A stretch of 64,000 nucleotides of DNA from Nitrospira sp. Lineage in GTDB: Bacteria > Nitrospirota > Nitrospiria > Nitrospirales > Nitrospiraceae. How positions within the stretch are numbered: position 1 is the first letter of the stretch; the number at the start of each line of letters is the position of its first letter. Position numbers and translations under genes: made by a program. This document shows, in pieces, positions 1-64,000 of the stretch. The notes beneath the pieces are model-generated. The model was not told the origin of the DNA, did not search any database, and worked only from the letters and a program-made list of their open reading frames with translations. The DNA is taken from contig CP054184.1 of the NCBI GenBank assembly GCA_015709715.1, positions 558,001-622,000 on the forward strand. The letters run 5' to 3'.

Positions 1-30
1 GAACACGTCATCGACAACGGACTTTATCAT
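1..30 (-). CDS. Start of a phage gene running off the left edge
   Basis: Only the first ten codons are visible (reading MIKSVVDDVF). The ATG at 30-28 is preceded by an AGGAGG ribosome site at about 41-36. An earlier in-frame ATG at 60-58 overlaps the stop of the upstream gene as ATGA, so the true start could be there. Nothing can be said about function. Its presence shows that the minus-strand phage operon continues beyond the window. Confidence 0.5.
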   Translation of the reverse strand, partial: MIKSVVDDVF

Positions 31-56
31 CTGAACCTCCTGACCTTGCTTTCGGC

Positions 57-335
57 TCATTGCGGCACCACCAGTCCCGGCGGGAGGTGAATGGGACTCG
101 GCGCCAGCTGCGTATGGTGCTTCACCACGCCGTCCCACGCCTTCATGATGATCTGCTTGAACAGCGCCGGGTTCCCGATCGGTCCGACCACATCGACCTC
201 GCCGTTCTCCAGCAGGGCAATCGCGACGATCGTCACCACCGCCTGCTTCGGCGCCGGCATCTCAATCACGAGCTTCTTGGTCTTCGGCTGCTCCAGCGCC
301 TCGCCGTTCCGGAAATTCACGAGTTTGTTTGACAT
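57..335 (-). CDS. Small phage protein, function unknown
   Basis: Product of 92 residues starting MSNKLVNFRNG. The start at 335 is chosen because GGGAGG lies just upstream; the longer frame to 431 runs into the preceding gene and is low-complexity. The middle is a hydrophobic beta-like stretch (VVTIVAIALLENGEVDVVG), followed by a Pro-rich tail. No cysteines or recognisable motif. It sits at the downstream end of a tightly packed minus-strand run and its start overlaps the previous gene by 19 nt, so it is probably co-transcribed and translationally coupled. Confidence 0.6.
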   Translation of the reverse strand: MSNKLVNFRNGEALEQPKTKKLVIEMPAPKQAVVTIVAIALLENGEVDVVGPIGNPALFKQIIMKAWDGVVKHHTQLAPSPIHLPPGLVVPQ

Positions 336-613
336 GCCGCCTCCCGCTCCTTCTTCTTCGCCGCAGATCGACGGCGCATATACTCCCGCATGTAGACCCG
401 ATTGCGTTCCCGCCGCTCCTCTGGCGTCCATTTCGATGTCCGGCCACCCCGACGCAAGACGGCCATGTCAGGGAGTCGCACCACAACCTCCCCCGTCAGC
501 AGCTGATTGAGCCAGGCCAGCAGCTGCTCATACGTAAGGTGACAGCCGCAGTTGATACACCGCGCCTCATCCTTCGTCACCGCCAGACAGCCATGACAGC
601 GGGAACAGCGCAT
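317..613 (-). CDS. Zinc-ribbon phage protein
   Basis: Product of 98 residues. The N-terminus carries two cysteine pairs, CSRC (residues 3-6) and CINC (about 19-22), typical of a zinc ribbon. A short hydrophobic helix follows (EQLLAWLNQLL), then a very basic C-terminal tail rich in Arg/Lys (residues 66-95) that could bind nucleic acid. The start codon shares position 613 with the stop of the upstream gene. Function is unknown; a nucleic-acid-binding or scaffold role is only inferred from the zinc knuckle and basic tail. Confidence 0.65.
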   Translation of the reverse strand: MRCSRCHGCLAVTKDEARCINCGCHLTYEQLLAWLNQLLTGEVVVRLPDMAVLRRGGRTSKWTPEERRERNRVYMREYMRRRSAAKKKEREAACQTNS

Positions 614-1275
614 TACCGCGCCACTCCCGGCGGCACCGGCCCATCCAGCACGAGCGTACTGGTCCTGACCGAGCTACCGGCCACAGACTGCGTGATGCGC
701 GCAGCTTGCGCCGCAGCAATCCCGCCGCCAATCGCACCCAGTCCCGCCGCCTCGCCAATGGCCGGCACGTACGTGGAGGCGAGCGACTTCGCCCGGTAAA
801 TCTGCACACTCGGCACCATCGACGTCTGGTACATCTGCTGATGGACCGGCGCGGGGCAGCTCCAGGCTTCCGGCGAGTCGCCCGCCTTCACCACGAGCCG
901 CTTGACGGAAATGAGTTGATCGCATCGACACGTCAAGGCGTCCGGCTCCTTAGTCTCCGCGTTGAACTTCCGCTGATCATGGGCCACCGTCGTGCAAATC
1001 GGCCCGTTCTGAATCGTGTGGAAATCGGAGACAATATCGTCATACTTCGTCACACAGCCCGAGACCATCACCATCAGCAGGAAGGACGAGATGATGCCGA
1101 CGAGGTAACGCGCGCGAAATCGTTTCGCCATCTTCCCCTTCGGTCCCCCTTCCTTCACGAGCATGTCCGCCTTTTGGCGAAGCCAGGTGGCAATCTTGCT
1201 GCGTTGGTCCTTCGGCATCGTGTCCGCGTCATGCATGGTCAGCACGGCGATCGCTTTCTCTTGCATCATCACCAA
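613..1275 (-). CDS. Predicted phage lipoprotein with an N-terminal extension
   Basis: Product of 220 residues if read from 1275. Residues 1-48 are a compact charged segment, then MAKRFRARYL leads into a hydrophobic stretch (about residues 58-72) ending in a lipobox-like VSGC. The rest is a soluble, Cys-containing domain with a small-residue patch near residues 178-190 (AAGLGAIGGGIAAAQAA). The mature protein would be a lipid-anchored envelope protein. The segment before the lipobox resembles small free-standing phage proteins ending in RFRARYL, so this could be a fusion. A start at 1131 would give a plain 172-residue lipoprotein, but its ribosome site is weak. Confidence 0.6.
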   Translation of the reverse strand: MVMMQEKAIAVLTMHDADTMPKDQRSKIATWLRQKADMLVKEGGPKGKMAKRFRARYLVGIISSFLLMVMVSGCVTKYDDIVSDFHTIQNGPICTTVAHDQRKFNAETKEPDALTCRCDQLISVKRLVVKAGDSPEAWSCPAPVHQQMYQTSMVPSVQIYRAKSLASTYVPAIGEAAGLGAIGGGIAAAQAARITQSVAGSSVRTSTLVLDGPVPPGVAR

Positions 1276-1517
1276 TCTCCTTCGTCGGGTTGTTGGACGG
1301 CTTCACGCCTTCGCTCAATGTGTGCGCAGGCGGCTTGCGTGAGACCTTGGCAGGTCCTGTGTTCGCCCTTGAACTCGATCAGCTCGAAGATGTCGCACTT
1401 ACCTGGATCGTCAGGCAGCGGCCGCACCTTGCCACCCACGAAGACGGCGTGCTGGAAGCGCGAGAGCAGTTCATTCACCAGCACCGAGGTTTCAATCAGT
1501 TCAATATTCATGATCAC
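1269..1517 (-). CDS. Small phage protein, function unknown
   Basis: Product of 82 residues starting MIMNIELIETSVLVNELLSRF. The N-terminal half is an amphipathic helix followed by a short beta-like stretch (HAVFVGG); the C-terminal half has three cysteines and ends in an acidic tail. The last 7 nt overlap the start of the lipoprotein gene, which implies coupled translation. I do not recognise the family. It belongs to the run of accessory genes downstream of the HTH/terminase-like gene. Confidence 0.6.
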   Translation of the reverse strand: MIMNIELIETSVLVNELLSRFQHAVFVGGKVRPLPDDPGKCDIFELIEFKGEHRTCQGLTQAACAHIERRREAVQQPDEGDW

Positions 1518-1552
1518 TGACCTGTCAGTTACTCAATCGGCCGCTCCTTTCG

Positions 1553-1762
1553 CTATTTCTTCAACCCCGCGATCGGGACGCACGCAAACGCGTGACCCTT
1601 CGGATTGTCGGCATCCAGCAACCCCTTCGCTTGGACGCATTGCGCCTCGCTCTCGAACACCTTCACCACACGCGAGGCCTCCGCATGGGGAATGGCGACC
1701 TGCCCCCAGTTCAGCCCGTTACTGCCCCACAGCACCACGACTTGGACTAAGACAAACAGCAT
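1553..1762 (-). CDS. Small exported phage protein
   Basis: Product of 69 residues. The first 12 residues (MLFVLVQVVVLW) are strongly hydrophobic with no preceding charge, which suggests a membrane anchor or short signal sequence. The remainder has two cysteines about 18 residues apart that could form a disulfide outside the cytoplasm. Function is unknown. It lies in the same minus-strand transcription unit as the lipoprotein gene, so the two may work together at the cell envelope. Confidence 0.5.
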   Translation of the reverse strand: MLFVLVQVVVLWGSNGLNWGQVAIPHAEASRVVKVFESEAQCVQAKGLLDADNPKGHAFACVPIAGLKK

Positions 1763-1771
1763 CGGCCCCTC

Positions 1772-2020
1772 CTACTTCGTGAGATGTTTCACCGCCCACA
1801 TCACCGCGTCCTCAATTTTGGTCTTCGCCAACGACAGTTCCCGCGATCCATGCGGCTTGTCCGGCTGCCCCGTCATACTGGCCACACGGTCGCAGTATTC
1901 GAGGAAGGCGAGTCCCTTATCCTTGATCGTGCGCATCATGATTTTTTCCTCATCACTCAGCACGCGGTACTCATGACGCATGACGTTGTTCTCAACTCGC
2001 TGATCACTTGACGATTCCAT
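1772..2020 (-). CDS. Acb2/Tad1-type hairpin-domain protein (candidate anti-defence sponge)
   Basis: Product of 82 residues. It shows the pattern I associate with the Acb2/Tad1 hairpin family: YRVLSDEEK near residues 18-26, then MRTIKDKG on the first helix, and SRELSLAKTKIEDAVMWAVKHLT on the second helix (about residues 59-81; the motif shown is two helix turns longer than the core). Characterised members sequester cyclic nucleotide messengers of CBASS (Acb2) or the cyclic ADP-ribose isomer of Thoeris (Tad1). The family link is from memory of the motif. Ligand choice cannot be read from the sequence, and many family members are untested. It is encoded beside the HTH/terminase-like gene and may start at Met14. 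Confidence 0.6.
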   Translation of the reverse strand: MESSSDQRVENNVMRHEYRVLSDEEKIMMRTIKDKGLAFLEYCDRVASMTGQPDKPHGSRELSLAKTKIEDAVMWAVKHLTK

Positions 2021-2052
2021 GCGACCCCCCTTTTTTTGAATGGTAGAAAAAA

Positions 2053-2727
2053 TTACGTAGCCTTGCGCTTTTTGTTTGCCGTCTTCGCTGCGCGGGACCT
2101 GTTGCCGACAGGCCGCGCCGAGGGCCCCCCTAGGGGTCCCTTCTCAGCAGATGGGACCCGGTCCGGCGCGCCTTCGGCTTGTTCAGCCTCGCTCGTTCCA
2201 CCTCCTGGCGTAGGAGGTGGAAGGGCCTCGACAGGCTGAACGCTGGATTCCTGCGGGGTTACGCGATCGGACCATAGCGAACCATGCGCTTGACCCATGA
2301 TCCGCCCCATAACGGCCAGGTTTGTGGTGCTTTGCCCGCGCTCGAGGCGTTCCTTGTCGTAGAGCGTGCCGGTAACTGTATTGAGAGTATGGAGCAGGCC
2401 AGTCTTTTGATGGGGCGCGAGTGAGCTTAGAACGCCGTCCGTAAAGCTCTGAATGATGCGCTGCTGTAAATCCAGAGCTTGCCCTTGGATCTTCGCAAAC
2501 ACATCCGCCCGACAGCTCTTGTATTGCTGAACGGCCCTATTCTCTTCATCGGTAGACTGGAGAAAGCGAAACACCGTGCTCGGCGCAACGCCCAGCCTAT
2601 CGGCTATCTCAGGGCTTCGCATGCCGCCCTTAGCCATGGCCAACGCGGCATCACGATCAAGCTTCCGTGAATTGCGAAACGTGCGTTCCCGACCTTTCCG
2701 AGGGCCTCGATCCACAGCAGCCGCCAT
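2053..2727 (-). CDS. Helix-turn-helix phage protein, possibly small terminase
   Basis: Product of 224 residues. The basic N-terminus is followed by a homeodomain/resolvase-like HTH at about residues 27-58 (MRSPEIADRLGVAPSTVFRFL). A helical middle domain follows (residues about 65-150), then a Pro/Gly-rich acidic linker and a Lys/Arg-rich tail. This layout matches small terminase subunits, which bind the packaging site, but a regulator is equally possible. No large terminase is visible in the window. The gene is first in its operon, and its promoter carries one of the repeated GTACARTAC-type sites. Confidence 0.5.
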   Translation of the reverse strand: MAAAVDRGPRKGRERTFRNSRKLDRDAALAMAKGGMRSPEIADRLGVAPSTVFRFLQSTDEENRAVQQYKSCRADVFAKIQGQALDLQQRIIQSFTDGVLSSLAPHQKTGLLHTLNTVTGTLYDKERLERGQSTTNLAVMGRIMGQAHGSLWSDRVTPQESSVQPVEALPPPTPGGGTSEAEQAEGAPDRVPSAEKGPLGGPSARPVGNRSRAAKTANKKRKAT

Positions 2728-2736
2728 AATGCCCTT

Positions 2737-2765
2737 TATATAGCAGGAGTATTCTACTTGTACAA
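2737..2765 (-). promoter_or_regulatory. Predicted sigma70 promoter of the HTH gene
   Basis: Reading leftwards: TTGTAC (2765-2760), a 17-nt spacer, and TATATA (2742-2737). The ATG at 2727 is only about ten bases below the -10 box, so the mRNA would be leaderless or nearly so. The -35 box lies inside a TACTTGTAC half-site, so a repressor bound there would block this promoter. Confidence 0.5.
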
Positions 2766-2768
2766 TAC
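2755..2768. promoter_or_regulatory. Operator-like site 1 (TACTTGTACAATAC)
   Basis: The left half, TACTTGTAC, is identical to the left arm of the perfect palindrome at 17311-17329; the right half is degenerate. It overlaps the -35 box of the promoter reading into the HTH gene. It is one of six related sites found in intergenic parts of the element. Confidence 0.5.
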
Positions 2769-2860
2769 ACCTTCACAAACGCCGACCTAAAGACAGACTG
2801 CGAGACTGTGGACTTTTGCCCCAAAGCACCACGTTCCCCAGTAGCAAAATGCGCCAGTAC

Positions 2861-2876
2861 TATATCTATACAATAC
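2861..2876. promoter_or_regulatory. Weak operator-like site 2
   Basis: Contains ATACAATAC at 2868-2876, differing from the core GTACAATAC of site 1 by one base, and is preceded by GTACTATA. It lies about 100 bp upstream of site 1, where a second bound dimer could cooperate. This is the weakest of the six sites. Confidence 0.3.
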
Positions 2877-2913
2877 GCATAGTTATGAAGTTGTGCACAA
2901 GGAGCTATTGAAA

Positions 2914-3303
2914 TCATGCCCCTAAAAGGGACAGTACGAAGGAAAGAGGGTGCCGCGCGCCCTTAGCGATGTTGCACGATTGGCAGGAAAATCGGACGTT
3001 TTCAAGGCTATGAGCCCCACCCCTGCTGAGTGGCAAAACATGGTCCAGATGGGTGCGGCATTCGACCAGTTCACAGCAGCACCAATAGCAGCGCCCGCCT
3101 TGCCTCATGCGGAGTACTGCGAGCTGTGCAGCCGTGAGATGGTTGCTTGTGACCGTTCGCTGCTTTCGCTTGTATTTACACACCCTTACAGTGTCAGCGG
3201 TAACTCGTGCCGAATGCGCGATTCGAAGCGATGAGTGATGCGCCACCAAGTCAATATGGCTCAACGCACTCTCAGGAATTGGCCCAGATAAATACCGCCT
3301 CAT
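2914..3303 (-). CDS. HNH endonuclease
   Basis: Product of up to 129 residues; the first ~40 residues are uncertain and translation may start later. The HNH fold is clear: CYWC at about residues 72-75, the catalytic HLDHVLPLSRGG (about 85-96), an Asn about ten residues on, then CQSCN and KGA. This is the classic McrA-like zinc HNH arrangement, a metal-dependent DNA nuclease. It sits just upstream of the HTH/terminase-like gene. HNH nucleases beside terminases take part in genome packaging in some cos-type phages, but it could equally be a free-standing mobile endonuclease. Confidence 0.75.
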   Translation of the reverse strand: MRRYLSGPIPESALSHIDLVAHHSSLRIAHSARVTADTVRVCKYKRKQRTVTSNHLTAAQLAVLRMRQGGRCYWCCCELVECRTHLDHVLPLSRGGAHSLENVRFSCQSCNIAKGARHPLSFVLSLLGA

Positions 3304-3366
3304 TGTGCAACCTTCATCTACTCGGTCTCATCCTAGCATGTCTCCACGACCAGCTCAATTACGTCA

Positions 3367-3381
3367 CCCGTACAGTACGGG
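3367..3381. promoter_or_regulatory. Operator-like site 3 (perfect 15-bp palindrome)
   Basis: CCCGTAC-A-GTACGGG is a perfect inverted repeat with the GTACAGTAC core. It lies between the minus-strand HNH gene and the plus-strand zinc-ribbon genes, so it could control either or both. A possible plus-strand promoter spans it (TTACGT, 17 nt, TACTGC), but this is weak. Confidence 0.55.
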
Positions 3382-3438
3382 TACTGCATCTGGCATAGCC
3401 CCTGCAATAGGTATCGGCATGAACGCGAACACTAACCC

Positions 3439-3631
3439 AGGAGCCGAGACCATGAAGCCGAAACCATGGATTGACGAACCCGAAGAGGCCGACGACCAGG
3501 ACGAGCCCGAGAAAGTCGAGTGCTTCGAGTGTGATCGAACCTTCATCGCCTATCGGTACGAAAGCATCTGTCCCGAGTGTATCGAGATCATGTCACTCAA
3601 CCGCGCCCACGCATAAGGAGCCGAGACCATG
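3439..3631 (+). repeat. Repeated leader AGGAGCCGAGACCATG
   Basis: The 16-bp sequence AGGAGCCGAGACCATG occurs exactly at 3439-3454 and 3616-3631, each time providing the ribosome site and ATG of a small gene. A third partial copy (GGAGCCGAGA) lies near 3670. This suggests tandem duplication of a leader-plus-gene cassette in the only plus-strand operon of the element's interior. Confidence 0.7.
3452..3616 (+). CDS. Small acidic zinc-ribbon protein
   Basis: Product of 54 residues starting MKPKPWIDEPEE. A run of Asp/Glu (residues 8-22) is followed by CFEC and CPEC, a four-cysteine zinc ribbon. The start is fixed by AGGAG eight bases upstream. It is the first gene of a short plus-strand operon that faces the rest of the phage genes, under the palindrome at 3367. 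Function is unknown. The acidic segment plus zinc ribbon recalls small phage proteins that bind host enzymes or mimic DNA, but that is speculation. Confidence 0.6.
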   Translation: MKPKPWIDEPEEADDQDEPEKVECFECDRTFIAYRYESICPECIEIMSLNRAHA

Positions 3632-3757
3632 TGCAACACACGCGAAGAGAACGCCGCTGAATTAGCCAGGGGAGCCGAGAAACCTGTGGTCAGGATCACG
3701 CGAGCCGATCGGCAAGGTGCGCGATCTCTGCACAAAGGTCGAAGGGAGGAACTAGCC

Positions 3758-3955
3758 ATGACCCCGATCCGCGCGACCTTCATCGGGATGCAATACAGCC
3801 GCTTCGGGCAGTTCCCGCTGTATACCCTGCTGGAGCCGCTCGGCGACGAGCACCCGATACACAGCACCGTGAGCCTGAACACGATCCACGTGCACGGCAG
3901 GACGCCGGTTGAGGCCGTGCAGGACAGCGAAACAGAAAAGGAGGCATGCAAGTGA
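3758..3955 (+). CDS. Small phage protein, function unknown
   Basis: Product of 65 residues starting MTPIRATFIGMQYSRFGQF. GGGAGG eight bases upstream supports the ATG at 3758. An in-frame start at 3629, with the repeated AGGAGCCGAGACC leader, would add 43 poorly folded-looking residues and cannot be excluded. The core looks like a beta strand, an aromatic turn (FGQFPLYTLLEP), then two strands (VSLNTIHVHG). No known motif. The stop overlaps the next start by 10 nt, indicating one transcript. Confidence 0.55.
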   Translation: MTPIRATFIGMQYSRFGQFPLYTLLEPLGDEHPIHSTVSLNTIHVHGRTPVEAVQDSETEKEACK

Positions 3956-4206
3956 CACTGACGAATGACCCGCAGGAGCAGCCGGACGAGTGCGATAGTT
4001 GCGGATTCACGACACAGGAGCTTGATGCGTACGAAATGTACCGGGGTTTTCCGCAGAAGACGCAGTACAAATGGCTGTGCGAGCTGTGCGCATTCACCCC
4101 AGCCGGGAACGCCTACGAGTACCCCGAACATTTTCATGATAGGCCCCTCATGCAAACGGTCTGCTATGTGGGGAATGCTATCATTGCCGCCATCAAGGCC
4201 CGCTAG
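3946..4206 (+). CDS. Zinc-ribbon phage protein
   Basis: Product of 86 residues with CDSC (residues 16-19) and CELC (about 45-48) pairs, a rubredoxin-like spacing for one zinc ion. The region between them is Tyr-rich. The C-terminal third (YVGNAIIAAIK) could form a helix. It is the last gene of the plus-strand operon and is followed within ten bases by a GC-rich hairpin. The family is not recognised. Confidence 0.6.
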   Translation: MQVTLTNDPQEQPDECDSCGFTTQELDAYEMYRGFPQKTQYKWLCELCAFTPAGNAYEYPEHFHDRPLMQTVCYVGNAIIAAIKAR

Positions 4207-4214
4207 AAATACCG

Positions 4215-4234
4215 AGGGGGGCTTGAGCCCCCCT
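4215..4234. terminator. GC-rich hairpin between convergent genes
   Basis: AGGGGGGC-TTGA-GCCCCCCT forms an 8-bp stem with a 4-nt loop, between the plus-strand gene ending at 4206 and the minus-strand gene ending at 4246. The tail on the plus strand is pyrimidine-rich (CCTTTCCTT) but not a clean U-run, so termination strength is uncertain. Confidence 0.5.
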
Positions 4235-4245
4235 CCTTTCCTTCC

Positions 4246-4650
4246 CTATGGCACAATCGTGGCGCCCGATCCGGCCCCACCGCCGCCCCCGCTGCCGCTG
4301 GGCTCCGTGGGAGGCGGGAACGTCGGCTCCGTGAGCGCAAACACAAACGCCCCGTTCGCCGGGTCGGTCTTGCTGCTCTCATTGCCGCTTGTATCGTACG
4401 CGCTCATACTGATGAAATGCTGCCCGACCGCCGCCCCCAGCGTGACGCAATTGGTTTGCGTCACGAGGCCGACTGTTCCGAGGAGACTGTCCGCCCCGCC
4501 CGACGTGGCCCGTGTATAGAACTTATACCCCGCGAGATCCGCCTCCGTGTTCGCCGTCCAAGTCAGCGTGCAATTGTCCGTGTACGTCGGCCCCGAGGCC
4601 CAGGCCGGCAGACTCCACAGCATCACCACCACAAGCACCCATCGTGTCAC
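4246..4650 (-). CDS. Secreted protein with a fibronectin type III-like domain
   Basis: The GTG start at 4650 is chosen because a G-rich ribosome site sits just above it and because it places a signal peptide (TRWVLVVVMLWSLPAWA) at the N-terminus. The mature 110-residue part resembles one FN3/Ig-like domain: CTLTWTANTEADLAGYKFY, then HFISMSAYDTSGNES. It ends in a Pro- and Gly-rich tail. FN3 modules are common on phage virions and in bacterial surface proteins. Here the signal peptide suggests export during lysogeny, for example lysogenic conversion of the cell surface, which is an inference. Confidence 0.65.
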   Translation of the reverse strand: MTRWVLVVVMLWSLPAWASGPTYTDNCTLTWTANTEADLAGYKFYTRATSGGADSLLGTVGLVTQTNCVTLGAAVGQHFISMSAYDTSGNESSKTDPANGAFVFALTEPTFPPPTEPSGSGGGGGAGSGATIVP

Positions 4651-4979
4651 GTGGCCCCCCTTTCGTTGATGGGCCCGAAGATACCACATCTCACATCCTT
4701 TGCCTGCCCCTCCTGCGCGAGCTGGTCAATTAATTCGGCGCAATCTATCGCCGTCTGCCGTGAAATCTCTTTCTTACTTGCTGTCATCCACCACTCAATG
4801 TCGTGAGGTTTGCCACGTTCCCTGCAAATAATTGCCGCCTCCAGCAGCGCCGCTCGGCGGGTTTGTTTATCGTGTTCAATAATGTCACCCATAAATTGAG
4901 AATCGGCAGGATGCCCGCATAAACCCATTCTCTCAAGTAACGCTGCCGCCCGCTCCTGCGGGGTCATTTCGCGTGCCAT
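4647..4979 (-). CDS. Phage protein, function unknown
   Basis: Product of 110 residues starting MAREMTPQERAAALLERMG. Mostly helical and charged. A middle segment (RRAALLEAAIICRERGKPHDIEWW) recalls small phage proteins of unknown role. It overlaps the upstream gene by 16 nt and the downstream gene by 4 nt, so it is a coupled member of the operon. Its first residues (MARE) match those of the upstream gene because both starts lie in the same 16-bp repeat. Confidence 0.6.
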   Translation of the reverse strand: MAREMTPQERAAALLERMGLCGHPADSQFMGDIIEHDKQTRRAALLEAAIICRERGKPHDIEWWMTASKKEISRQTAIDCAELIDQLAQEGQAKDVRCGIFGPINERGAT

Positions 4980-5176
4980 GCGTTCCTCACTCGTGCGTGT
5001 TCGTAGTGAAGGCAGGCCAATAGTGCAGCCTGACGCATCTCAGACGGCGTATATTCTGCGCGATGAATAGCGGCTTCCATCATATCGACAAGTTGATGAA
5101 AGGCTGCATCGTGTAGATACCTATACTCGGGGTCTTGCCAACCCTGCCATTGCTGTTCGTCTACTTCGCGTGCCAT
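4964..5176 (-). CDS. Small phage protein, function unknown
   Basis: Product of 70 residues, rich in aromatic residues and His near the N-terminus (QQWQGWQDPEYRYLHDAAFHQL) with helical character throughout. GGGAGG upstream supports the start at 5176. The C-terminal residues NAWHAK are encoded by the copy of the 16-bp repeat that also provides the next start codon. No known family. Confidence 0.6.
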   Translation of the reverse strand: MAREVDEQQWQGWQDPEYRYLHDAAFHQLVDMMEAAIHRAEYTPSEMRQAALLACLHYEHARVRNAWHAK

Positions 5177-5180
5177 GCGT
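4968..5180. repeat. 16-bp direct repeat at two gene junctions
   Basis: TTCGCGTGCCATGCGT occurs exactly at 4968-4983 and 5165-5180, each time spanning the ATG of a minus-strand gene whose product begins MARE. It is probably the trace of a duplication or recombination at gene starts that shuffled the small genes here. Confidence 0.65.
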
Positions 5181-5452
5181 CACACCTCCCTTGCGGTGGT
5201 TGGGCTCGCCTCAGTCCCCTCTGCTGTGTTCGCAAGCTGTGTGCGCAAGCTGTCCACCTCCCGGCGGTACGACACCAGCATTCCTCGCAGCAACTCAATT
5301 TGTTCAAGGTACTCCCGCACCTGCCCCTGCAACGCTGCAATGGTCGCCTGGGCGTCGGCAAGTTGTTCTGACAGCACCTGCGCAATAGCTTGATAGCCCA
5401 CTATTGGCATCCCCTCATCAGCCCCTTTTTCAATATGGTGTGTTCGCTCCAC
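5180..5452 (-). CDS. Coiled-coil phage protein
   Basis: Product of 90 residues from a GTG at 5452 with a strong GGGGAGGG ribosome site. Residues about 25-75 show a heptad-like pattern of Leu/Ile/Val with Gln/Glu/Arg (SEQLADAQATIAALQGQVRE and onward), so it is probably a parallel coiled coil. Function is unknown; small coiled coils of this kind act as scaffolds or inhibitors. Tightly spaced with its neighbours. Confidence 0.6.
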   Translation of the reverse strand: MERTHHIEKGADEGMPIVGYQAIAQVLSEQLADAQATIAALQGQVREYLEQIELLRGMLVSYRREVDSLRTQLANTAEGTEASPTTAREV

Positions 5453-5453
5453 G

Positions 5454-5684
5454 TCACGCCCTCCCCTTCGTCAGCAGATCCAAGACACGCTGCAACTCAT
5501 TCAGTACTGAATCTTTCGCGCCAACCCTAAAGGTGTACTGGTCCTTTTTGATTCGATCTATTTCCCGCTTCACTACGCGCACCGCCCTCGCGTGCTCCTT
5601 GCGGAGCAGCCCGGCAATACACCCATCATCCTCATGGCCGTACTGCTGGGCGACGATCTTGTCCGCCCACTCCCGCCGCGCCAT
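5454..5684 (-). CDS. Small basic phage protein
   Basis: Product of 76 residues starting MARREWADKIVAQQYG. The ATG at 5684 shares its A with the upstream stop (TGATG), which supports this start over an upstream extension. It is helical and basic, with a hydrophobic C-terminal helix (SVLNELQRVLDLLTKG). No motif recognised. Confidence 0.55.
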   Translation of the reverse strand: MARREWADKIVAQQYGHEDDGCIAGLLRKEHARAVRVVKREIDRIKKDQYTFRVGAKDSVLNELQRVLDLLTKGRA

Positions 5685-5893
5685 CACGGCGCCTCGCGTT
5701 CTGGATGCTTTACTTTTCGCACCGATCCGTCTGTCCACACTTCATACTCTCGACCACGAGAATCTGTAAATCGTGACCCCGCAGCGTGGGCAATGACTCG
5801 CTTGTTACTTTTGTCCCTGACTGCTTGACAGATTTCATCTTCTGACACAGGCCCTTTGATAGTTTCAAAACCGCTCCATTTAATTTCCTGCAT
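5684..5893 (-). CDS. Small phage protein, function unknown
   Basis: Product of 69 residues starting MQEIKWSGFETIKGPVSED. A G-rich sequence precedes the ATG at 5893; the longer frame upstream is a shadow of the DUF2829 gene. The C-terminal half (RFTDSRGREYEVWTDGSVRKV) looks like a small all-beta fold. It lies directly downstream of the Tad2-like gene and probably shares its message. Confidence 0.55.
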   Translation of the reverse strand: MQEIKWSGFETIKGPVSEDEICQAVRDKSNKRVIAHAAGSRFTDSRGREYEVWTDGSVRKVKHPEREAP

Positions 5894-5924
5894 CCCACAC
5901 CCCCTTCTCGCCCTGCGCGGCGCG

Positions 5925-6203
5925 TTATCGAACAATCTCCCAATCGTTGGCCAGCATGTCCGTTTGGCTACAGAGCCACGGCACGATTTTCCCGTCTGCC
6001 GTGCGCATGTCGATGTGCGGGCAGTAGTTAACCTCGGTGCCTTCCTCGTAGATGCCAAGCAACGGGGGACGGTTCACTTTGAACGTCGATCCAGGCACCA
6101 GAAATAGGAACATGTTCTTTCCATTCCATCCGGCACGCGCTACCTTATGGCCCGCCTTGATCTCTTCGAGCGCACGACTGAAGTTGAAATTCTCGTTATC
6201 CAT
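5925..6203 (-). CDS. tad2: Tad2-family (DUF2829) anti-Thoeris protein
   Basis: Product of 92 residues with the diagnostic DUF2829 pattern: FSRALEEIKAGHKVARAGWNG (residues 8-27; key positions Ala, Gly and Trp), a beta segment FLFLVPGS, then the C-terminal WLCSQTDMLANDWEIV block. Family members characterised as Thoeris anti-defence 2 bind and sequester the glycocyclic ADP-ribose signal made by ThsB, preventing ThsA activation. Length and both motif blocks are complete, so the protein looks functional. It overlaps the upstream zinc-finger gene by 8 nt. Whether it binds a Thoeris signal here is inferred from family membership. Confidence 0.85.
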   Translation of the reverse strand: MDNENFNFSRALEEIKAGHKVARAGWNGKNMFLFLVPGSTFKVNRPPLLGIYEEGTEVNYCPHIDMRTADGKIVPWLCSQTDMLANDWEIVR

Positions 6204-6561
6204 GATTATCCTCCTTGGTTAATTGAACTTCCTGCGCCTGCTGCGCGAGTTGTATCAACCCACCACAATACGGGCAATACTTGTGTTCATTGTCCTTGAG
6301 CGTGCCGTCAGCCAAGCAATACGCATTCTTACAAGCCGTCTCGTAATAATCATCGATGTCGTCATACTTCCACGCACAGGACGCCACCCGCCCTAGGTGC
6401 CGCTTTAACCATGCCGCTATACGGTCTTGTGGGTCTTCGGTTTCACCTGTCTTGAGATTGGCTATAGTCGAAAACTTGATCTTTCGTCCAGACGTTAGCT
6501 CGATAAACGTCAGCAATTCATCCACCAGCTTACGCTCCCGCGTCCACCCCGCCGCAGTCAT
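6196..6561 (-). CDS. Zinc-finger phage protein
   Basis: Product of 121 residues. The C-terminal half has the pattern C-x-W...DDIDDYYETACKNAYCLADG...KYCPYCGG (about residues 62-101), a zinc-binding module I recognise from many small phage and prophage proteins of unknown role. The N-terminal half is helical. Start at 6561 overlaps the upstream stop as ATGA, and its own end overlaps the Tad2-family start by 8 nt, so the two are translationally coupled. Partnership with Tad2 is possible but untested. Confidence 0.7.
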   Translation of the reverse strand: MTAAGWTRERKLVDELLTFIELTSGRKIKFSTIANLKTGETEDPQDRIAAWLKRHLGRVASCAWKYDDIDDYYETACKNAYCLADGTLKDNEHKYCPYCGGLIQLAQQAQEVQLTKEDNHG

Positions 6562-6719
6562 GTGATCACCCGCCCTGTTAAAGCGTCTCTAATTTCTCCA
6601 CACCACTCACACTTGATGTACGGGTCGTCTCCCCAAAACAGCCAGCCGTGGCTCTTGCCGTCCACATGCTTTGTGCGAGGACAGCGCTCTGGATCGTTCA
6701 CAGCCCCCGCCTCAGTCAT
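6558..6719 (-). CDS. Short zinc-ribbon-like protein (53 residues)
   Basis: Reads MTEAGAVNDPERCPRTKHVD and continues to a CEWCG pair, ending VIT. Cys13 with His18 and the CEWC pair could hold one zinc. Both ends form ATGA overlaps with neighbouring genes (6716-6719 and 6558-6561), good support despite the small size. The start codon lies in a 16-bp sequence repeated at 6930-6945. Function is unknown. Confidence 0.6.
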   Translation of the reverse strand: MTEAGAVNDPERCPRTKHVDGKSHGWLFWGDDPYIKCEWCGEIRDALTGRVIT

Positions 6720-6898
6720 GCTTGCAATCCTTCAGGTGTCGCACGTAGTTCGGCCCCTGCAACAGTTGGGATCGTGTAGGGGTTGCCGAATAGTGCCGCC
6801 TCAAGTTGAGCGTTAATCACATCGACCGTTACAAAGGATGTGCCGCTATGACACCCATCCTGTGATAGGTGAACCTGCTTGATAATTAGCCTAACCAT
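6716..6898 (-). CDS. Small phage protein, function unknown
   Basis: Product of 60 residues starting MVRLIIKQVHLSQDGCHSGT. GGAGGG upstream supports the ATG at 6898. Beta-rich first half, helix (VINAQLEAALFG), then a C-terminal extension. It ends in an ATGA overlap with the 53-residue zinc protein. No family recognised. Confidence 0.55.
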   Translation of the reverse strand: MVRLIIKQVHLSQDGCHSGTSFVTVDVINAQLEAALFGNPYTIPTVAGAELRATPEGLQA

Positions 6899-6944
6899 TG
6901 GTTTGCCCTCCTCCTGCGCTATACACAAACCCCGCCTCAGTCAT
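6891..6944 (-). CDS. 17-codon mini-frame, remnant or leader peptide
   Basis: Starts in an ATGA overlap with the stop of the upstream gene, reads MTEAGFVYSAGGGQTNG and stops five bases below the next start codon. It contains the ribosome site of the next gene. It may be a remnant of a duplicated MTEAG gene start, or a short coupling frame that hands ribosomes on. Confidence 0.35.
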   Translation of the reverse strand: MTEAGFVYSAGGGQTNG

Positions 6945-7477
6945 GGGGTACCGGCCTTGCGTTCAGATACTTTCTGACGATGCCAAGCAATCTTGCGCTC
7001 AATGTCCTTGATAATACCTTCATGGTATCGAACGCTCCAGGTCTTGGACTTCAACTTCTGCTTGTTTGACGTGACTGACCTACGCATATTCTCCTCAACC
7101 AATTCCTTGGCACGCTCTACACACTCTTGAAGTGCTACGGCCTCAGATTCCCTCAAACACTTCCAGTTAGCTTGCCGCCCAGTTGTAGAAACCACGTACC
7201 ACTCATCGCTATGCATTAATGCCACGCCTGCAATTGTGAACGGTGTCACTCGGGGAGTGTACGAATAGTCATGAACAAATCCGCGAGGTCCATCAAACCC
7301 AAGCCCGCAGCCATCGCACTCCACTGACACGCGGTCATCATTCCCCAGGATAATTTCAACACGCTTCTTCCCGTAACAAACAGGACAAGGCACCTGGATC
7401 TTTTCGGGCTGATGCTCAGGTAGGTAATAGGTTTTCCCAATCTCAAATGGCGTTTTCATCACGCTCGCCTCACTCAT
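6941..7477 (-). CDS. Phage protein with a zinc-ribbon motif
   Basis: Product of 178 residues; Met7 is an alternative start. CPVC (about residues 31-34) and CDGCG (about 54-58) form a DnaJ-like zinc ribbon. A beta-rich region follows (residues 65-105), then a long basic helical C-terminus (about 115-178). The combination suggests nucleic-acid binding. It lies downstream of the VRR-NUC nuclease and overlaps it by 8 nt, so a DNA-processing role is plausible but not demonstrable. Confidence 0.6.
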   Translation of the reverse strand: MSEASVMKTPFEIGKTYYLPEHQPEKIQVPCPVCYGKKRVEIILGNDDRVSVECDGCGLGFDGPRGFVHDYSYTPRVTPFTIAGVALMHSDEWYVVSTTGRQANWKCLRESEAVALQECVERAKELVEENMRRSVTSNKQKLKSKTWSVRYHEGIIKDIERKIAWHRQKVSERKAGTP

Positions 7478-7898
7478 CCCGCGCTCCTTTCGTGGGGTCG
7501 TGATAGCCGCTCATGAACGTCACCACGTCGTCGACGCTGTACGCGACGAGGGTCCGGGCTTTTGCGGCGCCCCAGCGCGTCAGCTCCCGGTCCTGTAGCC
7601 GCGTGGTCTTACCCCCCGGCGCCTTCACCTCAATCAGAAAAGCCTGCCCTGCGTAGCAGCCGACAATGTCCGGCCATCCGCTGGAGAAGAAGCCCCCGGG
7701 GACTTTTCGGGCATAGCACCCGACGAGTCCGTTGAGGTACTTGAGGATGTTGCCGGTAATAATCGACTCCTTAACCGTTCCTTTGACTGTAGGAACCCGC
7801 TCTTGTTTCCCGCCCGGTACTGGTCGTCGCAATCCGACACGAGCTGACACACGTCCGCCGGCTGCTCCCCCTTCGTCCACTGTGCAATCTCCCTCCAT
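7470..7898 (-). CDS. VRR-NUC domain nuclease
   Basis: The C-terminal ~105 residues match the VRR-NUC (PD-(D/E)XK superfamily) pattern: VKESIITGNILKYLNGL, then GWPDIVGCYAGQAFLIEVKAP (Asp of SGWPD; Glu and Lys of IEVK), then GGKTTRLQDRELTRW. Such nucleases process Holliday-like or flap DNA, and phage copies often sit beside helicases as here. The ATG at 7898 has a strong GGAGGGCAGC ribosome site; the frame is open back to a GTG at 7958. The N-terminal ~35 residues overlap another frame and look non-native, so the true start or a frameshift near 7,790 is uncertain. Confidence 0.75.
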   Translation of the reverse strand: MEGDCTVDEGGAAGGRVSARVGLRRPVPGGKQERVPTVKGTVKESIITGNILKYLNGLVGCYARKVPGGFFSSGWPDIVGCYAGQAFLIEVKAPGGKTTRLQDRELTRWGAAKARTLVAYSVDDVVTFMSGYHDPTKGARDE

Positions 7899-7951
7899 GC
7901 TGCCCTCCAATCTAAGGTGAGTTCCGCTTTTTTCTGTGCCCACTTGCTCAT
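7634..7951 (-). CDS. Overlapping frame starting MSKWAQKK (uncertain)
   Basis: The first ~60 residues (MSKWAQKKAELTLDWRAAWR onward) look protein-like and Trp-rich. From about residue 65 the frame is an implausible Ser/Ala/Thr-rich sequence that is simply the VRR-NUC gene read in another frame. The simplest view is a short phage gene whose stop has been lost by a small indel, leaving two overlapping genes. It could also be the original N-terminus of the VRR-NUC protein, joined through a frameshift. Confidence 0.35.
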   Translation of the reverse strand: MSKWAQKKAELTLDWRAAWREIAQWTKGEQPADVCQLVSDCDDQYRAGNKSGFLQSKERLRSRLLPATSSSTSTDSSGAMPEKSPGASSPADGRTLSAATQGRLF

Positions 7952-7954
7952 GCG

Positions 7955-8413
7955 TCACCAGCCCGACAATAACGGTTGCATCTTTCCGCTCTCGTAGGCC
8001 TTGGCAATCATCGGCACCACATGCTCCGAAACCGTCTTCCCGTCAGGCATGACAATGTTCGCCATAAATTCATTCTCGAAGGTCGCAATCTTTGACTCGA
8101 CCGCTTCGAGCTTCGCTTTCACGACCAGGGCGAGGGATCGCCACAGCCTCCGCACTTCCTGCTCATAGAGACGCCGCGCATCGTCCTGTGAACGAGCCTT
8201 CCCATAGCGCGGATTGACCGTGAATCGCTTTTCCTGGATGTCCGGCAGCTCCAAGACGAACCGGACATAACGGCCATGGACAAAGAATTGAATCCGGGCA
8301 TCCTTTGACGACCATCCCGAGACGAATTGTTCCGCTCCATACTTCCGGAGCAATGTTTCAATTTCGGCCCGCGACCGCTCCACTGGCACGCTTGTATTCT
8401 CTGCAAAGCTCAT
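7955..8413 (-). CDS. Conserved phage protein, function unknown
   Basis: Product of 152 residues starting MSFAENTSVPVERSRAEIET. GGAGGG lies upstream and the ATGA overlaps the helicase stop. It shows the layout of a widespread phage family: AEIETLLRKYGAEQFVSGW (about residues 15-33), a beta-rich centre with RYVRFVLELPD, then RRLWRSLALVVKAKLEAVES and EFMANIVMPDG. No activity is assigned to this family. It typically sits among replication and recombination genes, as here between the UvrD-like helicase and the VRR-NUC nuclease. Confidence 0.75.
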   Translation of the reverse strand: MSFAENTSVPVERSRAEIETLLRKYGAEQFVSGWSSKDARIQFFVHGRYVRFVLELPDIQEKRFTVNPRYGKARSQDDARRLYEQEVRRLWRSLALVVKAKLEAVESKIATFENEFMANIVMPDGKTVSEHVVPMIAKAYESGKMQPLLSGW

Positions 8414-10902
8414 AAATACCCTCCTATGCTCAGTCCCACCGGTTGCGCCCAATACAGGGCTTCTTTTGCTCTCGTCATCCCGACATAAAACATTCTCCGT
8501 ACGGCATCCTGTGCCTCCCCCGGCGACGTCCATTCCCGATACCCCGCCGGCGAGAGGTCCGGAAACAGGACCACAATGTCGGCCTCACCCCCTTTGACAG
8601 AATTGTGCACGACGGCCCCGCCAGAGATGTAATGGTGGTGCGGAAGCACCTCAAGGCTAAAAACATCCCCGGCGAACGGCTCGCACAAAACAGTGACTTG
8701 ATGCCACGTCGGCTTATTGCCTCCTTTCTTGCGGCAACAGAACGCATCCTGGACAACGGGGATCTCCATGTATTGGTCGATCACGTTTGCCGCTGCCGTT
8801 AAGAACATGCCGCGCTGATTCGTTCTCCCGCGCCCTCGTGTGCACAGCGGTTCGCCTTCTATGAGCCCACGATCTCGCAATAGCTGCATCGCCCGATCCG
8901 CAACGCACTCAGATATGAGCGTGTCGTGAATGGTATGGAGTTCCTCCGACTTGAATAATCTGGACTTGCAGGCCTGAAATGTGAGCCCTGGTAATCCATA
9001 TCGACATTGAATCTGCATCTCGGCAATGTACGCCTCACGCGCCGTTTCATAGACCCCCAGAATCCATCCCGCGTCAGCCTGCTCCGTCGACATACGGCCT
9101 TTAAGACCTCCGGACGCATACGGCCGTTTACCCGATGTGCACATGCCGACTCTCCACCAATTCCCGCGCCGCATGAGGTAGACAATCCACTTATTGAAAA
9201 AGGATTCCGTGAAGCGCACCTGCATCCGATGTGTCGGCGTTACGCGCGTCCGGCTCCCCCTTGTGGTGATTGTCAGCAGGGGTCCATCGTAAGGATTCCT
9301 TGCAACCACAAAGGGGTACCCCATCTCCTTCCTCGGCATGCCTTTCTTGCTGTTTCGTCCTCCCCATACGAGCCGGTTGCAGTTGTCCATATAACTGGCA
9401 AGCCTGTGCTTGTTTGGATCGAGTCGCCCGATTGGCACATACCCCTCAGTAGTGAGCACTGGTTCATCTCCGGGGGAGCAATGAATCGTACCCAGGATGA
9501 TTTGCGGCGCCTTCGTCAGAGCCGCCGCGCCTCGAGATTCGATCACATTGCAGGCGTAGCGCATCGGCCGTTCATAGGTGCTCAAGAGATGTCCCCGCAA
9601 CCACTCCAAATCGCCCGCCGTCACGCGCTCCGCCGTCTCGTCCCCCACAAACCACTTCTCAAGGTCCTCCGTCTCCACCAGCGCCTTCATGGTCTCATCG
9701 GCTTCGGCCTTCCGTCGCATGTCCGTCTTGGCTCCATGCCGGAACACGCCGTCCGATTCGAGGCACCCCGCCCAGGCCCACAGGTCGCGGTACGTCCACC
9801 AGGATTCGCCGCGCGCCACCTTCCCGAACGCCAGCACCCGCTCCGAGGCGCCGATCGTGCCCGCCTTGGTATGCAGCGGATTCCAGTCCCCGCGTGTCCG
9901 TCTGTACGGGTTATGAAACGGCATGCCCCAGTCCCGCAGCTGCCGCTTGAGGGGATCCAGGAAGAAGGAGCAGGACGCTAGGAAGGCCACGGTCTTGCCT
10001 TCGCCCAGCCAGGCTTCGAGCTGATCCTTGATCGGTGCCGGGTATTGGTAATTCAGGTAGATGCTATCGACTTCGCCCTGAAAGGCTCTGGGCTTGTAGT
10101 CCACCTGGAACCGGTGAGGCATTTGCTCAATCCACTTGACCGCCGCCCCATGCACCGCCACCGGGACACGGTAGGATTGTCCGAGTACCCGTATCTGGTC
10201 CGCCGGCACAGCCGGATACAGGAAGGCGTCAGGCGTGGCTCCTTTGAACGTATAAATGCACTGATCCGGGTCTCCGACCAAATACAGCCGTTCGCAACTT
10301 TCGCCCCACCAGCGGGCAAGATGGAGTTCCAGGGGGCTAAAGTCTTGCACCTCATCCAGGAAGAACGCCGCGGCCTCATGCGGGATCGGAAGCCGTTGGG
10401 TCACGCACAGGTCGATCAGGTCGGTAAAATCCATCGTGAACGTCTGCGACTTGAAATCCTTCCAGTCCTCCGCGAAGGCCTGGACTCGCATCGGCCAGGC
10501 ATCTGGCTCTATGCGCAGCCCACGCAGCCGATTGAGTTCCTGGAGGAGGAGATCGCCCTCCTTCGTCTCGCCCCCTTCAATGTGTCCATAGGGGTCGTCT
10601 ATATCGCTGGCAATGCCACCAAATCCCCAGGAGGGATGCTCTGCGTTCCAATCCTTCAGGAGATTGCCGGCAACCAGCTTCGGCCGATCCAATGCCCGAT
10701 AACACAGGGCATGCAGCGTGCCGACCTGATCGTCATTCAGTGGGAGCTGCCGGGATACCAGTTCCTTCGCCGCCGCCCTCGTGAAGCTCGAGACCAGCAC
10801 CGCCTCGCTCCCGTAGTCCCGGCAGGCTGTGGCAATCAGCCCCGATAATGCTGTAGTTTTCCCGGCATTAGGTGCCAGGAGGGCCAAACATTCTGTATTC
10901 AC
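8410..10902 (-). CDS. UvrD/Rep-like superfamily 1 helicase interrupted by an intein
   Basis: From a GTG at 10902 (GTGA overlap with the HNH gene) the precursor is 830 residues. The helicase part is residues 1-474 and 768-830, giving 537 residues after splicing. Motifs: P-loop PNAGKT (11-16, lacking the usual first Gly), SFTRAAAKEL (39-48), Walker B DEVQD (183-187), GDPDQ (210-214), GQSYRVP (241-247), motif V GTIH|SVKGGEAD (split by the intein), and VGMTRAKEALY near the C-terminus. It would unwind DNA during phage replication or recombination. A longer frame to 11397 exists, but its extra 165 residues are a shadow of the HNH gene. Confidence 0.85.
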   Translation of the reverse strand: MNTECLALLAPNAGKTTALSGLIATACRDYGSEAVLVSSFTRAAAKELVSRQLPLNDDQVGTLHALCYRALDRPKLVAGNLLKDWNAEHPSWGFGGIASDIDDPYGHIEGGETKEGDLLLQELNRLRGLRIEPDAWPMRVQAFAEDWKDFKSQTFTMDFTDLIDLCVTQRLPIPHEAAAFFLDEVQDFSPLELHLARWWGESCERLYLVGDPDQCIYTFKGATPDAFLYPAVPADQIRVLGQSYRVPVAVHGAAVKWIEQMPHRFQVDYKPRAFQGEVDSIYLNYQYPAPIKDQLEAWLGEGKTVAFLASCSFFLDPLKRQLRDWGMPFHNPYRRTRGDWNPLHTKAGTIGASERVLAFGKVARGESWWTYRDLWAWAGCLESDGVFRHGAKTDMRRKAEADETMKALVETEDLEKWFVGDETAERVTAGDLEWLRGHLLSTYERPMRYACNVIESRGAAALTKAPQIILGTIHCSPGDEPVLTTEGYVPIGRLDPNKHRLASYMDNCNRLVWGGRNSKKGMPRKEMGYPFVVARNPYDGPLLTITTRGSRTRVTPTHRMQVRFTESFFNKWIVYLMRRGNWWRVGMCTSGKRPYASGGLKGRMSTEQADAGWILGVYETAREAYIAEMQIQCRYGLPGLTFQACKSRLFKSEELHTIHDTLISECVADRAMQLLRDRGLIEGEPLCTRGRGRTNQRGMFLTAAANVIDQYMEIPVVQDAFCCRKKGGNKPTWHQVTVLCEPFAGDVFSLEVLPHHHYISGGAVVHNSVKGGEADIVVLFPDLSPAGYREWTSPGEAQDAVRRMFYVGMTRAKEALYWAQPVGLSIGGYL
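8602..9480 (-). mobile_element. Intein (293 residues) in helicase motif V
   Basis: The intein runs from Cys1 (CSPGDEPVLTTEGYVPIG, block A) to the terminal VVHN, followed by extein Ser. Block B is RVTPTHRMQV (TxxH at intein residues 81-84); block F/G is GDVFSLEVLPHHHYISGGAVVHN. Removing it restores GTIH-SVKGGEAD, the conserved motif V, exactly in frame. The ~180 residues between the splicing blocks (WILGVYETAREAYIAEMQ, YGLPGLTF) look like a homing-endonuclease-type insertion of a kind I cannot place. All splice-junction residues are present, so it should be active. Confidence 0.9.
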
Positions 10903-11336
10903 GCCTTCCCGACAACAGAACCACCCCCCTTCGATGCAAAGCGCGCGAGGTTGTGAAGTCGCGCGTGTTGAGATTGACTGGATAGCACTTCTAAATTTTC
11001 CGGCCTGTTGTCGCGCTTGTCCCCGTTTAAGTGGTGGACTATCTCTCCTGAACGTAGAGGCCTTCCGATCGTTCGTTGCGCGACTAAGCGATGTTGATGT
11101 TTTCCGTCCTGCTTGATGTATGACAAACCGAGGCCTCTTCCTCGCTGCATGTCCCCGCGCTTTTTCGCAGATTGCTTGGAAATTTCGGCATTGCGAGAAG
11201 TATCGAGACATGCTCGACGTTGACATTCCAGGTCGCAATATTTCTGCATCCGCTTCTTGTAAGGAGGGGTGAAATACCCTCCACACCATGAACAGTTTCT
11301 TTCCTTTGCTAAGCGAGGGCTTCTCATTCCGCCCAT
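10899..11336 (-). CDS. HNH homing endonuclease
   Basis: Product of 145 residues. The N-terminal zinc module is CSWCGG (residues 15-20) with CDLEC (about 34-38). The C-terminal HNH core is GRPLRSGEIVHHLNGDKRDN (about 91-110) followed by RPENLEVLSSQSQHARLH. The core is nearly the same as in the HNH gene at 16064-16444. The stop overlaps the helicase GTG start (GTGA), placing the endonuclease directly before the helicase P-loop, which begins only ten residues into that gene. It is probably a free-standing homing endonuclease that targets this locus. Confidence 0.85.
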   Translation of the reverse strand: MGGMRSPRLAKERNCSWCGGYFTPPYKKRMQKYCDLECQRRACLDTSRNAEISKQSAKKRGDMQRGRGLGLSYIKQDGKHQHRLVAQRTIGRPLRSGEIVHHLNGDKRDNRPENLEVLSSQSQHARLHNLARFASKGGGSVVGKA

Positions 11337-11676
11337 ACATGTCTCCTTTCTTGGTTTCTGTACTCATTCGACACCTAATAAATTCAACAGGTTGCAAGCC
11401 CTCTGACTCACTCTGACTCAGCGGACTTTCCTAATTGATTCAATGAGTTGAGATCAAAAAATGCCGACTTGAGTACAGGAGTCAGAGAAATTAAATTCTG
11501 CATCGTGCGTCCGGCCAATTTTTTTCTCTGACTCACTGACTCTTTGTACTCAACTCTGGCATGAATCTTGATATTAAGAGAGAATTGCATAAGTCGTTGA
11601 TTTCATTCATTTCACAGGTACAGTACTTGTACGGCTCTTTGGAGTCAGAGCCGAGTACTCGGTTTTTCCTCTGTAC
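11337..11676. repeat. Iteron-like intergenic region, candidate replication origin
   Basis: A 340-bp gap between the HNH/helicase genes and the primase gene. CTCTGACTCA occurs at 11401-11410, 11411-11420 and 11526-11535, CTGACTC at 11536-11542, and inverted GAGTCAGAG at 11479-11487 and 11642-11650. A second family, GAGTACA/TGTACTC, occurs at 11471, 11545 and 11673, plus the palindrome CCGAGTACTCGG at 11651-11662. A/T-rich stretches (11430-11500) lie between. It also carries operator-like site 4. This layout fits a replication origin or a complex control region. Confidence 0.5.
11618..11632. promoter_or_regulatory. Operator-like site 4 (GTACAGTACTTGTAC)
   Basis: Contains the exact GTACAGTAC core at 11618-11626, followed by a further GTAC half-site. 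It lies in the iteron-rich gap downstream of the primase gene and upstream of the HNH and helicase genes on the minus strand, so it could regulate their transcription. Confidence 0.5.
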
Positions 11677-13308
11677 TCACGCATGGACCTTCCAAATGCT
11701 CCGCTTGGTGCGTCCGCCGCGGTTGGTTTTGACGTTCTTCCGCTCATACTCGTACCCCAGCTTGGTCAGCTGCATGGTCAACTCTTGCGCCGTGATCCGT
11801 TCCTGCATCTGCCCCAGCAGGAACCTCCGGAACCCCTCAGCGACAATGTGGACCTCGCCCTTGAACTTGAACGGTCGATAGTTGAAGGCGGCTTTTTCCC
11901 ATTGGTCCTCTGGCTCCACACCCTCCGAGAGGTACATTTCGAGCCAGTTCTCCATTCTGCCTTTGTTGGTCCCGATTTCTACGTCGACGTTTTCCACGGC
12001 CAGAAAGAGCCGTGTCAGGATTTCGTGCCACTTCTCCGCCTTAAATGTCGGGATCCGCACATCGGTATGATCGAAGATCAGCCGGCGAAAACGGGTCTGT
12101 GAATCGAAGTCGTCAATGCTCGCTGCCGCAACCTTCCGTCCGTTGACCTGCAGTTCATAGCTGTTCGTTTCACTGCGGAAGCGAACCAGTTTCGTAATCT
12201 CCACGCCCAGGTTGATCGACAGCAGCGCCAGGATCTCCGCCGGGTCCTTGGCGATATGCTCCGGAAGGGCCTTTCCCTTCTCGAGGTCCTCGTTCAACTG
12301 CCGTCGTTCTTCGACACCCTTCCCGGCAATGGCCAGGTCGAGCGTCCGCTTGTAGTAGTCCTTCCGGAGCTTCAGATCCTCGCCGTGTTTCCGGCGATGT
12401 GCCACGAGGAGATTGACCACCTCTTGTGCCGTCCACCCAGCCGCAAGGGCCCTGGTCGCCAGACTCATGTCGTAGCTGCTGGCTGACTGGTCTTGCAGAT
12501 CCTTCCGGGCATGTTGCCAGGAGAGCCGAAATGTCGTGTCGACTTCGCAGAGCAGCAGAAACTTTTCCGCCGGCGGTTCCGCTGCCGCATTCAGATCGAA
12601 CGTCCACTCAAGGGAAACCGCAGCCGGCTTGTCTCCGTCCGGCTCTGTTGTCAGGTAGTCTTTGAAGTCCGACGGGTTGTACCGCGAGTCGGTGAGGCTC
12701 AGGAGCTTGGTTCGCTTTGGGACTCCCTTCCGGTTCCAGGTCCCCGGCAGGCGCATGACTCGCGTAATGTCGCCCACCTGATCCGCGTCCCAGCCCTTCG
12801 CCTTGGCTTTGGCGCGCAGCGTGGAGCACCAGCCCTTGGTCAGGGCTTCGGCGTCCGCCCGATCCTGCTCGCTGTCAAAGATCCAGGGTTCCCGAAACAG
12901 CCACCAGGCCTGCAGGCCCCGACCACTGTGGATCACCGCCGATGGCGGCAAGCCCATGTCGGCAATGAGCTGCATCGCCTCCGCTTCGGTCGGCGGGAGA
13001 TTTGGTTTCTTGTGTTCGGCGCCGTAATCGATATCCAGCCAGACCCCCGGGATGGCCACCACGTCGGCCTTCTCACCCCGGAGCGTGGGCCCGAGGTTCG
13101 CACCTCGGAGCCCACAGCCGATGTAGACATTTTCTTTCGCGGCCCAGGTGTCGATCGCCGCCAGCTCATCGGCGCCGATTTCGGAGACCCAGCTGGACCG
13201 CTTGGACGGCGCGCCCCAAAAGAGGCACCACCGTCCATCGAGGTCCGGCCACAGCGCCGACAGAAACCGCGAGAGGTCGCTATTCTCCGTCTGCTGGGTC
13301 GGCATCAA
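11677..13308 (-). CDS. Archaeo-eukaryotic-type primase (AEP superfamily)
   Basis: Product of 543 residues. The N-terminal ~220 residues carry the AEP/RepB-like primase motifs: WLDIDYG (metal-binding Asp92 and Asp94), HSGRGLQAWW (127-136) and DITRVMRLPGTWNRK (180-194). The enzyme would make primers, and possibly extend them, for phage DNA replication. The C-terminal half (about 330-543) is helical with a winged-helix-like end and no Walker motifs, so the helicase function must come from the separate helicase genes. The start overlaps the upstream gene by 29 nt. Located next to the candidate origin, as expected for an initiator primase. Confidence 0.75.
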   Translation of the reverse strand: MMPTQQTENSDLSRFLSALWPDLDGRWCLFWGAPSKRSSWVSEIGADELAAIDTWAAKENVYIGCGLRGANLGPTLRGEKADVVAIPGVWLDIDYGAEHKKPNLPPTEAEAMQLIADMGLPPSAVIHSGRGLQAWWLFREPWIFDSEQDRADAEALTKGWCSTLRAKAKAKGWDADQVGDITRVMRLPGTWNRKGVPKRTKLLSLTDSRYNPSDFKDYLTTEPDGDKPAAVSLEWTFDLNAAAEPPAEKFLLLCEVDTTFRLSWQHARKDLQDQSASSYDMSLATRALAAGWTAQEVVNLLVAHRRKHGEDLKLRKDYYKRTLDLAIAGKGVEERRQLNEDLEKGKALPEHIAKDPAEILALLSINLGVEITKLVRFRSETNSYELQVNGRKVAAASIDDFDSQTRFRRLIFDHTDVRIPTFKAEKWHEILTRLFLAVENVDVEIGTNKGRMENWLEMYLSEGVEPEDQWEKAAFNYRPFKFKGEVHIVAEGFRRFLLGQMQERITAQELTMQLTKLGYEYERKNVKTNRGGRTKRSIWKVHA

Positions 13309-14038
13309 TCACCGTCGCCTGTGAGAACATTTCACGCATGGCTTTGCCGATGGTTTCGACCTTCGCGAGTTCATCCGCCTCGAGATTCCGTCCCCGCGTC
13401 AGCGAGGCCACGGAATACTCATTCTTGGGGCCCTGCTTCTTCTCAAGCCGCAGCTGTGTGGTCACATGCCGGAACGACAGCCCGTTATTGACGAGGCGCA
13501 GGAAATACTGCCGGGAATTTTTCAGCGAGGTTGCCGGCAGGGACACCAGTAGGGGCATGATGTTTTCCTGGCGCAGGAACAGCATGATGCGTTTCTGCTT
13601 GCAGGCTTGGCCGGCCGCAGGTTTGCCGGCCTCATCGACCGCCGTCCCGAATTGGGCCATGGGACAGGTCGCACAGTTTCCGCCGTGCATGGCCGCAATG
13701 GTCCCGATCCCGGTGAGTCCGTCATCTGACCGGCAATCTGGAGGCTTGTTCCCACCGTCCTTGCTGGCCCAGTAGCCGCGAGTATCCTTGAAGTGCAGGA
13801 CAATCCCCTCTACAGCTTTCATGGGCTCGCTGCCGTCTAGGGTCGGCACTTCCCACACGGTCATGCCGCCCGTTGGGACCTTGATCTTGTCCAGGTCGGA
13901 GACCTTGAGCCCTTGCGTTCCGACGCTGTCCTTGAGAATGGCCGCAAGTTTCGCCGCCGGCACGGCCAGTGCCTTATATTCATTCTTCACGAGTTCCGGC
14001 ACGTTCGCCGTTGCGACACTGGTCTCTTTCTTCGCCAT
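13280..14038 (-). CDS. Phage protein with a cysteine cluster, possible ssDNA-binding role
   Basis: Product of 252 residues. A conserved-looking cysteine cluster occupies the centre (PPDC about residue 101, GGNCATCPM about 119-127, ACKQKR about 146-151) and may bind zinc or an Fe-S cluster. After it comes a beta-rich region (IMPLLVSLPATS, RHVTTQLRLEKK) that could be an OB-fold. The acidic C-terminal tail (DADPADGE) is typical of ssDNA-binding proteins. It is encoded directly upstream of the primase, which fits a replication accessory, but the role is inferred. The promoter region carries operator-like site 5. Confidence 0.55.
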   Translation of the reverse strand: MAKKETSVATANVPELVKNEYKALAVPAAKLAAILKDSVGTQGLKVSDLDKIKVPTGGMTVWEVPTLDGSEPMKAVEGIVLHFKDTRGYWASKDGGNKPPDCRSDDGLTGIGTIAAMHGGNCATCPMAQFGTAVDEAGKPAAGQACKQKRIMLFLRQENIMPLLVSLPATSLKNSRQYFLRLVNNGLSFRHVTTQLRLEKKQGPKNEYSVASLTRGRNLEADELAKVETIGKAMREMFSQATVIDADPADGE

Positions 14039-14060
14039 GGCCCATCCTTTCTGAGTGATG

Positions 14061-14074
14061 TACCGATACAGTAC
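14061..14074. promoter_or_regulatory. Operator-like site 5 (GTACCGATACAGTAC)
   Basis: ATACAGTAC at 14066-14074 differs from the core GTACAGTAC by one base, with a GTAC half-site to its left at 14060-14063. It lies in the 51-bp gap upstream of the 252-residue gene that opens the primase transcription unit. Confidence 0.45.
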
Positions 14075-14089
14075 ACCGGGGTTAAAAAA

Positions 14090-14533
14090 TTAGCCCTTCT
14101 TGCACCGCAAGGAGAACTGCTCCGTGATTTTCAGCGTGCCCCGCAGAGAGGCCGGGAATGTCGCCAGCAGTTCTTCCGGTTTCACCTTGGCGCCGGCAAA
14201 CTTCTCTTCTTCGATTTCCCGCACCCAGGACGACAACCGTTGATGATTGATCGCCTCTTTCACGAGATCGCCGAGGCCCTCTGACTTCAGGGATTCCATG
14301 AGCAACATGCTGGACCCGTCGACCGCGCCCGCGCGCAGGTCCCGGCGAATATAGACCACCTGCCCGCCCTTGGACTTCATCGACTGCATCCCGGCATTCT
14401 CGAACCGCTCCATGATTTGCGTCTCCAATTTGGCCATTTGGGACTTGATCGCTTCCAAGTCCTCATCCGCCTTCTTCTTCTTTTCGTCCAGCTCAATAAA
14501 CTGATTCACAAGGTCTGCTGTTGTCGCTGCCAT
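14090..14533 (-). CDS. Coiled-coil phage replication-region protein
   Basis: Product of 147 residues starting MAATTADLVNQFIELDEKKK. GGAGGAGTC upstream supports the ATG at 14533. Residues about 10-45 are a charged coiled coil; then GMQSMKSKGGQVVYIRRDL (about 48-66), and SEGLGDLVKEAINHQRLSSWVRE (about 82-104). This pattern recurs in phage proteins of unknown function located next to SNF2-type helicases, as here. The short basic C-terminus contains one Cys. No activity can be assigned. Confidence 0.65.
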   Translation of the reverse strand: MAATTADLVNQFIELDEKKKKADEDLEAIKSQMAKLETQIMERFENAGMQSMKSKGGQVVYIRRDLRAGAVDGSSMLLMESLKSEGLGDLVKEAINHQRLSSWVREIEEEKFAGAKVKPEELLATFPASLRGTLKITEQFSLRCKKG

Positions 14534-14553
14534 GACTCCTCCTTTTTTCGCGC

Positions 14554-14718
14554 CTACACCGATGCCTCTTCGACGAACCGATTCCATTCATTGATCTGGT
14601 CACGTCCGCATCCCGCGCAGAGCCGCATCCCGCGCACGTGGTACAGTTCATTATCCTTCACGCGGCACAGACAGACCGGGCATTGCGAGAGTCGATTATC
14701 CTCCCCCATCTCGTTCAT
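14554..14718 (-). CDS. Small zinc-ribbon protein
   Basis: Product of 54 residues starting MNEMGEDNRLSQCPVCLCRV. CPVC and CAGC pairs make a complete four-Cys zinc ribbon. AAAGGAGTG precedes the ATG, which overlaps the helicase stop as ATGA. The longer upstream frame is a shadow of the helicase gene. It is probably co-translated with the SNF2-type helicase; function unknown. Confidence 0.65.
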   Translation of the reverse strand: MNEMGEDNRLSQCPVCLCRVKDNELYHVRGMRLCAGCGRDQINEWNRFVEEASV

Positions 14719-16037
14719 GCCTTCACTCCTTTCAACACGCTCTCGACCACGTCCTGGCGTGCCTCGAGCGCCTTGTAGACCGCCTCGTCGACCGTGTCCC
14801 GTGCAACCAGATGGAAATAGGTCACATTCCTGTTTTGGCCTGGCCTGTGCGTACGCTTCCGCGCCTGGAGATACTCGCCCAGAGAGAACCCGAGCGAGTA
14901 GAAGACGCAATATCGCGCCCGCACAAGATTAATCCCGACACCGCCGCTCTGGATCTGGACCGCAAGAACTGGCGCCGCACCCGATTGCCAAGCAGCAAGT
15001 TCGTTTTTGCGTCCAGACAATTCGAGGGAGGCCCGCCCAAGAGCAGCGGCCACCGTATGCACGGCGTCGAGGTCGTGGTGAAATCGGCAGAAGATAACGA
15101 TGGGTTCTTCATCGTTCAGGTCCTCCATAAGATCGGCCAGCGCGTCCTGCTTGGCCGAATCCACTTGTACGAGTTCTCCATCGACGCCCGTTCCGACGTC
15201 ATGGTCCTTCTTTGCCCAGCCGCTGGCAATTTGCTGCAATCGCAGCAGTCGCGTCAGGGCATTGCTCGCTGTGACCGTCCCATCGGCTACCCCCACCACA
15301 AACTCATCTTTCAGGGTCTTATAGAGCCGCATGGCATAGGCCGACAGCCGCACAGGCCGGACCACGTCGACGGCTTCCGGCAGGTTTTGCACATCCACCG
15401 ATGTGACCCGGTAGGCGATGGAATAGAATTTCTTCTGCAGATCGTCCTGGTTTTCGTATCCCAGGACTTGATGATTGCCGTAGCCACCCATCTTGGCGTA
15501 GCGTGCCCGGAATGCCGTGAAGCTGGTCCCAAAGATCCCCTTGTCCAGGAATCGGTACTGCGCGTACACATCGAGGGGACTGTGAGGCATCGGGGTCCCT
15601 GTCAGGCACAACCGGTTCGGCGTGACATCGCCCAGGCGGGACACGAACATAGCCGCTTTCCCGCCAGGGGCTTTGATCCGGTGGGACTCGTCACAAATCA
15701 CGGCATCCCAGCCGGCCCGCAGGAGGGTATTGCTCATGCCGTCCCTCCAAGCCGCGTCATAGTTCAGAATGACGATCGCCGGTGTGGACCGTGCCCGCTG
15801 CAGCGTCAGGAACGTCGCCAGGGCCTCACTGCGCTGCTTCGTGGTTCCATCATCGAGGGGGAGGCATCCCACTGGCCGCGCACCATGCCGCTCGAACTCC
15901 GCCGGCCACACTTGGACCACTGACTTAGGACACAGAATCAAGGTGCGCATCCATCCTTTATTGATAACAATATCGACCGCAATTTTTGACTTGCGTTCAG
16001 CCCGTCCCCATGTCCAGCGCGAGCATAACGGCTCCAC
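14715..16037 (-). CDS. SNF2-type helicase, C-terminal part of a split gene
   Basis: Residues from K16 on are a normal SNF2 ATPase: KSKIAVDIV, LILCPKSVVQVW, CDESH (DEAH-like box, 115-119), LTGTPMPHS, and in lobe 2 QSGGVGINLV and QARKRTHRPGQ. The first 15 residues (from a GTG at 16037) are not native. The missing P-loop start, AVMLALDMGTG, is encoded in another frame at 16032-16000, and then a 7-nt insertion TGAACGC (15999-15993) breaks the frame before the Walker lysine codon (15992-15990). Either the gene is broken, the 7 nt is a sequence error, or expression needs frameshifting. Partner: the N-terminal fragment at 16446-16796. Confidence 0.75.
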   Translation of the reverse strand: MEPLCSRWTWGRAERKSKIAVDIVINKGWMRTLILCPKSVVQVWPAEFERHGARPVGCLPLDDGTTKQRSEALATFLTLQRARSTPAIVILNYDAAWRDGMSNTLLRAGWDAVICDESHRIKAPGGKAAMFVSRLGDVTPNRLCLTGTPMPHSPLDVYAQYRFLDKGIFGTSFTAFRARYAKMGGYGNHQVLGYENQDDLQKKFYSIAYRVTSVDVQNLPEAVDVVRPVRLSAYAMRLYKTLKDEFVVGVADGTVTASNALTRLLRLQQIASGWAKKDHDVGTGVDGELVQVDSAKQDALADLMEDLNDEEPIVIFCRFHHDLDAVHTVAAALGRASLELSGRKNELAAWQSGAAPVLAVQIQSGGVGINLVRARYCVFYSLGFSLGEYLQARKRTHRPGQNRNVTYFHLVARDTVDEAVYKALEARQDVVESVLKGVKA

Positions 16038-16454
16038 GCGGACGGGGACGGGTAGACGCCTCCTTAACGTCCATGGAAGTGATGCCTGGCATGTTCAGCC
16101 CTCGTCATCAATTGAAGGTTTTCCGGTCGGTTGTCTCGCTTATCTTCGTTTTTATGATGCACGATTTCATCTGATCGAAGCGGCCGTCCGATGATGCGCT
16201 CCATCACCACACGATGCTCATGCCGCCCATAGCACTTTCGATAGGTCTTCCGCTCTCCCCGATCAATATGCGCCGCGCGAATCTTGTCCTTAAATCGTCT
16301 CCCGACCTCGGCGTTGCGCCGAGGGTTATTGTGCTTTTTCAGCCAGCACTGGCGGGAGCAGTAGAGCCGTGGCGTCCTCTCCGGATAGGACCAGGCCGTA
16401 AATTCACGCTGGCAGGTTGGGCACATGGTCGTAATCTTCGGCACCTTACAGACC
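16033..16454 (-). mobile_element. 422-bp HNH-carrying insertion splitting the SNF2 helicase gene
   Basis: The N-terminal fragment ends FAIDMLGG and then L-stop; the natural continuation (GCC GTT ATG, AVMLALDMGTG) resumes at 16032. A GGA codon lies at both edges (16457-16455 and 16035-16033), and removing the 422 bp between them joins the coding frame. Almost the whole insert is the HNH gene (381 bp), leaving too little sequence for a group I intron core. It is therefore best read as a free-standing homing endonuclease gene inserted into the helicase gene. Confidence 0.6.
16064..16444 (-). CDS. HNH homing endonuclease inside the SNF2 helicase gene
   Basis: Product of 126 residues from a GTG at 16444, with GGGAGG inside the end of the helicase fragment serving as ribosome site. 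Zinc module CPTCQREF (residues 8-15) and YCSRQCW (about 28-34). HNH core GRPLRSDEIVHHKNEDKRDN (about 87-106) with RPENLQLMTRAEHARHH at the end. It is clearly related to the HNH protein at 10899-11336. The stop codon is followed at once by AAGGAGG, which may help re-initiate on the helicase C-terminal part. Confidence 0.85.
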   Translation of the reverse strand: MPKITTMCPTCQREFTAWSYPERTPRLYCSRQCWLKKHNNPRRNAEVGRRFKDKIRAAHIDRGERKTYRKCYGRHEHRVVMERIIGRPLRSDEIVHHKNEDKRDNRPENLQLMTRAEHARHHFHGR

Positions 16455-16796
16455 TCCCAGCATATCGATCGCGAACCAGAATGCCCGCGCCTGATGTGGC
16501 CAGGGCGTGGTTTTGGTCTGCGGAATGTTCGGCAGGTTTTCCGCCGTCTTCAACTCGGCCGCTTTGGCGATCCGCTCTGCCTCCACGAGCAGCGCCGCGG
16601 CATGATCGCTCCACGTGCTGGTTTCCGAAGGAATCGCGTCAAAGACCGCCCGCGCAGCATGCGGCGTCGGCGGGTAGACCCAGACATGCAGCTCCTTGTT
16701 CCAGCGCGCGCCGGGAACCCCTTTCAGGGCATCCTTCAGCGCAAACGGCGCCCGGACGGCCAGCTTGTCATCGGTGAGATACACATGGCAGAGCAT
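16446..16796 (-). CDS. SNF2-type helicase, N-terminal fragment
   Basis: Product of 116 residues. The N-terminal ~65 residues form a small alpha/beta substrate-binding-like module (GARWNKELHVWVYPPTPHAA). The end, TTPWPHQARAFWFAIDMLGG, is the Q-motif-like segment that precedes the P-loop in SNF2 helicases. The frame then stops two codons later inside the HNH insertion. Together with the C-terminal part it would make a ~550-residue SNF2 protein, a usual size for phage members. Alone it has no ATPase site. Confidence 0.75.
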   Translation of the reverse strand: MLCHVYLTDDKLAVRAPFALKDALKGVPGARWNKELHVWVYPPTPHAARAVFDAIPSETSTWSDHAAALLVEAERIAKAAELKTAENLPNIPQTKTTPWPHQARAFWFAIDMLGGL

Positions 16797-16798
16797 AG

Positions 16799-16906
16799 CT
16801 AGTTCTCCTCGGCGCGACGTGCCGCCTCAATGCGGTCCAGCATCCAGGCCACGCCCCCCACCCACCCAAGGGCAAATCCGAGCCCCGCGACAATGATCAT
16901 TCGCAT
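16799..16906 (-). CDS. 35-residue membrane protein
   Basis: Reads MRMIIVAGLGFALGWVGGVA followed by MLDRIEAARRAEEN: one transmembrane helix (residues 3-21) with a charged C-terminal tail. A G-rich ribosome site lies upstream of the ATG at 16906, and the stop is two bases from the helicase fragment start. Small single-span proteins are common near phage regulatory regions; role unknown. Confidence 0.5.
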   Translation of the reverse strand: MRMIIVAGLGFALGWVGGVAWMLDRIEAARRAEEN

Positions 16907-16914
16907 ACGTCCCC

Positions 16915-17079
16915 CTACTTCCTGGCCTTCAGCCAAGCCGCGATATACCGAGCCTGCAGGACCCTCTGCGGAAGGCCTCGCTGTCGACTGTTCCGCGCTG
17001 TCCGGCAGCAATGCGCGGCTCCATAGAACAAAACCCCCAGCATGGCCGCGTCCATGATCCAGCCGAGATAGATCAACAT
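16915..17079 (-). CDS. 54-residue membrane-associated protein
   Basis: Starts MLIYLGWIMDAAMLGVLFYG, one predicted transmembrane helix, followed by a CC pair and a basic C-terminal half (RNSRQRGLPQRVLQARYIAA). GGAGG upstream supports the ATG at 17079; the longer frame is a shadow. It sits directly downstream of the ribbon-helix-helix-like gene and is likely expressed from the same promoter. Confidence 0.5.
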   Translation of the reverse strand: MLIYLGWIMDAAMLGVLFYGAAHCCRTARNSRQRGLPQRVLQARYIAAWLKARK

Positions 17080-17090
17080 GGGAACCTCCG

Positions 17091-17285
17091 TCAGGACTTG
17101 GTGGGCGCACTCGGTTTCAGGCCGGCCTCTTGCTCCAACAGCGGGAGCCCCAGCTCGAGACAGCGGATAATCTGCGCGCTCACCGTCCATCGCGGGCGCG
17201 CCTTCTGGACGCGCTTCATGCGCCGATGTACCGATGGATCGGGATACCCAACAACGGGCTTCGAGAATGCGGGATTGTGCGGCAT
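17091..17285 (-). CDS. Ribbon-helix-helix-like DNA-binding protein (leftward regulator)
   Basis: Product of 64 residues. A short beta-like segment (KPVVGY, 9-14) is followed by a basic helix (SVHRRMKRVQKAR), a turn (PRWTVS) and a second helix (AQIIRCLELGLPLLEQ), the layout of Arc/MetJ-type ribbon-helix-helix repressors. AGGAGG precedes the ATG. It is the first gene read from the promoter that contains the perfect 19-bp palindrome, so it may repress its own promoter and the leftward operon, or act as a Cro-like antagonist. The fold assignment is by pattern only. Confidence 0.55.
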   Translation of the reverse strand: MPHNPAFSKPVVGYPDPSVHRRMKRVQKARPRWTVSAQIIRCLELGLPLLEQEAGLKPSAPTKS

Positions 17286-17310
17286 AACGACCTCCTACTG
17301 TATGGTGCTG

Positions 17311-17329
17311 TACTTGTACAGTACAAGTA
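17311..17329. promoter_or_regulatory. Operator site 6: perfect 19-bp palindrome
   Basis: TACTTGTAC-A-GTACAAGTA is a perfect inverted repeat. It covers most of the spacer and all of the -10 box of the leftward promoter, so a bound dimer would block transcription of the whole minus-strand early region. It is the best copy of a motif (core GTACAGTAC) that recurs at 2755, 2868, 3367, 11618 and 14066. Confidence 0.75.
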
Positions 17330-17341
17330 TGATACTGTCAA
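17313..17341 (-). promoter_or_regulatory. Predicted leftward early promoter
   Basis: On the minus strand: TTGACA (17341-17336, perfect -35), a 17-nt spacer, and TACAAG (17318-17313) as -10. It drives the ribbon-helix-helix-like gene and probably the genes beyond. The -10 and spacer are buried in the palindrome at 17311-17329. Confidence 0.6.
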
Positions 17342-17379
17342 GCACAAAAATACACGGATTGATTTTGTAGAAAAAGAGC

Positions 17380-17408
17380 TGGACGCGGAACTATTCCGGT
17401 ACTATACT
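17380..17408 (+). promoter_or_regulatory. Predicted rightward promoter
   Basis: TGGACG (17380-17385), a 17-nt spacer, and TATACT (17403-17408), placed 37 bp above the ATG at 17445, with AAAGGAGG as ribosome site at 17431-17438. GTAC half-sites lie at 17400-17403 and 17424-17427. Together with the leftward promoter it forms a divergent control region of about 100 bp. Confidence 0.5.
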
Positions 17409-17444
17409 TTCACTGTAAGCGCAGTACGAGAAAGGAGGTGATGT

Positions 17445-17705
17445 ATGATGGCAACAGCCAGCGTGAAGAAGTCGGGCCGGTCGAGTGAGCGCGTGAAGCG
17501 CGTTCACGATCTTGACCAGGTGACGGCGTGGGTCAACCCGCGTCTGGGTATCAAGGAGCGGTTGAAGCGCATTAAGGAGATTGATCAACGGCAGTCGGAA
17601 AGCCGAGTGGCCGAGGATGCGCTCTTGATGTATTTGCCGATCCTGGAGCAACGCATTTTGCCCAGCTATGGAGTGCCCGCCCGGGAGAAGAAGCCCGGGG
17701 CCTAG
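17445..17705 (+). CDS. Ribbon-helix-helix-like protein (rightward, candidate repressor)
   Basis: Product of 86 residues; Met2 may be the true start given the ribosome-site spacing. Basic N-terminus, a beta-like stretch (VTAWVNPRL, 27-35), a helix (GIKERLKRIKEID), a turn (QRQSES) and a second helix (RVAEDALLMYLPILEQRI). This is again an Arc/CopG-like layout and resembles the leftward protein in SxSxxxExxLxxxLPxLE spacing. It is the only gene of the element read toward the tRNA and lies at its very end, where a lysogeny repressor would be expected to be transcribed. Identity is inferred. Confidence 0.5.
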   Translation: MMATASVKKSGRSSERVKRVHDLDQVTAWVNPRLGIKERLKRIKEIDQRQSESRVAEDALLMYLPILEQRILPSYGVPAREKKPGA

Positions 17706-17763
17706 TTGGGGAGATACCGAGGGTAGCGCAGTAGGAGTGTGACTGGGGAGGGAGAACAGGAGT

Positions 17764-17840
17764 TGGTCGGGGCGAGAGGATTTGAACCTCTGACATCCTG
17801 CTCCCAAAGCAGGCGCGCTACCAGGCTGCGCTACGCCCCG
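17764..17840 (-). tRNA. tRNA-Pro(UGG)
   Basis: 77 nt including an encoded CCA. Acceptor stem CGGGGCG/CGCCCCG, D-arm GCGC...GCGC, anticodon arm CCTGC-TTTGGGA-GCAGG with anticodon TGG, T-arm AGAGG-TTCAAAT-CCTCT. The 3' end faces the phage element to the left, so this is the probable attachment site. The 5' end overlaps the last ten bases of rdgB. Confidence 0.97.
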
Positions 17841-18451
17841 ACTGATTGATGCTCCGCCAACATCCCCCGTAACAGGTCCTTCGCTTGCGCAAAGGCCCGC
17901 GCACGATGGCTGATCCGGTTCTTCACATCCGGCGGCAACTGGGCCAAGGTCTGCCGGCGGTCCTCCAGCAGGAAAATGGGATCGTAACCAAACCCATGGG
18001 ACCCGGTTGCCGCTTCGGCAATCCACCCCTCCAACGTCCCCTTCACCGAGGCCGTGCGGCCGCCGGGAAAGGCAATGGCCGCGACCGTGACAAACCGCGC
18101 CTGCCGGTTGCTCGCAGGCACATCACGCAGTTCCTGTAATAGTTTGCGGCAATTGTCCTCGTAGGTGGCCTGTTCCCCCGCATAGCGGGCGGCGAAGGCT
18201 CCCGGACGGCCCCCCAAGGCGTCGACCTCCAGTCCAGTGTCGTCGGCGACGGCCGGGAGGCCGGTGTACTGCGCAATCTCCACAGCCTTCTTCAGGGCAT
18301 TGGCCTCGCAGGTTTCACCGTCTTCAACCACGTCCGGCGCCTGGGGAAAGTCATCCAACGTCATAATGGCGACGTCTAGATCCCGCAACAAGGCCATCAG
18401 CTCCTGCTTCTTGTGCTGATTCCGGGTCGCAAGGACGATTCGCCTGGTCAC
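17831..18451 (-). CDS. rdgB: RdgB/HAM1 non-canonical purine NTP pyrophosphatase
   Basis: Product of 206 residues. It hydrolyses ITP, XTP and dITP to monophosphates, keeping deaminated purines out of DNA and RNA. Signature features: [14 protein letters not shown] (5-18, the substrate-binding TxxxxK segment), [15 protein letters not shown] (catalytic Asp pair), GFGYDPIF near the C-terminal third, and a terminal helix with SHRARA. The GTG start at 18451 forms a GTGA overlap with rph. The stop codon TAG lies inside the 5' end of tRNA-Pro, so mRNA and tRNA overlap by ten bases. The rph-rdgB pairing is common in bacteria. Confidence 0.95.
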
Positions 18452-19191
18452 TCGAGCGCCCCGATCAACGACTTCTGCATCTCGACCAGTTCGCAAATCG
18501 CGCCCCAGCCGAGATGGAGAAACTCGTCCATATCCTTCTTGTCGAACGGCGTCCGTTCAGCCGTGCCCTGCACTTCCACGTACCGTCCCGCGCCGGTCAT
18601 CACCAGGTTGAGGTCTACATCTGCCTGTGAATCCTCTTGGTAGGCCAAGTCGACCATCACCGTTCCGCCGACCTTGCCCACGCTGATCGCCGCCAGGTAA
18701 TCGGCCAGCGGACTCTTTTTGATCAATTCTTTCCGTTTCAACACGGCCAGGGCGTCCGCCAGCGCGATGAAGGCCCCGGTGATGGACGCGGTGCGCGTCC
18801 CGCCGTCCGCTTGGATGACATCGCAATCGATCCAGACGGTTCGTTCGCCTAACCGGGTGGTATCGGTCACGGCCCGCAAGGCCCGTCCTACCAGCCGTTG
18901 AATTTCAAGCGTCCGTCCACCCTGTTTGCCCTTCACCGCCTCGCGCGGCGACCGATCATGGGTCGCTCGCGGCAACATCGCATATTCCGCCGTCACCCAG
19001 CCTCGGCCCTTGTCCCGCAAGAAGGGCGGGACCTTTTCCTCCACCGAAGCCGTGCAAATCACCTTCGTATCGCCCATTTCGATCAGCACCGAACCTTCAG
19101 CATGCTTGATGAAGTCCCGCGTCACCTTGACGGGACGGATTTGATCCCGCCGCCGCCCGTCGACCCGACTGCCGCTTGCCCCGCTCACCAT
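18448..19191 (-). CDS. rph: Ribonuclease PH
   Basis: Product of 247 residues. A phosphate-dependent 3'-5' exoribonuclease that trims tRNA 3' ends. Start at 19191 ([17 protein letters not shown]) with AAGGAGA upstream. Recognisable blocks: [53 protein letters not shown] (RNase PH signature), [13 protein letters not shown], and [19 protein letters not shown]. Length is normal. First gene of an rph-rdgB-tRNA-Pro unit; having a tRNA 3'-end-processing enzyme co-transcribed with a tRNA is a suggestive arrangement. Confidence 0.96.
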
Positions 19192-19559
19192 CGACTCGCT
19201 CTCCTTCCCGCACCTCGGCCATTCAAAGGTGCGAATTATAGTGAAGGGTCCGGTAAAGAGCAAACGCTGTCATCCCCTCACCAACGGCGGAAAAATTTTC
19301 CCCCTCGACATCACGGTTCCGGACAGGCGACGGCAGTGGCGTCAGAGTTGACACTCCGACCGATTCTCGTACCGAGTGAGGTCCGTATGGTTGCCCACAG
19401 GAACTTGTCCCGCATTCACAGGAGTTACTGTTTCCGCTTCCTTCGAATTTTTCATGGCATGGAAGGTGCAAAATCCCCAAGTTCCATCTTGTTCCCACTA
19501 CAGACCCAGGAACAATTGACCGATAAGCGATCGACCCCTAACAGCGCGAGTGAGTCCAT
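19192..19559. other. Intergenic region between rph and the REC/HD-GYP gene
   Basis: A 368-bp divergent gap. The rph side holds the promoter at 19235-19263. The rest has no frame that looks protein-like, no clear hairpin and no RNA fold I recognise. TTGACA occurs at 19347-19352 on the plus strand without a good -10 box, so the promoter of the response-regulator gene is unclear. Confidence 0.5.
19235..19263 (-). promoter_or_regulatory. Predicted promoter of rph-rdgB-tRNA-Pro
   Basis: On the minus strand: TTGCTC (19263-19258), a 17-nt spacer and TATAAT (19240-19235), 44 bp above the rph start. The perfect -10 box makes this a strong candidate for a housekeeping promoter. Confidence 0.65.
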
Positions 19560-20756
19560 ATGAGTAGTTCGACCGTCAGTGAACCGACCGTGAAACCGTC
19601 ACTACTGGAAAACCGCAATATCCTCATCGTCGACGACGAGGAGCCCATTCGTCGTCTATTGGGCTATCTGCTTCAGCCCCACGGCTACCAGGTCAGCTTG
19701 GCGGGAGAGTCCCGCGAGGCTCGTCAACATTTGGATAGGGGGCCCTTTGCCCTCGTGCTCTGTGATGTCAACATGCCGGGTGAGTCCGGCATGGACCTCG
19801 TCCGCCATATCCTGACGGAATATCCCTCCACGGCCGTCATCATGATCACCGGCCTCGACAGCCCCGTGCTCGCCAACGCCGCACTGGACATGGGCGCCTT
19901 CGGCTACATCATCAAGCCCTTCGAGGCGAACGAGGTGCTGATCAACGTCGCCAATGCCCTGCGGCGCCGCAAGCTCGAAATCGAAAACGCCATGCACCGG
20001 GAGAATCTGGAAGAAGTCGTGCGTACGAGGACCATCGCCCTACAGCAAGCGCTGGATTGGCTGGAGCGGAGCGAAAAGGAACTACGGTTGTCGCGCGAGG
20101 AGACGATCCAACGACTCGCCATCGCCGCGGAATTTCGTGACAGCGCCACAGCCCAACACATTCAACGAATGAGCCACTACTGCGAGTTGCTGGCCCGCCG
20201 TTCCGGCCTGTCCGCCGAGCGTTGCGACCTCATTCGCACCGCAAGCCCGATGCACGATATCGGGAAGATCGGCACCCCCGACCATGTCCTGCTGAAGCCG
20301 GGGAAATTTACGCCGGAGGAGTTCAAAGTCATCACTCAGCATACGGAGATCGGCTACCGCATTCTCGCCGGGTCCGATTCCGAACTGCTCAAGGTCGCGG
20401 CGCTGATCGCCTGGACGCATCACGAACGGTACGACGGTACGGGCTATCCGCGCGGGCTCAAGGGAAACGAGATTCCCTTGGAAGGGCGGATCGTGTCCAT
20501 CGCCGACAATTTCGACGCGCTCACGACCGAGCGGGTCTACAAGCCGGCCTACGACTTCGAACATGCGAAGGAATTGATGATCAAGGAGCGGGGCAAACAT
20601 TTCGACCCCGAACTGCTCGACGTCTTCATGGCGTCGATGGACGAGATTCGACGCATCCATGACCAGTATGAAGACCGCTCGCTTCGCAGCCCCCTGCGCC
20701 AGAGCGCGGCGCTCTCGAAGGATGGAAAGCCCCATGGCACGACGGACTACGCCTGA
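19560..20756 (+). CDS. Response regulator with HD-GYP phosphodiesterase domain (RpfG type)
   Basis: Product of 398 residues. REC domain at 19-140 with acidic pocket Asp25/Asp26, phospho-acceptor Asp69 and Lys119. A coiled linker follows (140-185), then an HD-GYP domain (about 186-370) with HD at 232-233 and HHERYDGTGYP at 287-297. HD-GYP proteins hydrolyse cyclic di-GMP. Here the GYP-proximal residues are intact, so activity controlled by phosphorylation of the receiver is expected. No kinase gene is adjacent; the hybrid kinase at 29 kb is too far to assign. The last 23 bp overlap the next gene. Confidence 0.9.
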   Translation: MSSSTVSEPTVKPSLLENRNILIVDDEEPIRRLLGYLLQPHGYQVSLAGESREARQHLDRGPFALVLCDVNMPGESGMDLVRHILTEYPSTAVIMITGLDSPVLANAALDMGAFGYIIKPFEANEVLINVANALRRRKLEIENAMHRENLEEVVRTRTIALQQALDWLERSEKELRLSREETIQRLAIAAEFRDSATAQHIQRMSHYCELLARRSGLSAERCDLIRTASPMHDIGKIGTPDHVLLKPGKFTPEEFKVITQHTEIGYRILAGSDSELLKVAALIAWTHHERYDGTGYPRGLKGNEIPLEGRIVSIADNFDALTTERVYKPAYDFEHAKELMIKERGKHFDPELLDVFMASMDEIRRIHDQYEDRSLRSPLRQSAALSKDGKPHGTTDYA

Positions 20757-21327
20757 GTCGAACAAGAAGCCGGGAGCCCAGTCCGGTCGCAAGTCATCTG
20801 CGGAAGCCGGCTCGCATCCGCCTCTCCATGATGCCGACAACGCGCCGGCGCGCCGACCGGCACGAAACTGGGTCGCCTACCTCTGCGAGACTCTCGCCGC
20901 CTCCGGCCTGATGCCCACCTGGGAAGCCGCCACCTATCTGACCGACAACCTCTTCGGCGACAAACCGAACCTGCGCCTCCTCCGCACCGCCAGCCCCCAC
21001 GAAGACACCATCAACCTGCTCCAACGCCTCTACCAGCCGCTCGTGGAAGCCGCGACACGAGAGGTGTCCCTCCCCTCCGCTGCCAAGATCCATGTCTTTA
21101 CCGACGTGAGCCTCACGGGAAACTCCGCCGTGCTGGTCGTGTATCTGGCGGGGGAAGAATCCCTCCCGCAGCTGTTGTTGCTGGATGCCGTAAAGGCCTG
21201 GGATTTGGTCTTCGAGAATGCCGATCGGTTCAACGATTGGGCAGAAGGGCGCTACCGTATGCTGCGGACTGCGCTGGCCGACCTCGTCGACAGCGCCGAC
21301 TCCACCCCACTCCCCTACGCGTCGTAA
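20734..21327 (+). CDS. Conserved hypothetical protein
   Basis: Product of about 197 residues starting [20 protein letters not shown]. The basic, disordered first 45 residues are followed by a compact domain with [20 protein letters not shown], then a beta-rich core ([21 protein letters not shown]) and a helical end ([20 protein letters not shown]). Start is uncertain, since the frame is open to 20659 inside the previous gene. It overlaps the end of metH on the other strand by 13 bp. Family not recognised; coupling suggests a link to the response regulator. Confidence 0.65.
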
Positions 21328-24300
21328 TTGAGGTTCGGCGCCAGCCAGCGTTCTACCTCTGCGACAGACAGCCCTTTTCGCGCCGCATAGTCCTCCACCT
21401 GATCGCGGTTGATCTTGCCCACGGCGAAGTACTTGGCTTGCGGATGCGCAAAGTACAGACCGCTGACCGAGGCGGCCGGGAACATGGCGAACGACTCCGT
21501 GAGCGTCACGCCACATCGCGCCTCGGCCTCCAGCAGGTTGAAGAGGAGGCGTTTTTCCGTGTGGTCGGGACAGGCCGGGTACCCGGGCGCGGGACGGATA
21601 CCGCGATAACGCTCCCGAATGAGATCTTCATTCGTCAGGGATTCATCTTTGCCGTATCCCCACTCTCGGCGCGCCTCCCGATGGAGCCACTCCGCGAACG
21701 CTTCTGCCAAGCGATCGGCCAAGGCCTTGACCATGATCGAGTTGTAGTCATCATGGTCCTTCTCAAACTGGGCGCAGAGTTCCGGCACGCCAATGCCGGC
21801 CGTGACTGCGAAGGCCCCGAGATGATCGACTCGCCCGGACTCTTTCGGCGCAATGAAGTCCGCCAAGGCCAGATTGAATTGGTCGTCGGGCTTGTCCGTT
21901 TGCTGGCGCAACGTATGGAAGACAGTGTGGAGCGTCCGCCGATCGTCCGCGCCATACACCTCGATATCGTCGCCCACGCTGTTGGCCGGGAAGAAACCGT
22001 ACACGCCTCGCGCGGTCAGCAGGTTCTGCTGGATGATCCGCTCCAGCAGGGCTTGCGCATCCGCGAGTAGCTCCTTCGCCTTGGGTCCGACGGTGGCATC
22101 GTCTAAGATCGCGGGATACCGACCTCGAAGTTCCCACGTGTGGAAAAACGGCGACCAGTCAATATAGGGCACCAGCTCACGAAGCGGCATGCGATCGATG
22201 CTGCGCAGGCCAAGGAAGGAGGGCCTCGGAATATCGGCCGTCCCCCAGTCGGTCGGCAAGCGATGGCGTCTCGCTTCCGCCAGCGCACGGAGTGGTTTGG
22301 CGCCGCGATCTTGATGCGCCTGCCTCACCCGTTCGTAGTCTTCGCAAACGGCCTCGGTGAAACTCTTCCGTTGCTCGCTGTTGACCAGACTCCCCACCAC
22401 CCCGACGGCCCGTGACGCATCCAGCACGTGCACGGTCGCGTGGCGATAGGCCGGCGCGATCTTCACCGCCGTATGGGCCTTGCTGGTCGTCGCCCCGCCG
22501 ATCAGCAGGGGGAGATCGAATCCCTCGCGGGTCATCTCCTTCGCTACATGCACCATTTCATCCAACGACGGCGTGATGAGGCCGCTCAGCCCGATGACGT
22601 CGACCTTCTGGTCGCGCGCGGTCGCCAGAATCTTCTCGCAGGACACCATCACCCCGAGATCGACCACGTCATAGTTGTTGCAGCCCAACACGACGCCCAC
22701 GATGTTCTTGCCGATGTCGTGCACATCGCCCTTGACGGTGGCAAGCAAGACCTTTCCGTTTGCGCGCGCCGTGCCCAGCCGCTGTTTCTCCGCTTCCATG
22801 AAAGGCATCAAGTAGGCCACGGCCTTCTTCATCACCCGCGCGCTCTTCACGACCTGCGGCAGGAACATCTTTCCGGATCCGAAGAGGTCGCCTACGATAT
22901 TCATGCCGTCCATCAGCGGTCCCTCGATCACGTCGAGCGGCCGAGCGGCCTTTCGCCGAGCCTCCTCGACATCCTGATCGATGTAGTCCGTCAAGCCCTT
23001 CACCAAGGCGTGGGCCAACCGTTGCTCGACCGGCTGATTCCGCCATTCGTCGTCCTTGACGGCCGCCTTGCCCTTTTGCTTGACCGTGTCGGCAAACGCC
23101 ACCAGTCGCTCCGTGGCATCCGGCCGGCGATTCAACAAGACATCCTCTACCAGCATCAGCAGATCTTTCGGAATTTCCTCATACACCGCGAGTTGCCCGG
23201 CATTCACGATCCCCATGTCGAGACCGGCCTGAATCGCGTGATAGAGAAAGGCCGCGTGCATCGCCTCCCGCACCACGTTGTTCCCGCGAAACGAGAAGGA
23301 GATGTTGCTGACGCCGCCGCTGACCTTGGCAAGCGGGAGATGCTGCTTAATCCATCGGGTCGCTTCGATGAAATCGACGGCGTAATTGTTGTGCTCCTCC
23401 AGCCCGGTGGCGACCGTGAGGATATTCGGATCGAAAATGATGTCCTGCGGCGGTACGCTCACCTGTTCGGTCAGCAGGCGGTAGGAGCGTTCGCAGATCT
23501 CGATCCGTCTGGTGTAGGAGTCGGCCTGGCCACGCTCATCGAACGCCATCACGACCATGGCTGCGCCATACCGGCGGATGAGCCTGGCCTGTTCGAGGAA
23601 CTTGGCCTCACCCTCCTTCAAGCTGATCGAGTTGACGACCCCCTTGCCCTGGATGTTGCGGAGCCCCTCCTCGATGACCTCCCACTTGGAGCTGTCCACC
23701 ATGATCGGAACGCGGGCGATGTCCGACTCCGCAGCCAAGAGGCGCAAGAACCGTTGCATGGCGGCCCTGGAGTCCAACAAACCCTCGTCCATGTTGATGT
23801 CGATGATCTGGGCGCCGCCCTCGACCTGCTGACGGGCCACCGTCAGGGCCTTATCGTAGTCGCCGGCCAAGATCAGTTTGGAAAAGGCGGGCGAGCCGGT
23901 GATGTTCGTCCGTTCGCCGACGTTCACGAAGTTCGATTCCGGACGCACGGTCAAGGCTTCGAGCCCGCTGAGCCGCAGGTAGGGCGGGACTGTGGGAGGC
24001 CGCCTCGGATCCACTCCCCGCACGGCTTCGGCAATCGCGCGAATATGATCTGGCGTCGTACCGCAACAACCGCCCAGGATGTTGAGCCACCCGTTCTGCG
24101 CCCACTCCCGTAATTGCGGAGCCAAGGAGTCGGGTGTTTCCGGGAATCCCGTCGGCAACAGCGGGTTGGGCAGGCCCGCGTTGGGATGGCTGCTCACGAA
24201 GATCGGCGCGATCTGAGCCAGTTCTTCGATCAACGGCCTCATCTCCTTCGGCCCCAGCGCACAATTCATCCCGACGCTGAGCAACGGCACATGGGAGATG

Positions 24301-25001
24301 GAATTCCAGAACCCTTCGACGGTTTGGCCCGAAAAGCCGCGATTGCTCCCGGCCTGGATGAAGGTGACGGAGGCCATGACCGGCACCTGCCTGGCGCCCT
24401 CCGCATAGAGCTGCTGAATGGCGAAAAATGCCGCTTTGGCGTTGAGGGTGTCGAAAATGGTCTCGACCAACAACAGATCGGCGCCGCCGTCCAACAGACC
24501 GCGCACCTGATCGGCATAAGCCGCCACCAACTCCTCGAACGTGCAGCCCCGCGCCGCGGCGTCGTTCGAATCCGTGGACACCGACGAGGTCTTCGTCGTG
24601 GGCCCGATGGCGCCTGCAACAAAACAGCGTCGACCCGGTTGCGTCACCGTCACCTGGGCGACGGCACGCCGCGCACATTCGGCCCCTGCTTTGGAGAGTT
24701 CATAGCCCAAGTCGGCCATATCGTAGTCGGCCAAGGAAATGGCTTGTGAATTGAACGTATTCGTTTCGATGATGTCCGCACCGGCTTCGAGATACTGTCG
24801 GTGGATGTCCTCGATCACGGCGGGCCTGGTCACGTTCAGCAAATCATTGTGGCCCTTCAGGTCCTTGGTCCAATGGCTGAAGCGCTCCCCCCGGAACGCC
24901 GCCTCGTCCAACCGGTACCGTTGGATCATGGTGCCCATGGCTCCGTCCAGGATCAGGATGCGTTGGCGTAAGAGTTCGCGAATGTCCGGTTCCGGCATCA
25001 C
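21315..25001 (-). CDS. metH: Cobalamin-dependent methionine synthase
   Basis: Product of 1228 residues, the normal full length. It transfers the methyl group of 5-methyl-tetrahydrofolate to homocysteine through methylcobalamin. Domains in order: homocysteine/zinc barrel (about 1-335) with GMNCALGP and GGCCGTTP giving the zinc cysteines; folate-binding barrel (about 350-640, [14 protein letters not shown]); cobalamin cap and Rossmann domain (about 655-890) with [12 protein letters not shown], the lower-ligand His motif; AdoMet-dependent reactivation domain (about 900-1228). All key residues are present. No cobalamin riboswitch is apparent in the 183-bp upstream gap. The gene is monocistronic. 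Confidence 0.98.
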
Positions 25002-25184
25002 AACCTATGTCTTTCTGTCACCGAGTGTGTGGGTCTGCTCAAGCTCGGGGTGACTTACAAGTAGAGCGGCATCATATCGGGACGGACTTCTTCCGGCAAG
25101 CCGTGGCACGGTTCGCGCCTTGACATTGCCCACCCTGGCCGATACGATGCCTCGCATTGTCTGGCCCGAGCCTGAGTTTGTCCT

Positions 25185-25970
25185 ATGGCACATCAGACAG
25201 TGTCTCGGCTTCTGTTCCTCGGTCTCCTGTGCGTGGTGATGGTCCTGACGAGTTCGGCTTCCGCACCGGCGTGGGCCGGCGCCTATTTTGAAGACGGGTA
25301 CCTCGGGCTCTCCCAGAGTGACCTGCACCAGAAGCTCGGCCTGCCGCAAGCCGTGCGGGACCGCAAGTCGGCCTTGCGCGTATTCACCTATTATCCGATC
25401 GGTGATTGGGACCAGTACTTTAAAAAGGTGGTCTCGCCGGAAAACGGCGAGGACGTTTACACCTATAAGCGAGACGGCATCGATGTCCGGTATTCGTTCA
25501 GCTATACCTTCGATCGCAACGACCAGAGCGAACAACGGCCCCTGTTCGTACGCCTGGTCGATATCGAATTCACCCCGCCGGTTCCCCTGAGCAAGATTCC
25601 CGAATTGGTGCCGGAGTTCAAACCCTCCGAAGATGCGAACGCCCCGGTCTTCCGATCAAATATCATGTTGCTCTTTTTCAGCGGCCCCTCGTCGCCCGAG
25701 GCGCGGTTTCTCGTGCGGGAAAAGGGAAAGGAATCGCTGGATTGGTCGCTGGCCTTCCAGATGTTCGCGCTCCAAGGCCTGCCCGACCCGTTGACCTCCA
25801 AGGCCCTGATCGACCGGCTGGAAATCAGCACCCAAAGCCTCGCGCTCGTGAAATTGCGCCAACGCAATACGCACGAACCGATTCTCAATCCCTATTCCAA
25901 GGCCTTTGCCCAACAACCGCCGCCGCCGCCGGCCGTAAAGAAAATTCCCGTCCCCAAGTACGCCGAGTAG
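25185..25970 (+). CDS. Exported protein of unknown function
   Basis: Product of 261 residues with a clear signal peptide (residues 8-31, ending ASAPAWA-GA). The mature part begins AYFEDGYLGLSQSDLHQKLG, a motif like the first repeat of BamE/SmpA-type lipoproteins that respond to position in a beta-barrel complex, then a beta-rich region and a Pro-rich C-terminus (QQPPPPPAVKKIPVPK). Location is periplasmic. The next gene, with a related GMDRKQVLEAWGSP motif, may have a linked role. I do not recognise a specific family. Confidence 0.7.
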   Translation: MAHQTVSRLLFLGLLCVVMVLTSSASAPAWAGAYFEDGYLGLSQSDLHQKLGLPQAVRDRKSALRVFTYYPIGDWDQYFKKVVSPENGEDVYTYKRDGIDVRYSFSYTFDRNDQSEQRPLFVRLVDIEFTPPVPLSKIPELVPEFKPSEDANAPVFRSNIMLLFFSGPSSPEARFLVREKGKESLDWSLAFQMFALQGLPDPLTSKALIDRLEISTQSLALVKLRQRNTHEPILNPYSKAFAQQPPPPPAVKKIPVPKYAE

Positions 25971-26098
25971 CTGCCGGGCCTGCAGCCGAAATCCCTGTGA
26001 GCGCGCGCCCTCCCACTCCCTTGACGGAGCGAAAAACGATTGTTTAGCATGCATTGGCAGGCTGGCCTCTCTCAGGCTGGTACGAAGGAAGGACACTT

Positions 26099-26551
26099 GT
26101 GACGGAACACACGACCTCAGCACCCCAGATCTCGGCCCCCGATGCGACCCCGGAGCCGACCCCCTTTCTTCGGCAGCGGCCGGTACGGATCATCATCAAC
26201 ACCTTTTTGGGGCTGTTCGTGGTGAGCCTGATCGCCTTTCGTTTCGTCCCCGGTTGGCTCGACCCGGACTTCTCGAAACACATCGAGAGCCATCGCGTGA
26301 TGGTCGGGATGGATCGCAAACAGGTGCTGGAAGCCTGGGGTTCGCCCAATACGATGAACGTCTCCCACACCAGCGACGGATTACGTCGCGAAGAATGGAT
26401 TTATGAAGATTGGGAAAGCTCGTCGGTCGTGAAGCACCGCTACCTGTATTTCGAAGAGGGGAAACTGATCGGCGGCCACTTTGCGGGGTCCGACGTGCGG
26501 CTGCCCCTGCCCGTGAATCCCGAACCGGTCAAACCGAAGGGCCACCCCTAG
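26099..26551 (+). CDS. Membrane-anchored BamE/SmpA-like protein
   Basis: Product of 150 residues from a GTG at 26099 with GAAGGAAGG upstream. One transmembrane helix (about residues 32-50, IIINTFLGLFVVSLIAF) follows a Pro-rich cytoplasmic tail. The outside domain contains HRVMVGMDRKQVLEAWGSPN, the SmpA/OmlA-type motif, then WIYEDWESSS and RYLYFEEGKLIGG. This fold acts in envelope assembly in BamE, but many family members have unknown roles. It is probably in one unit with the exported protein upstream, 128 bp away. Confidence 0.7.
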   Translation: MTEHTTSAPQISAPDATPEPTPFLRQRPVRIIINTFLGLFVVSLIAFRFVPGWLDPDFSKHIESHRVMVGMDRKQVLEAWGSPNTMNVSHTSDGLRREEWIYEDWESSSVVKHRYLYFEEGKLIGGHFAGSDVRLPLPVNPEPVKPKGHP

Positions 26552-26554
26552 CCT

Positions 26555-26821
26555 TCATTCAGTCTCTGCGGTCGCCTCCCTGATCTGCAGGGCCAGGCGA
26601 CTGATGAGGATCGCCGCCCGAGTTTTTTCCCGTTCCGCCACCATGACGCGACCGCCCAAGAGTGAGACGCCGGGATAGAGCGCTCCGACATGTTCGTGAT
26701 GCACGGCATAGGGAATGCCGTTCCCTTCGAGCAGGCTCTTGATCAACGCCAGTTCCCCAACATCCCTGGGATAACAGAGCGGAACCAGCTTCGCGGAACC
26801 GGATCGCGGATCTCCCATCAT
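26555..26821 (-). CDS. DUF2007-family protein
   Basis: Product of 88 residues from ATG 26821, with GGAGG upstream. The pattern LVPLCYPRDVGELALIKSLL, EGNGIPYAVHHEHVGALYPG and RVMVAEREKTRAAILI is characteristic of DUF2007 (putative signal-transducing, PII-like alpha/beta fold). No catalytic residues are known for the family. The gene is convergent with the BamE-like gene (3 bp between stops). Confidence 0.8.
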   Translation of the reverse strand: MMGDPRSGSAKLVPLCYPRDVGELALIKSLLEGNGIPYAVHHEHVGALYPGVSLLGGRVMVAEREKTRAAILISRLALQIREATAETE

Positions 26822-26969
26822 TTCGCCGTACCTCCGCCGGACAGGACACCATTCATTGCAATTATCCCCCACTGCCCATACACTGACCTTATGACCGGAG
26901 AGGCAGACATGGAGCCACATGGTTGACCGGGAAGGGACGATCGTCTCGAACCGGACACCAGGAAGGGGC

Positions 26970-27254
26970 CTAGGGCGTTTCGGTAATCTGGACGCGTCGC
27001 TCCTTGCCCGGTCCGCCGGACACGGTCAAGACCCGCTTCCATTCTCGTACCTGATAGATCGCCCAGGCCTGAGGCTGGTTCTTGTAAAAGGCCTCAGGAT
27101 CTTCACCCGAGGCGTTCAGATAAATCGGCTCCGTAAACCCTTCGTCCAGCACATAGTCGAGCAAACATTCCGTCGTGAATCCCTTGCCGCGCAACGCCAC
27201 TTCGGCAAGGAAGTTCAGGATCTCGTCCGAGTTCTGAATAGTGACAGGTTTCAT
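26970..27254 (-). CDS. Conserved hypothetical protein
   Basis: Product of 94 residues starting MKPVTIQNSDEILNFLAEVA. A helical N-terminal half with one Cys (CLLDYVLDEG) is followed by a strand-rich C-terminal half (AWAIYQVREWKRVLTV). No signal peptide. The start is chosen for its fold; the frame is open to 27308. It faces the TenA/PqqC-like gene divergently with 47 bp between. Confidence 0.6.
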   Translation of the reverse strand: MKPVTIQNSDEILNFLAEVALRGKGFTTECLLDYVLDEGFTEPIYLNASGEDPEAFYKNQPQAWAIYQVREWKRVLTVSGGPGKERRVQITETP

Positions 27255-27301
27255 ACGATTAGTATCCGATTGTAGCGATTGACAAAGAGGGAAGGCAAGG
27301 C

Positions 27302-28054
27302 ATGACACAGCGGCGACTCCCCAAGCGGATGTTTCTAGAACGGCTCTTGACGCTTATGGACGGCAAACACCACTGGGCCTGGCCCCTTCTCATGGGTCCC
27401 GGCATCAGCAAGGACCGGTTGAAAATCCACTACCAGCAGGAATACTTGGTCTACGTGCGGGACTTTCCCGTACTCCTGGCACGGGTGCATGGCCAAAATC
27501 CACCCCCGGATGTCCGGCGCATGCTGGCGGCAAACATTTACGAAGAAGACACCGGCGGCCTCTCCTTCGGCCGATCACACCCCGAGTTGTTCAACGAAAT
27601 GATGGCGGGACTGGGTTTCTCCACGGCCACCTTTCGCCAGGCGCGGCTGCTTCCCGCCGGCGCCCGCTACCGGGCCTGGCTGGAAGAGGTGACCATCAGC
27701 CGCGATTGGGTGGTGGGCGCGGCAGCCTTGGCCGTATTCGTCGAAGGCAGCGTGAAGGATCGGCAGGAAATCCTGGCCCCCTCCAAGCCCAAGACAGACG
27801 AGGAGATCGAAGTCTATATCGATGCACACCCATTGATTCGCCACCATGGGATCGCTCGGAAGCACATGGACTTGATCCGAGCGCACCAAAAGGTAGAAGC
27901 CGGACACCGCCAGGATGCCTATGCGATGGTCGTCACCTACGCCGACAGTCGCAAAAGACAAGATGCGGTGCTCGACTGTGTCTCAAAGGGGCTGGCCCTC
28001 TGGATGGCCTACCGGGACGGCGTGGCCAAGGCCTGTGGGGTGAAACGCACATGA
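27302..28054 (+). CDS. Heme-oxygenase-fold di-iron oxidase (TenA/PqqC/CADD-like)
   Basis: Product of 250 residues, all helical. Likely metal ligands: Glu in QQEYLVYVRDFP (about 48-58), EED in NIYEEDTGGLS (about 80-90) with His in SHPEL, and late His residues (HHGIARKH, EAGHRQDAY). This pattern matches the HDO family of dimetal oxidases with PqqC/TenA fold. A CADD-like member makes para-aminobenzoate in some bacteria that lack pabABC, a possible role here that I cannot prove. The stop overlaps the next start as ATGA, so it is coupled to the FGE-like gene. Confidence 0.75.
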   Translation: MTQRRLPKRMFLERLLTLMDGKHHWAWPLLMGPGISKDRLKIHYQQEYLVYVRDFPVLLARVHGQNPPPDVRRMLAANIYEEDTGGLSFGRSHPELFNEMMAGLGFSTATFRQARLLPAGARYRAWLEEVTISRDWVVGAAALAVFVEGSVKDRQEILAPSKPKTDEEIEVYIDAHPLIRHHGIARKHMDLIRAHQKVEAGHRQDAYAMVVTYADSRKRQDAVLDCVSKGLALWMAYRDGVAKACGVKRT

Positions 28055-28950
28055 CCGGATGTCGCGCCGTTTTACAGACCTGCGTCTGTCTCTGGCTCTT
28101 GTGGGCTGCGGGATATGTACTGCCCATCCAAGCAGACCCCTTGCCAGACGACATGGTGCTGATTCCGGCCGGCGAATTCACGATGGGCACCGCGGCGGGA
28201 AGCGGCGGGTTGCCCGATGAACAACCGTTGCGCCGAGTCTATCTCGGAGCCTTCTGGATCGATCGGTACGAGGCGACCAACACCGACTACCAACGATTCG
28301 TGGAGGCCACCGGCTACCAGGCTCCGGCCCACGCCACAGCCGCGGCCACCCTCTGGGAGCAGAACAAACCGATAGCCGGCATCGAACGGCATCCCGTCGT
28401 CAACGTGAACTGGCTGGATGCGGTGCAGTTCTGCCGCTGGGCCGGCAAACGCCTTCCGACCGAAGCGGAGTGGGAAAAGGCCGCACGCGGCACCGACGGC
28501 CGCACCTATCCCTGGGGCAACGAGTGGGATCTTACGAAGAGCAACAGCGCCAGTTACTGGGCGGGTGAAACCGTTCACATCGCCGACAGTCGCGAATGGG
28601 AAGCCTTCTGGCTCAAGGGGGTCGGTGCCGCCGTGTCAAAGGCGAAGGGCATCAAGGGTGAGGTGCTCACGATGCCCGTGGGCAGTTTCCCCGAAGGAGC
28701 CAGCCCCTACGGTGTCTTGGACATGGCGGGCAACGCCGCCGAGTGGGTCCAAGACTGGTACAACCCCAACTTTTACCGCATCGCGCCCCTGACCAATCCC
28801 CAGGGCCCTGACCGTGGCGCCATCAAGGCGATGCGGGGTGGCTCCTGGTTGAAGCCCGCCGTCAGCTTGCGCACCACCGACCGCGACTGGGGCACGATGG
28901 ACAGCCGGCCGTCCGGCACCGGTTTCCGTTGCGCCCGCGACGCCTATTAA
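28051..28950 (+). CDS. Exported formylglycine-generating-enzyme-like (SUMF1) protein
   Basis: Product of 299 residues with a signal peptide (residues 8-27). The FGE-sulfatase fold is clear: MVLIPAGEFTMGT, FWIDRYEATNTDYQRFVEAT, HPVVNVNWLDAVQFCRWAGK, RLPTEAEWEKAARG, YPWGNEW, GVLDMAGNAAEWVQDWY, RGGSWL and a C-terminal GFRCARDA. Only a subset of this family converts Cys to formylglycine; many act as binding or maturation proteins. No sulfatase gene is in the window. An exported form encoded with a di-iron oxidase suggests an accessory role in a periplasmic redox pathway. Confidence 0.85.
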   Translation: MTGCRAVLQTCVCLWLLWAAGYVLPIQADPLPDDMVLIPAGEFTMGTAAGSGGLPDEQPLRRVYLGAFWIDRYEATNTDYQRFVEATGYQAPAHATAAATLWEQNKPIAGIERHPVVNVNWLDAVQFCRWAGKRLPTEAEWEKAARGTDGRTYPWGNEWDLTKSNSASYWAGETVHIADSREWEAFWLKGVGAAVSKAKGIKGEVLTMPVGSFPEGASPYGVLDMAGNAAEWVQDWYNPNFYRIAPLTNPQGPDRGAIKAMRGGSWLKPAVSLRTTDRDWGTMDSRPSGTGFRCARDAY

Positions 28951-29033
28951 CGCCTGGCTGAATTTCAGTAGACGCTAGGTCCCTCCCTCGCTGGCCGGTA
29001 TACTGCAAGAAATCCTGCGCCCGATCGCACTTC

Positions 29034-31115
29034 ATGAAGGTCCGCAGCAACCATTCCTCCATCACTGGCTTCTGGATCGGCCTCACGGGTCTCACCTTCT
29101 TGGTGGGGCTGCGATTCGTCGAGCACGTCGCCACGTGGCTCCCTTACTTTCTCTTGGGCCTTTCTGTCACGGCGCTCCTGCTCTGGCACTATCGAACGGG
29201 GGCGCGGGACAGACATCCACGGCCGGAGCAGATCTTCCTCGATGCCGCGCCGGACGCCGCGTTCACCATTGATCGCCGAGGCCTCGTCACCGCCTGGAAC
29301 CACCATGCCGAGCGGACCTTCGGGTACGACCGCGAGGAGGCCCTGGGCCGGGAGTTCGCGGACCTGATCGCCGGAGATGAGGCACGGCCGTCACTCATCG
29401 CGGCGGTGCGGCAATGTTGGAGCAGCGAGGGGTCACCGGCCCCACGCCATCGATTGGACGTAATTGCGCGACACAAGCAGGGAGGCACGATTCCTATCGA
29501 ACTTACCCTGCTGCCAATGGGCGACGCGGAGAGGTCAGCCTTGTGTCTGTTCGCCCGTGACACCACCGACCGTGAAGAGGGAGAAGCCACCCTACGCCGG
29601 GCGCGGGAAGCGGCGGAAGAAGCCAGTCGCGCCAAGAGTGATTTTCTGGCGAGCGTCAGTCATGAAATTCGGACGCCGTTGAACGCCGTGTGCGGCACCA
29701 TCGACCTCCTCCTCGCCACGTCCCTCACGCCTTCGCAGCGCCAGTACGGCGAAATGTGCGCCAAGGCAGGTCACACCCTCTTGCGCTTGGTCACCGACCT
29801 GTTGGATTTTTCGCGCATCGAAGCGGGCCAGATTCAGGTGGAGCAAATCCCCTTCGACATCCATCAGGTCGTAGAACGGACCGTCCAGCTGCTGGCCCAT
29901 CGCGCTGAAGAAAAACACTTGTCGCTCACCTGCGAACTGTCGCCGGAGATCCCTCGGTATCTGGAGGGCGATGGGTTCCGGCTCCATCAAGTCCTGGTGA
30001 ACCTCCTGGGCAATGCGATCAAATTCACCGACCACGGTGGGATCATCCTGCGCGTGACAGTCGAGCGATCCGCCGGAGAGGGAGAGAGGCTCCGCATTGC
30101 GGTACGAGACAGCGGCATCGGCATTCCATCCGATCAACTCGAACGCATCTTCGGCCGGTTCACCCAAGTGGATGCTCAAGCCCGCCGCCAAGGTGGTGTG
30201 GGGCTCGGCCTCGCGATCTGTAAACGTCTCGTCCACCTGATGGGAGGAACAATCTGGGCCGAGAGCGACCAGGAGCACGGCAGCACCTTCACGGTCGATT
30301 TGCCGCTCAAGGCGGTCAGTGAACCGGAATCGTTGGGGAACCAAGGCCTCGACCGTCGCGCCTCGGTGCTCCCCTCACGGCCTACGGCTCACCCATCGGG
30401 TGGTCGGGGATTACGCGTGTTGGTCGCGGAGGACTCCGCCGAATCCCAGCAATTGCTGCGGTTCTATTTCCAGCACAGTCCGCACCAGGTCCGAATCGTC
30501 TCGAACGGTGAAGAGGCCATCGCGGCGTTTCAAGCCGGCCTGTTCGACCTGGTCCTGCTCGACCTGCAGATGCCCGGCATCGACGGCCTCACCGCCGTGC
30601 GTACCATCCGCGCCTGGGAATCGGTCCATCGCCACACATCGATTCCCATCCTGGCCTTGACCGCCAACGCCTACCGCGATGCCGAAGAGCAGAGTCTCGC
30701 CGCCGGCTGCACAGGTTTTTTGACCAAGCCCATCACCAAGTCTCAGTTATTCGAGGCGCTGCAACGGTATGAGGTTCCCCCTTCTGAAGCACCGGCTCAG
30801 GCGGAGGATTCCGGCCTCTCCCTCGATCTCGCCGCTCGCATCAGTCGCGAGATCCAACGTCAACGTCCTCAATTCCTCGCCTACCGCCGACAGGACGTGG
30901 AATTTATCCGACAGGCGGTCGCAGCACAGGACTATGACGCCATTCGGACCATCGGCCACCGTATGAAGGGCTTGTCGGGCTCCTATGGATTCCCGGAGAT
31001 CGGCGCGGTGGGACAACGACTGGAGCAAGCAGCCAGAAGCGGCGACCTCGCGGCCATCCAGCAGGAGATCGACCACCTGGAGACGATTCTCGCCGACGCA
31101 GACCAAGCCGCCTGA
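29034..31115 (+). CDS. Hybrid sensor histidine kinase (PAS-HisKA-HATPase-REC-HPt)
   Basis: Product of 693 residues. Two transmembrane helices (about 11-27 and 34-52), PAS domain (about 66-178), HisKA with phospho-His210 in FLASVSHEIRTPLNAV, HATPase with N-box LVNLLGNAIKFTD (321-333) and G-boxes DSGIGIP and GVGLGLAI, REC domain (458-580) with Asp510 in LVLLDLQMPG, and a C-terminal HPt with His642 in IGHRMKGLSG. This is a complete BarA/EvgS-like phosphorelay in one protein. The response regulator 33 bp downstream is the obvious output partner. Confidence 0.93.
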   Translation: MKVRSNHSSITGFWIGLTGLTFLVGLRFVEHVATWLPYFLLGLSVTALLLWHYRTGARDRHPRPEQIFLDAAPDAAFTIDRRGLVTAWNHHAERTFGYDREEALGREFADLIAGDEARPSLIAAVRQCWSSEGSPAPRHRLDVIARHKQGGTIPIELTLLPMGDAERSALCLFARDTTDREEGEATLRRAREAAEEASRAKSDFLASVSHEIRTPLNAVCGTIDLLLATSLTPSQRQYGEMCAKAGHTLLRLVTDLLDFSRIEAGQIQVEQIPFDIHQVVERTVQLLAHRAEEKHLSLTCELSPEIPRYLEGDGFRLHQVLVNLLGNAIKFTDHGGIILRVTVERSAGEGERLRIAVRDSGIGIPSDQLERIFGRFTQVDAQARRQGGVGLGLAICKRLVHLMGGTIWAESDQEHGSTFTVDLPLKAVSEPESLGNQGLDRRASVLPSRPTAHPSGGRGLRVLVAEDSAESQQLLRFYFQHSPHQVRIVSNGEEAIAAFQAGLFDLVLLDLQMPGIDGLTAVRTIRAWESVHRHTSIPILALTANAYRDAEEQSLAAGCTGFLTKPITKSQLFEALQRYEVPPSEAPAQAEDSGLSLDLAARISREIQRQRPQFLAYRRQDVEFIRQAVAAQDYDAIRTIGHRMKGLSGSYGFPEIGAVGQRLEQAARSGDLAAIQQEIDHLETILADADQAA

Positions 31116-31147
31116 GTCTCCAGGCTCCGGCAAAGGAGCACAGGGAC

Positions 31148-31792
31148 ATGAGCATTCTCATCATCGACGACTGCCAGGAAGAGCGCGACCTGCTGCACAC
31201 GATTCTCCACAGCGCAGGCTTCGGTCCCCTACTGCCCATGGCGACGGCCCGAGAGGCGCTCTTGCACCTCGGCATCGGCAAGGGGGGTATGCCGGCGACG
31301 ACGGTGGACTTACTGTTGATGGATCTGGAGATGCCGGACCTCGACGGCTTGGAAGCCTGTCGGCGTATCCGGGCGGAGGAACGACTGCAAGGCCTGCCGA
31401 TCATCATCGTCACGGCCCACACCACGGCAGAGGACATTCAAGCCGCCTACACCGCAGGCGCAACGGATTACATTCGGAAGCCCGTGATCCCCGCCGAACT
31501 CGTGGCGCGATCGGCCAATTCCCTCAGTTTGAAGCAGGAGATCGATGCCAGGAAATTACGCGAGCAGGAACTGCTGGAGCGCACCAAAGAACTCGACCAC
31601 GCCTTCGAGAAGATCACCACGTCCCACGGAACCCTGCAGGTCTGCGCGAAATGTAAACGAGTGAAAACCGACGGCTCCTATTGGCAACGCATCGAAGACT
31701 ACCTCCGCCAGCACGCGCGCCGGAGAGTCTCCGAAGCGGTCTGCGACTCTTGTCTCCACCGGGCCTACCCGCAATTGAACCAGGCTCGCTGA
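31148..31792 (+). CDS. Response regulator with C-terminal zinc-finger module
   Basis: Product of 214 residues. REC domain 1-125 with Asp7/Asp8, phospho-acceptor Asp59 (LLLMDLEMPD) and Lys110. A coiled segment (125-155) leads to a short module with CAKC (165-168), SYWQRIEDYL and CDSC (198-201), a pattern found at the end of PAS/REC proteins in environmental bacteria where it may bind zinc. There is no DNA-binding domain, so output is presumably by protein contact. It lies in an operon with the hybrid kinase. Confidence 0.88.
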   Translation: MSILIIDDCQEERDLLHTILHSAGFGPLLPMATAREALLHLGIGKGGMPATTVDLLLMDLEMPDLDGLEACRRIRAEERLQGLPIIIVTAHTTAEDIQAAYTAGATDYIRKPVIPAELVARSANSLSLKQEIDARKLREQELLERTKELDHAFEKITTSHGTLQVCAKCKRVKTDGSYWQRIEDYLRQHARRRVSEAVCDSCLHRAYPQLNQAR

Positions 31793-31818
31793 CCGCATCC
31801 GGACCTTCCTCGGCTCGA

Positions 31819-32508
31819 TCACTGTCGCCGGGCGGAAGACTCGTTCAGCACAAACTCCACCGCCTCCACCTGCACGACCGGCATAATGAGCCCTCGCCCC
31901 TCTTCCTCATGGGAAAAATCGTAGACGATGGACTCCGCGGGGATGAGGCGGCCGACGACCACCACATCGATCGGAATCGTCCGCTCCTGGCGGAAACGGA
32001 CCTTGAGGGCCGCGGTGGCCGGCCCCGCCTGCGCGATCAACGTCGCGGGAAGATCTTCGTGCTTGAATCGCACATCGCCCCAAGGAGTGGGATTGAACCG
32101 GGGCCCCAGCGCCACCCGAAACCCCTGCTCCTCCTCATCGAACCGCGAGAGCTCGCCGAACCACAGGAAGGCGATGCGTTGGTGCAGGGCCGGTTTTCCC
32201 TCCCGCTTGGCATCCCGCTCGCGATTCAAAGTAAACAATCGATCATCATGGCCGGGATCGTGGTGCCCGTATCCGTAGACGGCCGCCCAATCGGGTGGGT
32301 CGCCGTCGAGTTCTGCAAGGAACTGTGCGATCGAGGAGGGGTCGAACAGGTAGTGCGTATCGGGAGGAAGGCGCAGCAAGACCGCCTCGATCGCCCCATG
32401 CAGGGGTCTGATGCCGGAGACCTCGTCGGCGTACGCAGTGAAGAGGGGGAACCAGGTCAGCACGAGACCCAAGAACATTGCGCGCAGGGTCAGCGGATAG
32501 ACCGGCAT
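31819..32508 (-). CDS. Exported protein of unknown function
   Basis: Product of 229 residues starting MPVYPLTLRAMFLGLVLTWF, with a signal peptide cleaved near AYA-DEV. The mature domain has HYLFDPSSIAQFLAELDGDP, YGYGHHDPGHDD and a beta-rich C-terminal half with a VVVVGRLIPAES strand. No motif for an enzyme. The two genes upstream on the strand (an unknown protein and an FmdB-type zinc ribbon) overlap or nearly touch, so the three are likely co-transcribed. Confidence 0.65.
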   Translation of the reverse strand: MPVYPLTLRAMFLGLVLTWFPLFTAYADEVSGIRPLHGAIEAVLLRLPPDTHYLFDPSSIAQFLAELDGDPPDWAAVYGYGHHDPGHDDRLFTLNRERDAKREGKPALHQRIAFLWFGELSRFDEEEQGFRVALGPRFNPTPWGDVRFKHEDLPATLIAQAGPATAALKVRFRQERTIPIDVVVVGRLIPAESIVYDFSHEEEGRGLIMPVVQVEAVEFVLNESSARRQ

Positions 32509-32509
32509 G

Positions 32510-32863
32510 TCACGCGATTGCAGCAACCACCATCTGTTGGAACAGGGCGCGCAGGTCCTTGGTGCCCGCATGGTCCCAGGACAACACGCCAGCTTCTACC
32601 AACACCTCCAGACGGGGTTCCGGGTCCAAGCGGACCAGCTGAGAACGAGACAACGAGTGGGACTTCAAGACCTGGGCATAGACGCCCAACCAGGATTCCG
32701 TCACCGCTCGTAATCCGGCGTCATTCGGCTTCATGCGCCCCAAGCGAACCTGCTGCAGCAGCTTGATCAAAGGATCGGACTGCGCAATCGTGTTGATGGC
32801 CCGCTGTAGGTGCTGGTCCTGTTCATCCATCGGAAACAGCTCGTCGAAAGTGAGGGCGTTCAA
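32510..32863 (-). CDS. Conserved hypothetical protein
   Basis: Product of 117 residues from a TTG at 32863 that overlaps the FmdB stop as TTGA; the alternative is ATG at 32833. All helical: FDELFPMDEQDQHLQRAINT, DPLIKLLQQVRLGRM and SQLVRLDPEPRLEVLVEAGV. No cysteines or signal. Neither candidate start has a good ribosome site, so coupling to the upstream gene favours the TTG. Confidence 0.55.
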   Translation of the reverse strand: MNALTFDELFPMDEQDQHLQRAINTIAQSDPLIKLLQQVRLGRMKPNDAGLRAVTESWLGVYAQVLKSHSLSRSQLVRLDPEPRLEVLVEAGVLSWDHAGTKDLRALFQQMVVAAIA

Positions 32864-33090
32864 TTCATGGAACAGGCACCGGGGCCGCGCGGATCGCCGC
32901 AGCTTCCGCAGCCTCCGCCCGGCGCGGCGGACCCGCCGGTCCAATCGCCGGTCGCTCCGACACCGAAGGCCGAAAACTGTTTGTGCAAGACCGTCGCGCG
33001 GCAGGCCGGACAGGCCGGAACCGTGTCGCCTCGCACCAAGAGTTCAAAACGGTGGTTGCATTCTTGACAGACGTACTCGAAGATGGGCAT
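32860..33090 (-). CDS. FmdB-type zinc-ribbon regulator-like protein
   Basis: Product of 76 residues: MPIFEYVCQECNHRFELLVR, then CPAC, a complete FmdB/CxxC_CxxC_SSSS zinc ribbon in the first 45 residues. The C-terminus is Gly/Ser/Cys-rich (GGGCGSCGDPRG) as usual for the family. AAGGAGA upstream fixes the start at 33090. FmdB-like proteins were first linked to formamidase regulation, but most have no known role. Confidence 0.85.
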   Translation of the reverse strand: MPIFEYVCQECNHRFELLVRGDTVPACPACRATVLHKQFSAFGVGATGDWTGGSAAPGGGCGSCGDPRGPGACSMN

Positions 33091-33171
33091 GGCGTTGGTC
33101 TCCTTGAACAATGGAGGCATTATATGTAACGCCGAATCCCGTTCGCAATCAACCGACGAGGAATACGCACG

Positions 33172-33450
33172 ATGTGGATAGAAGAAAAGACGTTTACGTT
33201 CCGTATCAGCCTGGAGGCTCATTTCCCAGACGACTATGAAGGTGACCAGGACGAACAGGCTTGGGTAAAAGAATGGGAACGGTACATCAAGCCCGTTTTG
33301 CTCAAGAACCTGTTCGACAGCCTGAGGCAATACCCGGCATGGACGAGTCACGTCAGGAACCGCGGGAAATCGGCGGACGACGAGATCGAAGTGGCGTTGA
33401 TCCGGGACTTCTCCCCCGAAGCGGACAATGCGCGTAAGCCCTATGGATGA
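33172..33450 (+). CDS. Small conserved hypothetical protein
   Basis: Product of 92 residues: MWIEEKTFTFRISLEAHFPD. It is acidic and aromatic, with a helix (VKEWERYIKPVLLKNLFDSL) and a C-terminal strand (DEIEVALIRDF). There is no cysteine. It overlaps the hemW frame by up to 23 bp, so the two are probably translationally coupled. Confidence 0.65.
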   Translation: MWIEEKTFTFRISLEAHFPDDYEGDQDEQAWVKEWERYIKPVLLKNLFDSLRQYPAWTSHVRNRGKSADDEIEVALIRDFSPEADNARKPYG

Positions 33451-34645
33451 CCGGGCATCGCGCGGGCTCTACCTGCATATTCCTTTCTGCCAGCAACGCT
33501 GTCACTTCTGCGCCTTCTATCTGGAAATTCACCAGCCGGAAGCCGCCGAGGCGTTCGTGGAATCGCTCCTCGCCGAGCTGCAGTTGTATGGAGCCCAAGA
33601 TCCGTTCGACGGTGCGCCGCTGGATTCGATCTATTTCGGCGGCGGCACCCCGACCACGCTGACGCCGCAGCACCTGAGCAAACTCCTGTCGACGGCCCGC
33701 CGGACTTTCGGCCTGGCGCAGGATGCAGAGATCACGGTCGAGGCCCATCCGGCCTCGGTTTCACGCGAAGGGCTTTCCCGCCTGCGACAGGCGGGCTTTA
33801 CCAGGCTCAGCTTCGGAGCCGAATCGATGGACCAGCAGGAGCTGACTCTGGTCGGCCGCCCAGGTTCCCCCACCGACACGGCCACGATGGTGGCTGCCGC
33901 GAGAGATGCCGGGTTCGTCGCCCTCAATCTGGATCTCATGTACGGTCTCCCGGGACAAACCCTTGCCAGCTGGGCCCGGTCCTTACGCGAGGTCCTGGAG
34001 CTCGACCCGACCCACATCTCCTGTTATGCCTTGACGGTCGAGGCAGGCACGAGGCTGCAGGGCGCCGTCCAGCGGGGGCTGGTTCCGGCACCGGACGAAG
34101 GTCTTCAAAACGAGATGGAAGACATGGCCGAAGGTCTTCTGCGCGAAGCAGGGTACAACCGGTACGAGATCTCCAACTATTGCCGGCCCGGATTCGCCAG
34201 CCGCCACAATCGACTCTACTGGACCGGCGGCCAATACCTGGGTCTCGGCCCCAGCGCGCAGTCCTACGTCAACGGACGGCGGTTCGGCAACGTCGCCGAT
34301 CTGGCACTGTACAATCGCATGTTGCGCCGAGGCGAGTGCCCGATTGAGGAGAGCCAGCAATTGCCGACCGCCGTCGCCATCGGGGAACGGGTTGTGTTCG
34401 GCCTCCGCCTCACCGAGGGCGTCTCGCTGCAGCACGTGGGAGTAGCGGCCATCCCCAGCCTCGCACGACGGATCGACGACTTGGTCGAAGTCGCCCTCTT
34501 GGAACGAGCAGGCAACTCCATCCGATTGACCACTCAGGGACGACGCTACGCAGACCATGTCGCCCTCTCGCTGTGGAGCAGCGTGGAGGCCCCCCCTTCA
34601 TCCGCCGCTCCCATTGACTTCCGGCACAGACAGAGGAGAGACTGA
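33428..34645 (+). CDS. hemW: HemW-like radical SAM heme chaperone
   Basis: Product of 405 residues (or 400 from Met6 at 33443). Radical SAM cluster motif CQQRCHFC directly after LYLHIPF, followed by SIYFGGGTPTTL, RLSFGAESMD, LDLMYGLPGQT, the typical HemW block YALTVEAGT, and YEISNYCRPGFASRHNRLYW. A C-terminal winged-helix region (about 320-395) is present. The Cys3 motif lacks the extra Cys (CxxxCxxCxC) of true coproporphyrinogen oxidase HemN, favouring HemW, which loads heme into respiratory proteins. Confidence 0.92.
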   Translation: MRVSPMDDRASRGLYLHIPFCQQRCHFCAFYLEIHQPEAAEAFVESLLAELQLYGAQDPFDGAPLDSIYFGGGTPTTLTPQHLSKLLSTARRTFGLAQDAEITVEAHPASVSREGLSRLRQAGFTRLSFGAESMDQQELTLVGRPGSPTDTATMVAAARDAGFVALNLDLMYGLPGQTLASWARSLREVLELDPTHISCYALTVEAGTRLQGAVQRGLVPAPDEGLQNEMEDMAEGLLREAGYNRYEISNYCRPGFASRHNRLYWTGGQYLGLGPSAQSYVNGRRFGNVADLALYNRMLRRGECPIEESQQLPTAVAIGERVVFGLRLTEGVSLQHVGVAAIPSLARRIDDLVEVALLERAGNSIRLTTQGRRYADHVALSLWSSVEAPPSSAAPIDFRHRQRRD

Positions 34646-34666
34646 GCGGCGGAAAGGAGAGAGCCC

Positions 34667-34864
34667 ATGCCAGTCAATATGGATCCCAGCAAACGTCGCC
34701 GTCGCCGCCAACTTGAGGAGGCTGCCGCCGCTCAGGAACCGGCAGCGGTGCAAACCAAGCAATTCGGGGAAGAGACGGAAGAAGACCGGGAAAAGGCCAT
34801 CGCGGACGCGGAACGCAAGAACCTGTGGGATGCGACCGAAGTGATCGATATGGACAACTGGTAG
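34667..34864 (+). CDS. Small highly charged protein
   Basis: Product of 65 residues beginning MPVNMDPSKRRRRRQLEEAA. Basic N-terminus, acidic helical middle (EETEEDREKAIADAERKN) and an acidic WDATEVIDMDNW end. It is probably a small regulatory or binding protein. GGAAAGGAGAGA lies upstream. The stop overlaps the next GTG start by one base. Confidence 0.6.
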   Translation: MPVNMDPSKRRRRRQLEEAAAAQEPAAVQTKQFGEETEEDREKAIADAERKNLWDATEVIDMDNW

Positions 34865-35529
34865 TGACCCGCCCCTCCCTTCGCGATGCGCTGTTCCACC
34901 CCTTCCACCTCTGCGCTCCGGCGACGTTGGATCGGCTGTTGAGCCGGTACGACAGAATCCACTTTCGGGATTACATGGCCCTTCGCCTCACGCCGTTGAT
35001 GGGGACGACGGCCTATCATGACCGCATGGGGGATTCACAGCCCGCCCTCGTGACGGAAGGACGGATCGTGCAGGGATACAACGTCAGTGGCGCCCTGGAC
35101 CAGGACGCCATCGCCGCCGTCGATCGCGATCTCGGCGACGCCGACTGGCGCCGCCTCTTCCACGAGGCCCTTCGGGAAAATCGGCGGTTTCAGCGTGGCC
35201 TGTTCGATCTCACCCACTCGATGCGCATCGGCGCGGCACTCCTGCCTGGCCCTGCGGCGTTGCTCCGGCTGCTCGAACCGGATTGCGTCTCCCAGAGCTA
35301 CCGATTCCATCGCGTGCAACAACTGGCCGGCCCTTCCCCATCCCTCGAAGACGCCTTTGCGTTCGAGTACGGACTGGCCCTGGTCAAAACTGCCGCAGCT
35401 CAGGTCTATACCCTTCGCCTCGCCTCGGCCCACCGGCTCGTGGCCGTAACAGATTCCCCTGCGCATCATGCCCTCTTGAGCCGCTCCCTCGAACGAGAAG
35501 GAATCCAGCTGGCCACCGAATTGCTTTGA
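34864..35529 (+). CDS. Conserved hypothetical protein
   Basis: Product of 221 residues from a GTG at 34864 that shares a base with the previous stop. Helical and Arg-rich; features LFHPFHLCAPATLDRLLSRY, GRIVQGYNVSGALDQDAIAA and HALLSRSLEREGIQLATELL. No catalytic motif known to me. It is coupled to the small charged protein upstream. The lack of a signal peptide places it in the cytoplasm. Confidence 0.6.
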   Translation: MTRPSLRDALFHPFHLCAPATLDRLLSRYDRIHFRDYMALRLTPLMGTTAYHDRMGDSQPALVTEGRIVQGYNVSGALDQDAIAAVDRDLGDADWRRLFHEALRENRRFQRGLFDLTHSMRIGAALLPGPAALLRLLEPDCVSQSYRFHRVQQLAGPSPSLEDAFAFEYGLALVKTAAAQVYTLRLASAHRLVAVTDSPAHHALLSRSLEREGIQLATELL

Positions 35530-35654
35530 GGGTCCCAACGCCAAGCCACCTGCCCCACGAAGTCCCGTCCCGACAGCAGTTCATCAGCTTCGCCCGTTTC
35601 CGGTTGCGCTTGCCCCCCGGTTGCCTGCTACACTCGGACACGAGCCGACCGCGC

Positions 35655-35948
35655 ATGAGCACCCTCACCCCAGCCATCACCCCGGAAGCCCTCGACACGA
35701 CGGACACCGGCACGGGCGATGACCTTGAGGCCCGGGTCATCGTGTTCAACTGTGACTGCCATACCTACCAACAGGTCATCAGCCTGTTCTGCAAAGTCAT
35801 TCCCGGCATGACCTCCTCGCGGGCGTTCGAATTGGCCTGGCGTATCGACCACGAGGGACAGGCGACGGTCTATTCAGGAGCAAGAAAAACGGCGGAGGAG
35901 ATCGGAACCAAACTCGCCGCGGGTGGGCTTCGAGTCGGGGTTCAGTGA
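35655..35948 (+). CDS. clpS: ClpS-like ClpAP adaptor
   Basis: Product of 97 residues. The disordered N-terminal ~25 residues precede a ClpS core: RVIVFNCDCHTYQQVISLFC, KVIPGMTSSRAFELAWRIDH and GQATVYSGARKTAEEIGTKL. ClpS delivers N-degron substrates to ClpAP. The usual loop sequence DDxHTxxxV appears here as CDCHTYQQV, so substrate preference may differ. There is no clpA gene nearby. Confidence 0.8.
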   Translation: MSTLTPAITPEALDTTDTGTGDDLEARVIVFNCDCHTYQQVISLFCKVIPGMTSSRAFELAWRIDHEGQATVYSGARKTAEEIGTKLAAGGLRVGVQ

Positions 35949-35975
35949 AGGGATGGCGACAAAGAGGGTGGTCGG

Positions 35976-36338
35976 TTACTTGGCTCGTTTTTTCGCCGGT
36001 TGCGGTTTGGCTGCTTTGGGTTTTGCAGCCGACGGGGCCTGAGCGACCCCGGCCTTAGGAGCCACCTTCGGACTCCCATGCACGGCTTTCTGAGGCTTGG
36101 CGGATTTGGTGGCGGCCTGCGAGGCTTTCTGTTCCTGCGCAGCGGCAGTCTTGTAGTATGACTTATTCAACTTGTTGAGCATGTCGCCGTTTAACACGCG
36201 CACCTGGTAGAGTTCGAACAGCTTGCTGACTGCCTTGGGGTCGCCCTTGCGAGCCAAGGCCAACAGCCGCCGTCGCTGATTCATCTCTTCTTCTTCTGTA
36301 TGAGACGCTGCCCGACGCTCCATAGCGCTCCTTTCCAA
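35976..36338 (-). CDS. Protein with a Lys/Ala/Pro-rich tail
   Basis: Product of 115-120 residues (Met1 or Met6). Residues 1-55 fold as a short helical unit (RRLLALARKGDPKAVSKLFE, YQVRVLNG). Residues 60-120 are a low-complexity Ala/Lys/Pro tail resembling histone H1-like or ribosome-associated proteins. It may bind nucleic acid; this is only from composition. Confidence 0.6.
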   Translation of the reverse strand: MERSAMERRAASHTEEEEMNQRRRLLALARKGDPKAVSKLFELYQVRVLNGDMLNKLNKSYYKTAAAQEQKASQAATKSAKPQKAVHGSPKVAPKAGVAQAPSAAKPKAAKPQPAKKRAK

Positions 36339-36504
36339 AACTCCAAGAACCTGACCGGCCCAGGCCCATTCTCATATAGGGATGGGCTACCAGTGTATCA
36401 GATTCGGCCTAGCCAGTACTATAGAAATTCCAAGCCGACCGGCAGTGTTCTCGATTCAGGTGAGAACCGGTTTGGGAGGGGGCTGGAATCGTTCCCAATC
36501 CGGG

Positions 36505-36534
36505 TTGTAGAAGCGCCGCCGTCGTCTCTATAAT
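36505..36534 (+). promoter_or_regulatory. Predicted promoter of the DUF3386 operon
   Basis: TTGTAG (36505-36510), an 18-nt spacer and TATAAT (36529-36534), 40 bp above the start at 36575. An inverted repeat GTTCTC-N9-GAGAAC lies about 45 bp further up (36447-36467) and could be a regulator site. Confidence 0.6.
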
Positions 36535-36574
36535 CCGATTTGGATTCACTCAGACAGAAGGAAGGAGCCAGACC

Positions 36575-37252
36575 ATGCAGACTTCAGCACCGACGGAAAC
36601 CAGGACCGATACAGCCGATGACCCCCAAGCCCGGAAAACGTTGCAAGAGGCCTTTGAGAACACCGCTCGCTGGCAGCCTGACTTCAAAGGGTTTTCCGCG
36701 GACTTGACCGTCAATACCAATGGCCAAGTGCTCAAGGGCACCGTGGTGCTGAAAAGCCCTCGTGAGGTGACCGTTCAGTTGCCCGACGAAGCAGTTCAGA
36801 AGTGGGCGCAGGAGCAGATTGGGATGATCGCCGTGCACCGGGGCCCGCGCAAGTTCGAGGAATCGGACGGCAAGTATCGCCTCACCTTCGGCGCGGAGGA
36901 TGGACACCCCTTCGGTCGCCGTTTGAATATCGCGGGAGACGGCAACCAGTCGTTCTACCGGATCAAGGACGGACGCATCACCCAGATTAACCGCAGGATG
37001 GAGCGCGTCGCCTTCACGATCAATGTCGAGGAAAGCGCCACCACGCAGGACGGCAAGCATCTCACCACGAAATACACCGTCTACTATTACTCGCCGCAGG
37101 ATGCGAAACTCCGCACGGTCGAGAGCTTCACGGACACACATGCCAGGGTCGGGTCCTCCGACCTGCCAGGCACCAGACGCATCATCTCCTATGAGGACGG
37201 CGAAGTCCTGGTGAGGACCCTCACGTTCCAAAACCACAAGCTCTTGGCCTGA
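36575..37252 (+). CDS. DUF3386-family protein
   Basis: Product of 225 residues with no signal peptide. The pattern RKTLQEAFENTARWQPDFKG, FSADLTVNTNGQV, GKYRLTFGAEDGHPFGRRLN and RRIISYEDGEV is a lipocalin-like/beta-sandwich family known mainly from photosynthetic and environmental bacteria; function unknown. AAGGAAGGAG lies upstream. The next gene begins at the stop codon (TGATG), so the two are co-translated. Confidence 0.8.
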   Translation: MQTSAPTETRTDTADDPQARKTLQEAFENTARWQPDFKGFSADLTVNTNGQVLKGTVVLKSPREVTVQLPDEAVQKWAQEQIGMIAVHRGPRKFEESDGKYRLTFGAEDGHPFGRRLNIAGDGNQSFYRIKDGRITQINRRMERVAFTINVEESATTQDGKHLTTKYTVYYYSPQDAKLRTVESFTDTHARVGSSDLPGTRRIISYEDGEVLVRTLTFQNHKLLA

Positions 37253-37701
37253 TGGATTTGCGGCAGAGATTCCCGCGCAGCATGCGTGTCACGCTGGAAG
37301 GGCATGTGCACCTCGCACGCATGATCGACAAGTGCCGCGCCTGGCTGGCGGGAACCCAGGGCGAATACATCTACCCCTGTCCAATGGATGAACGGCTGTT
37401 GGAGTTTGCCGGCATCACGGCGGCGCAGTTCACGGCCGCCGTGCAGACACACTCCACCGATGCCGGGGTGGCCGATTGGTTCCGACGGACTGCCCAGCCT
37501 CACGATCAGAGGGCATTGGACGAGTGGAACCACATGATGCTGACGCGAGGCCCCAGTACACCTGAAAAACAGGCATCCTTCAATCGATACCGCGATGCCG
37601 TCGATCCCTCTCGCATCGACATCACCGCTTGGTCCGACCTGCAAGACCTGGAGGAAGGCCGCCCCGTCCCACGACGGCATCCCACACCATCCACTCACTG
37701 A
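37252..37701 (+). CDS. DUF5069-family protein
   Basis: Product of 149 residues: MDLRQRFPRSMRVTLEGHVH, LARMIDKCRAWLAGTQGEYI, YPCPMDERLLEFAGITAAQF and WFRRTAQPHD, all typical of DUF5069. Function unknown. Often short and single-domain, as here. It is co-transcribed with the DUF3386 gene. Confidence 0.85.
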   Translation: MDLRQRFPRSMRVTLEGHVHLARMIDKCRAWLAGTQGEYIYPCPMDERLLEFAGITAAQFTAAVQTHSTDAGVADWFRRTAQPHDQRALDEWNHMMLTRGPSTPEKQASFNRYRDAVDPSRIDITAWSDLQDLEEGRPVPRRHPTPSTH

Positions 37702-37716
37702 CCGGGAGGTTCAACC

Positions 37717-38304
37717 ATGGCGCTCGTGCAACAGAACTTGGTTCCAGGAACCGGCGATCATCTCATCACACTCGATACCGAAACCAATCTCGAATGGCTC
37801 AGCCTTGACGCCACGTTAAACCTATCCTACCTGGAGGTGCTGAGCGGCGCCGGCGGCTACACCACCACTTATGGGTTCCGCTATGCAACCGGCGCGGAGA
37901 TCGCGCTGCTCCTGCAACATGCCGGCATTACGAAGTATGGTCTCACGCAGGTGGTGCCGTTTCCGCAGAGCAACCACGTGGCCATGGAGACCTTTATCGA
38001 ACTGATGGGAGGGGTCTCACTTTACCCGTCCGTCACCAGTGGATCAGTCCTGATTCAAACACAGGGCATGATGAAGTTTCGAGGAGCCGGCGTCCCCTCG
38101 CCGACTGTCCCCATGAGCGCAAGCCAACTCTGGCTCTTCAAGAATAATCCAAACAGTTCGTACGCAGATACGAATCCGGCAGGCCCGGCCGGAAAGCGAG
38201 CGCCGGAGATCGCGTCCTATCTGGTTCGGAACGGCGTCCAGGCAGCCAGCTCCCTGTCGCGCAGTAAGACGGTCGTGAAGACGCGGACCAGCCGGCGCCG
38301 TTGA
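37717..38304 (+). CDS. Conserved protein with a PEP-CTERM-associated-type domain
   Basis: Product of 195 residues. The start VPGTGDHLITLDTETNLEWL, LDATLNLSYLEVLSG and YGFRYATGAEIALLLQHAG resembles the domain found on many exported PEP-CTERM proteins, which recognises a fixed D-x-T-x-LEWL pattern. Neither a signal peptide nor a sorting tail is present, so it would stay in the cytoplasm unless an unusual route exists. The C-terminus is basic (KTVVKTRTSRRR). Confidence 0.6.
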   Translation: MALVQQNLVPGTGDHLITLDTETNLEWLSLDATLNLSYLEVLSGAGGYTTTYGFRYATGAEIALLLQHAGITKYGLTQVVPFPQSNHVAMETFIELMGGVSLYPSVTSGSVLIQTQGMMKFRGAGVPSPTVPMSASQLWLFKNNPNSSYADTNPAGPAGKRAPEIASYLVRNGVQAASSLSRSKTVVKTRTSRRR

Positions 38305-38412
38305 CTTGTCCTCCTCATCGGCATAGGCTGGGACCTGTTTCGGCGTCACTGCGTTTCAACCAGGAGGGGTCGCATGCGAGACCTCACTCCCCCAGACCAC
38401 CAGCACCGGCCG

Positions 38413-38440
38413 TTGTAACGGCGGAAACCCGTTCTATATA
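38413..38440 (+). promoter_or_regulatory. Predicted promoter of the universal stress protein gene
   Basis: TTGTAA (38413-38418), a 16-nt spacer and TATATA (38435-38440). The predicted transcript starts near 38447 and would have an 80-nt leader that opens with the strong hairpin at 38457-38487. Confidence 0.5.
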
Positions 38441-38456
38441 CCGCTCGGCCTCGAAA

Positions 38457-38487
38457 CTGCCGCGCCTTCCGATGGAAGGCGCGGCAG
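38457..38487 (+). promoter_or_regulatory. Perfect 14-bp hairpin in the usp leader
   Basis: CTGCCGCGCCTTCC-GAT-GGAAGGCGCGGCAG forms a perfect 14-bp stem with a 3-nt loop. It has no U-tract, so it is not a typical terminator. As the 5' end of the predicted leader, it may stabilise the mRNA or act as a regulatory element. It could also be the 3' end of something terminating upstream. Confidence 0.6.
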
Positions 38488-38528
38488 CGCCGCTGCGTAT
38501 TCCTCTTCGTTGAAGGTAAGGTGATGTC

Positions 38529-39083
38529 ATGACCTTGACCAAGCAAGACCACCCCCTATCCGAGTCGAGACGGTCCCCTGCAAGCCGCACCGCTCCCAAA
38601 CATCTGTTGATCGTCGTCGACGACTCAGAGGCATCCATCCACGCCGTACACTATGTCGGAACCCTTCTCCGGGAAACCCGAGAGGTGAGCGTCACGTTGT
38701 TCCATGTGCTGAACCCCATGCCTCGTGAGTTGATGGAGCACGGCGGTTCCGAAGACCCTGAGATCGAAGACCACCTCGGCGAGCAACTTCGCAAAGAACA
38801 GGAAGCCTGGCTGCGGACGGAAGGCGCCATCGAATATCCCATCCTGGTCAAGGCACTGGAGCACTTGGGACAGACCGGCTTCCCCATCGATCATGTCACG
38901 CTCAAGTTCGGATATGAGCGCGATATCGCGGATACCATCCTGGACGAAGCCAGGGCCGGCGAATACGGCACCATCGTGGTGCCTCGTGGCGGACCATCGG
39001 GCGCGAAGCGACTCTTCGGCGGCAGCGTGACCGATCGCCTGATGCGGGAATTGCCCGGCGTTGCGCTGTGGGTGCTGGAGTAA
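38529..39083 (+). CDS. Universal stress protein (UspA fold)
   Basis: Product of 184 residues. Signature blocks: LLIVVDDSEASIHAVHYV at the start, VTLFHVLNP, and near the C-terminus EYGTIVVPRGGPSGAKRLFG followed by SVTDRLMRELPGVALWVLE. The ATP-binding GxxG..GSV region is altered (GGPSGAKRLFGGSVTDRL), so nucleotide binding is plausible. Cytoplasmic. Role in stress survival is inferred from the family. Confidence 0.88.
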   Translation: MTLTKQDHPLSESRRSPASRTAPKHLLIVVDDSEASIHAVHYVGTLLRETREVSVTLFHVLNPMPRELMEHGGSEDPEIEDHLGEQLRKEQEAWLRTEGAIEYPILVKALEHLGQTGFPIDHVTLKFGYERDIADTILDEARAGEYGTIVVPRGGPSGAKRLFGGSVTDRLMRELPGVALWVLE

Positions 39084-39104
39084 CCGTCGACCCAGGAGGC
39101 GGCC

Positions 39105-39920
39105 ATGAACTGCTCACATTGTGAGGCGACCCTCCCCGTGAAAGCCCGCTTCTGTCCCTCCTGTGGGACAAGAATCGCATGGCCGAGCGATCCAGACAGA
39201 GTAATGGGCGAAGACACACCGTTGCCTGAGAATGTTGCGTCGCTGAAAGCGATGTTCATCGACTGTTATGTCAACCTCTGCATCACCAAGGATCTGAGCG
39301 ACTGGCTGCAAGACCTCGGGTTGTCGACCACCGGAACCAGACAGGAGCAACTCGCTCGCCTGCGGCCCCATATCGGTTCGCTCGTACTGCCGGCCGAGAG
39401 CCTGTCCCGCCAAGTCATCTGGTACCTCCACAATTATGACGCAACCCTGCTGGGAGAGCTGTGCCGCGACTTCGGGCTGGACCCCCAGGGGACCCGAGAA
39501 CGGCTGATCGGCAGAATCTATCGGGCGGTGGGCACGAAGGAAGGGTGGTTCCGGCTCCAGTCGGAAGAGGCACGAAGCGTGATCCTCGAAACGTTCCTGC
39601 CCATCATGAGGCATCTGGAAGGCCTGCAAGACGAGGGAATCGATTGGCCTTGTGAACTCATGGAGACGCTCAACGAACCAACGGCCGCCCTCGAGACGCA
39701 TGGGAGCGCCATCATGACGGTCTTGACGCCGGGCCTGATGCAAGAGGCGCAGGGGTCACTCCTCCAACATGAACTCCATCACCGCGTCTCGTCTAAAAAA
39801 AAGCTGCGACGAGCTGCCCGAGGGAATGTCGACGCAAGAATCGTGGATTCGTCAGCGGCCCGGAGACGTTTTCCTGGGTACACTGTCAGACAGCAGATCT
39901 GTCCGGGGAGGAAACTATGA
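39105..39920 (+). CDS. Zinc-ribbon protein with SAP-like repeats
   Basis: Product of 271 residues. The N-terminal zinc ribbon CSHC (3-6) and CPSCG (17-21) is followed by two related helical units, TKDLSDWLQDLGLSTTGTRQ and LGELCRDFGLDPQGTRERLI, resembling SAP/HeH DNA-binding motifs. From about residue 225 the sequence turns very basic and lacks structure (HHRVSSKKKLRRAARGN); either a nucleic-acid-binding tail or a late frameshift. Co-transcribed with the winged-helix gene (ATGA overlap). Confidence 0.65.
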   Translation: MNCSHCEATLPVKARFCPSCGTRIAWPSDPDRVMGEDTPLPENVASLKAMFIDCYVNLCITKDLSDWLQDLGLSTTGTRQEQLARLRPHIGSLVLPAESLSRQVIWYLHNYDATLLGELCRDFGLDPQGTRERLIGRIYRAVGTKEGWFRLQSEEARSVILETFLPIMRHLEGLQDEGIDWPCELMETLNEPTAALETHGSAIMTVLTPGLMQEAQGSLLQHELHHRVSSKKKLRRAARGNVDARIVDSSAARRRFPGYTVRQQICPGRKL

Positions 39921-40153
39921 CACCGGGAGACGAAATTGGTTGGCGCATTCTCGATGACATGGAGCGACGCGGGTCCTGTACGCCGGAAGAACTCGTGCAA
40001 CGCCTCTCCACCTGCACCTGGAACCAGGTGTTCGCGGCAGTGGATCAGCTCTGTCGAGACGGGCGGCTGACGCTCCGGCGCCCCTCTCGCTTCGAGTACG
40101 TCATCTCCCTGGCATCCTCATCGACCGCAGAAACAAAAAGCGCGGCGGCATGA
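39917..40153 (+). CDS. Small winged-helix-like protein
   Basis: Product of 78 residues: IGWRILDDMERRGSCTPEEL, VQRLSTCTWNQVFAAVDQL and RDGRLTLRRPSRFEYVISL make a complete winged helix (three helices and a beta wing). It could bind DNA or another protein. It overlaps the SAP-like protein by 4 nt, so the two could form one regulatory pair. Confidence 0.65.
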   Translation: MTPGDEIGWRILDDMERRGSCTPEELVQRLSTCTWNQVFAAVDQLCRDGRLTLRRPSRFEYVISLASSSTAETKSAAA

Positions 40154-40220
40154 CATAACGGCTGGTGGTGATAGGGCGCGCGTTCCGCGAGCAGGAGGAC
40201 CCATCAACCCATCCTCCCCC

Positions 40221-40952
40221 TCACTTCCACCCCTCCCCGCTCATCCCGCCACCCATGCCGCCGAAATTGCCGCCGAATCCCCCTTGGCCGCTCCCCCAAT
40301 ACTCACCACGGCGCAGCCTGGCGTAGGGATGACGCAAGTCCGGGCGGCTGAGCCACCAGAGAAACCAGAGGGCGCCGCTGGCGGTGGAGATCGTGATCCA
40401 AAACCCCAACCCGCGGAAATGGGCTTTTTGCAGCGACCCGACTCGAATCTCTTGTGACGTGGAGGCCAAGGCGACGACCGTGCGGTAGAGGCCCTCGCCG
40501 AAATGCCCATTCTTAATGGCGGGATCCAAATATTCACGACCGACCTTGCCCACCACTTCGCCGCCCATCACAGGGATCATGCGTCGGCCCATGGTCACGG
40601 CCGCCTGTCGCTCCTGCACCGACAACAACACCAACACGCCATGTTCGTCCTGCGCGGACCCGATCCCCCACTTTGAGTAGAGGGCGGTGGCGTAGTCGTT
40701 CGCCGATCCGTAGGGTTTCAGAGAGGGCACGGTCACCACCACCATTTCCACGCCGGTCTTCCGTTCAAGATCCTGGCAGACAGACCGGATGCGCGCGCGC
40801 CAATCGGTCTCGATCACCCCTGCGTGGTCGCTCACGTAACCGAGCGGATCATAGACTGGGGCGACTTCGCGCGCCTGCGACGGCCACGTCCACAGCAAGA
40901 CGACCGCAATCAGCACAAACGGCCAACGCCGCAGCAACAGGCTGATCCTCAT
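40221..40952 (-). CDS. TPM-domain exported membrane protein (YgcG-like)
   Basis: Product of 243 residues. Signal peptide (9-27), TPM domain (about 35-160; GYVSDHAGVIETDWRARIRS, KTGVEMVVVTVPSLKP, WGIGSAQDEHGVLVLLS), a transmembrane helix (about 186-203), and a Gly-rich tail ending GGGMSGEGWK. The family acts outside the membrane in photosystem repair in plants and has phosphatase-like metal sites, but the bacterial role is unclear. It overlaps the upstream nucleotidyltransferase-like gene as ATGA. Confidence 0.85.
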   Translation of the reverse strand: MRISLLLRRWPFVLIAVVLLWTWPSQAREVAPVYDPLGYVSDHAGVIETDWRARIRSVCQDLERKTGVEMVVVTVPSLKPYGSANDYATALYSKWGIGSAQDEHGVLVLLSVQERQAAVTMGRRMIPVMGGEVVGKVGREYLDPAIKNGHFGEGLYRTVVALASTSQEIRVGSLQKAHFRGLGFWITISTASGALWFLWWLSRPDLRHPYARLRRGEYWGSGQGGFGGNFGGMGGGMSGEGWK

Positions 40953-41713
40953 GGCGTTTTCAACGTCCCATCCGGTTGGACTTGGCTGATCAACCGCTGC
41001 AGATTTTCGACATAGCGGTCATAGAGCCGCGGCACCTCCACCGGACCGGGCGAGATGATGCCCCGCTTGAGATGGAGCACGTCCATGAATCCCGTCAGGT
41101 CCAGGCCCGTCATGGCCTGCACGTTCGCCAACAGCGGCTCCGAGTGGAATAACGGCGGCTCTCCTGCGAGGCGCTGCAGGCCGCGAAGGCAGGGCAACAA
41201 CGCCGTCAACGAAAGGGGCAGCAACATCGTGATCGCCTCCTCCGTCCCTCCCCCTTCGATGAAGCGTTGGCGCAGCCGGAGCAGGTTGCCTTCCAGGCCC
41301 TGTCGAACCTGATAGCCCAGGTGTGTTCGGTCGATGTGGAGACCGATGAAGGGATCGCGCCCCCACAGCACTCGATGCTGCTCCTGGATTTCCAAGTACT
41401 CGAGCGGGAACACCGTCCCCGGTTTCGTCAGGTCGGCCTCAGTCAGGAGAAGCGGCACCGCGAACTGCTCCCGGCTCCAGCGGCGCTGCGCCTTGGCGTA
41501 CCGTTTCAAACCCTCACGCTCATACCCGTTGACGAGCAACAGGAGATTCACATTGGACCGGCCCGGCAGAAATTCGCCGCGCACGGCGCTGCCGTACAGG
41601 ATGATGCCCTCCAGCTGCTGGCCGAAGAGGGCCGTGGTCTCCTTCACATAACGCTGCAGCAATTCCTGGACTTCGGATGGAATATCGAATGCGGTGGGTT
41701 GGGTCACAAACAC
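40949..41713 (-). CDS. Degenerate nucleotidyltransferase-fold protein
   Basis: Product of 254 residues. The N-terminal half (GIILYGSAVRGEFLPGRSNV) is a polymerase-beta-type nucleotidyltransferase with the GS...R motif, but the metal-binding DxD is replaced by N-V-N (SNVNLLLLV). The C-terminal half is helical, HEPN-like. Catalysis is therefore doubtful; it may be a substrate-binding or regulatory relative. It is coupled to the TPM gene downstream. Confidence 0.7.
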   Translation of the reverse strand: MFVTQPTAFDIPSEVQELLQRYVKETTALFGQQLEGIILYGSAVRGEFLPGRSNVNLLLLVNGYEREGLKRYAKAQRRWSREQFAVPLLLTEADLTKPGTVFPLEYLEIQEQHRVLWGRDPFIGLHIDRTHLGYQVRQGLEGNLLRLRQRFIEGGGTEEAITMLLPLSLTALLPCLRGLQRLAGEPPLFHSEPLLANVQAMTGLDLTGFMDVLHLKRGIISPGPVEVPRLYDRYVENLQRLISQVQPDGTLKTP

Positions 41714-41755
41714 CTCGGTCGTAATGGTGGGACAATCATCGTGTGCATGGCTCGA

Positions 41756-43012
41756 TCAGCACCCAACCTGGTTTGCGCGGGGATCGGGCAAAAGCCCGGC
41801 AGCCATGACACGATCCACGAGAGAAAAAGGCGGCGTGGTCCGGAGACCGGCGGTGGTCGAGAGGACGCGATAACGCAATCGGGCGTTGCGGTCCAACGTA
41901 CGAAAGACTCGATCTCGGAGGAACGCCACCACCGGATTGCCCGTGTTCCAATAGGTCACTTGCTCGTCGGCCAACCGCTGCAGCATGGTGACCTGCGGTC
42001 GGCGGGCCACTTCGAACGCCCGTAGGGTCGCGGCGGACAGGTCGCTGTGTTTCAACCAGCCAGGCACCAGGTCGGCCACGACGACCGCATCGACCATGGC
42101 CTGCATACGTCCTTGCGATGCGTGAGGATTCATGGCATGGGCCGCATCGCCGATCAGGACGGCCCCATCCGCCACCCAACGGTCCGTGCGAACCCGCCCC
42201 GTCGGCATGTAGCCGGTTTGGTTCCAGTCGACCAGGCCCTTGACGATACCTTCCATGCCGGGATCGATACGGACCCAGGTCTCGCGCAAGGCCTGGAGTC
42301 CCCTCGCCTTCACCGCATCGTACGATCCAGCCTTGATCATATAGAACACGTACACCTTTCGCCCTGCCGCAGGAAACAACCCAAGGATCTGGTGCTTGCC
42401 GACCAGGTACCGCGCCTCCTCCAATTCTTCCGGCACGTCGAGAATCGCAATCAGATACCCTTCCGAGTACCGATGCAGGTCGGTTGTAATACCCAAGCTC
42501 TCCCGCACCTTCGAGAAAGCGCCGTCGGCTCCGACCACCAACCGCGCGGCAACCTCGACCGGCTCCCCCTGCCGCTCAGCCCGCAGCCCGACGACGCGAC
42601 TCCCATCGAACCGCAAGCCGGTCAAGGTTGCGCCGTACCAGAGTCCGCCGGGGTTCTGCCGTTCCAACGCGTCGAGAATGGCGTGGTGGGCCACATTCGG
42701 CAACGTCACCAAGGCGCGGTTATAGGGCGCGGGCAGGTCGCCGTAGTCGACCGTACAGAGTCGCTCGCCGCCGGCGCGGCAGAAATTGAATCGCCTGACA
42801 GGGCACACCGCATGGGCGGGCAATTTGTCCAGCAGGCCCAGCCGGTCCAACACCTGCTGGCCGTTCGGCTGCAGAATTTCTCCACGCAATCCCTGTGGGG
42901 GGCCCGGCGCACGCTCCAGCACCAGCGGTCGCACGCCGCGTTGCGCGAGCATCAGCGCCAACACGGCTCCGCCGCCACCCGCGCCGACGATCGCGACATC
43001 GGTTTCGATCAC
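41756..43012 (-). CDS. FAD-dependent monooxygenase (UbiH/PHBH-like)
   Basis: Product of 418 residues from a GTG at 43012, chosen for the GGAGGGGG ribosome site and for placing VAIVGAGGGGAVLALMLAQR at the N-terminus. FAD motifs: GAGGGG, RLVVGADGAFSKVR (DG motif) and AVLIGDAAHAMNPHASQG. It resembles aromatic and ubiquinone-ring hydroxylases, but the substrate is unknown. It sits just downstream of the PLD-type nuclease gene, without an obvious functional link. Confidence 0.85.
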   Translation of the reverse strand: MIETDVAIVGAGGGGAVLALMLAQRGVRPLVLERAPGPPQGLRGEILQPNGQQVLDRLGLLDKLPAHAVCPVRRFNFCRAGGERLCTVDYGDLPAPYNRALVTLPNVAHHAILDALERQNPGGLWYGATLTGLRFDGSRVVGLRAERQGEPVEVAARLVVGADGAFSKVRESLGITTDLHRYSEGYLIAILDVPEELEEARYLVGKHQILGLFPAAGRKVYVFYMIKAGSYDAVKARGLQALRETWVRIDPGMEGIVKGLVDWNQTGYMPTGRVRTDRWVADGAVLIGDAAHAMNPHASQGRMQAMVDAVVVADLVPGWLKHSDLSAATLRAFEVARRPQVTMLQRLADEQVTYWNTGNPVVAFLRDRVFRTLDRNARLRYRVLSTTAGLRTTPPFSLVDRVMAAGLLPDPRANQVGC

Positions 43013-43032
43013 CGTATCCCCCTCCACCCCGT

Positions 43033-43623
43033 CTACTCGCTCCAGTCTTCGAATCGCGCTTGATCGTTCCACATCGACAGGAACTTTCGGCGCGCCTTCG
43101 TCGTCACCGCTGCGTCGGTGATCACATCGAGCCGCTCATCATTGTACCGGTTGCCGCTTGTCGTATAGTTCGCCGAGCCGGAGGTGTTGATTCGATCGTC
43201 GATGACTGCCTGCTTCATGTGCATGAGACCGTCGTGGCGATTGATCCGCACAGGCACGCCGGCCAATCTCAACGTGTTCAGTGCGCGCTGTTGTTTCGGA
43301 TCAGTCAGACGCTCCCGGTCGGTAATGACGCGCACATCGACGCCGCGCCGCTTGGCCTCCACGAGCGACTTCACCACCGCCGGCGCCGTCAGGCCGTACA
43401 CCGATGCATAGATGTACGTGGTCGCTCGGTCGTACAGCGCGGCCACCCGATCAATGGGCTGATCCTCAGGCGCATAGTACACATCCACCGTCGCGGATGC
43501 ACGGAGCGGGACCAGCGCCGCGAAGAGGACCAGGTGCAGGAGCAGGGTGGTCAAACAGGCCGTCCGACGAGGCCGCCGCAAACGAGGCTCACTCGAGATC
43601 GAACAGCGCTCGAAAATGCTCAT
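43033..43623 (-). CDS. Exported PLD-family endonuclease-like protein
   Basis: Product of 196 residues. Basic N-terminus, hydrophobic export or anchor segment (about 24-42), then a single HKD domain: HMKQAVIDDRINTSGSANYT (HxK at about 134-136), with GLTAPAVVKSLVEAKRRGVD before it. Single-HKD Nuc-type enzymes dimerise and cut DNA or RNA without metal; here it would act in the periplasm, for example on incoming DNA. The start overlaps the upstream gene by 35 bp. Confidence 0.85.
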   Translation of the reverse strand: MSIFERCSISSEPRLRRPRRTACLTTLLLHLVLFAALVPLRASATVDVYYAPEDQPIDRVAALYDRATTYIYASVYGLTAPAVVKSLVEAKRRGVDVRVITDRERLTDPKQQRALNTLRLAGVPVRINRHDGLMHMKQAVIDDRINTSGSANYTTSGNRYNDERLDVITDAAVTTKARRKFLSMWNDQARFEDWSE

Positions 43624-43969
43624 CGGATTCTTCCCAGGCTTGGGGCGAAGCTTTCGACAACCAATCCCGCAAAAAGATTTTCTGTTCCGTGGTCAGCATC
43701 TGTTTGATCTGATGCGACCGTCCCTGCAAGGGCTGCAGGAAACCTGCCTTCGTCCGAAAATCCAGCGTCGCCGTCCGTACGTAGATATTGGTGTAGAGGG
43801 TGGGACGGTCGTCTTCCCCCTCGCCCTGCACCCAGACCGACAGGAACTTCTCCATCTGGAGCCCGGCGCTGTCCAACGCCGGTTCGGAATCGTGAAACAA
43901 TTCATTCTCCGACTCCTTCAAGGGAGTCGCTTCATGCGCACGAAACAGGAAATTTTTCTTCCACATCAC
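43589..43969 (-). CDS. Conserved hypothetical protein
   Basis: Product of 126 residues. N-terminus hydrophilic; centre beta-rich (TLYTNIYVRTATLDFRTKAG); C-terminal helix (QKIFLRDWLSKASPQAWEES). No cysteines, signal or motif known. Its 35-bp overlap with the PLD gene suggests a shared transcript. Confidence 0.6.
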   Translation of the reverse strand: MMWKKNFLFRAHEATPLKESENELFHDSEPALDSAGLQMEKFLSVWVQGEGEDDRPTLYTNIYVRTATLDFRTKAGFLQPLQGRSHQIKQMLTTEQKIFLRDWLSKASPQAWEESDEHFRALFDLE

Positions 43970-44089
43970 CTACCCTCCAGACCGGCGCATACTGTAAGTT
44001 AGGCGGGGTGAAAGTCAAGGAAAGCGCCGTCCGCCAAGGCGCGGCGCCGTCCCGCGACCGGCACCGGCGTCAAGCGGTGGATCGTTGCC

Positions 44090-44119
44090 TTGACAAATCC
44101 AGAATGCGTTTGCTAACGT
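44090..44119 (+). promoter_or_regulatory. Predicted promoter of the sulfur-carrier cluster
   Basis: TTGACA (44090-44095, perfect -35), an 18-nt spacer and TAACGT (44114-44119). It lies 41 bp above the first carrier gene. The A/T-rich bases just downstream (44121-44133) contrast with the GC-rich surroundings. Confidence 0.5.
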
Positions 44120-44159
44120 CTTGAAATTATTTAGACTCTTACCCCTATCAGGAGCAGGT

Positions 44160-44356
44160 ATGCAGGTCACGATCAATGGCAAGTCCGAAGAGATTGCCGG
44201 GGGCACGGTGCTGGATCTGTTGAAAGCTAAAAGCATCGAACCGCAAATGGTGGCGGTCGAGGTCAATGACACCATGCTGGAGCGGACGCACCTGGAGACG
44301 ACGCAGTTGAAAGACGGCGATCATGTCGAATTTCTCTTCTACATGGGCGGTGGCCG

Positions 44357-44360
<4 letters not shown>
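44160..44360 (+). CDS. ThiS/CysO-like sulfur carrier protein
   Basis: Product of 66 residues: MQVTINGKSEEIAGGTVLDL, a beta-grasp core with DGDHVEFLFYMGGGR at the end. Sulfur carriers need a free Gly-Gly terminus; this one ends GGGR, so one residue must be removed before activation. The JAMM protease at the end of the cluster is the obvious candidate, as in related systems. Start at 44160 with AGGAGCAGG upstream. It overlaps the cysteine synthase start (GTGA). Confidence 0.85.
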
Positions 44361-45286
<926 letters not shown>

Positions 45287-45441
45287 TGGCGCGTCAGGTC
45301 ACTATCTTAGGGAGAGGAGGCTCAACAGCGTCAGCCAGCAAGGCCGCAGCGAATGAAGGTCTGAGACGCACCCTCGCGGTACGTTGAGGGCATGAACGAT
45401 ACGAGAACGCCGCTGGTGACGGTTCTCAGCCTCCGTCGAAG

Positions 45442-46266
45442 ATGGAATTTACCGAAACACAAATCAACCGCTACAGCCGCCACATTCTCTTGCCCGAGGT
45501 CGGAGGCAAGGGCCAGAAGAAGATCGCCAAATCGAAGATCCTCCTGGTCGGTGCCGGTGGGCTGGGCTCACCTGCCGCGCTCTATTTGGCCGCGGCCGGC
45601 GTGGGGACCATCGGCCTGATCGACAGCGACGTCGTCGACCTCAGCAACCTCCAGCGTCAGGTCATTCACCAGACGCCCGACGTGGGTCGTCCCAAGGTCC
45701 TCTCCGGCAAAGAAAAGATCCAGGCGTTGAATCCCGACGTCAACGTGGTGATGTACGAAGAACGACTCAGCGCGAGCAACGCGCTGAAGATGTTCGCCGA
45801 CTTCGATGTCGTCATCGACGGCGTCGATAACTTTCCGACGAAGTTTTTGATCAACGACGCCTGTTTCTTCGCCGACAAACCGTTGGTGCACGGCGGCATC
45901 CTGCGGTTCGACGGGCGCGTCACGACCATCATTCCGAAAAAGTCCGCCTGTTACCGTTGCGTCTTCAAGAAGCCGCCTCCTGAAGGGTTGGTGGCCTCTT
46001 GCCAGGAGGCGGGTGTCATCGGCGTGTTGGCCGGCATCATCGGCACGATCCAGGCCACCGAGGCCCTGAAGTTGATCCTGGGCATCGGCCGTCCCTTGAC
46101 CGACCGTCTGTTGGACTTTGATGCGCGGCGTACCCAGTTCCGAGAAATCCGCGTGAAGCGGAATCCCGATTGTCCGCTCTGCGGCGAACGGCCCACGATC
46201 ACAGAGTTGATCGAAGACGGCAATGTCGGGCCGACATGTGAGCTTCCGGGTCAACGTAACTTGTAG
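45442..46266 (+). CDS. E1-like adenylyltransferase (MoeB/ThiF family), copy 1
   Basis: Product of 274 residues. ATP-binding GAGGLGSPAA (38-47), DVVDLSNLQRQVIH, NDACFFADKPLVHGG, zinc cysteines CYRC (about 171-174) and CPLC (about 246-249). The end (EDGNVGPTCELPGQ) is unusual. It adenylates the C-terminal glycine of a sulfur carrier, enabling thiocarboxylate formation. Very similar to copy 2 at 48063 but with a longer tail and other linkers. No rhodanese domain, so the sulfur donor is separate. Confidence 0.92.
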   Translation: MEFTETQINRYSRHILLPEVGGKGQKKIAKSKILLVGAGGLGSPAALYLAAAGVGTIGLIDSDVVDLSNLQRQVIHQTPDVGRPKVLSGKEKIQALNPDVNVVMYEERLSASNALKMFADFDVVIDGVDNFPTKFLINDACFFADKPLVHGGILRFDGRVTTIIPKKSACYRCVFKKPPPEGLVASCQEAGVIGVLAGIIGTIQATEALKLILGIGRPLTDRLLDFDARRTQFREIRVKRNPDCPLCGERPTITELIEDGNVGPTCELPGQRNL

Positions 46267-46279
46267 CGAAGGTGTCCCC

Positions 46280-47530
46280 ATGGCGAAAATGAAAGCGCTC
46301 GTGTGCCGGGAATGTGGGAAAGAGTATCCCCCCAAAGCCATTCACGTCTGTGAAATGTGCTTCGGCCCGCTTGAGGTGAAATACAACTACGACGAGATCA
46401 AGGCGTCGATCTCCCGAAAGAAGATCGAAGAGGGCCCGCATAGCATGTGGCGCTACATCGATTTACTGCCGGTCGAGAGCACCGCCATCATCGGGCCGCA
46501 CGCCGGATTGACGCCCATGGTCCGGGCCAAAAACTTGGGCGCCTATCTCGGGATCGACGAGCTGTACATCAAGAACGATACCGTCAACCATCCGACTCTC
46601 TCGTTCAAGGACCGCGTCGTGTCGGTCGCATTAACCCGTGCGCGGGAACTGGGTTTCGAGACGGTGGCCTGCGCCTCGACCGGCAACCTGGCCAATTCCG
46701 TTGCGGCGCATGCCGCGGCGGCCGGCATGAAGTGTTATGTATTCATTCCGGCGGATCTGGAAGCGGCGAAGGTGCTCGGCAACCTGATCTATAAACCGAA
46801 CGTCGTCGAGGTTGAGGGCAATTACGATGACGTGAACCGGCTCTGCAGCGAAATCGCGGGCGAGCATGGCTGGGCCTTCGTCAACATCAATATTCGCCCC
46901 TACTACGCCGAAGGCTCGAAGACGCTGGCGTTCGAAACAGTCGAGCAACTCGGCTGGCGTACGCCGGATCAGGTGGTCATCCCCATGGCTTCCGGCTCCC
47001 TGCTGACCAAGATCTGGAAGGGGTTGAACGAAATGCATGCCCTGGGGCTGGTCGATTCCGTTCGCACCAAAATCAACGGCGCCCAAGCCGAAGGCTGCTC
47101 CCCTATCACCACCGCTTACAAGGCCGGCCGGGACTTCTTCAAACCGGTGAAGCCGAAGACCATCGCCAAGTCGTTGGCCATCGGCAACCCCGCCGACGGC
47201 TACTACGCCCTGAAGGCCACGGCGGAGTCCAAGGGTGCCATGGACGCGGTGACCGACGAGGAAGTGGTGGAGGGCATCAAGCTCCTGGCCCAAACCGAAG
47301 GCATCTTCGCAGAAACGGCCGGCGGGGTGACCGTCGGCGTCCTGCGCAAGCTGGCCAAGCAGGGCATCATCAAGAAGAGCGACGTCACGGTCGCCTACAT
47401 CACGGGCAATGGGCTCAAGACACAGGAAGCGGTGGTCGATGCCGTCGGACGCCCATTCCGTATCCAGCCCAGCCTGGTGAGTTTCCAAAAAACCTTCAAA
47501 ATGGGAAAGAACGGTGGTGGTGATTCATGA
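46280..47530 (+). CDS. thrC: Threonine synthase
   Basis: Product of 416 residues. N-terminal zinc-ribbon-like pairs CREC (9-12) and CEMC (24-27); PLP lysine K110 in TLSFKDRVVS; ACASTGNLANSVAAHAAAAG; and C-terminal GVTVGVLRKL. It converts phosphohomoserine to threonine. It starts at 46280, just after copy 1 of the E1-like enzyme, and ends with a 4-nt overlap with the MoaD-like carrier gene. Such an association hints that a related PLP enzyme in this cluster may use the carrier, although ThrC itself uses no sulfur. Confidence 0.9.
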   Translation: MAKMKALVCRECGKEYPPKAIHVCEMCFGPLEVKYNYDEIKASISRKKIEEGPHSMWRYIDLLPVESTAIIGPHAGLTPMVRAKNLGAYLGIDELYIKNDTVNHPTLSFKDRVVSVALTRARELGFETVACASTGNLANSVAAHAAAAGMKCYVFIPADLEAAKVLGNLIYKPNVVEVEGNYDDVNRLCSEIAGEHGWAFVNINIRPYYAEGSKTLAFETVEQLGWRTPDQVVIPMASGSLLTKIWKGLNEMHALGLVDSVRTKINGAQAEGCSPITTAYKAGRDFFKPVKPKTIAKSLAIGNPADGYYALKATAESKGAMDAVTDEEVVEGIKLLAQTEGIFAETAGGVTVGVLRKLAKQGIIKKSDVTVAYITGNGLKTQEAVVDAVGRPFRIQPSLVSFQKTFKMGKNGGGDS

Positions 47531-47799
47531 TTAAAGTGCGTATTCCGACTCCCCTGCGGACGCTGACGAAAGGACTGGGGGAGGTTGAGTCCTCGGCAGC
47601 CAACATTACCGATATGATCGGGTCCCTTGACGCCGCCTATCCAGGATTGAAGAACCGGCTCTGCGATGAAAAGGGCGACTTGAGGCGTTTCGTCAACATC
47701 TACGTCAACGAGGAAGATATCCGGTTCCTGAACGGCAAGGAAACCTCCTTGAAGGACGGCGATGAAGTGTCGATCGTACCCGCGATCGCGGGAGGGTAA
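47527..47799 (+). CDS. MoaD/CysO-like sulfur carrier protein
   Basis: Product of 90 residues with beta-grasp pattern: MIKVRIPTPLRTLTKGLGEV, RRFVNIYVNEEDIRFLNG, and DGDEVSIVPAIAGG ending in the required Gly-Gly. The length and VNEEDIR block fit CysO more than MoaD. No molybdopterin genes are nearby, so a cysteine- or homocysteine-forming role is more likely. It overlaps thrC by 4 nt. Confidence 0.88.
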   Translation: MIKVRIPTPLRTLTKGLGEVESSAANITDMIGSLDAAYPGLKNRLCDEKGDLRRFVNIYVNEEDIRFLNGKETSLKDGDEVSIVPAIAGG

Positions 47800-47801
47800 T
47801 C

Positions 47802-48041
47802 ATGACCAGCTTGCGTTTTCACATCCGGTTCCCGGAAACCAAAATCAAGGAGCCGATCATTTATCAGATCGGCCATGAATTCAACGTCGTCACCAACGTA
47901 CGCCGCGCCGACGTGCGCGAAACGACCGGCTGGATGGATCTTGAGTTGACGGGTGAGACCGAGGAGATCGAACGCGCCATCGAAGGGTTCCGCAACAAAG
48001 GCTGCGTCGTCGACCCTATCGAGTTGAACGTGGTGGAGTAA
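47802..48041 (+). CDS. NIL-domain protein
   Basis: Product of 79 residues: LRFHIRFPETKIKEPIIYQI, ADVRETTGWMDLELTGETEE and AIEGFRNKGCVVDPIELNVVE. The NIL fold occurs at the end of MetN methionine transporters and alone in sulfur-metabolism clusters. Small and soluble; it may bind methionine or a related ligand and regulate the pathway. Two bases separate it from the carrier gene. Confidence 0.85.
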   Translation: MTSLRFHIRFPETKIKEPIIYQIGHEFNVVTNVRRADVRETTGWMDLELTGETEEIERAIEGFRNKGCVVDPIELNVVE

Positions 48042-48062
48042 CAGCGGGAAGAGACGGATCGC

Positions 48063-48866
48063 ATGGAATTTACCGATCAACAGATTCAACGATACAGCCG
48101 CCATATCATCTTGAACGAAGTCGGCGGCAAGGGGCAGGTAAAGCTGTCGAAGGCTAAGGTCCTCCTGATCGGCGCCGGCGGCCTCGGTTCCCCTGCCGCC
48201 CTCTATCTCGCCGCAGCCGGCATCGGCACCCTCGGCTTGGTGGATGGCGACGTGGTCGACCTCTCGAACCTGCAGAGGCAAATCCTCCACACGACGGCCA
48301 CCGTCGGCGTGCCCAAGGTCGAATCGGGCCGGCAGATGCTCTCGGCCATCAATCCCGACATCACGATCAAGACATACCAGATGAACGTCGACACGGAGAA
48401 CATTCTCGGTCTGATCGCCGACTATGACATCGTATTGGATGGCTCCGACAACTTCACGACCCGATTCCTGGTCAACGATGCCTGTTTCTTCGCCAAGAAG
48501 ACGCTGATCTCGGCCAGCATGTTCCGCTTCGAGGGACAACTCACGACCATCAAACCCCATGCCGGACATCCCTGCTACCGCTGCCTCTATCCTGAGCCCC
48601 CGCCGGCCGGGTTGGTGCCGAATTGTCAGGAAGCCGGCGTGTTGGGAGTCCTGGCCGGCACCATGGGCATCTTACAAGCCTCGGAAGCGATCAAAGAAAT
48701 CCTCGGGATCGGCGAATCCCTGGCCGACAAGCTCGTGATTTACGATGCGCTGGAGATGAAATTCCGGAAAGTGTCGCGCCCGAAGGACCCGCGCTGCCCG
48801 CTCTGTAGCGCCACCCCCACGATCAAGGACCTAGGCAGCGACTACAGCGTGACCTGCACCATCTGA
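48063..48866 (+). CDS. E1-like adenylyltransferase (MoeB/ThiF family), copy 2
   Basis: Product of 267 residues. GAGGLGSPAA (38-47), DVVDLSNLQRQIL, zinc cysteines CYRC (about 171-174) and CPLC (about 246-249), tail DLGSDYSVTCTI. Paralogous to copy 1 along its whole length. With two carriers and two E1 enzymes in one cluster, one pair may serve cysteine and the other a second sulfur product. Precedes the JAMM protease gene by 1 bp. Confidence 0.92.
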   Translation: MEFTDQQIQRYSRHIILNEVGGKGQVKLSKAKVLLIGAGGLGSPAALYLAAAGIGTLGLVDGDVVDLSNLQRQILHTTATVGVPKVESGRQMLSAINPDITIKTYQMNVDTENILGLIADYDIVLDGSDNFTTRFLVNDACFFAKKTLISASMFRFEGQLTTIKPHAGHPCYRCLYPEPPPAGLVPNCQEAGVLGVLAGTMGILQASEAIKEILGIGESLADKLVIYDALEMKFRKVSRPKDPRCPLCSATPTIKDLGSDYSVTCTI

Positions 48867-48867
48867 C

Positions 48868-49380
48868 ATGCCTGACCTCTCGATTCCCCGACACATCCTG
48901 GATGAGATCGTGGCCCACGCGCGCGAATTGGCGCCGTTCGAATGTTGCGGGCTGCTGGCCGGCACCGACAAGACGGTCACCCGCCTCTACCGCATCAAGA
49001 ACATCGTCGCCATGGAGGGCGCCGAAAAGCTCTCCACCTTCGATGACAACAAGATCGCGCACCTCGAACGGCTGTCGCCGGAAGAGCGGGCGGAGATCGC
49101 GTTCGTCATGGACATGGAGGATTTTTCCGCCGCCAAAAAAGACATTCGCAAGAACGGACTGGATCTCCAGGTCGTCTACCACTCTCACCCCAAGGACCCG
49201 GCCAGGCCGTCACACACCGACATCAAAATCGCCACGGACTACGAAGAGGTCTGGAGTCGGATCAATCTCCCGGTGCCCGCCTACCTGCTCGTGTCGCTCA
49301 TGCACAGCCCCGCCGCAGACATTCGCACCTATTGGATCACCGGCGGCCAGGTTCGACCGGCCGATGTGCGCATCATCTAG
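48868..49380 (+). CDS. JAMM/MPN+ metalloprotease (Mec-like)
   Basis: Product of 170 residues. Catalytic Glu25 (PFECCGLLAG) and the zinc motif YHSHPKDPARPSHTD (His105, His107, Ser115, Asp118). Mec/QbsD-type enzymes cleave the amino acid or extra residues from the carrier C-terminus. Here the likely jobs are to release cysteine from a carrier-cysteine adduct and to trim the GGGR end of the ThiS-like carrier. The coding order, last in the cluster, supports this. Confidence 0.9.
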   Translation: MPDLSIPRHILDEIVAHARELAPFECCGLLAGTDKTVTRLYRIKNIVAMEGAEKLSTFDDNKIAHLERLSPEERAEIAFVMDMEDFSAAKKDIRKNGLDLQVVYHSHPKDPARPSHTDIKIATDYEEVWSRINLPVPAYLLVSLMHSPAADIRTYWITGGQVRPADVRII

Positions 49381-49474
49381 TCGCGCTGCCCGAGAATTTG
49401 TCGTCGCTCCCCTACCAATCGACCCACGACGATGCCATAATCCGGCTTTGACCTCTCATCGAAGGGAGCGTTCG

Positions 49475-49804
49475 ATGCGATTCGTACTCCTCTTTTGCGT
49501 CTTCATGCTGTTCGGCCCCATCATCGCCACTCCTCCGCAAGCCACCGCCGGAGAAAAAAGTTACTACAGCCCCATCATCTACGTGGATTTCGACAACAAC
49601 CGGATCCTGATCTCGACCTTGGGCTCGGTCTTTTGGGTCGAGGTGCCGGAGGAGGCGCGCCCGCACCTGGAAAAGCTGCCGATCTCAGGATTGGCCGATA
49701 TCGTGGTGGTGGAGCGCGAAGGACAGCCGCCGCTCTTGAAGAGTTGGAAGATCAAATCCGGCGAGTCGACCTGCCTCAACTTCGACGGAAAGACCTGTAA
49801 ATAG
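49475..49804 (+). CDS. Small exported protein
   Basis: Product of 109 residues from ATG 49475, with GAAGGGAG upstream. Signal peptide (residues 2-26, ATAGEK). The mature part, SYYSPIIYVDFDNNRILIST, EVPEEARPHLEKLPISGLAD, reads like a single beta-rich domain and ends with a Cys pair (STCLNFDGKTCK) that can form a disulfide. Function unknown; periplasmic. Confidence 0.65.
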   Translation: MRFVLLFCVFMLFGPIIATPPQATAGEKSYYSPIIYVDFDNNRILISTLGSVFWVEVPEEARPHLEKLPISGLADIVVVEREGQPPLLKSWKIKSGESTCLNFDGKTCK

Positions 49805-49813
49805 CAGCGATCG

Positions 49814-50023
49814 CTATTCCGAACTCCCCAGCATGTCGTCGACGAGAGGACGGTTGATATCGGTGCAGCCCATGCAAATGGTATCGAACAGCGATTCGTG
49901 GTCGGATACGAAGTTCCGCGCATCGACCAGGTTTTCGGCAAACACCTGCTCGTAACAGATGTCGCACAACATCATCAGTCCGCGCGAGACGGACACTGTT
50001 TTCCGACCTGCACTCCCCGCCAT
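49814..50023 (-). CDS. Small protein with CxxC pairs
   Basis: Product of 69 residues starting MAGSAGRKTVSVSRGLMMLC. CDIC (20-23) and CMGC (about 50-53) could form a zinc site. A helix between them (ENLVDARNFVSDHESLFDT). Part of a group of short zinc-ribbon genes ahead of the ABC exporter. Confidence 0.6.
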   Translation of the reverse strand: MAGSAGRKTVSVSRGLMMLCDICYEQVFAENLVDARNFVSDHESLFDTICMGCTDINRPLVDDMLGSSE

Positions 50024-50068
50024 GATGGATTCCCTTTCCTCTATCATTCTTCGGTGCGCACAGCCGCG

Positions 50069-50263
50069 CTACACCGATCCCTTTTGCCGAGCCACCCAGA
50101 AGTCTTCGGTCTCCAAGTCGATGCCGCAGTCCGGACATTCATAAGGCTGGTCCGGCTGGGGAATGGTCAACTCGTTTTTCAGCAGCCGTCCGCGGCACAC
50201 ATGGTAAAACCGGCCGCGTGCATCTTCGGTATCCAATGGATCATGTTCGTACACCAGCACCAT
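50069..50263 (-). CDS. Small zinc-ribbon protein
   Basis: Product of 64 residues: MVLVYEHDPLDTEDARGRFY, then a single-Cys region (HVCRG) and ECPDCGIDL. The CPDC pair with an upstream Cys and His suggests zinc binding. The next gene begins 45 bp downstream. Function unknown. Confidence 0.6.
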   Translation of the reverse strand: MVLVYEHDPLDTEDARGRFYHVCRGRLLKNELTIPQPDQPYECPDCGIDLETEDFWVARQKGSV

Positions 50264-50304
50264 GACATCGTTCCTTCCTAACAGGAGCCAACCAGGCCGA
50301 TCGG

Positions 50305-52083
50305 TTATATCTTGAACTGCGCCTCATAAAGCCCCGCATAGACCCCGCCCCGGCGCATGAGGGCATCATGCACACCCTCTTCGACGATGGTTCCATGCTC
50401 CACCACGACGATGCGGTCCACGTCGTGTAACGTCGCTAAACGATGTGCGATGATGAACGTGGTGCGCCCCTTGGTCAGATCATTCAGCGCCTCGCGGATC
50501 TTCACCTCCGTTTCCGTATCGATGTTGGAGGTGGCCTCGTCGAAGATCACGATGGGAGGGTCCCGCAAGAGCACACGCGCGATCGACACCCGCTGTTTCT
50601 GACCGACCGACAATTTGACTCCGCGTTCGCCGATCCAGGTGTCGTACCCATCGGGAAGACGCGAAATGAACTCGTGTGCGCGCGCGGCTCGAGCCGCCGC
50701 TTCGACCCGCTCGTGCCCCGCCGACAGGTCGCTGTACAGGATATTTTGCCGCACCGTGCCGTTGAAGAGAAAGGGTTCCTGCTGCACCAGACCGATCTGA
50801 TTCCGAAGAAAGGCCAGCGGCAGGTCACGCACATCCTGCCCGTCCACCAACAGGGCCCCGCTTCGCACATCGTAGAAACGCATCAGCAACTTCAGCATCG
50901 ACGTCTTGCCGGCGCCGCTCGGGCCGACCAAAGCGATCCGTTCGCCCGGCTGAACGGAGAGATTCACCTCGTTCAACACGAGGGCGTCGGGCCGATAGCC
51001 GAACGTCACATGGCGATATTCCACCACTCCCCGTAGCCGCTCGACCGGACGGACCGCACCGGGTCGCTCCTCGACGTCAGGTTTCGTATCGATAATTTCA
51101 AAAACCCGGTCGCTCGCCGCCAGGGCGTGCTGCAACATGTGGTTCAAGGAATGGATCTCATTGATCGGCGTGTAAAACAGCGTGAGGTAGGAGAGAAACA
51201 TCACGAGTTGCCCGACGGTCAGCTGACCGGTCAGCACTTCGCCGGCTCCGTACCAGAGGATGAGCACCGTCCCAGTGCTCCCCGCGAACACCATCCCTGG
51301 CCAGTACCAGGACCAGAGATACATGGCCTTCAGACTGTTCTGGCTGTAGGCCTGGCTGAGGGTCTCGAACCGCTGCCGCTCATAGGCATGTTGATTGAAT
51401 CCGATGGTTTCCTTGATGCCGGACAGCGCATCCTGCAGATAGGCGTTCAGGTCGGCCACACTCTTGCGGATTTGATGGTAGTACGCATGGACGCGTCTGG
51501 TAAACCAGACAGCACAGGCCGCCAAAATCGGGATCGGCAAGAGGGAGAGCAGCGCCAACTTCCAGTTCAGCGTAAACAGCATGATCGTAATGCCGATCAG
51601 GGTCAAGGAAGCGGTAAGCAACCCCTCCAGCCCATCCACGAAGATCCGTTCGACATGCTCCGTATCGCTGGTGACGCGCGTCATGATCTCGCCGGTGGAG
51701 CGATTTTCGAAGTAACTCAACGAGAGGCGTTGGAGCGCCCCGAACACCTGCATGCGGAGGGCGTGGACCGCCTTTTGTTCCAGATTGTTGTTGAACCGCA
51801 CCCGCATGGAACTGGCGAGATTGCGCAGGACATACGCCCCGAGCAGAGCCGTCAAGACCCAAGGCAGCAGGTCCGGCTGTTTGGCCTGAATGACATCGTC
51901 GATGACGACCTTCACGAGGTAGGGCGGCACCAATTCCAGCGCCGTGGCAAGCCCGGCGCAGACGAACGTCACCACCGCCAGCAGCCGGAACGGCTTGAGG
52001 TAAGACAGGACGCGCAGAAGAGAGTTCACAACGATTCGGCGACGCGGATGGATCAGATGACGCTGGCCGGTTCCTTTTGCCAA
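50305..52083 (-). CDS. ABC exporter, fused permease-ATPase (MsbA-like)
   Basis: Product of 592 residues (an alternative GTG at 52029 removes 18). Six transmembrane helices (about 30-325), then an ABC domain: Walker [11 protein letters not shown]-loop LVQQEPF, signature LSVGQKQRVSIARVLL, Walker B IVIFDEATSN, H-loop IIAHRL. Half-transporters of this kind work as homodimers and export lipid, peptides or drugs; the substrate is not evident. It overlaps peptide deformylase by up to 31 bp on the same strand. Confidence 0.9.
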   Translation of the reverse strand: MAKGTGQRHLIHPRRRIVVNSLLRVLSYLKPFRLLAVVTFVCAGLATALELVPPYLVKVVIDDVIQAKQPDLLPWVLTALLGAYVLRNLASSMRVRFNNNLEQKAVHALRMQVFGALQRLSLSYFENRSTGEIMTRVTSDTEHVERIFVDGLEGLLTASLTLIGITIMLFTLNWKLALLSLLPIPILAACAVWFTRRVHAYYHQIRKSVADLNAYLQDALSGIKETIGFNQHAYERQRFETLSQAYSQNSLKAMYLWSWYWPGMVFAGSTGTVLILWYGAGEVLTGQLTVGQLVMFLSYLTLFYTPINEIHSLNHMLQHALAASDRVFEIIDTKPDVEERPGAVRPVERLRGVVEYRHVTFGYRPDALVLNEVNLSVQPGERIALVGPSGAGKTSMLKLLMRFYDVRSGALLVDGQDVRDLPLAFLRNQIGLVQQEPFLFNGTVRQNILYSDLSAGHERVEAAARAARAHEFISRLPDGYDTWIGERGVKLSVGQKQRVSIARVLLRDPPIVIFDEATSNIDTETEVKIREALNDLTKGRTTFIIAHRLATLHDVDRIVVVEHGTIVEEGVHDALMRRGGVYAGLYEAQFKI

Positions 52084-52583
52084 TACTTCTGAAACTCCTC
52101 CATCTGGGTCAGGGTGGAGAAATCGCTCATGCGATCCAGGAAGACCTTCCCGATGAGGTGATCGAGTTCATGCTGAATGCAGACGGCATAGAGCCCACCC
52201 GCCTCGAAATCCAGCTGGTTGCCGTGGCGGTCCAGTCCCGTCACCCGTACGGTGGAAGGCCTGGTGACCTTGCCGCGCAGACCGTCGACACTTAAACACC
52301 CCTCCCAATTCTCCACCTGAGTCGGGCCGTAAAACACGATGGTCGGATTGATCAGCACCGTCTGCGGAAAGCCTCCCTCGCCGGGACAGTCCATGACCAC
52401 GAGTTGAATGGAGCGCCCCACCTGCGGAGCGGCCAAGCCGATCCCTGGCTCGTCGTACATGGTTTCAAACATGTCATCGATCAATTGTTGAAAGGCCGGT
52501 TTTTTTATCTCGCTTGGATTCACCGGCGACGACTGTTGCCGGAGAATCGGATTACCCAGCTTCGTTATTTTGAGTATCGCCAT
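52053..52583 (-). CDS. def: Peptide deformylase
   Basis: Product of 176 residues. Removes the formyl group from nascent proteins. Motifs: GIGLAAPQVG (47-56), EGCLS with Cys96, and QHELDH (His138, Glu139, His142) binding the catalytic metal. The terminal helix (TLTQMEEFQKYWQKE) and full length are normal. The start is at 52583, MAILKITKLG; the longer frame is noise. No fmt gene is next to it. Confidence 0.95.
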   Translation of the reverse strand: MAILKITKLGNPILRQQSSPVNPSEIKKPAFQQLIDDMFETMYDEPGIGLAAPQVGRSIQLVVMDCPGEGGFPQTVLINPTIVFYGPTQVENWEGCLSVDGLRGKVTRPSTVRVTGLDRHGNQLDFEAGGLYAVCIQHELDHLIGKVFLDRMSDFSTLTQMEEFQKYWQKEPASVI

Positions 52584-52681
52584 CGTACACCCTTTATGTG
52601 ATCCCGCAGTGAGCCATAGCGGCTCCACGGTCTACTATTGTACCTACCACGGCCTCTAGAACCGGCGCAACGCACCAGGCC

Positions 52682-53491
52682 TCAGGAGGGCCGCTTGCGC
52701 ACCCTGGATTCCGGCAGTTCAAAGCTGTCCTTCGAGACATTCCACCATTCCGCCCACTCTTGGGCCCAGGCCTGCCGATCCTGTTTGTTGGAGGCGTCCC
52801 AATCATGGGAATCCGTTTCGTGCCTGGTCAAGAGCCAGAGGGATTGCACGGCGGACAGGGCCACATACCGCTCCTCATCCGCCACCAAATCGATGAGCGG
52901 CTGCACCACGTCTTTGTGACGGATATACCGCGCCTCGAAGGCCGCGGCCTTTCGAATCGTCGGGTTGCCGTCCTTCACCAACACGCCGATCGTACTCGCG
53001 ACCTGCAGCGGATCCAACCGCACGGCCACCCGCAGCGCATGCTCCCGAATCCGCGGAATTTCATCAGCCTGTTTTGCCCTCTCCAGCAAAGCGGGCACCG
53101 CGGCAGGTGACTTCATCATCGAGAGGGTCTCAATGGCGTTGTAGCGGATTCTGGAGCCCGGCATCGTGAGCGCCTTCGTCACGACCGGCAACACGGAATC
53201 GCCCAGATGGACAAACTCGCCCATGGCCCAAAATTCCTGCCTGCCCTCCAACAGCGGCAGGAGTGCTTCGGCGCGCTGCAATTCTTCCGGCGTCAAGGCC
53301 TTGGTATTCGGAGCGACCGACACATCCGGTACGGGTTCGGATTTTGGAGGCGCCTCGTAGGGCATCTGCACCGGCCACACGCCCGCCTCCGCCCAAGCCT
53401 GTCCCAGCAGACTGCCGACCAATCCCATGAGCGCCAACCCACACCACACCGCCCGACCGATCACCCCTTGTTGCCATCGCGCCATGATCAT
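52682..53491 (-). CDS. Exported HEAT-repeat protein
   Basis: Product of 269 residues (or 267 from Met3). Signal peptide (about 12-34, ending GQAWA). The mature part has HEAT-like helical pairs: VLPVVTKALTMPGSRIRYNA, VPALLERAKQADEIPRIREH, ALRVAVRLDPLQVASTIGVL and DVVQPLIDLVADEERYVALS. Such proteins act as binding platforms. It lies 26 bp downstream of the RND pump gene, so it may be an accessory of the efflux operon. Confidence 0.75.
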   Translation of the reverse strand: MIMARWQQGVIGRAVWCGLALMGLVGSLLGQAWAEAGVWPVQMPYEAPPKSEPVPDVSVAPNTKALTPEELQRAEALLPLLEGRQEFWAMGEFVHLGDSVLPVVTKALTMPGSRIRYNAIETLSMMKSPAAVPALLERAKQADEIPRIREHALRVAVRLDPLQVASTIGVLVKDGNPTIRKAAAFEARYIRHKDVVQPLIDLVADEERYVALSAVQSLWLLTRHETDSHDWDASNKQDRQAWAQEWAEWWNVSKDSFELPESRVRKRPS

Positions 53492-53516
53492 GACCTTCCT
53501 CTCGAACTCCTCTGCT

Positions 53517-56500
53517 TCATTGTTGGACCGTCGGTCCGTCCTCACCCTCCGGCGAACGCTCGACCGCCCGCCGTCGATGGACCACCTCGTACAGAACCGG
53601 CAGCACCACAAGGATCAACACCGCCGCGGTGAGCATCCCGCCTACCACCACTCTGGCCAAGGGCTTTTGGGCCTGCGAACCGATTCCCGTCGCGAGGGCG
53701 GCCGGCAAGAGCCCGATGGCCGCCGCCAGGGTCGCCATCAAGATCGGCCGCATCTGCACGTCGGCCCCCTTCAGAATCGCGTCCCGTAGGTCGGCACCGC
53801 CCCGCCGCAAGTCCTCGATACGTGAGATTAACAGGACTCCGCCAAGAATCGCTACTCCCAGCGTCGAGATCACGCCCACGGCGGCGGAAATGCTGAAGTT
53901 GGTCCCGGTCAAGACGAGCGAAAAGATGCCCCCGATGAGGGCGAACGGCACGGTCACCAGCACCAGCAGCGCGTTGGTGACGGAGTTGAACGTCGTGTAG
54001 AGGAGAAAGAGGATGATCACCAGGCTGACCGGGACGATCATGGTCAGTCGCTTCTGCTCGCTGGTCAACTGGTCGTATTGACCGGCCCATTCGAGCCGAT
54101 ACCGCTCCGGTAACGTGACCTGCGCCTGCATCTTCTTCTGCGCTTCTTGCACGGTGCTTTCCAAATCGCGGTCGCGGACGCTGAACTTGATCGGGATGTA
54201 CCGTTCGTTGTTTTCCCGGTAGATGATGAAGGCGCCGGTGTGGGTTTTGATCGTCGCCACCTGCTTCAGCGGGATACGGGCGCCATTGGGGGTGTTCACG
54301 AGAATGTTGCCGATCGCCTCGGCGTCCCGCCGAAACTCCGGCAGAAACCGAACCACCAGGTCGAACAACCGTTCGCCCTCGAAGACCTGCGTCACCCCTT
54401 GCCCGCCCACCGCCGCCTGCACCACGGCATTCACGTCCGAAACGCGCAGCCCGTAGCGGGCACTCGCCTCGCGATCGACCTGAATCAAGAGGTTGGGCTG
54501 GCCCACCAGCCGAAAGACGCCCAGGTCCTTCACGCCCCGCACGCCCTTCATCACCGACTCGATCTCGACCGCCTTCGCCTCCATCGTCTTCAAGTCCGTG
54601 CCGAACAACTTGATGGAGTTCTCGCCCTTGACCCCCGACATAGCCTCTTCGACGTTGTCTTGAATGACCTGGGAAAAGTTGAAGATGACGCCTGGAATCC
54701 CCTTGAGCCGCGACTCGATTTCCTCCACGAGCCCGTCTTTGTCCAGTCCTGGCCGCCAGTCTTTCCGGGGCTTCAAGTTGGCCAGGAATTCGGCGTTGAA
54801 GAAGCTGGTGGGATCGGTCCCGTCATCCGGGCGACCGAGTTGCGAGACGATGGTAACCACTTCAGGCGACTTCCGGAACAGCTGGCGAATCTCTCCCGTC
54901 AGCCGTGCCGCCTCGTCGAACGAAATGTCCACCGGCATCGTGGCCCGCACCCACAAGTTGCCTTCCTCCAGGGCCGGCATGAATTCACCGCCGAGGAACT
55001 GCAGCGCGCCGAACGCCGTCACCAGCAGCACCAACGATGCGCCGATGACCATCTTGTTATGGTTCAAGGCCCAGCGCAAGACGGCCAGGTAGGTCCGGCG
55101 GATCACGCTGACGAAGGCCGTGTCTCGTTCTCGAACGACTCCCGTCAGCAGTAACGAACAAAGGACCGGTGCCAGCGATACGGCCATGAGCAACGCGCCG
55201 AACAGCGCAAAGCCGTAGGTGATCGACATGGGCGCAAAGATCTTCCCCGGCACGCCCGTCATCGTGAAGAGCGGAATGAACGCCACCACGATGATGGCCG
55301 TCGAAAAGAAAATCGGCTGCCCGACCTGGCGGGCGGCGCGCACGATCTGCTGGGGTACGGTCACGCCGATCCGCCGCTCATGCGCGAGGTGAAAGAAGAT
55401 GCTCTCTACCATGACCAAGGTCGCATCCACGATGATCCCGAAGTCGATGGCGCCGAGCGAAATCAGGTTGGCGGACTGGCCGATCAGCACCATCATCGTG
55501 AAGGTGAAGAGCAGCGACATCGGAATCGTGAGCGCCACGATGATCGACGCGCGCAGGTGTCCGAGAAACACAAAGAGGATCACAAACACCAAGACCATGC
55601 CGCTGATCAAGATGTCGGTCACGGTTTCCACCGTGGTGTGGATCAACGCGGTGCGGTCGTAGAAGGTCTTGATCTTCACCCCTTCGGGCAACTTCCACTT
55701 GTTCAACTCCTCGACCTTCTCCCGCACCTGGTCCAAGACCGAAAGCGCCTTGTACCCCCGCTGCAGGAGCACCACCCCTTCGACCACGTCGTCCTCGTCG
55801 TCGATGCCGACCTTGCCCAACCGCACCCGGTGGCCGACCGACACGGTCCCCAACGTCTTGACGAAGATCGGCGTGCCCTCCTTCTCCGCCACCATGACGT
55901 TCTCGATGTCTTCGAGTCCGTTGATGAGTCCGAGCCCGCGGATGTTGTAGTTCTGCGCCCCCACCGTGAGGTAGTTGCCGCCGACGTTGGCGTTGCTGTT
56001 GGTCAAGGCCTCCATGACCTGCGCCAGGCTGACTTCGTAACTGATCAACTTCCCCGGATCGATATCGACGTGGTACTCCCTGGTCGTCCCGCCGAACGCG
56101 GTCACGTCGATGATGCCGGGCACCCGCCGGAATTCCCGTCGTACCTGCCAATCCTGAATCGTCTTGAGATCGGTCAGGCTGGTCTTGCCGTCGCCTGCCA
56201 GCTGGTACCGATAGATCTCCGCGATCGCCCACCAAGGCGAGAGGGTCGGTTGCACATTCTGCGGCAAGGTGATGGTCGCCAGTCGGTTCACGACTTCCTG
56301 CCGGTCGAAGAAATATTGCGTGTCGAAGTCGAAGTAGACCTTGATGTCGCTCAAACCGAAGATGGAGAGGGAGCGGATATCGGTGAGGCCGGGAATGCCG
56401 TTCAGTGCGACTTCGATGGGAATGGTGATTTGGCGCTCGATTTCTTCAGCCGACCACCCCGGAAACTGCGTGATCACCTCGACCATCGGGGGCGACGGAT

Positions 56501-56621
56501 CTGGATAGGCCACGATGTCGAGCTGCTGGAAAGCGTAGAGCCCACCGAACAGGAGACTGAAGCCGAGGGCACAGATCAGAAAGCGCTGTACCAGGGAGAG
56601 TTCGACGATTCGAACGATCAT
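53517..56621 (-). CDS. RND heavy-metal efflux pump (CzcA/CusA family)
   Basis: Product of 1034 residues, normal for HME-RND pumps. Twelve transmembrane helices, two large periplasmic loops, and the TM4 motif DFGIIVDATLVMVES (charged Asp pair typical of metal exporters). The start IVRIVELSLVQRFLICALG and PPMVEVITQFPGWSAEEIERQ are family hallmarks. It pumps divalent or monovalent metal ions outward with proton energy. Metal choice is not obvious. The CusA methionine pattern was not verified. Confidence 0.93.
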   Translation of the reverse strand: MIVRIVELSLVQRFLICALGFSLLFGGLYAFQQLDIVAYPDPSPPMVEVITQFPGWSAEEIERQITIPIEVALNGIPGLTDIRSLSIFGLSDIKVYFDFDTQYFFDRQEVVNRLATITLPQNVQPTLSPWWAIAEIYRYQLAGDGKTSLTDLKTIQDWQVRREFRRVPGIIDVTAFGGTTREYHVDIDPGKLISYEVSLAQVMEALTNSNANVGGNYLTVGAQNYNIRGLGLINGLEDIENVMVAEKEGTPIFVKTLGTVSVGHRVRLGKVGIDDEDDVVEGVVLLQRGYKALSVLDQVREKVEELNKWKLPEGVKIKTFYDRTALIHTTVETVTDILISGMVLVFVILFVFLGHLRASIIVALTIPMSLLFTFTMMVLIGQSANLISLGAIDFGIIVDATLVMVESIFFHLAHERRIGVTVPQQIVRAARQVGQPIFFSTAIIVVAFIPLFTMTGVPGKIFAPMSITYGFALFGALLMAVSLAPVLCSLLLTGVVRERDTAFVSVIRRTYLAVLRWALNHNKMVIGASLVLLVTAFGALQFLGGEFMPALEEGNLWVRATMPVDISFDEAARLTGEIRQLFRKSPEVVTIVSQLGRPDDGTDPTSFFNAEFLANLKPRKDWRPGLDKDGLVEEIESRLKGIPGVIFNFSQVIQDNVEEAMSGVKGENSIKLFGTDLKTMEAKAVEIESVMKGVRGVKDLGVFRLVGQPNLLIQVDREASARYGLRVSDVNAVVQAAVGGQGVTQVFEGERLFDLVVRFLPEFRRDAEAIGNILVNTPNGARIPLKQVATIKTHTGAFIIYRENNERYIPIKFSVRDRDLESTVQEAQKKMQAQVTLPERYRLEWAGQYDQLTSEQKRLTMIVPVSLVIILFLLYTTFNSVTNALLVLVTVPFALIGGIFSLVLTGTNFSISAAVGVISTLGVAILGGVLLISRIEDLRRGGADLRDAILKGADVQMRPILMATLAAAIGLLPAALATGIGSQAQKPLARVVVGGMLTAAVLILVVLPVLYEVVHRRRAVERSPEGEDGPTVQQ

Positions 56622-56651
56622 CGTCCGGAAGGACCTCTCCTGCTCATCGAT

Positions 56652-57797
56652 TCACCCCTTCACCTCCTGGCCCTTCACGAGCACGGCGCCTTTAATCACG
56701 ATGCGCTGGCCTGAGGTGAGGCCTTCGAGGATGCGGACCTGATCGCTCGACACGTTGGACACCATGACCTCTCGTTTCGCGTACCGGTCTGGCGCTTCCA
56801 CCACATAGACGAAATGTTTCCCGTCGATCTCCACGACCGCCTCCTTAGGAATGGTCAGGAAGGGTGTGGCATCGCCGATGTCCAGGCGTAACCGCGCGAA
56901 CATCTCGGGTTTCAGCCGTTGATCCTGGTTATCGACCCAGGCGCGGACCTTGATCGTCCGCGTGTTCGGATCGACCACATCCCCGATCGACGCGACGACT
57001 GAGGCGAAATCCGTTCCGGGGTAGGCCTCGACGTTGATGCGGCCGACCTGGCTGACCTTGACTAGCGCCAAGTCCCGTTCGTATACGTCCGCCACGACCT
57101 GCAAGCGATCCAGATCCGCCACCGTGAACAACACCTGGCTGGCATCGCTGCCCACGGACTGTCCCGGCGTCACCATCCGTTCGACCACGGTCCCCGTGAG
57201 CGGACTTTTCATTTCAAATCGGGACGTGATCCGCTGTTGCGCCAGGGGTTTTTCTAATTCGGCAGCGGGAATCCGCAACGATAACAGGCGCTCCTTGGCT
57301 CGTCGGAACTCGGCTCGTGCCTTGATCAAATCATTCTCGGCCTGCTTGAGGTCCTTGAGCGCGAGGGCTTTCGTCGCATACAACTCTTTGGCCAGTTCCT
57401 GCGCCCGGGTCGAGTATTCCAGCTCCGACGCTTCCTTCACGAATTCCGAGTAGGCCGCTGTGATGTCGGGACTGTCGATGACGAGCAACGTGGCCCCGGC
57501 TTGCACCCGATCCCCCAACTTGGCCCGCACTTCGACCACCCGTCCTTGCAAGGGCGACGAAATCTTCGAATAGCGATCTTCGCCGTAGGCGATCTTGCCG
57601 ACCAACACGAGTTCCGGCTGCACCGGCTTGTAGCTCACCACCGCCGTCTCGATTTGCCCTGGAGCCGGCGCCGTATCAGGTTGAGCCGGGCTCGCGGCCG
57701 TCGAAGGCGCAGGCGCGGCCGGTTCCTGCGTCTGGCTGCAGGCGCTCAGGAGCAGGCCACAGGTGAACCACAGGAGGCACCTTGTCGTGCCGATCAC
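56652..57797 (-). CDS. Efflux periplasmic adaptor lipoprotein (CzcB/CusB-like)
   Basis: Product of 381 residues. Lipobox LLLSAC at residues 15-20, an Ala/Pro linker, then the membrane-fusion fold: GRVVEVRAKLGDRVQAGATL, an alpha-hairpin (about 105-180), SPLTGTVVERMVTPGQSVGS, and a beta-barrel with VDPNTRTIKVRAWVDNQDQ. It links the inner-membrane pump to the outer channel. The start overlaps the preceding gene as ATGA, and the 30-bp gap to the pump indicates one operon. Confidence 0.92.
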   Translation of the reverse strand: MIGTTRCLLWFTCGLLLSACSQTQEPAAPAPSTAASPAQPDTAPAPGQIETAVVSYKPVQPELVLVGKIAYGEDRYSKISSPLQGRVVEVRAKLGDRVQAGATLLVIDSPDITAAYSEFVKEASELEYSTRAQELAKELYATKALALKDLKQAENDLIKARAEFRRAKERLLSLRIPAAELEKPLAQQRITSRFEMKSPLTGTVVERMVTPGQSVGSDASQVLFTVADLDRLQVVADVYERDLALVKVSQVGRINVEAYPGTDFASVVASIGDVVDPNTRTIKVRAWVDNQDQRLKPEMFARLRLDIGDATPFLTIPKEAVVEIDGKHFVYVVEAPDRYAKREVMVSNVSSDQVRILEGLTSGQRIVIKGAVLVKGQEVKG

Positions 57798-59143
57798 GAG
57801 GCAATCTCCTGCCCGACAGAACTTTCCAACTGAAACAGATTATGCTGGTACGTAAACAACGCCTCGATAAAATTCTGTTGGATCATGCGCGAGGTCCGGG
57901 CCGCATCAAGCAGATCCAGAATCGTGGCGCCGCCCCGCTCGTAGGCACGTTCCACAATCGTGAAAGTCGACCGGGCATCGTCCAAGACGCCGGCCAGATA
58001 CGCCTCGACCAGCCGGCGACTTTGAAGCAGATTACGATAGGCCACCTCCACCTGATTTTCCACCTGGTTGACCGTTCGATCCAACTCCGCCTGCGCCGAC
58101 TGTACCCCCACCTCGGCCTGCACGATCCCGCCTTGGTTGCGGTTGAAGAGCGGGAGCGGCACCCCGAGGTTCAAGATAGCCATCTGCTGGTTATCCGGGC
58201 CCCGCGAGCCCTGCACCGCATACCCGGCTCCAATCGTGACATCCGGCACCCGATAGGCCTTGGCCAACTTGAGGTCCGCTTCACGTTGAGAGAGGTTGGC
58301 GCGGCGCCCCCTGATGTCGGGACGAATATCCAAGGCGACCGACCGCAGCCTCGCGAAATCAGGGTCCACCCGGCGGTAGTCCATCTCGGTGGTCAATTCC
58401 AACTTGGACGCCGGCGTCAGCCTCAGCAGCTGGCGCAGGTCCGCTCTGGCCGACTCCCCTTCCTGGATGGCCTCGATCACCTGCGACTGGAAGTCGACCA
58501 TCTGCAGTCGGATCCTGATGAGATCGACTTCGGCGATGTATCCCTTCTTGAAACGGATGGTATTCACATCCAGGATGCGCGCGAAGCGGTCCCGATTCTC
58601 TTCGGCCAAGGCCAGCCGGCGCTGGGCCACGAGGACACGATAGTACGAGTCTTTGAGGGTGAAGCCCAACTGCCGCACGGCATCCTCGAAATCGGCCTCC
58701 GCGGACTGGAGTCCGAACCCAGCGCTTTCGATGCGGTATCCGCGTTTACCGGCCAGCTCGAACAGCTGTTGCGCTTGAGCCGTCAGGGCGCCTGTTTTGG
58801 CCAACGTATTGCCTTGGGTGAACGAGGCGACGTTGCCGATCTGCATCACCGGGTTCGGGAACAGCCTGGCGGTAATTTGCTGCCCCTTGCTGGATTCGAT
58901 GCCGTACTTCGCGATCAGGAGGTCGAGATTTTGCCTCAGAAACAACGCCACCGCCTCGGAGAGGCTCAGCCGAATGACCGGAGATGGCAAGGCAGGCGCG
59001 GTGCTCTCCACTGCAGCTGCGCTCTCGATCGCCGTCCGACCGAGGATCAAGACGGTGCACAACACGAGCACCACGCGAACGCTGGATGATCTCAACAGGC
59101 ATACCCACAGACGGCCTCTGTCACGGAGCATGTCGTCACACAT
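57794..59143 (-). CDS. TolC-like outer-membrane channel (CzcC-like)
   Basis: Product of 449 residues. A hydrophobic signal (about 14-34) is followed by LSLSEAVALFLRQNLDLLIA, internal repeats of long helices, and a second repeat ending YERGGATILDLLDAARTSRM, both typical for OEP-type channels. It would form a trimeric tunnel for the metal pump. First gene of the operon, after the promoter at 59182-59210. Confidence 0.9.
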   Translation of the reverse strand: MCDDMLRDRGRLWVCLLRSSSVRVVLVLCTVLILGRTAIESAAAVESTAPALPSPVIRLSLSEAVALFLRQNLDLLIAKYGIESSKGQQITARLFPNPVMQIGNVASFTQGNTLAKTGALTAQAQQLFELAGKRGYRIESAGFGLQSAEADFEDAVRQLGFTLKDSYYRVLVAQRRLALAEENRDRFARILDVNTIRFKKGYIAEVDLIRIRLQMVDFQSQVIEAIQEGESARADLRQLLRLTPASKLELTTEMDYRRVDPDFARLRSVALDIRPDIRGRRANLSQREADLKLAKAYRVPDVTIGAGYAVQGSRGPDNQQMAILNLGVPLPLFNRNQGGIVQAEVGVQSAQAELDRTVNQVENQVEVAYRNLLQSRRLVEAYLAGVLDDARSTFTIVERAYERGGATILDLLDAARTSRMIQQNFIEALFTYQHNLFQLESSVGQEIAS

Positions 59144-59181
59144 TGTGCAGGAAGATCGAAGAAACGAGGACAGATCGGTTA

Positions 59182-59210
59182 ATTATACTGATTCTGCCGG
59201 ATATTTGAAA
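59182..59210 (-). promoter_or_regulatory. Predicted promoter of the metal-efflux operon
   Basis: On the minus strand: TTTCAA (59210-59205), a 17-nt spacer and TATAAT (59187-59182), about 40 bp above the channel gene start. No clear operator for a MerR- or ArsR-type metal sensor is visible beside it. Confidence 0.6.
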
Positions 59211-59240
59211 TAAAGTACGCACGAAACCGCCCCTACTGCC

Positions 59241-60311
59241 TCACTGCATTTTCAATTCGGTCCAGGCTCGGTCGTACAGCCGAATCGCCCGGCCCACATC
59301 GCGCATCCACTCCAGCCGGCCCAACTCCTCCACCGGCGGATAAATGGCCGTGTTCTCTCTGATCTCCCGGCTCACTCGCTCCCTGGCCCGGCGGGAGGCC
59401 GTGGCGAAGCGGAGCCGCTCGGACGTGCGCGCCGAGATCTCGGGATCCATGAGGAAGTTGACGAACCGCATCGCGAGTTCCTTGTGGGGCGCCGACCGGA
59501 GCACCACCAGGCAGTCGGCCCAAATCGTCGCCCCTTCCTTTGGCACGACGTAGCGCAACGACGGCCGTTCCACCATGGCCCGAGCCACCGGCCCCCCCCA
59601 CCCATGCGCCAGTATCACCTCCCCGGAGGCGAGCAGCTGGTCGTAGTGGTCGCTGGTATAGGTCTTCACCAAGGGCTTCTGCCGCAACAATGATTCCTTG
59701 GCCGCCTCGATCTCCTTGGGATCGGTGCTGTTCATCGACCGGCCCATCGCGCGCAAGACCGCGCCGAACACCTCCCGCTGATCGTTCAACATGCTGATCC
59801 GGCCGCGGTAACGAGGATCCCACAGGACCGACCAACTGTCGGGCGGCGTGGTGATCACGGCCGAGTCGTACCCAATGCCCACCGTCCCCCAAAGGTAGGG
59901 CACCGAGTACTGCCCCTCGGGGTCAAAGTGAGGCGCGCGCAGGTGCGGTTCGAGATCGGCCGCGTTGGGCAACTGCGTCCTGTCCAGTTCGCTGAGAAGA
60001 CCCTGTTGCATCATGATGGCCACCATGAAGTCCGACGGCACGGCGACGTCGTACCCCGTCGCGCCGCTTTGCAGCTTGGCGAGTAGTTCTTCATTACTGC
60101 TGAACGTGTCGACGACCACCTTAGCCTGCTCACGCCGCTCGAACTCGCGAATGATCTCCGGCCCCACATAGTCCGACCAGGTGAAGTAATGCAGTACCGG
60201 CCGGCCTTCGCCTGACGCCCCTTCTCCAGCCCGACCGCAGGCGGCCAACCCGCAGAAGCACGCTACCAGGAGCAGAACGAAAGGGCTGTTCCTGCGCAGA
60301 GCGGACCCCAT
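59241..60311 (-). CDS. potD: Polyamine ABC transporter substrate-binding protein (PotD-like)
   Basis: Product of 356 residues. Lipoprotein-type signal with LAACGRAG. Then VLHYFTWSDYVGPEIIREFE, LAKLQSGATGYDVAVPSDFM, VPYLWGTVGIGYDS and HGWGGPVARAM, typical of PotD/PotF. It captures spermidine or putrescine in the periplasm. Last gene of the potABCD unit; its start directly follows the PotC stop. Confidence 0.9.
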   Translation of the reverse strand: MGSALRRNSPFVLLLVACFCGLAACGRAGEGASGEGRPVLHYFTWSDYVGPEIIREFERREQAKVVVDTFSSNEELLAKLQSGATGYDVAVPSDFMVAIMMQQGLLSELDRTQLPNAADLEPHLRAPHFDPEGQYSVPYLWGTVGIGYDSAVITTPPDSWSVLWDPRYRGRISMLNDQREVFGAVLRAMGRSMNSTDPKEIEAAKESLLRQKPLVKTYTSDHYDQLLASGEVILAHGWGGPVARAMVERPSLRYVVPKEGATIWADCLVVLRSAPHKELAMRFVNFLMDPEISARTSERLRFATASRRARERVSREIRENTAIYPPVEELGRLEWMRDVGRAIRLYDRAWTELKMQ

Positions 60312-61085
60312 TCAGACCTCACGACGCTGGAGGTACAGCGACAGGCCCACACAGCCCATCGAAACGATCAACAGCAACGAGGACAGGGCATTGATCTCGG
60401 GCGTGACGCCCGCTTTGATCATGGAATAGACCTTCAGGGGCAGCGTCGTGGCGCCGGGGCCGGCGGTGAAAAACGTCACCAGGAAATCGTCCAGCGAAAC
60501 GGTGAAGGCCACGAGCATGGCCCCCCACAAGGCCGGCCGCAGCAGCGGCAGGGTGACATGCCAAAAGACCTGCCAGGGACCGGCGCCTAAATCAGCCGCC
60601 GCCTCGCGTAACAGCGGATCGAGCTTTCTCAGGCGTGTCCTGACCATGATCGTCACCAAAGGAATGTTGAACGCCACATGGCCGACAATCACGGTCGTGA
60701 GGCCGAGGGGCACCTGCACCATGACAAAGAACAACATCAGCGCCACGCCCAGCATGACTTCCGGAATCACGAGGGGCAGCACCAGACCACCTTCAATGAG
60801 CTGCTGCCGACGGTTGGGCATCGCCTCCATCCCCAACGCCAGCAGGCCTCCCAGCAGCACCGCTCCGACCGTGGAAATGGCCGCAATCACCAGGCTGTTC
60901 GCCGTGGCTGCCAACAGCGCCTCGTCGCGGAAGAGCGTCGCATACCACTTGAGCGTCGCCCCTCGCCAGCTCGTCGACAGTTGCGCCGCATTGAAGGAGT
61001 AGAGCACCAAGATCGCGATGGGGACGTAGAGAAACGCCAGGACCGCAGCTCCCACCAGGTTCAGCCCCACCATGCCGCGCCTCAT
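60312..61085 (-). CDS. potC: Polyamine ABC transporter permease (PotC-like)
   Basis: Product of 257 residues from an ATGA-overlap start at 61085. Six transmembrane helices with the EAA loop EAAADLGAGPWQVFWHVTLP (about 150-169), the contact to the ATPase. LDDFLVTFFTAGPGATTLPL is typical of PotC/PotI. The longer upstream frame is shadow sequence. Confidence 0.9.
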   Translation of the reverse strand: MRRGMVGLNLVGAAVLAFLYVPIAILVLYSFNAAQLSTSWRGATLKWYATLFRDEALLAATANSLVIAAISTVGAVLLGGLLALGMEAMPNRRQQLIEGGLVLPLVIPEVMLGVALMLFFVMVQVPLGLTTVIVGHVAFNIPLVTIMVRTRLRKLDPLLREAAADLGAGPWQVFWHVTLPLLRPALWGAMLVAFTVSLDDFLVTFFTAGPGATTLPLKVYSMIKAGVTPEINALSSLLLIVSMGCVGLSLYLQRREV

Positions 61086-61972
61086 CGTTCCTCCCGGCGG
61101 CCGGGCTCGCCGGGCCCATTGCGGTAGTAGAGCGCCACCGCCAGCAGGACCAAACCCATGAGAACGAAGGAGACGGCGGAGCCCAAGGGCCAATCTCGCA
61201 CGACGAGGTATTCATGCTGGATGAGATTGCCGATCATCATGCTCTTGGCGCCGCCCAGGAGATCGGGCGTAATGAAGGCGCCGATCGACGGAATGAACAC
61301 CAGTATACAGCCCGCCACGATGCCCGGCTTGACCAGCGGAAGTATCACGCGGATCAGGATCGCCCATCGCGATGCGTAGAGATCCCAGGCTGCGTCGACC
61401 AGCAGCGGGTCCAACCGCTCGATGGCCACGTACAATGGGAGCACCATAAAGGGCAGATATCCGTAAACGAGCCCGATCACGACGGCGGACGGCGTATAGA
61501 GCAACTCCAAGGGGCCGTCCGTGAAGCCGATGGCCGACAACCATCGGTTGACCAGGCCGTCCTGCCGCAGCAGGATCATCCAGGCATAGGTGCGCGCCAG
61601 GAAGTTCGTCCAGAGCGGTAACATTACCAGCAGCAACCACACCGGCTGCCACCGCGGAGCACTGCGCGCAATGGCATAGGCGAGCGGAAACCCCAGCACT
61701 AGGCACAGCAGGGTCGTGAGCCCGGCGTACCAAAGCGACTGGGCGAAGATCTTTCCATAGAGCGGATGGAGCAGATCGAGGTAATTCGCCCAGGTGAATT
61801 CCCAGAGGATACCGCCGTAGGTGCCACGCGACGCAAAGCTGATGGCCAACACGAGAACCAGCGGCAACAGGAAAAACAGGCCCATCCAGAGGAGACCGGG
61901 AATCGCGAGCCGGCACCGCACGCAGGAAGGCCGCGAGGTCGAGGGGGCCGCCGATTGCTCGCTCATGCGCAT
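61082..61972 (-). CDS. potB: Polyamine ABC transporter permease (PotB-like)
   Basis: Product of 296 residues (or 294 from Met3). Six transmembrane helices, with EAA-loop DAAWDLYASRWAILIRVILP and the PotB-type strand FIPSIGAFITPDLLGGAKSM. It pairs with PotC to form the channel. Two bases separate it from potA. Confidence 0.9.
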   Translation of the reverse strand: MRMSEQSAAPSTSRPSCVRCRLAIPGLLWMGLFFLLPLVLVLAISFASRGTYGGILWEFTWANYLDLLHPLYGKIFAQSLWYAGLTTLLCLVLGFPLAYAIARSAPRWQPVWLLLVMLPLWTNFLARTYAWMILLRQDGLVNRWLSAIGFTDGPLELLYTPSAVVIGLVYGYLPFMVLPLYVAIERLDPLLVDAAWDLYASRWAILIRVILPLVKPGIVAGCILVFIPSIGAFITPDLLGGAKSMMIGNLIQHEYLVVRDWPLGSAVSFVLMGLVLLAVALYYRNGPGEPGRREER

Positions 61973-61974
61973 CG

Positions 61975-63111
61975 TTATTCGAAGAAGAGCCGTCCGTCAG
62001 CGAGGCGCCACTGTACGAAGACCGCTTCACCAAATTGGAACGCATCGCCCCCGGGGGTCGACGTGCATGTAACCTCCCACGGGCGACCGGGCCCCACACG
62101 CACCAGGTACTTAGTGCCTCCTCCGGCGAACAGAGTCTTCTCGATCGTGGCGGGCAAGCAGGGATCCGGCGTCACGGGACGTTCACGCGTCAGCCTGAGT
62201 TGTTCCGGCCGCAGCGAGAGGATCGCCGCGCAGCCGGCCTCCGTATCGACCAACGAGCGAATCGGCACCGGGGGCTGCCCCTCATTCGGATACAAGAAAC
62301 TTCCTGCCCGGTCCTGAATCACCACCTTTCCCGGCAATTCATTCGAGACACCGAGAAACCGCGACACGAAGAGGTTGCACGGCTGCGCATACACCTCCCG
62401 AGGACTGCCTACCTGCCACAGCCGCCCCTGATGCATCACCGCGATTCGGTCGGACATCATCATCGCCTCCTCTTGGTGATGCGTGACGCAGACGCAGGTC
62501 AAGCCTGCGCGCTCTTGAATGGCCTTGAGCTCCAACTGCATGTGTTGCCGCAGCTGTTGATCGAGAGCCGACAAGGGTTCATCCAACAGGACGACCGCCG
62601 GCTTGTTGACCAACGCACGGGCCAATGCGACCCGTTGCTGCTCCCCGCCGGACAGTTGTGTCGGCATGCGTGCATCCTTGCCGGTCAGTTTGACCAGATC
62701 CAGCGCCTGCCGCACCTGCGCAGCGATCGCCGACGTCGGAAGCCCGCGCATTTTCAACCCGAACGCCACGTTCTCGAACACCGTCAGGTGGGGAAAAAGC
62801 GCGTAGGATTGAAAGACGAGATTCACAGGCCGACGATTGGGCGGTACGCCGCGCATGGAGCGGCCTTCGATCAGCACGTCGCCCTCGTCCGGATCTTCGA
62901 AGCCCGCCAATATCCGCAGGACAGAGGTCTTTCCCGCGCCGCTCGGACCCAGGATGGAAAAGAATTCGCCGCGCCGTACCTGAAAACTGACCTGATCGAC
63001 GGCCGTCACGCCCCCATGGCGGCGGACGACTCCGCGGACATCAATAGCGGAAGGGGCATCGAGTCGGAAGGACGAAGGGAGAAGCGAGGAGGGGTCGACC
63101 TGGGTCGCCAT
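61975..63111 (-). CDS. potA: Polyamine ABC transporter ATPase (PotA-like)
   Basis: Product of 378 residues. Walker [10 protein letters not shown], signature [19 protein letters not shown], Walker [13 protein letters not shown], switch HHQEEAM, and a C-terminal TOBE regulatory domain (about 285-375). It energises uptake. First gene of the pot unit, which reads potA-B-C-D. Confidence 0.93.
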
Positions 63112-63151
63112 TACGACCTGTGTTCAGCGCCCGGACGAAGAGGCAGAGGGA

Positions 63152-63430
63152 TCAAGGGTTGACGCCGGACTTGGAGCTGACATCCCGCAAATGTTTTCGC
63201 ACCCGCACCCGATGTTCGTGCTTGCGCAACAATTCCCGCCGGATCACATCGCGATCTTCCGCTACGATCCGGACCAACCGGTCGTTGTCCTCGGCATGGT
63301 TGCGCACCAGTTCGGAGAGACGCTGCACTTGCCGCTCCAACCGCTCCAACCGCCAGACCATTTCCTTCATCGGGTTTGCGGTGGGAAATCCGGGCTTGAT
63401 GACCTCCGGCAGGGCATTCTGTTTTTTCAT
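63152..63430 (-). CDS. Small coiled-coil protein
   Basis: Product of 92 residues: [20 protein letters not shown], then a long charged helix ([20 protein letters not shown]) with heptads, ending in a basic region. The divergent glgC promoter lies next to it. Function unknown. Confidence 0.6.
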
Positions 63431-63526
63431 GTCCGCTCCTTTGGCTTCGGCCCGACGAGGTGCCGGGAACCGGCGTCGGATCGTAGTATCGTCCGACTCG
63501 GAGGTGAAGTCAACGATTCTGCGTCC

Positions 63527-63555
63527 TTTCCATTCGCCGATCGTCCTGTTACAAT
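63527..63555 (+). promoter_or_regulatory. Predicted promoter of glgC
   Basis: TTTCCA (63527-63532), a 17-nt spacer and TACAAT (63550-63555). The ATG at 63566 is only about ten bases below the -10 box, so the transcript would be leaderless or nearly so. No purine-rich ribosome site precedes the ATG. Confidence 0.5.
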
Positions 63556-63565
63556 CGGGCTCTCT

Positions 63566-64000
63566 ATGCCCAAGATCTTCACGATGGTTCTCGCCGGCGG
63601 CAAGGGCGAACGGTTGTATCCCCTCACGGATCAGCGCGCCAAACCCGCCGTCCCCTTCGGCGGTAAATATCGCATCATCGATTTCACGCTCAGCAATTGT
63701 TTGAACTCCGGGTTGCGGCAGATCGCGGTCCTCATCCAATACAAGTCGCACTCGCTCGATCGACATATCCGCATCGGCTGGAACATCCTCAACGCAGAGT
63801 TGGGTGAATACATCACCTCCGTGCCGCCCCAACAGCGCATCAGCGAGGATTGGTACCGCGGCACCGCCGACGCTGTCTTCCAGAATCTGTTCCTGCTCGA
63901 TCCCGATCAACCCGAATACCTGCTCGTCCTGGCCGGCGATCACATCTATAAGATGAATTACGCCGACATGTACAACCTGATGCAGGAAAAACAAGCCGAC
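63566..64000 (+). CDS. glgC: Glucose-1-phosphate adenylyltransferase, 5' part
   Basis: 145 codons visible, running off the right edge. [20 protein letters not shown] (nucleotide-binding GG-x-G-x-RL-x-PLT), [20 protein letters not shown], and [13 protein letters not shown] are hallmarks of GlgC. It makes ADP-glucose for glycogen synthesis. The lack of a ribosome site together with the close promoter suggests leaderless initiation. Confidence 0.95.

Follow-up and report, generated by a model that had tools for sequence, protein, structure and literature searches.

Efficient translational bypassing is, to our knowledge, found in very few natural genes. The original report on mobA and the bypass sequence of phage T4 is said to be that of Bonocora and others from 2011. 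According to the parts of the sources drawn on here, a 50-nt bypassed stretch that bears a stop lies in T4 gene 60 near the presumed target of mobA and is thought to protect against the endonuclease (PMC5009743), and MobA is classed as an HNH enzyme (PMC2988022). The first of these sources, in the same part, also describes synthetic "stop-hops", in which matched codons flank a stop and 9 nt are read as one residue (PMC5009743). A different arrangement is given, in the cited part of its report, for the ShiLan type, where a mobile, out-of-frame HNH gene that is neither intron nor intein sits in mycobacteriophage DNA methylases (PMC11855218). Here, we describe short, stop-bearing inserts in the Walker A motif of phage helicases, for which no report was found in the open-access literature, and we consider it probable that they represent a junction conferring immunity to HNH endonucleases which spreads among phages and is tolerated through translational bypass, or stop-hop, as in T4 mobA/gene 60.

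The stretch of DNA analysed, of 64,000 nucleotides and called the window hereafter, comes from a Nitrospira genome consisting of a single 4.16-Mb contig with 99.97% completeness. It contains a prophage-like region adjoining a tRNA-Pro gene (17764-17840), and all the helicase and HNH features of the window described below lie on the minus strand. The SNF2 helicase gene of this prophage, which is oriented leftward, has an HNH ORF inside it and a Walker A motif broken by 7 nt. Its 5' part (16446..16796) is an ORF of 116 codons whose C-terminal reading, ..FAIDMLGGL, is closed by a TAA stop immediately 5' of the HNH start; the amino acid sequence shares 59% identity with the N-terminal part of L002, an uninterrupted relative, and 46% with L003. 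HNH_3 endonuclease gene A (16064..16444) begins with GTG, is matched by Pfam HNH_3 (9e-14) and by PHROG HNH endonuclease families, and is preceded by a GGAGG that comes from the helicase LGG codons. It is followed by a short segment (16000..16074), predicted to start at ATG 16074 or ATG 16026 and encoding RGAVMLALDMGTG, in which the P-loop frame ..MLALDMGTG is restored. Within it, AVMLALDMGTG is read from 16032 to the GGC codon at 16002-16000, and the DNA of the segment is near-identical in L003. The 7-nt insert TGAACGC (15993..15999) is placed between the Gly and the Lys codons as TGA A CGC, and the reading KSKIAVDIV resumes at 15992 in a different frame, which stays open for 425 codons to 14715. 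This helicase core (14715..15992) extends from the Walker A Lys to the normal stop and matches SNF2-rel_dom (1.7e-24) and Helicase_C (1.2e-9) in Pfam, as well as PHROG 62 DNA helicase. In this layout the gene is truly split, with its first 116 codons separate, and translation would need to restart at ATG 16074 or 16026. Among its relatives, L002 lacks the insert and is 74% identical in the core, while L003 shares the layout with an internally deleted, decayed HNH gene, TGAGGA at the same P-loop site and a core identity of 60%; a relative of the gene is also present in a Nitrospira MAG. No sister allele sharing TGAACGC was found.

The earlier note on this DNA, whose coordinates proved exact on re-reading, described a 422-bp insert flanked by GGA codons with no space for an intron ribozyme. 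The GGA codons are indeed found at 16457-16455 and 16035-16033 with a spacing of 422 nt, but they may not be the edges of the insert. The statement on the ribozyme is borne out: an Rfam search of the window at gathering thresholds matched no intron family, the tRNA being the sole match, and the 422 nt are mostly occupied by the HNH ORF, so that a group I or group II intron carrying the HNH gene is rejected. Removal of the insert, or of the whole 422-bp HNH stretch, at the RNA level by splicing or editing is accordingly deemed highly improbable. Although group I introns often host HNH genes, an insert of 4 to 9 nt, the range found in the alleles described below, is smaller than any intron known to us, and the HNH gene, which some alleles lack, is located 5' of the stop. 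An intein at the SNF2 locus is rejected since the frame is not continuous, with stops at the HNH edge and in the 7-nt insert.

A UvrD-type helicase of the same prophage presents a second case, with another HNH gene just upstream and TAATGCC in Walker A. HNH_3 endonuclease gene B (10899..11336) is 44-45% identical in amino acids to gene A, and it appears to have severed the probable original start of the helicase (11340..11367; ATG AGT ACA GAA ACC ..), as judged against the intact starts of L048, L050 and L052. A restart segment (10871..10915), putatively initiated at TTG 10915 or ATG 10891, carries the P-loop frame .. EYRMFGPPGT up to the 7-nt insert (10864..10870; GPPGT / TAA T GCC / GKTT), after which the helicase core (8410..10863; PHROG match) continues from GKTT and contains an in-frame, intein-like insert at 8602-9480. 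The break falls one codon earlier than in SNF2 (ACC/TAA T GCC/GGG as opposed to GGC/TGA A CGC/AAG), and homologues with no HNH gene at the site (L048-L052) have an intact GPPGTGKTT. A DNA scan of viral contigs for a 7-nt insert in GPPGT motifs gave 0 hits, and among 395 genomes of the phylum the only matches were the window UvrD gene and three chance ones.

Both loci resemble the ShiLan type in having a mobile HNH gene within a conserved part of a phage gene (PMC11855218, in the part cited), the window HNH query matches mycobacteriophage DNA methylases of that type, and the UvrD locus also has one frame open through HNH gene B. In the described part of the ShiLan case, however, the host frame is merely lengthened and no second, stop-bearing insert is mentioned. 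A ShiLan-type out-of-frame insertion is thus rejected for the window, since the SNF2 frame is stopped by TAA at the edge of the HNH gene and by TGA within Walker A, and the open frame of UvrD reads a different P-loop.

According to our survey, 31 distinct SNF2 alleles have the Gly and Lys codons of the P-loop separated by an insert of 4 to 9 nt, which in every one of them opens with an in-frame stop directly after GGT or GGC. The P-loops were collected with a regular expression that allowed 0-30 nt between Gly and Lys and demanded GAN before the P-loop ATG/TGY, by which NatCom_6392, StAB and Stiles were not matched; over all loci gathered it returned 82 intact P-loops, including eight chromosomal SNF2 genes (L010-L022) from genomes related to that of the window, and 36 inserted ones, in which gaps of 4-9 nt were the only ones found. 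Dropping the near-copies L001, L046, L044, L078, L085, L177 and L183 left 29 inserted alleles, and the GenBank phages NatCom_6392 and phiPaco, added separately, brought the set to 31. In the 29 alleles the stop is TGA in 20, TAG in six and TAA in three, preceded by GGT in 21 and GGC in eight; GGA or GGG occupies the corresponding Gly position in 20 of the 82 intact alleles. Inserts of 7 nt (14 alleles) and 5 nt (11) prevail among the 31, followed by 6 nt (three) and by 4, 8 and 9 nt (one each). The triplet before Lys is GGN in 23, AGN in six, CGC in one (the window) and GAC in one, so that a Gly takeoff codon is combined with a Gly landing codon in 23 of 31, and with identical triplets in fewer.

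The recurrence does not depend on searching for a stop: in a sample of relatives gathered solely through the core protein (596 loci, of which 80 were kept and 78 include the P-loop region), nine of the 78 have an insert, and in all nine the stop comes first. A scan of viral-contig DNA for a P-loop followed by a stop, 4 nt and Lys yielded 21 stretches, of which 15 are SNF2 genes and six are due to chance, and another insert scan yielded six, five being one repeated unrelated sequence and one a real case (L070). No further Walker A break was seen among the listed translations of 18 HNH-matched viral loci (L026-L043), and no further SNF2 case among 395 genomes of the phylum with a pattern that demanded Lys-Thr and so left the window's own Lys-Ser unmatched. 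The claim that the 7 nt add a stop and shift the frame inside Walker A is confirmed in the sequence, and a sequencing error is ruled out by the single complete contig and, as is chance, by the recurrence in UvrD of the same prophage and in 30 further SNF2 alleles, named phages among them.

The named phages include Erysipelothrix phage phi1605 and phage IMGVR 15682261 (TAGGA and TAGGT, respectively), Paenibacillus phage Pd_22F (TAGGT, with HNH), Ruminococcus phages NatCom_23091 and NatCom_29429 (TGAC, with HNH), NatCom_38182 (TGAAAAGGC), Streptococcus phage Javan422 (TGAGGGC), NatCom_6392 (TGAGC) and Fusobacterium phage phiPaco (TGAGA); some of these records were chosen for their suspicious look, and they give no measure of frequency. 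In Pd_22F and phi1605 the annotated helicase start lies downstream of the break, and the phiPaco annotation consists of a 31-codon ORF and a helicase beginning at an overlapping TTG.

An HNH gene lies within 1.5 kb upstream of 11 of the 29 inserted alleles and of one of the 82 intact ones, as detected with a profile built from nine HNH proteins of inserted loci, a difference for which Fisher's test returns p = 7e-7, a value that is too small since rows from the same lineage are not independent. The insert is kept with no nearby HNH gene in the other 18 alleles, and in relatives the presence of the HNH gene varies, the stop-bearing junction being retained. The parallel with T4 gene 60 drawn in the earlier note is the right lead for the 7-nt break but not for the GGA-flanked 422-bp stretch. 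Corynebacterium phage StAB, which has an HNH gene, shows an uninserted but rearranged P-loop (GLGMGKT), its DNA being altered with respect to that of its relative Stiles, which has no HNH gene and reads GMGLGKT.

The insert is also mobile. A tree was built from 102 core proteins, 28 of them from inserted alleles, with the chromosomal SNF2 genes L010-L022 left out. The insert is scattered on it, with a few clades sharing it, since a minimum of 19 changes of its state is required, 14 of them forced by starred branches. L178 and L092 have a near-identical upstream nuclease gene, differ through a replaced tract that begins at the 3' end of this gene and stops at the insert, and agree again beyond it. 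In L070, the HNH gene follows a decayed copy of the allele's own 5' end and precedes a second, divergent one that stops at the insert. Both patterns are the expected trace of co-conversion by a resistant donor in which the cut site forms the right edge of the tract, the cutting itself being presumed. Tract replacement beside an endonuclease gene and a scattered distribution are shared with the free-standing seg and mob homing endonucleases of T4, as far as the cited part of PMC2988022 describes them, but the presumed resistant helicase allele contains a stop and persists in many phages with no endonuclease gene.

Since a stop breaks Walker A in every inserted allele, one may ask whether these genes, the window copies included, are simply dead, the helicase having been broken by the endonuclease in a phage that manages without it. 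The downstream cores point in the other direction. For pairs of alleles that share an insert, the NG86 dN/dS value of the core is 0.054 for L079/L088 (dS 0.43), 0.056 for L094/L174 and 0.11 for L074/L087, and the other computable inserted pairs give 0.05-0.12, with four of 15 pairs saturated. The core reaches at least 390 codons in 26 of the 29 alleles, with helicase motifs conserved; of the remaining three, L071 and L090 are cut off by the end of their contig, and L136 alone, with an additional in-frame TAG, is broken. Purifying selection is found on the 5' side of the insert as well, where the synonymous and nonsynonymous differences over 31 codons are 6/0 for L079/L088, 6/2 for L074/L087 and 0/2 for L094/L174, and is thus clear in two of the three same-insert pairs. 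The retention of the insert in the 18 alleles away from any HNH gene likewise speaks against death, which we regard as unlikely. For the family as a whole, simple gene death, raised in the earlier note as the other outcome, is not supported, given the dN/dS of the three same-insert pairs (0.05-0.11). It may nevertheless apply to the window allele, for which no such sister was found: the window SNF2 and UvrD copies may be inefficient or dead, because their landing triplets (CGC and GCC) are poor and their HNH genes are intact, perhaps recent.

If the genes are alive, the core has to be reached by ribosomes. A short N-terminal peptide and a re-initiated core could assemble into a working split helicase, and such a restart could use the TTG that overlaps the stop in TGAGN inserts after GGT (L093, L179, L189), the kind of start adopted in the phiPaco annotation, or the GTG codons found in frame upstream of both window cores; split phage genes can function, according to the part of PMC2988022 cited here. 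However, 21 of the 29 alleles have no ATG, GTG or TTG between the last in-frame stop and Lys, and the codons from Lys up to the first start possible in that frame are constrained at the protein level, with 11 synonymous and one nonsynonymous codon differences summed over the three same-insert pairs. The break would, moreover, sit within the phosphate-binding loop. On these grounds a split enzyme is quite unlikely, and the core frame seems to be entered by ribosomes from upstream, because the codons before any start are conserved and most alleles offer no in-frame start.

Ribosomes coming from upstream could also shift frame or read through the stop in an allele-specific manner, by +1 for inserts of 4 and 7 nt, by -1 for 5 and 8 nt and by readthrough for 6 and 9 nt, adding one to three residues to the P-loop (e.g., MGLG-EG-KT). 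A stop right after the shift codon stimulates +1 shifting in general, and 14 of the 31 inserts are of 7 nt. Nevertheless, lengths of 4, 5, 6, 7, 8 and 9 nt cover all three reading frames and no single mechanism of this kind serves them all, which rules out one common +1 frameshift and leaves the frameshifting named in the earlier note unsupported as a common mechanism, given that +1, -1 and readthrough would be needed by turns. The extra residues would fall in the enzyme's most constrained loop, and GGY-UGA should not be a slippery site for tRNA-Gly. We hold such allele-specific decoding to be improbable. Bypassing, with release at the GGY before the stop and resumption at Lys, would be one mechanism that fits all alleles, because their lengths span the three frames, and the persistence of selection on helicase genes with the insert suggests that ribosomes hop over it and make an intact enzyme.

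In the scheme that we propose, HNH homing endonucleases would use the Walker A DNA of the helicase as a landing place and leave behind a recombination tract with its right edge inside Walker A. This tract would comprise, in order, an optional HNH gene, a ribosome-binding site, N-terminal codons up to ..GATATGGGCTTRGGY, a stop, 0 to 3 nt, usually the native Gly codon, and Lys. The insert would most likely render the allele resistant to the endonuclease; the observations that bear on such immunity are the HNH association and the altered P-loop DNA of StAB, with its HNH gene, in comparison with Stiles. A ribosome with peptidyl-tRNA-Gly at GGY and the stop in its A site would then release, slide 4-9 nt and re-pair on the triplet before Lys, mostly GGN, to give the scarless product ..MGLG-KT..; the same process would have operated on the window SNF2 (GGC/TGA A CGC/AAG) and UvrD (ACC/TAA T GCC/GGG) genes. 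Bypass of the insert by ribosomes is, like immunity, predicted from the DNA, and the triplet before Lys counts against it, being non-Gly in eight of 31 alleles, with the window CGC among them; a matched landing as in T4 is not general, and the Gly before Lys may be leftover native sequence.

The surroundings of the insert carry candidate signals. Among 22 alleles of the main family, the bases adjoining the insert are invariant at GAT, GGC and GGY (22/22 each), whereas the same positions in 73 intact alleles show GAT in 26, GGC in eight and GGY in 55; further upstream, at 18-66 nt, synonymous sites are variable both with and without the insert. The mean Shine-Dalgarno match to the 16S end is 9.25 nt for 24 inserted alleles and 5.52 nt for 73 intact ones. 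Shared descent of a short tract could account for part of these signals. The consensus RNA fold has -3.84 kcal/mol, and no covariation was seen for a helix that might pair the start region with the takeoff region (0/20 pairs with double changes). Taking these features together with the survey, we lean, by a narrower margin than for the spread of the junction, towards a natural, programmed short stop-hop of 4-9 nt, from Gly to Gly over UGA, UAG or UAA, in the Walker A of SNF2-type phage helicases across dozens of lineages, kept as an HNH immunity scar and provided with conserved signals of its own, namely, an unusually strong ribosome-binding site and, ahead of the stop, GAUAUGGGCUURGGY.

On the present comparison, T4 gene 60 is the closest known system. 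A homing endonuclease gene splits or abuts an essential replication gene in T4, and the stop directly follows the Gly takeoff codon, as far as the cited part of the T4 work describes it; likewise, an endonuclease gene adjoins or lies inside the host gene in the window SNF2 and UvrD loci and in 11 of 29 SNF2 alleles, and the stop comes right after the takeoff codon in 31 of 31. The differences are that the gap is 50 nt in T4 and 4-9 nt in the helicases, that takeoff in the latter would occur in Walker A, mostly about 31 codons from the start, that the inserts are found in many lineages, often with no endonuclease gene, with a Gly landing in 23 of 31 only, and that a helix comparable to the stem-loops of T4, which also has a nascent-peptide signal, gained no covariation support at the helicase inserts. 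Since matched takeoff and landing codons fail in eight of 31, we would say that the inserts work like the T4 type and not that they are of it. The 6-nt inserts (Gly, stop, Gly) share the geometry of the synthetic stop-hops, to the extent that these are described in the cited part of their source, but the helicase arrangement is natural, recurrent and apparently selected.

Helicases with the insert are truncated or split by gene finders, as in Pd_22F, phi1605 and phiPaco, so that the trait is hidden in phage annotations. Under bypass, recoding of the GATATGGGC block is predicted to abolish it. Should the hop prove real, a much shorter and simpler bypass would be in use in dozens of phage genes, its minimal requirements would become open to comparative study, and phages would be able to obtain resistance to an endonuclease by means of an insert that the ribosome ignores.

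According to our comparison, the SNF2 helicase gene of the window looks mosaic in sequence, since the 3' part of its core (about 14715 to 15050, minus strand) is much nearer to the copies of other phages (loci L050 and L045) than the remaining gene is, with 94% amino acid identity between the window and L050. Among the loci that carry the stop-bearing insert in Walker A, L136 contains an extra in-frame TAG at codon 292 of the helicase core, possibly reflecting decay of that single copy, and in L070 the remnant of the helicase 5' end upstream of the HNH gene (about 7693 to 7800, minus strand) is broken by a 17-nt duplication.

The UvrD helicase of the same prophage harbors an in-frame, intein-like insert (8602 to 9480, minus strand) which begins with CSPGDEP, ends with VVHN, and is flanked by LGTIH before and SVKGGEAD after. 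L052 carries a related insert, but at a different helicase site (DEDQ|C). Close to the left end of the prophage lies a third ORF (2914 to 3303, minus strand) that looks HNH-like by its translation (CYWCCCE..DHVLPLSRGG..). The prophage module adjoins a tRNA-Pro (17764 to 17840, minus strand), of whose end no second copy was found within the window; the relative G005 has this module next to a tRNA-like sequence as well (L007, about 195 to 270).

In Corynebacterium phage StAB, which has the HNH gene, Walker A reads GLGMGKT, whereas it reads GMGLGKT in Stiles, which lacks it; the StAB form is perhaps an alternative route to an altered endonuclease target. In inserted alleles (the inserted loci among L071 to L094 and L118 to L169), the Shine-Dalgarno sequence is unusually complete (GGAGGUGAU), and its strength perhaps offsets an inefficient downstream step.

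Follow-up and report, generated by a model that had tools for sequence, protein, structure and literature searches.

A divergent pair of ribbon-helix-helix genes next to the attachment site of a Nitrospira prophage as candidate lysogeny switch with dispersed predicted operators

A complete 45.2-kb prophage integrated in a tRNA-Pro gene of Nitrospira sp. (contig CP054184.1) carries two small, divergently transcribed genes for related ribbon-helix-helix (RHH) proteins, and this pair probably serves a temperate tailed phage as its immunity/lysogeny switch. The reading draws on gene layout, att repeats, protein homology, RHH-type profiles, promoter-operator geometry in two relatives and dispersed repeats, while binding, repression, the role of each protein and the uncoupling of the integrase are what we infer.

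The prophage is flanked by 51-bp att repeats, identical at 50/51 positions, and its right-hand portion occupies the beginning of the window, i.e. the whole stretch of 64 kb that was analyzed (Table 1). As had been put forward in a preliminary description of this DNA, the gene pair resides at the end of the element facing the attachment tRNA, a tRNA-Pro gene on the minus strand that holds the 51-bp repeat of its 3' end. Genes for a tyrosine integrase, tail, portal, major head and large terminase proteins lie between the att copies, and UvrD- and SNF2-type helicases and a primase-like protein are also encoded. All recognizable phage genes are located on the minus strand except the integrase gene and the 86-aa gene. 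Downstream of the 64-aa gene follow small, apparently membrane-associated peptides, an HNH nuclease and the SNF2 helicase. The circular order is lytic operon, 64-aa gene, switch, 86-aa gene, attP and integrase, with the last three collinear on the plus strand in the circular form and about 250 bp from the stop of the 86-aa gene to the start of the integrase gene. Because of this circular gene order, integration parts the integrase from the plus-strand promoter, a separation that would matter for regulation.

Table 1. Positions of the switch, the att sites and the predicted operators (window positions unless a contig is named)
Feature	Position	Strand	Remark
tRNA-Pro(TGG), integration site	17764..17840	-	
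attR, 51-bp att core inside tRNA-Pro	17763..17813	.	
attL copy of tRNA-Pro 3' end	G000:C1:530574-530624		50/51 match to attR
Right-hand portion of prophage	1..17762	.	prophage start outside window at G000:C1:530574
Tyrosine integrase	G000:C1:530768-531715	+	just inside attL, opposite end from switch
64-aa RHH-family gene	17091..17285	-	ORF; first gene of leftward (lytic) operon; Cro/Arc position
86-aa RHH-family gene	17445..17705	+	ORF; between switch and att; CI/Mnt position
Lytic promoter	17313..17341	-	TTGACA 17341-17336, 17-bp spacer, TACAAG 17318-17313
Promoter of 86-aa gene	17380..17408	+	TGGACG-17-TATACT
Palindromic operator (predicted) TACTTGTACAGTACAAGTA	17311..17329	.	perfect 19-bp, 9-bp arms; spans part of spacer and -10 of lytic promoter
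Overlapping GTAC-n-GTAC-nn-GTAC operator boxes (predicted)	17305..17335	.	motif count
Degenerate inverted operator copy (12/14)	17404..17417	.	overlaps -10 of plus-strand promoter
Dispersed operator (predicted) GTACTGTATCGGTAC	14060..14074	.	gap before 252-aa gene
Dispersed operator (predicted) GTACAGTACTTGTAC	11618..11637	.	between primase-like and UvrD-like genes
Dispersed operator (predicted) GTACAGTACGGGTAC	3370..3384	.	
Weaker operator (predicted) GTATTGTACAAGTAG	2754..2768	.	just upstream of small-terminase-like gene (2053-2727)

Some further ORFs of the prophage and its relatives can be assigned. A 92-aa ORF (window 5925-6203, minus strand) is probably Tad2-like (Thoeris anti-defence; Pfam PF11195, E 3e-27), the match stemming from a scan of small prophage ORFs, and an 82-aa ORF (window 1772-2020, minus strand) probably encodes an Acb2/Tad1 hairpin protein (anti-CBASS/anti-Thoeris; Pfam PF24729, E 1e-17); in both cases the ORF was assigned to the match by reading the sequence. 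The UvrD-like helicase (window 8410-11397, minus strand) is apparently split by an intein-like insert (CSPGDEPVL...HHHYISGGAVVHNS), and the ORF for its homologue in the related genome G066 comprises just 540 aa. Adjoining the integrase gene, an ORF at L002 13662-14102 (minus strand) probably specifies a dATP/dGTP diphosphohydrolase (PF18909, E 2e-25; assigned by inference).

At the switch itself, two small divergent genes, a TTGACA promoter and a perfect 19-bp palindrome are found exactly where the preliminary description had placed them. The palindrome had been said to cover both spacer and -10 of this promoter; it does so for the -10 and only in part for the spacer. It is the sole palindrome across the 64-kb window with arms of at least 9 bp and a loop of 0-1, and an equally strong one appeared in 1/500 dinucleotide shuffles of the 159-bp intergenic region. 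TACAAG is a weak -10 sequence (4/6), and the L065 homologue of the 64-aa gene (see below) has an upstream TTGACA at equal spacing. The 86-aa gene is directly preceded by a ribosome-binding site (GGAGGTGA). The inverted operator copy at its promoter is not significant alone, with 36/300 shuffles being equally good.

A search with the primase-like protein led to a prophage in the same genus (G066) with a 68% identical primase-like protein. It adjoins a tRNA-Pro gene, a 49-bp copy of which recurs at the contig end; the other att copy sits exactly at the end of contig C74, and an integrase orthologous to that of the 45.2-kb prophage was looked for in G066 and not found. At the position equivalent to the 64-aa/86-aa pair, G066 features two divergent small RHH-type genes. 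The 69-aa product of the minus-strand gene (L011:7966-8175) is a homologue of the 86-aa protein (BLASTP 33% over 61 aa, E 4e-6 in a single comparison), and the plus-strand gene encodes 52 aa with weak Arc/RHH_1 matches. Two viral contigs, L065 and L066, were found by search with the 252-aa protein family. L065 encodes a 66-aa protein (6474-6674) at the same position, 48% identical to the 64-aa protein (E 3e-12), and L066 one of 52 aa that shares 81% identity with the 52-aa protein of G066; all four phages have a lytic-side protein, of 64, 66 or 52 aa. In L065 and L066 the lytic-side gene directly faces the integrase-like gene across the switch, and a search of these two records for a second RHH protein from the 86-aa family was negative. 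Given the lack of a counterpart there, the 86-aa protein may be dispensable; the two records may also be incomplete.

Neither the 64-aa nor the 86-aa protein was found by single-sequence searches of other genomes of the family. The two-sequence 86/69-aa profile had G066 as its sole match within the family, phylum-wide matches being weak and at chance level. Scanning viral contigs with the 64-aa protein yielded nothing, nor did comparison of both proteins and their homologues with 50,697 named phage records. A viral hit for the 86-aa protein (L005) proved to be a chance match inside an 1844-aa ORF, and no such switch was found in the sequence portions covered of L007, a primase relative, and L067, a distant relative of the 252-aa protein. 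In L007 (1-10501), titled uncultured Nitrosospira, a 58% identical primase-like gene occurs with different integrases and other neighbours, a context which suggests that the replication gene moves between element types.

By sequence profiles, both switch proteins belong to RHH-type families, as had been supposed from their layout, the 64-aa protein through the 86/69-aa family. The 86/69-aa profile matches RHH proteins of related (host) genomes, with 0/60 column shuffles as good, and the profile of the 52-aa pair matches host RHH proteins, again with 0/60 shuffles as good. The 64/66-aa pair profile has no direct match in the host RHH set and is linked via the 86-aa family only (hhalign E 1.4e-5 against the 86/69-aa family, 0/60 shuffles); the 86/69-aa profile also picks up the 66-aa protein of L065 (E 0.006). 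When single sequences were compared with a smaller RHH profile, shuffles were as good in 0/2000 cases for the 52-aa protein, 2/2000 for an 89-aa ORF of G066, 7/2000 for the 86-aa protein and 188/2000 for the 64-aa protein, which alone is no better than chance against RHH. PHROG gave weak Arc/CopG matches for the G066 and L066 proteins. For the 64-aa and 86-aa proteins, there was no RHH match in Pfam, all matches in Pfam, PHROG and NCBIfam were at chance level with no HTH match for either, and PDB sequence searches returned nothing. Single-sequence AlphaFold monomers were of low confidence (pLDDT 63 and 66 for the 64-aa and the 86-aa protein, respectively); the models contain helices at residues 17-29 and 35-53 in the former and 12-28 and 36-70 in the latter and no strand, and a Foldseek comparison of the low-confidence 64-aa model with the PDB gave no significant match. 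Going by the profiles, the 86-aa protein can be regarded as an RHH protein with good confidence and the 64-aa protein as one by its linkage to the 86-aa family.

The relatives also inform about the operators. In G066, each of the two divergent promoters has AGTRCYAGTRCT in its spacer, with a further copy behind the 52-aa gene, and the aligned region of L066 has corresponding sites, one of them with a mismatch. The site directly behind the 52-aa gene is found in both phages (L011:8566 in G066, L066:6155). Between -35 and -10 of its Arc-side operon promoter G066 carries TAGTGCTAGTACTA, in the same way as the palindrome is placed in the 45.2-kb prophage, and the operator core GTAC-n-GTAC-nn-GTAC of the latter resembles the GTRC-nn-GTRC of G066. 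Operators shared by both promoters are significant in G066 and degenerate in the 45.2-kb prophage. The cI/cro geometry originally ascribed to the locus thus stands in so far as the arrangement recurs in G066 with different operators and the same promoter-operator geometry; a symmetrical cI/cro reading is unproven, as L065 and L066 have an RHH protein on the lytic side only.

A second palindrome occurs in both divergent leaders of G066 (GCCATGCnnnTGCATGGC, L011 8217-8236 and 8372-8392) and of L066 (CGCCTTGC..GCAAGGCG-like, L066 5808-5827 and 5963-5982). In G066 the inverted copies are 19/21 alike, a degree of similarity reached by 0/300 shuffles. This element could be the operator of another protein or an RNA hairpin; a general role as its ligand is excluded for RHH proteins of the 86-aa family because L066 lacks one.

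Predicted operators recur outside the switch. For motifs that were read off the switch and the first repeats and then counted, with shuffle tests uncorrected for that choice, and at most one mismatch allowed, GTACnGTACnnGTAC forms four clusters in the prophage (3370, 11618, 14060 and 17305-17324) compared to 0.02 in shuffles, and AGTRCTAGTRCT forms seven clusters in 27 kb of G066 (0.13 in shuffles) and 11 in the 48.6-kb L066 record (0.15 in shuffles). With two mismatches, GTACnGTACnnGTAC covers 2749-2768 too. No clusters of GTACnGTACnnGTAC were found in about 58 kb of host DNA of this genome and none of AGTRCTAGTRCT in the 45.2-kb prophage, L065 or host DNA; dispersed copies of the promoter repeat of L065 were looked for in that contig, and none were found. 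According to rough gene calls, 3/5 sites in the 45.2-kb prophage, 6/8 in G066 and 6/11 in L066 are located in gaps between genes (the p values for the in-gap excess in the three phages are 0.007, 0.0006 and 0.0008). Some sites are syntenic and differ in sequence: the gap before the 252/260-aa gene has one in the 45.2-kb prophage and in L066, and so does the start of the small-terminase-like gene in the 45.2-kb prophage and of its G066 orthologue. The operator AGTRCTAGTRCT is common to G066 and L066, and its dispersed sites are in part syntenic between the two.

In the switch that we propose, the lytic promoter would first drive expression of the 64-aa protein and next that of the early operon. 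Since the operator is located between -35 and -10, an RHH protein bound there would block RNA polymerase. The opposite promoter would drive the 86-aa protein, and in the circular phage the transcript would run on through attP into the integrase gene. Integration would cut this transcript, such that the 86-aa gene keeps its promoter and the integrase is moved 45 kb off. The extra operator copies, several of them in intergenic gaps, may allow the repressor to silence the prophage at several points in a stoperator-like manner. The 86-aa protein would take the part of CI or Mnt and the 64-aa protein that of Cro or Arc. It is a tentative, though quite conceivable extension that Arc-type RHH proteins are the only lysogeny repressors of this phage family, acting with dispersed operators and an attP placement that lets integration separate the integrase from its promoter.

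THSA-485A, a distant Thermoanaerobacterium phage, shares SNF2 and 252-aa-like genes with the 45.2-kb prophage. In the same slot at the SNF2-helicase early module it contains an HTH Cro-type gene heading the lytic operon, a divergent HTH CI-type gene, a DUF955 gene and a recombinase gene behind the CI-side gene. This is in keeping with the earlier notion of Arc-like proteins standing in for HTH repressors. The likeness to cI/cro consists in two regulators that diverge where the early lytic operon begins, predicted operators common to both and an integrase behind the CI-side gene; the difference is that THSA-485A uses HTH proteins, whereas the 45.2-kb prophage uses RHH proteins, and no DUF955/ImmA-like protease was found adjoining the pair.

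By analogy with its positional equivalent in THSA-485A, the location of the 86-aa protein favours a function as maintenance repressor. Conservation of the lytic-side protein and the motif shared by G066 and L066 favour this protein as the putative ligand of the dispersed sites, and both roles can hold together, as with Arc and Mnt. Possible as well, if rather doubtful, is a simpler arrangement, in which the lytic-side protein (64 aa; 52 aa in G066 and L066; 66 aa in L065) is the master repressor and the 86/69-aa protein an accessory added in two lineages. This master repressor would bind the dispersed sites as well as the promoters on both sides, its own and that of the integrase side, permitting its own expression while stopping transcription further on. 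That the lytic-side protein alone is present in all four phages, that G066 and L066 share an 81% identical version together with AGTRCTAGTRCT sites even though L066 has no second RHH protein, and that both carry an operator directly behind the 52-aa gene all speak for such a single master. However, it would be unusual for a maintenance repressor to be encoded first in the very operon that it represses, the counterpart of the CI position of THSA-485A is the 86-aa gene, and the two viral contigs, possibly incomplete, include one (L065) without dispersed copies of its promoter repeat.

In phage P22, arc and mnt are transcribed divergently, and the operator bound by Arc sits in the promoter of the arc operon, between -35 and -10. 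Together with ant they form immunity region I, a secondary immunity region with an RHH repressor pair (PMC2629481). The 45.2-kb prophage and G066 resemble this region by two small divergent RHH genes and a predicted operator between -35 and -10 of the Arc-side promoter. With this known pair as precedent, the genes described here could make up a secondary module for the control of an antirepressor-like or early gene, with lysogeny maintained by another repressor that went unrecognized. We consider this unlikely. The P22 pair controls an antirepressor within a late operon, whereas the pair in the 45.2-kb prophage heads the entire early operon beside att. In P22, ant is located downstream of arc; no ant-like gene follows the 64-aa gene, and the pair is therefore not classed as an immI region. 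Two further differences from P22 are that copies of the predicted operator occur at other places in the phage and that the second RHH gene is followed by attP and the integrase gene. Furthermore, no CI-like gene was recognized among the prophage ORFs that were scanned, the sole clear HTH among the small ones being that of the small-terminase-like protein, and the L065 and L066 records are devoid of an HTH_3 gene. Very improbable, in our view, is a reading without a lysis/lysogeny switch, in which the RHH genes at the end of the phage are accessory or autoregulated antitoxin-like genes and the palindrome serves autoregulation only. Weak RelB/ParD-type family matches of the G066 proteins would agree with such genes, but no toxin-like partner was noticed, the two RHH genes stand divergently at the start of the early operon, the operators are dispersed through the phage and the positional equivalent in THSA-485A is HTH-based.

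The proposed RHH switch shares features with two mycobacteriophage systems. In Cluster A phages (L5), the repressor target is repeated genome-wide, mostly away from promoters, and the motif is phage-specific (PMC6550527). The operators described here are likewise repeated through the genome, phage-specific and found in gaps, a tendency weaker in the 45.2-kb prophage (3/5) than in G066 (6/8). They differ in that the protein family is another one and the sites are fewer and near-palindromic; the block of elongation is an L5-type feature that could apply here by analogy. A limited literature search linking 'stoperator' with 'ribbon-helix-helix' retrieved nothing. For phage BPs, attP is described as located at the repressor gene and integration as changing the action of the repressor-integrase region (PMC4557955). 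The att placement in the 45.2-kb prophage would similarly let integration alter the repressor-integrase region, but here the RHH gene does not contain attP, which follows it at a distance of about 58 bp, and the protein would be unaltered by integration.

A divergent RHH repressor pair is not new in itself, as exemplified by P22 arc/mnt (PMC2629481). New are the proposed use of an RHH pair as the only recognizable immunity switch, the dispersed predicted operators and an attP between the second RHH gene and the integrase. Knowledge of phage RHH repressors comes for the most part from P22 and its secondary arc/mnt region. If our interpretation is true, a primary RHH switch in the slot of an HTH switch would clearly exemplify how one lysis/lysogeny circuit can be replaced by a non-orthologous one, and stoperator-style immunity would, through the dispersed operators, gain a protein fold that is new to it. 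The arrangement would also provide a signature for prophage finders where a CI-like gene is absent.
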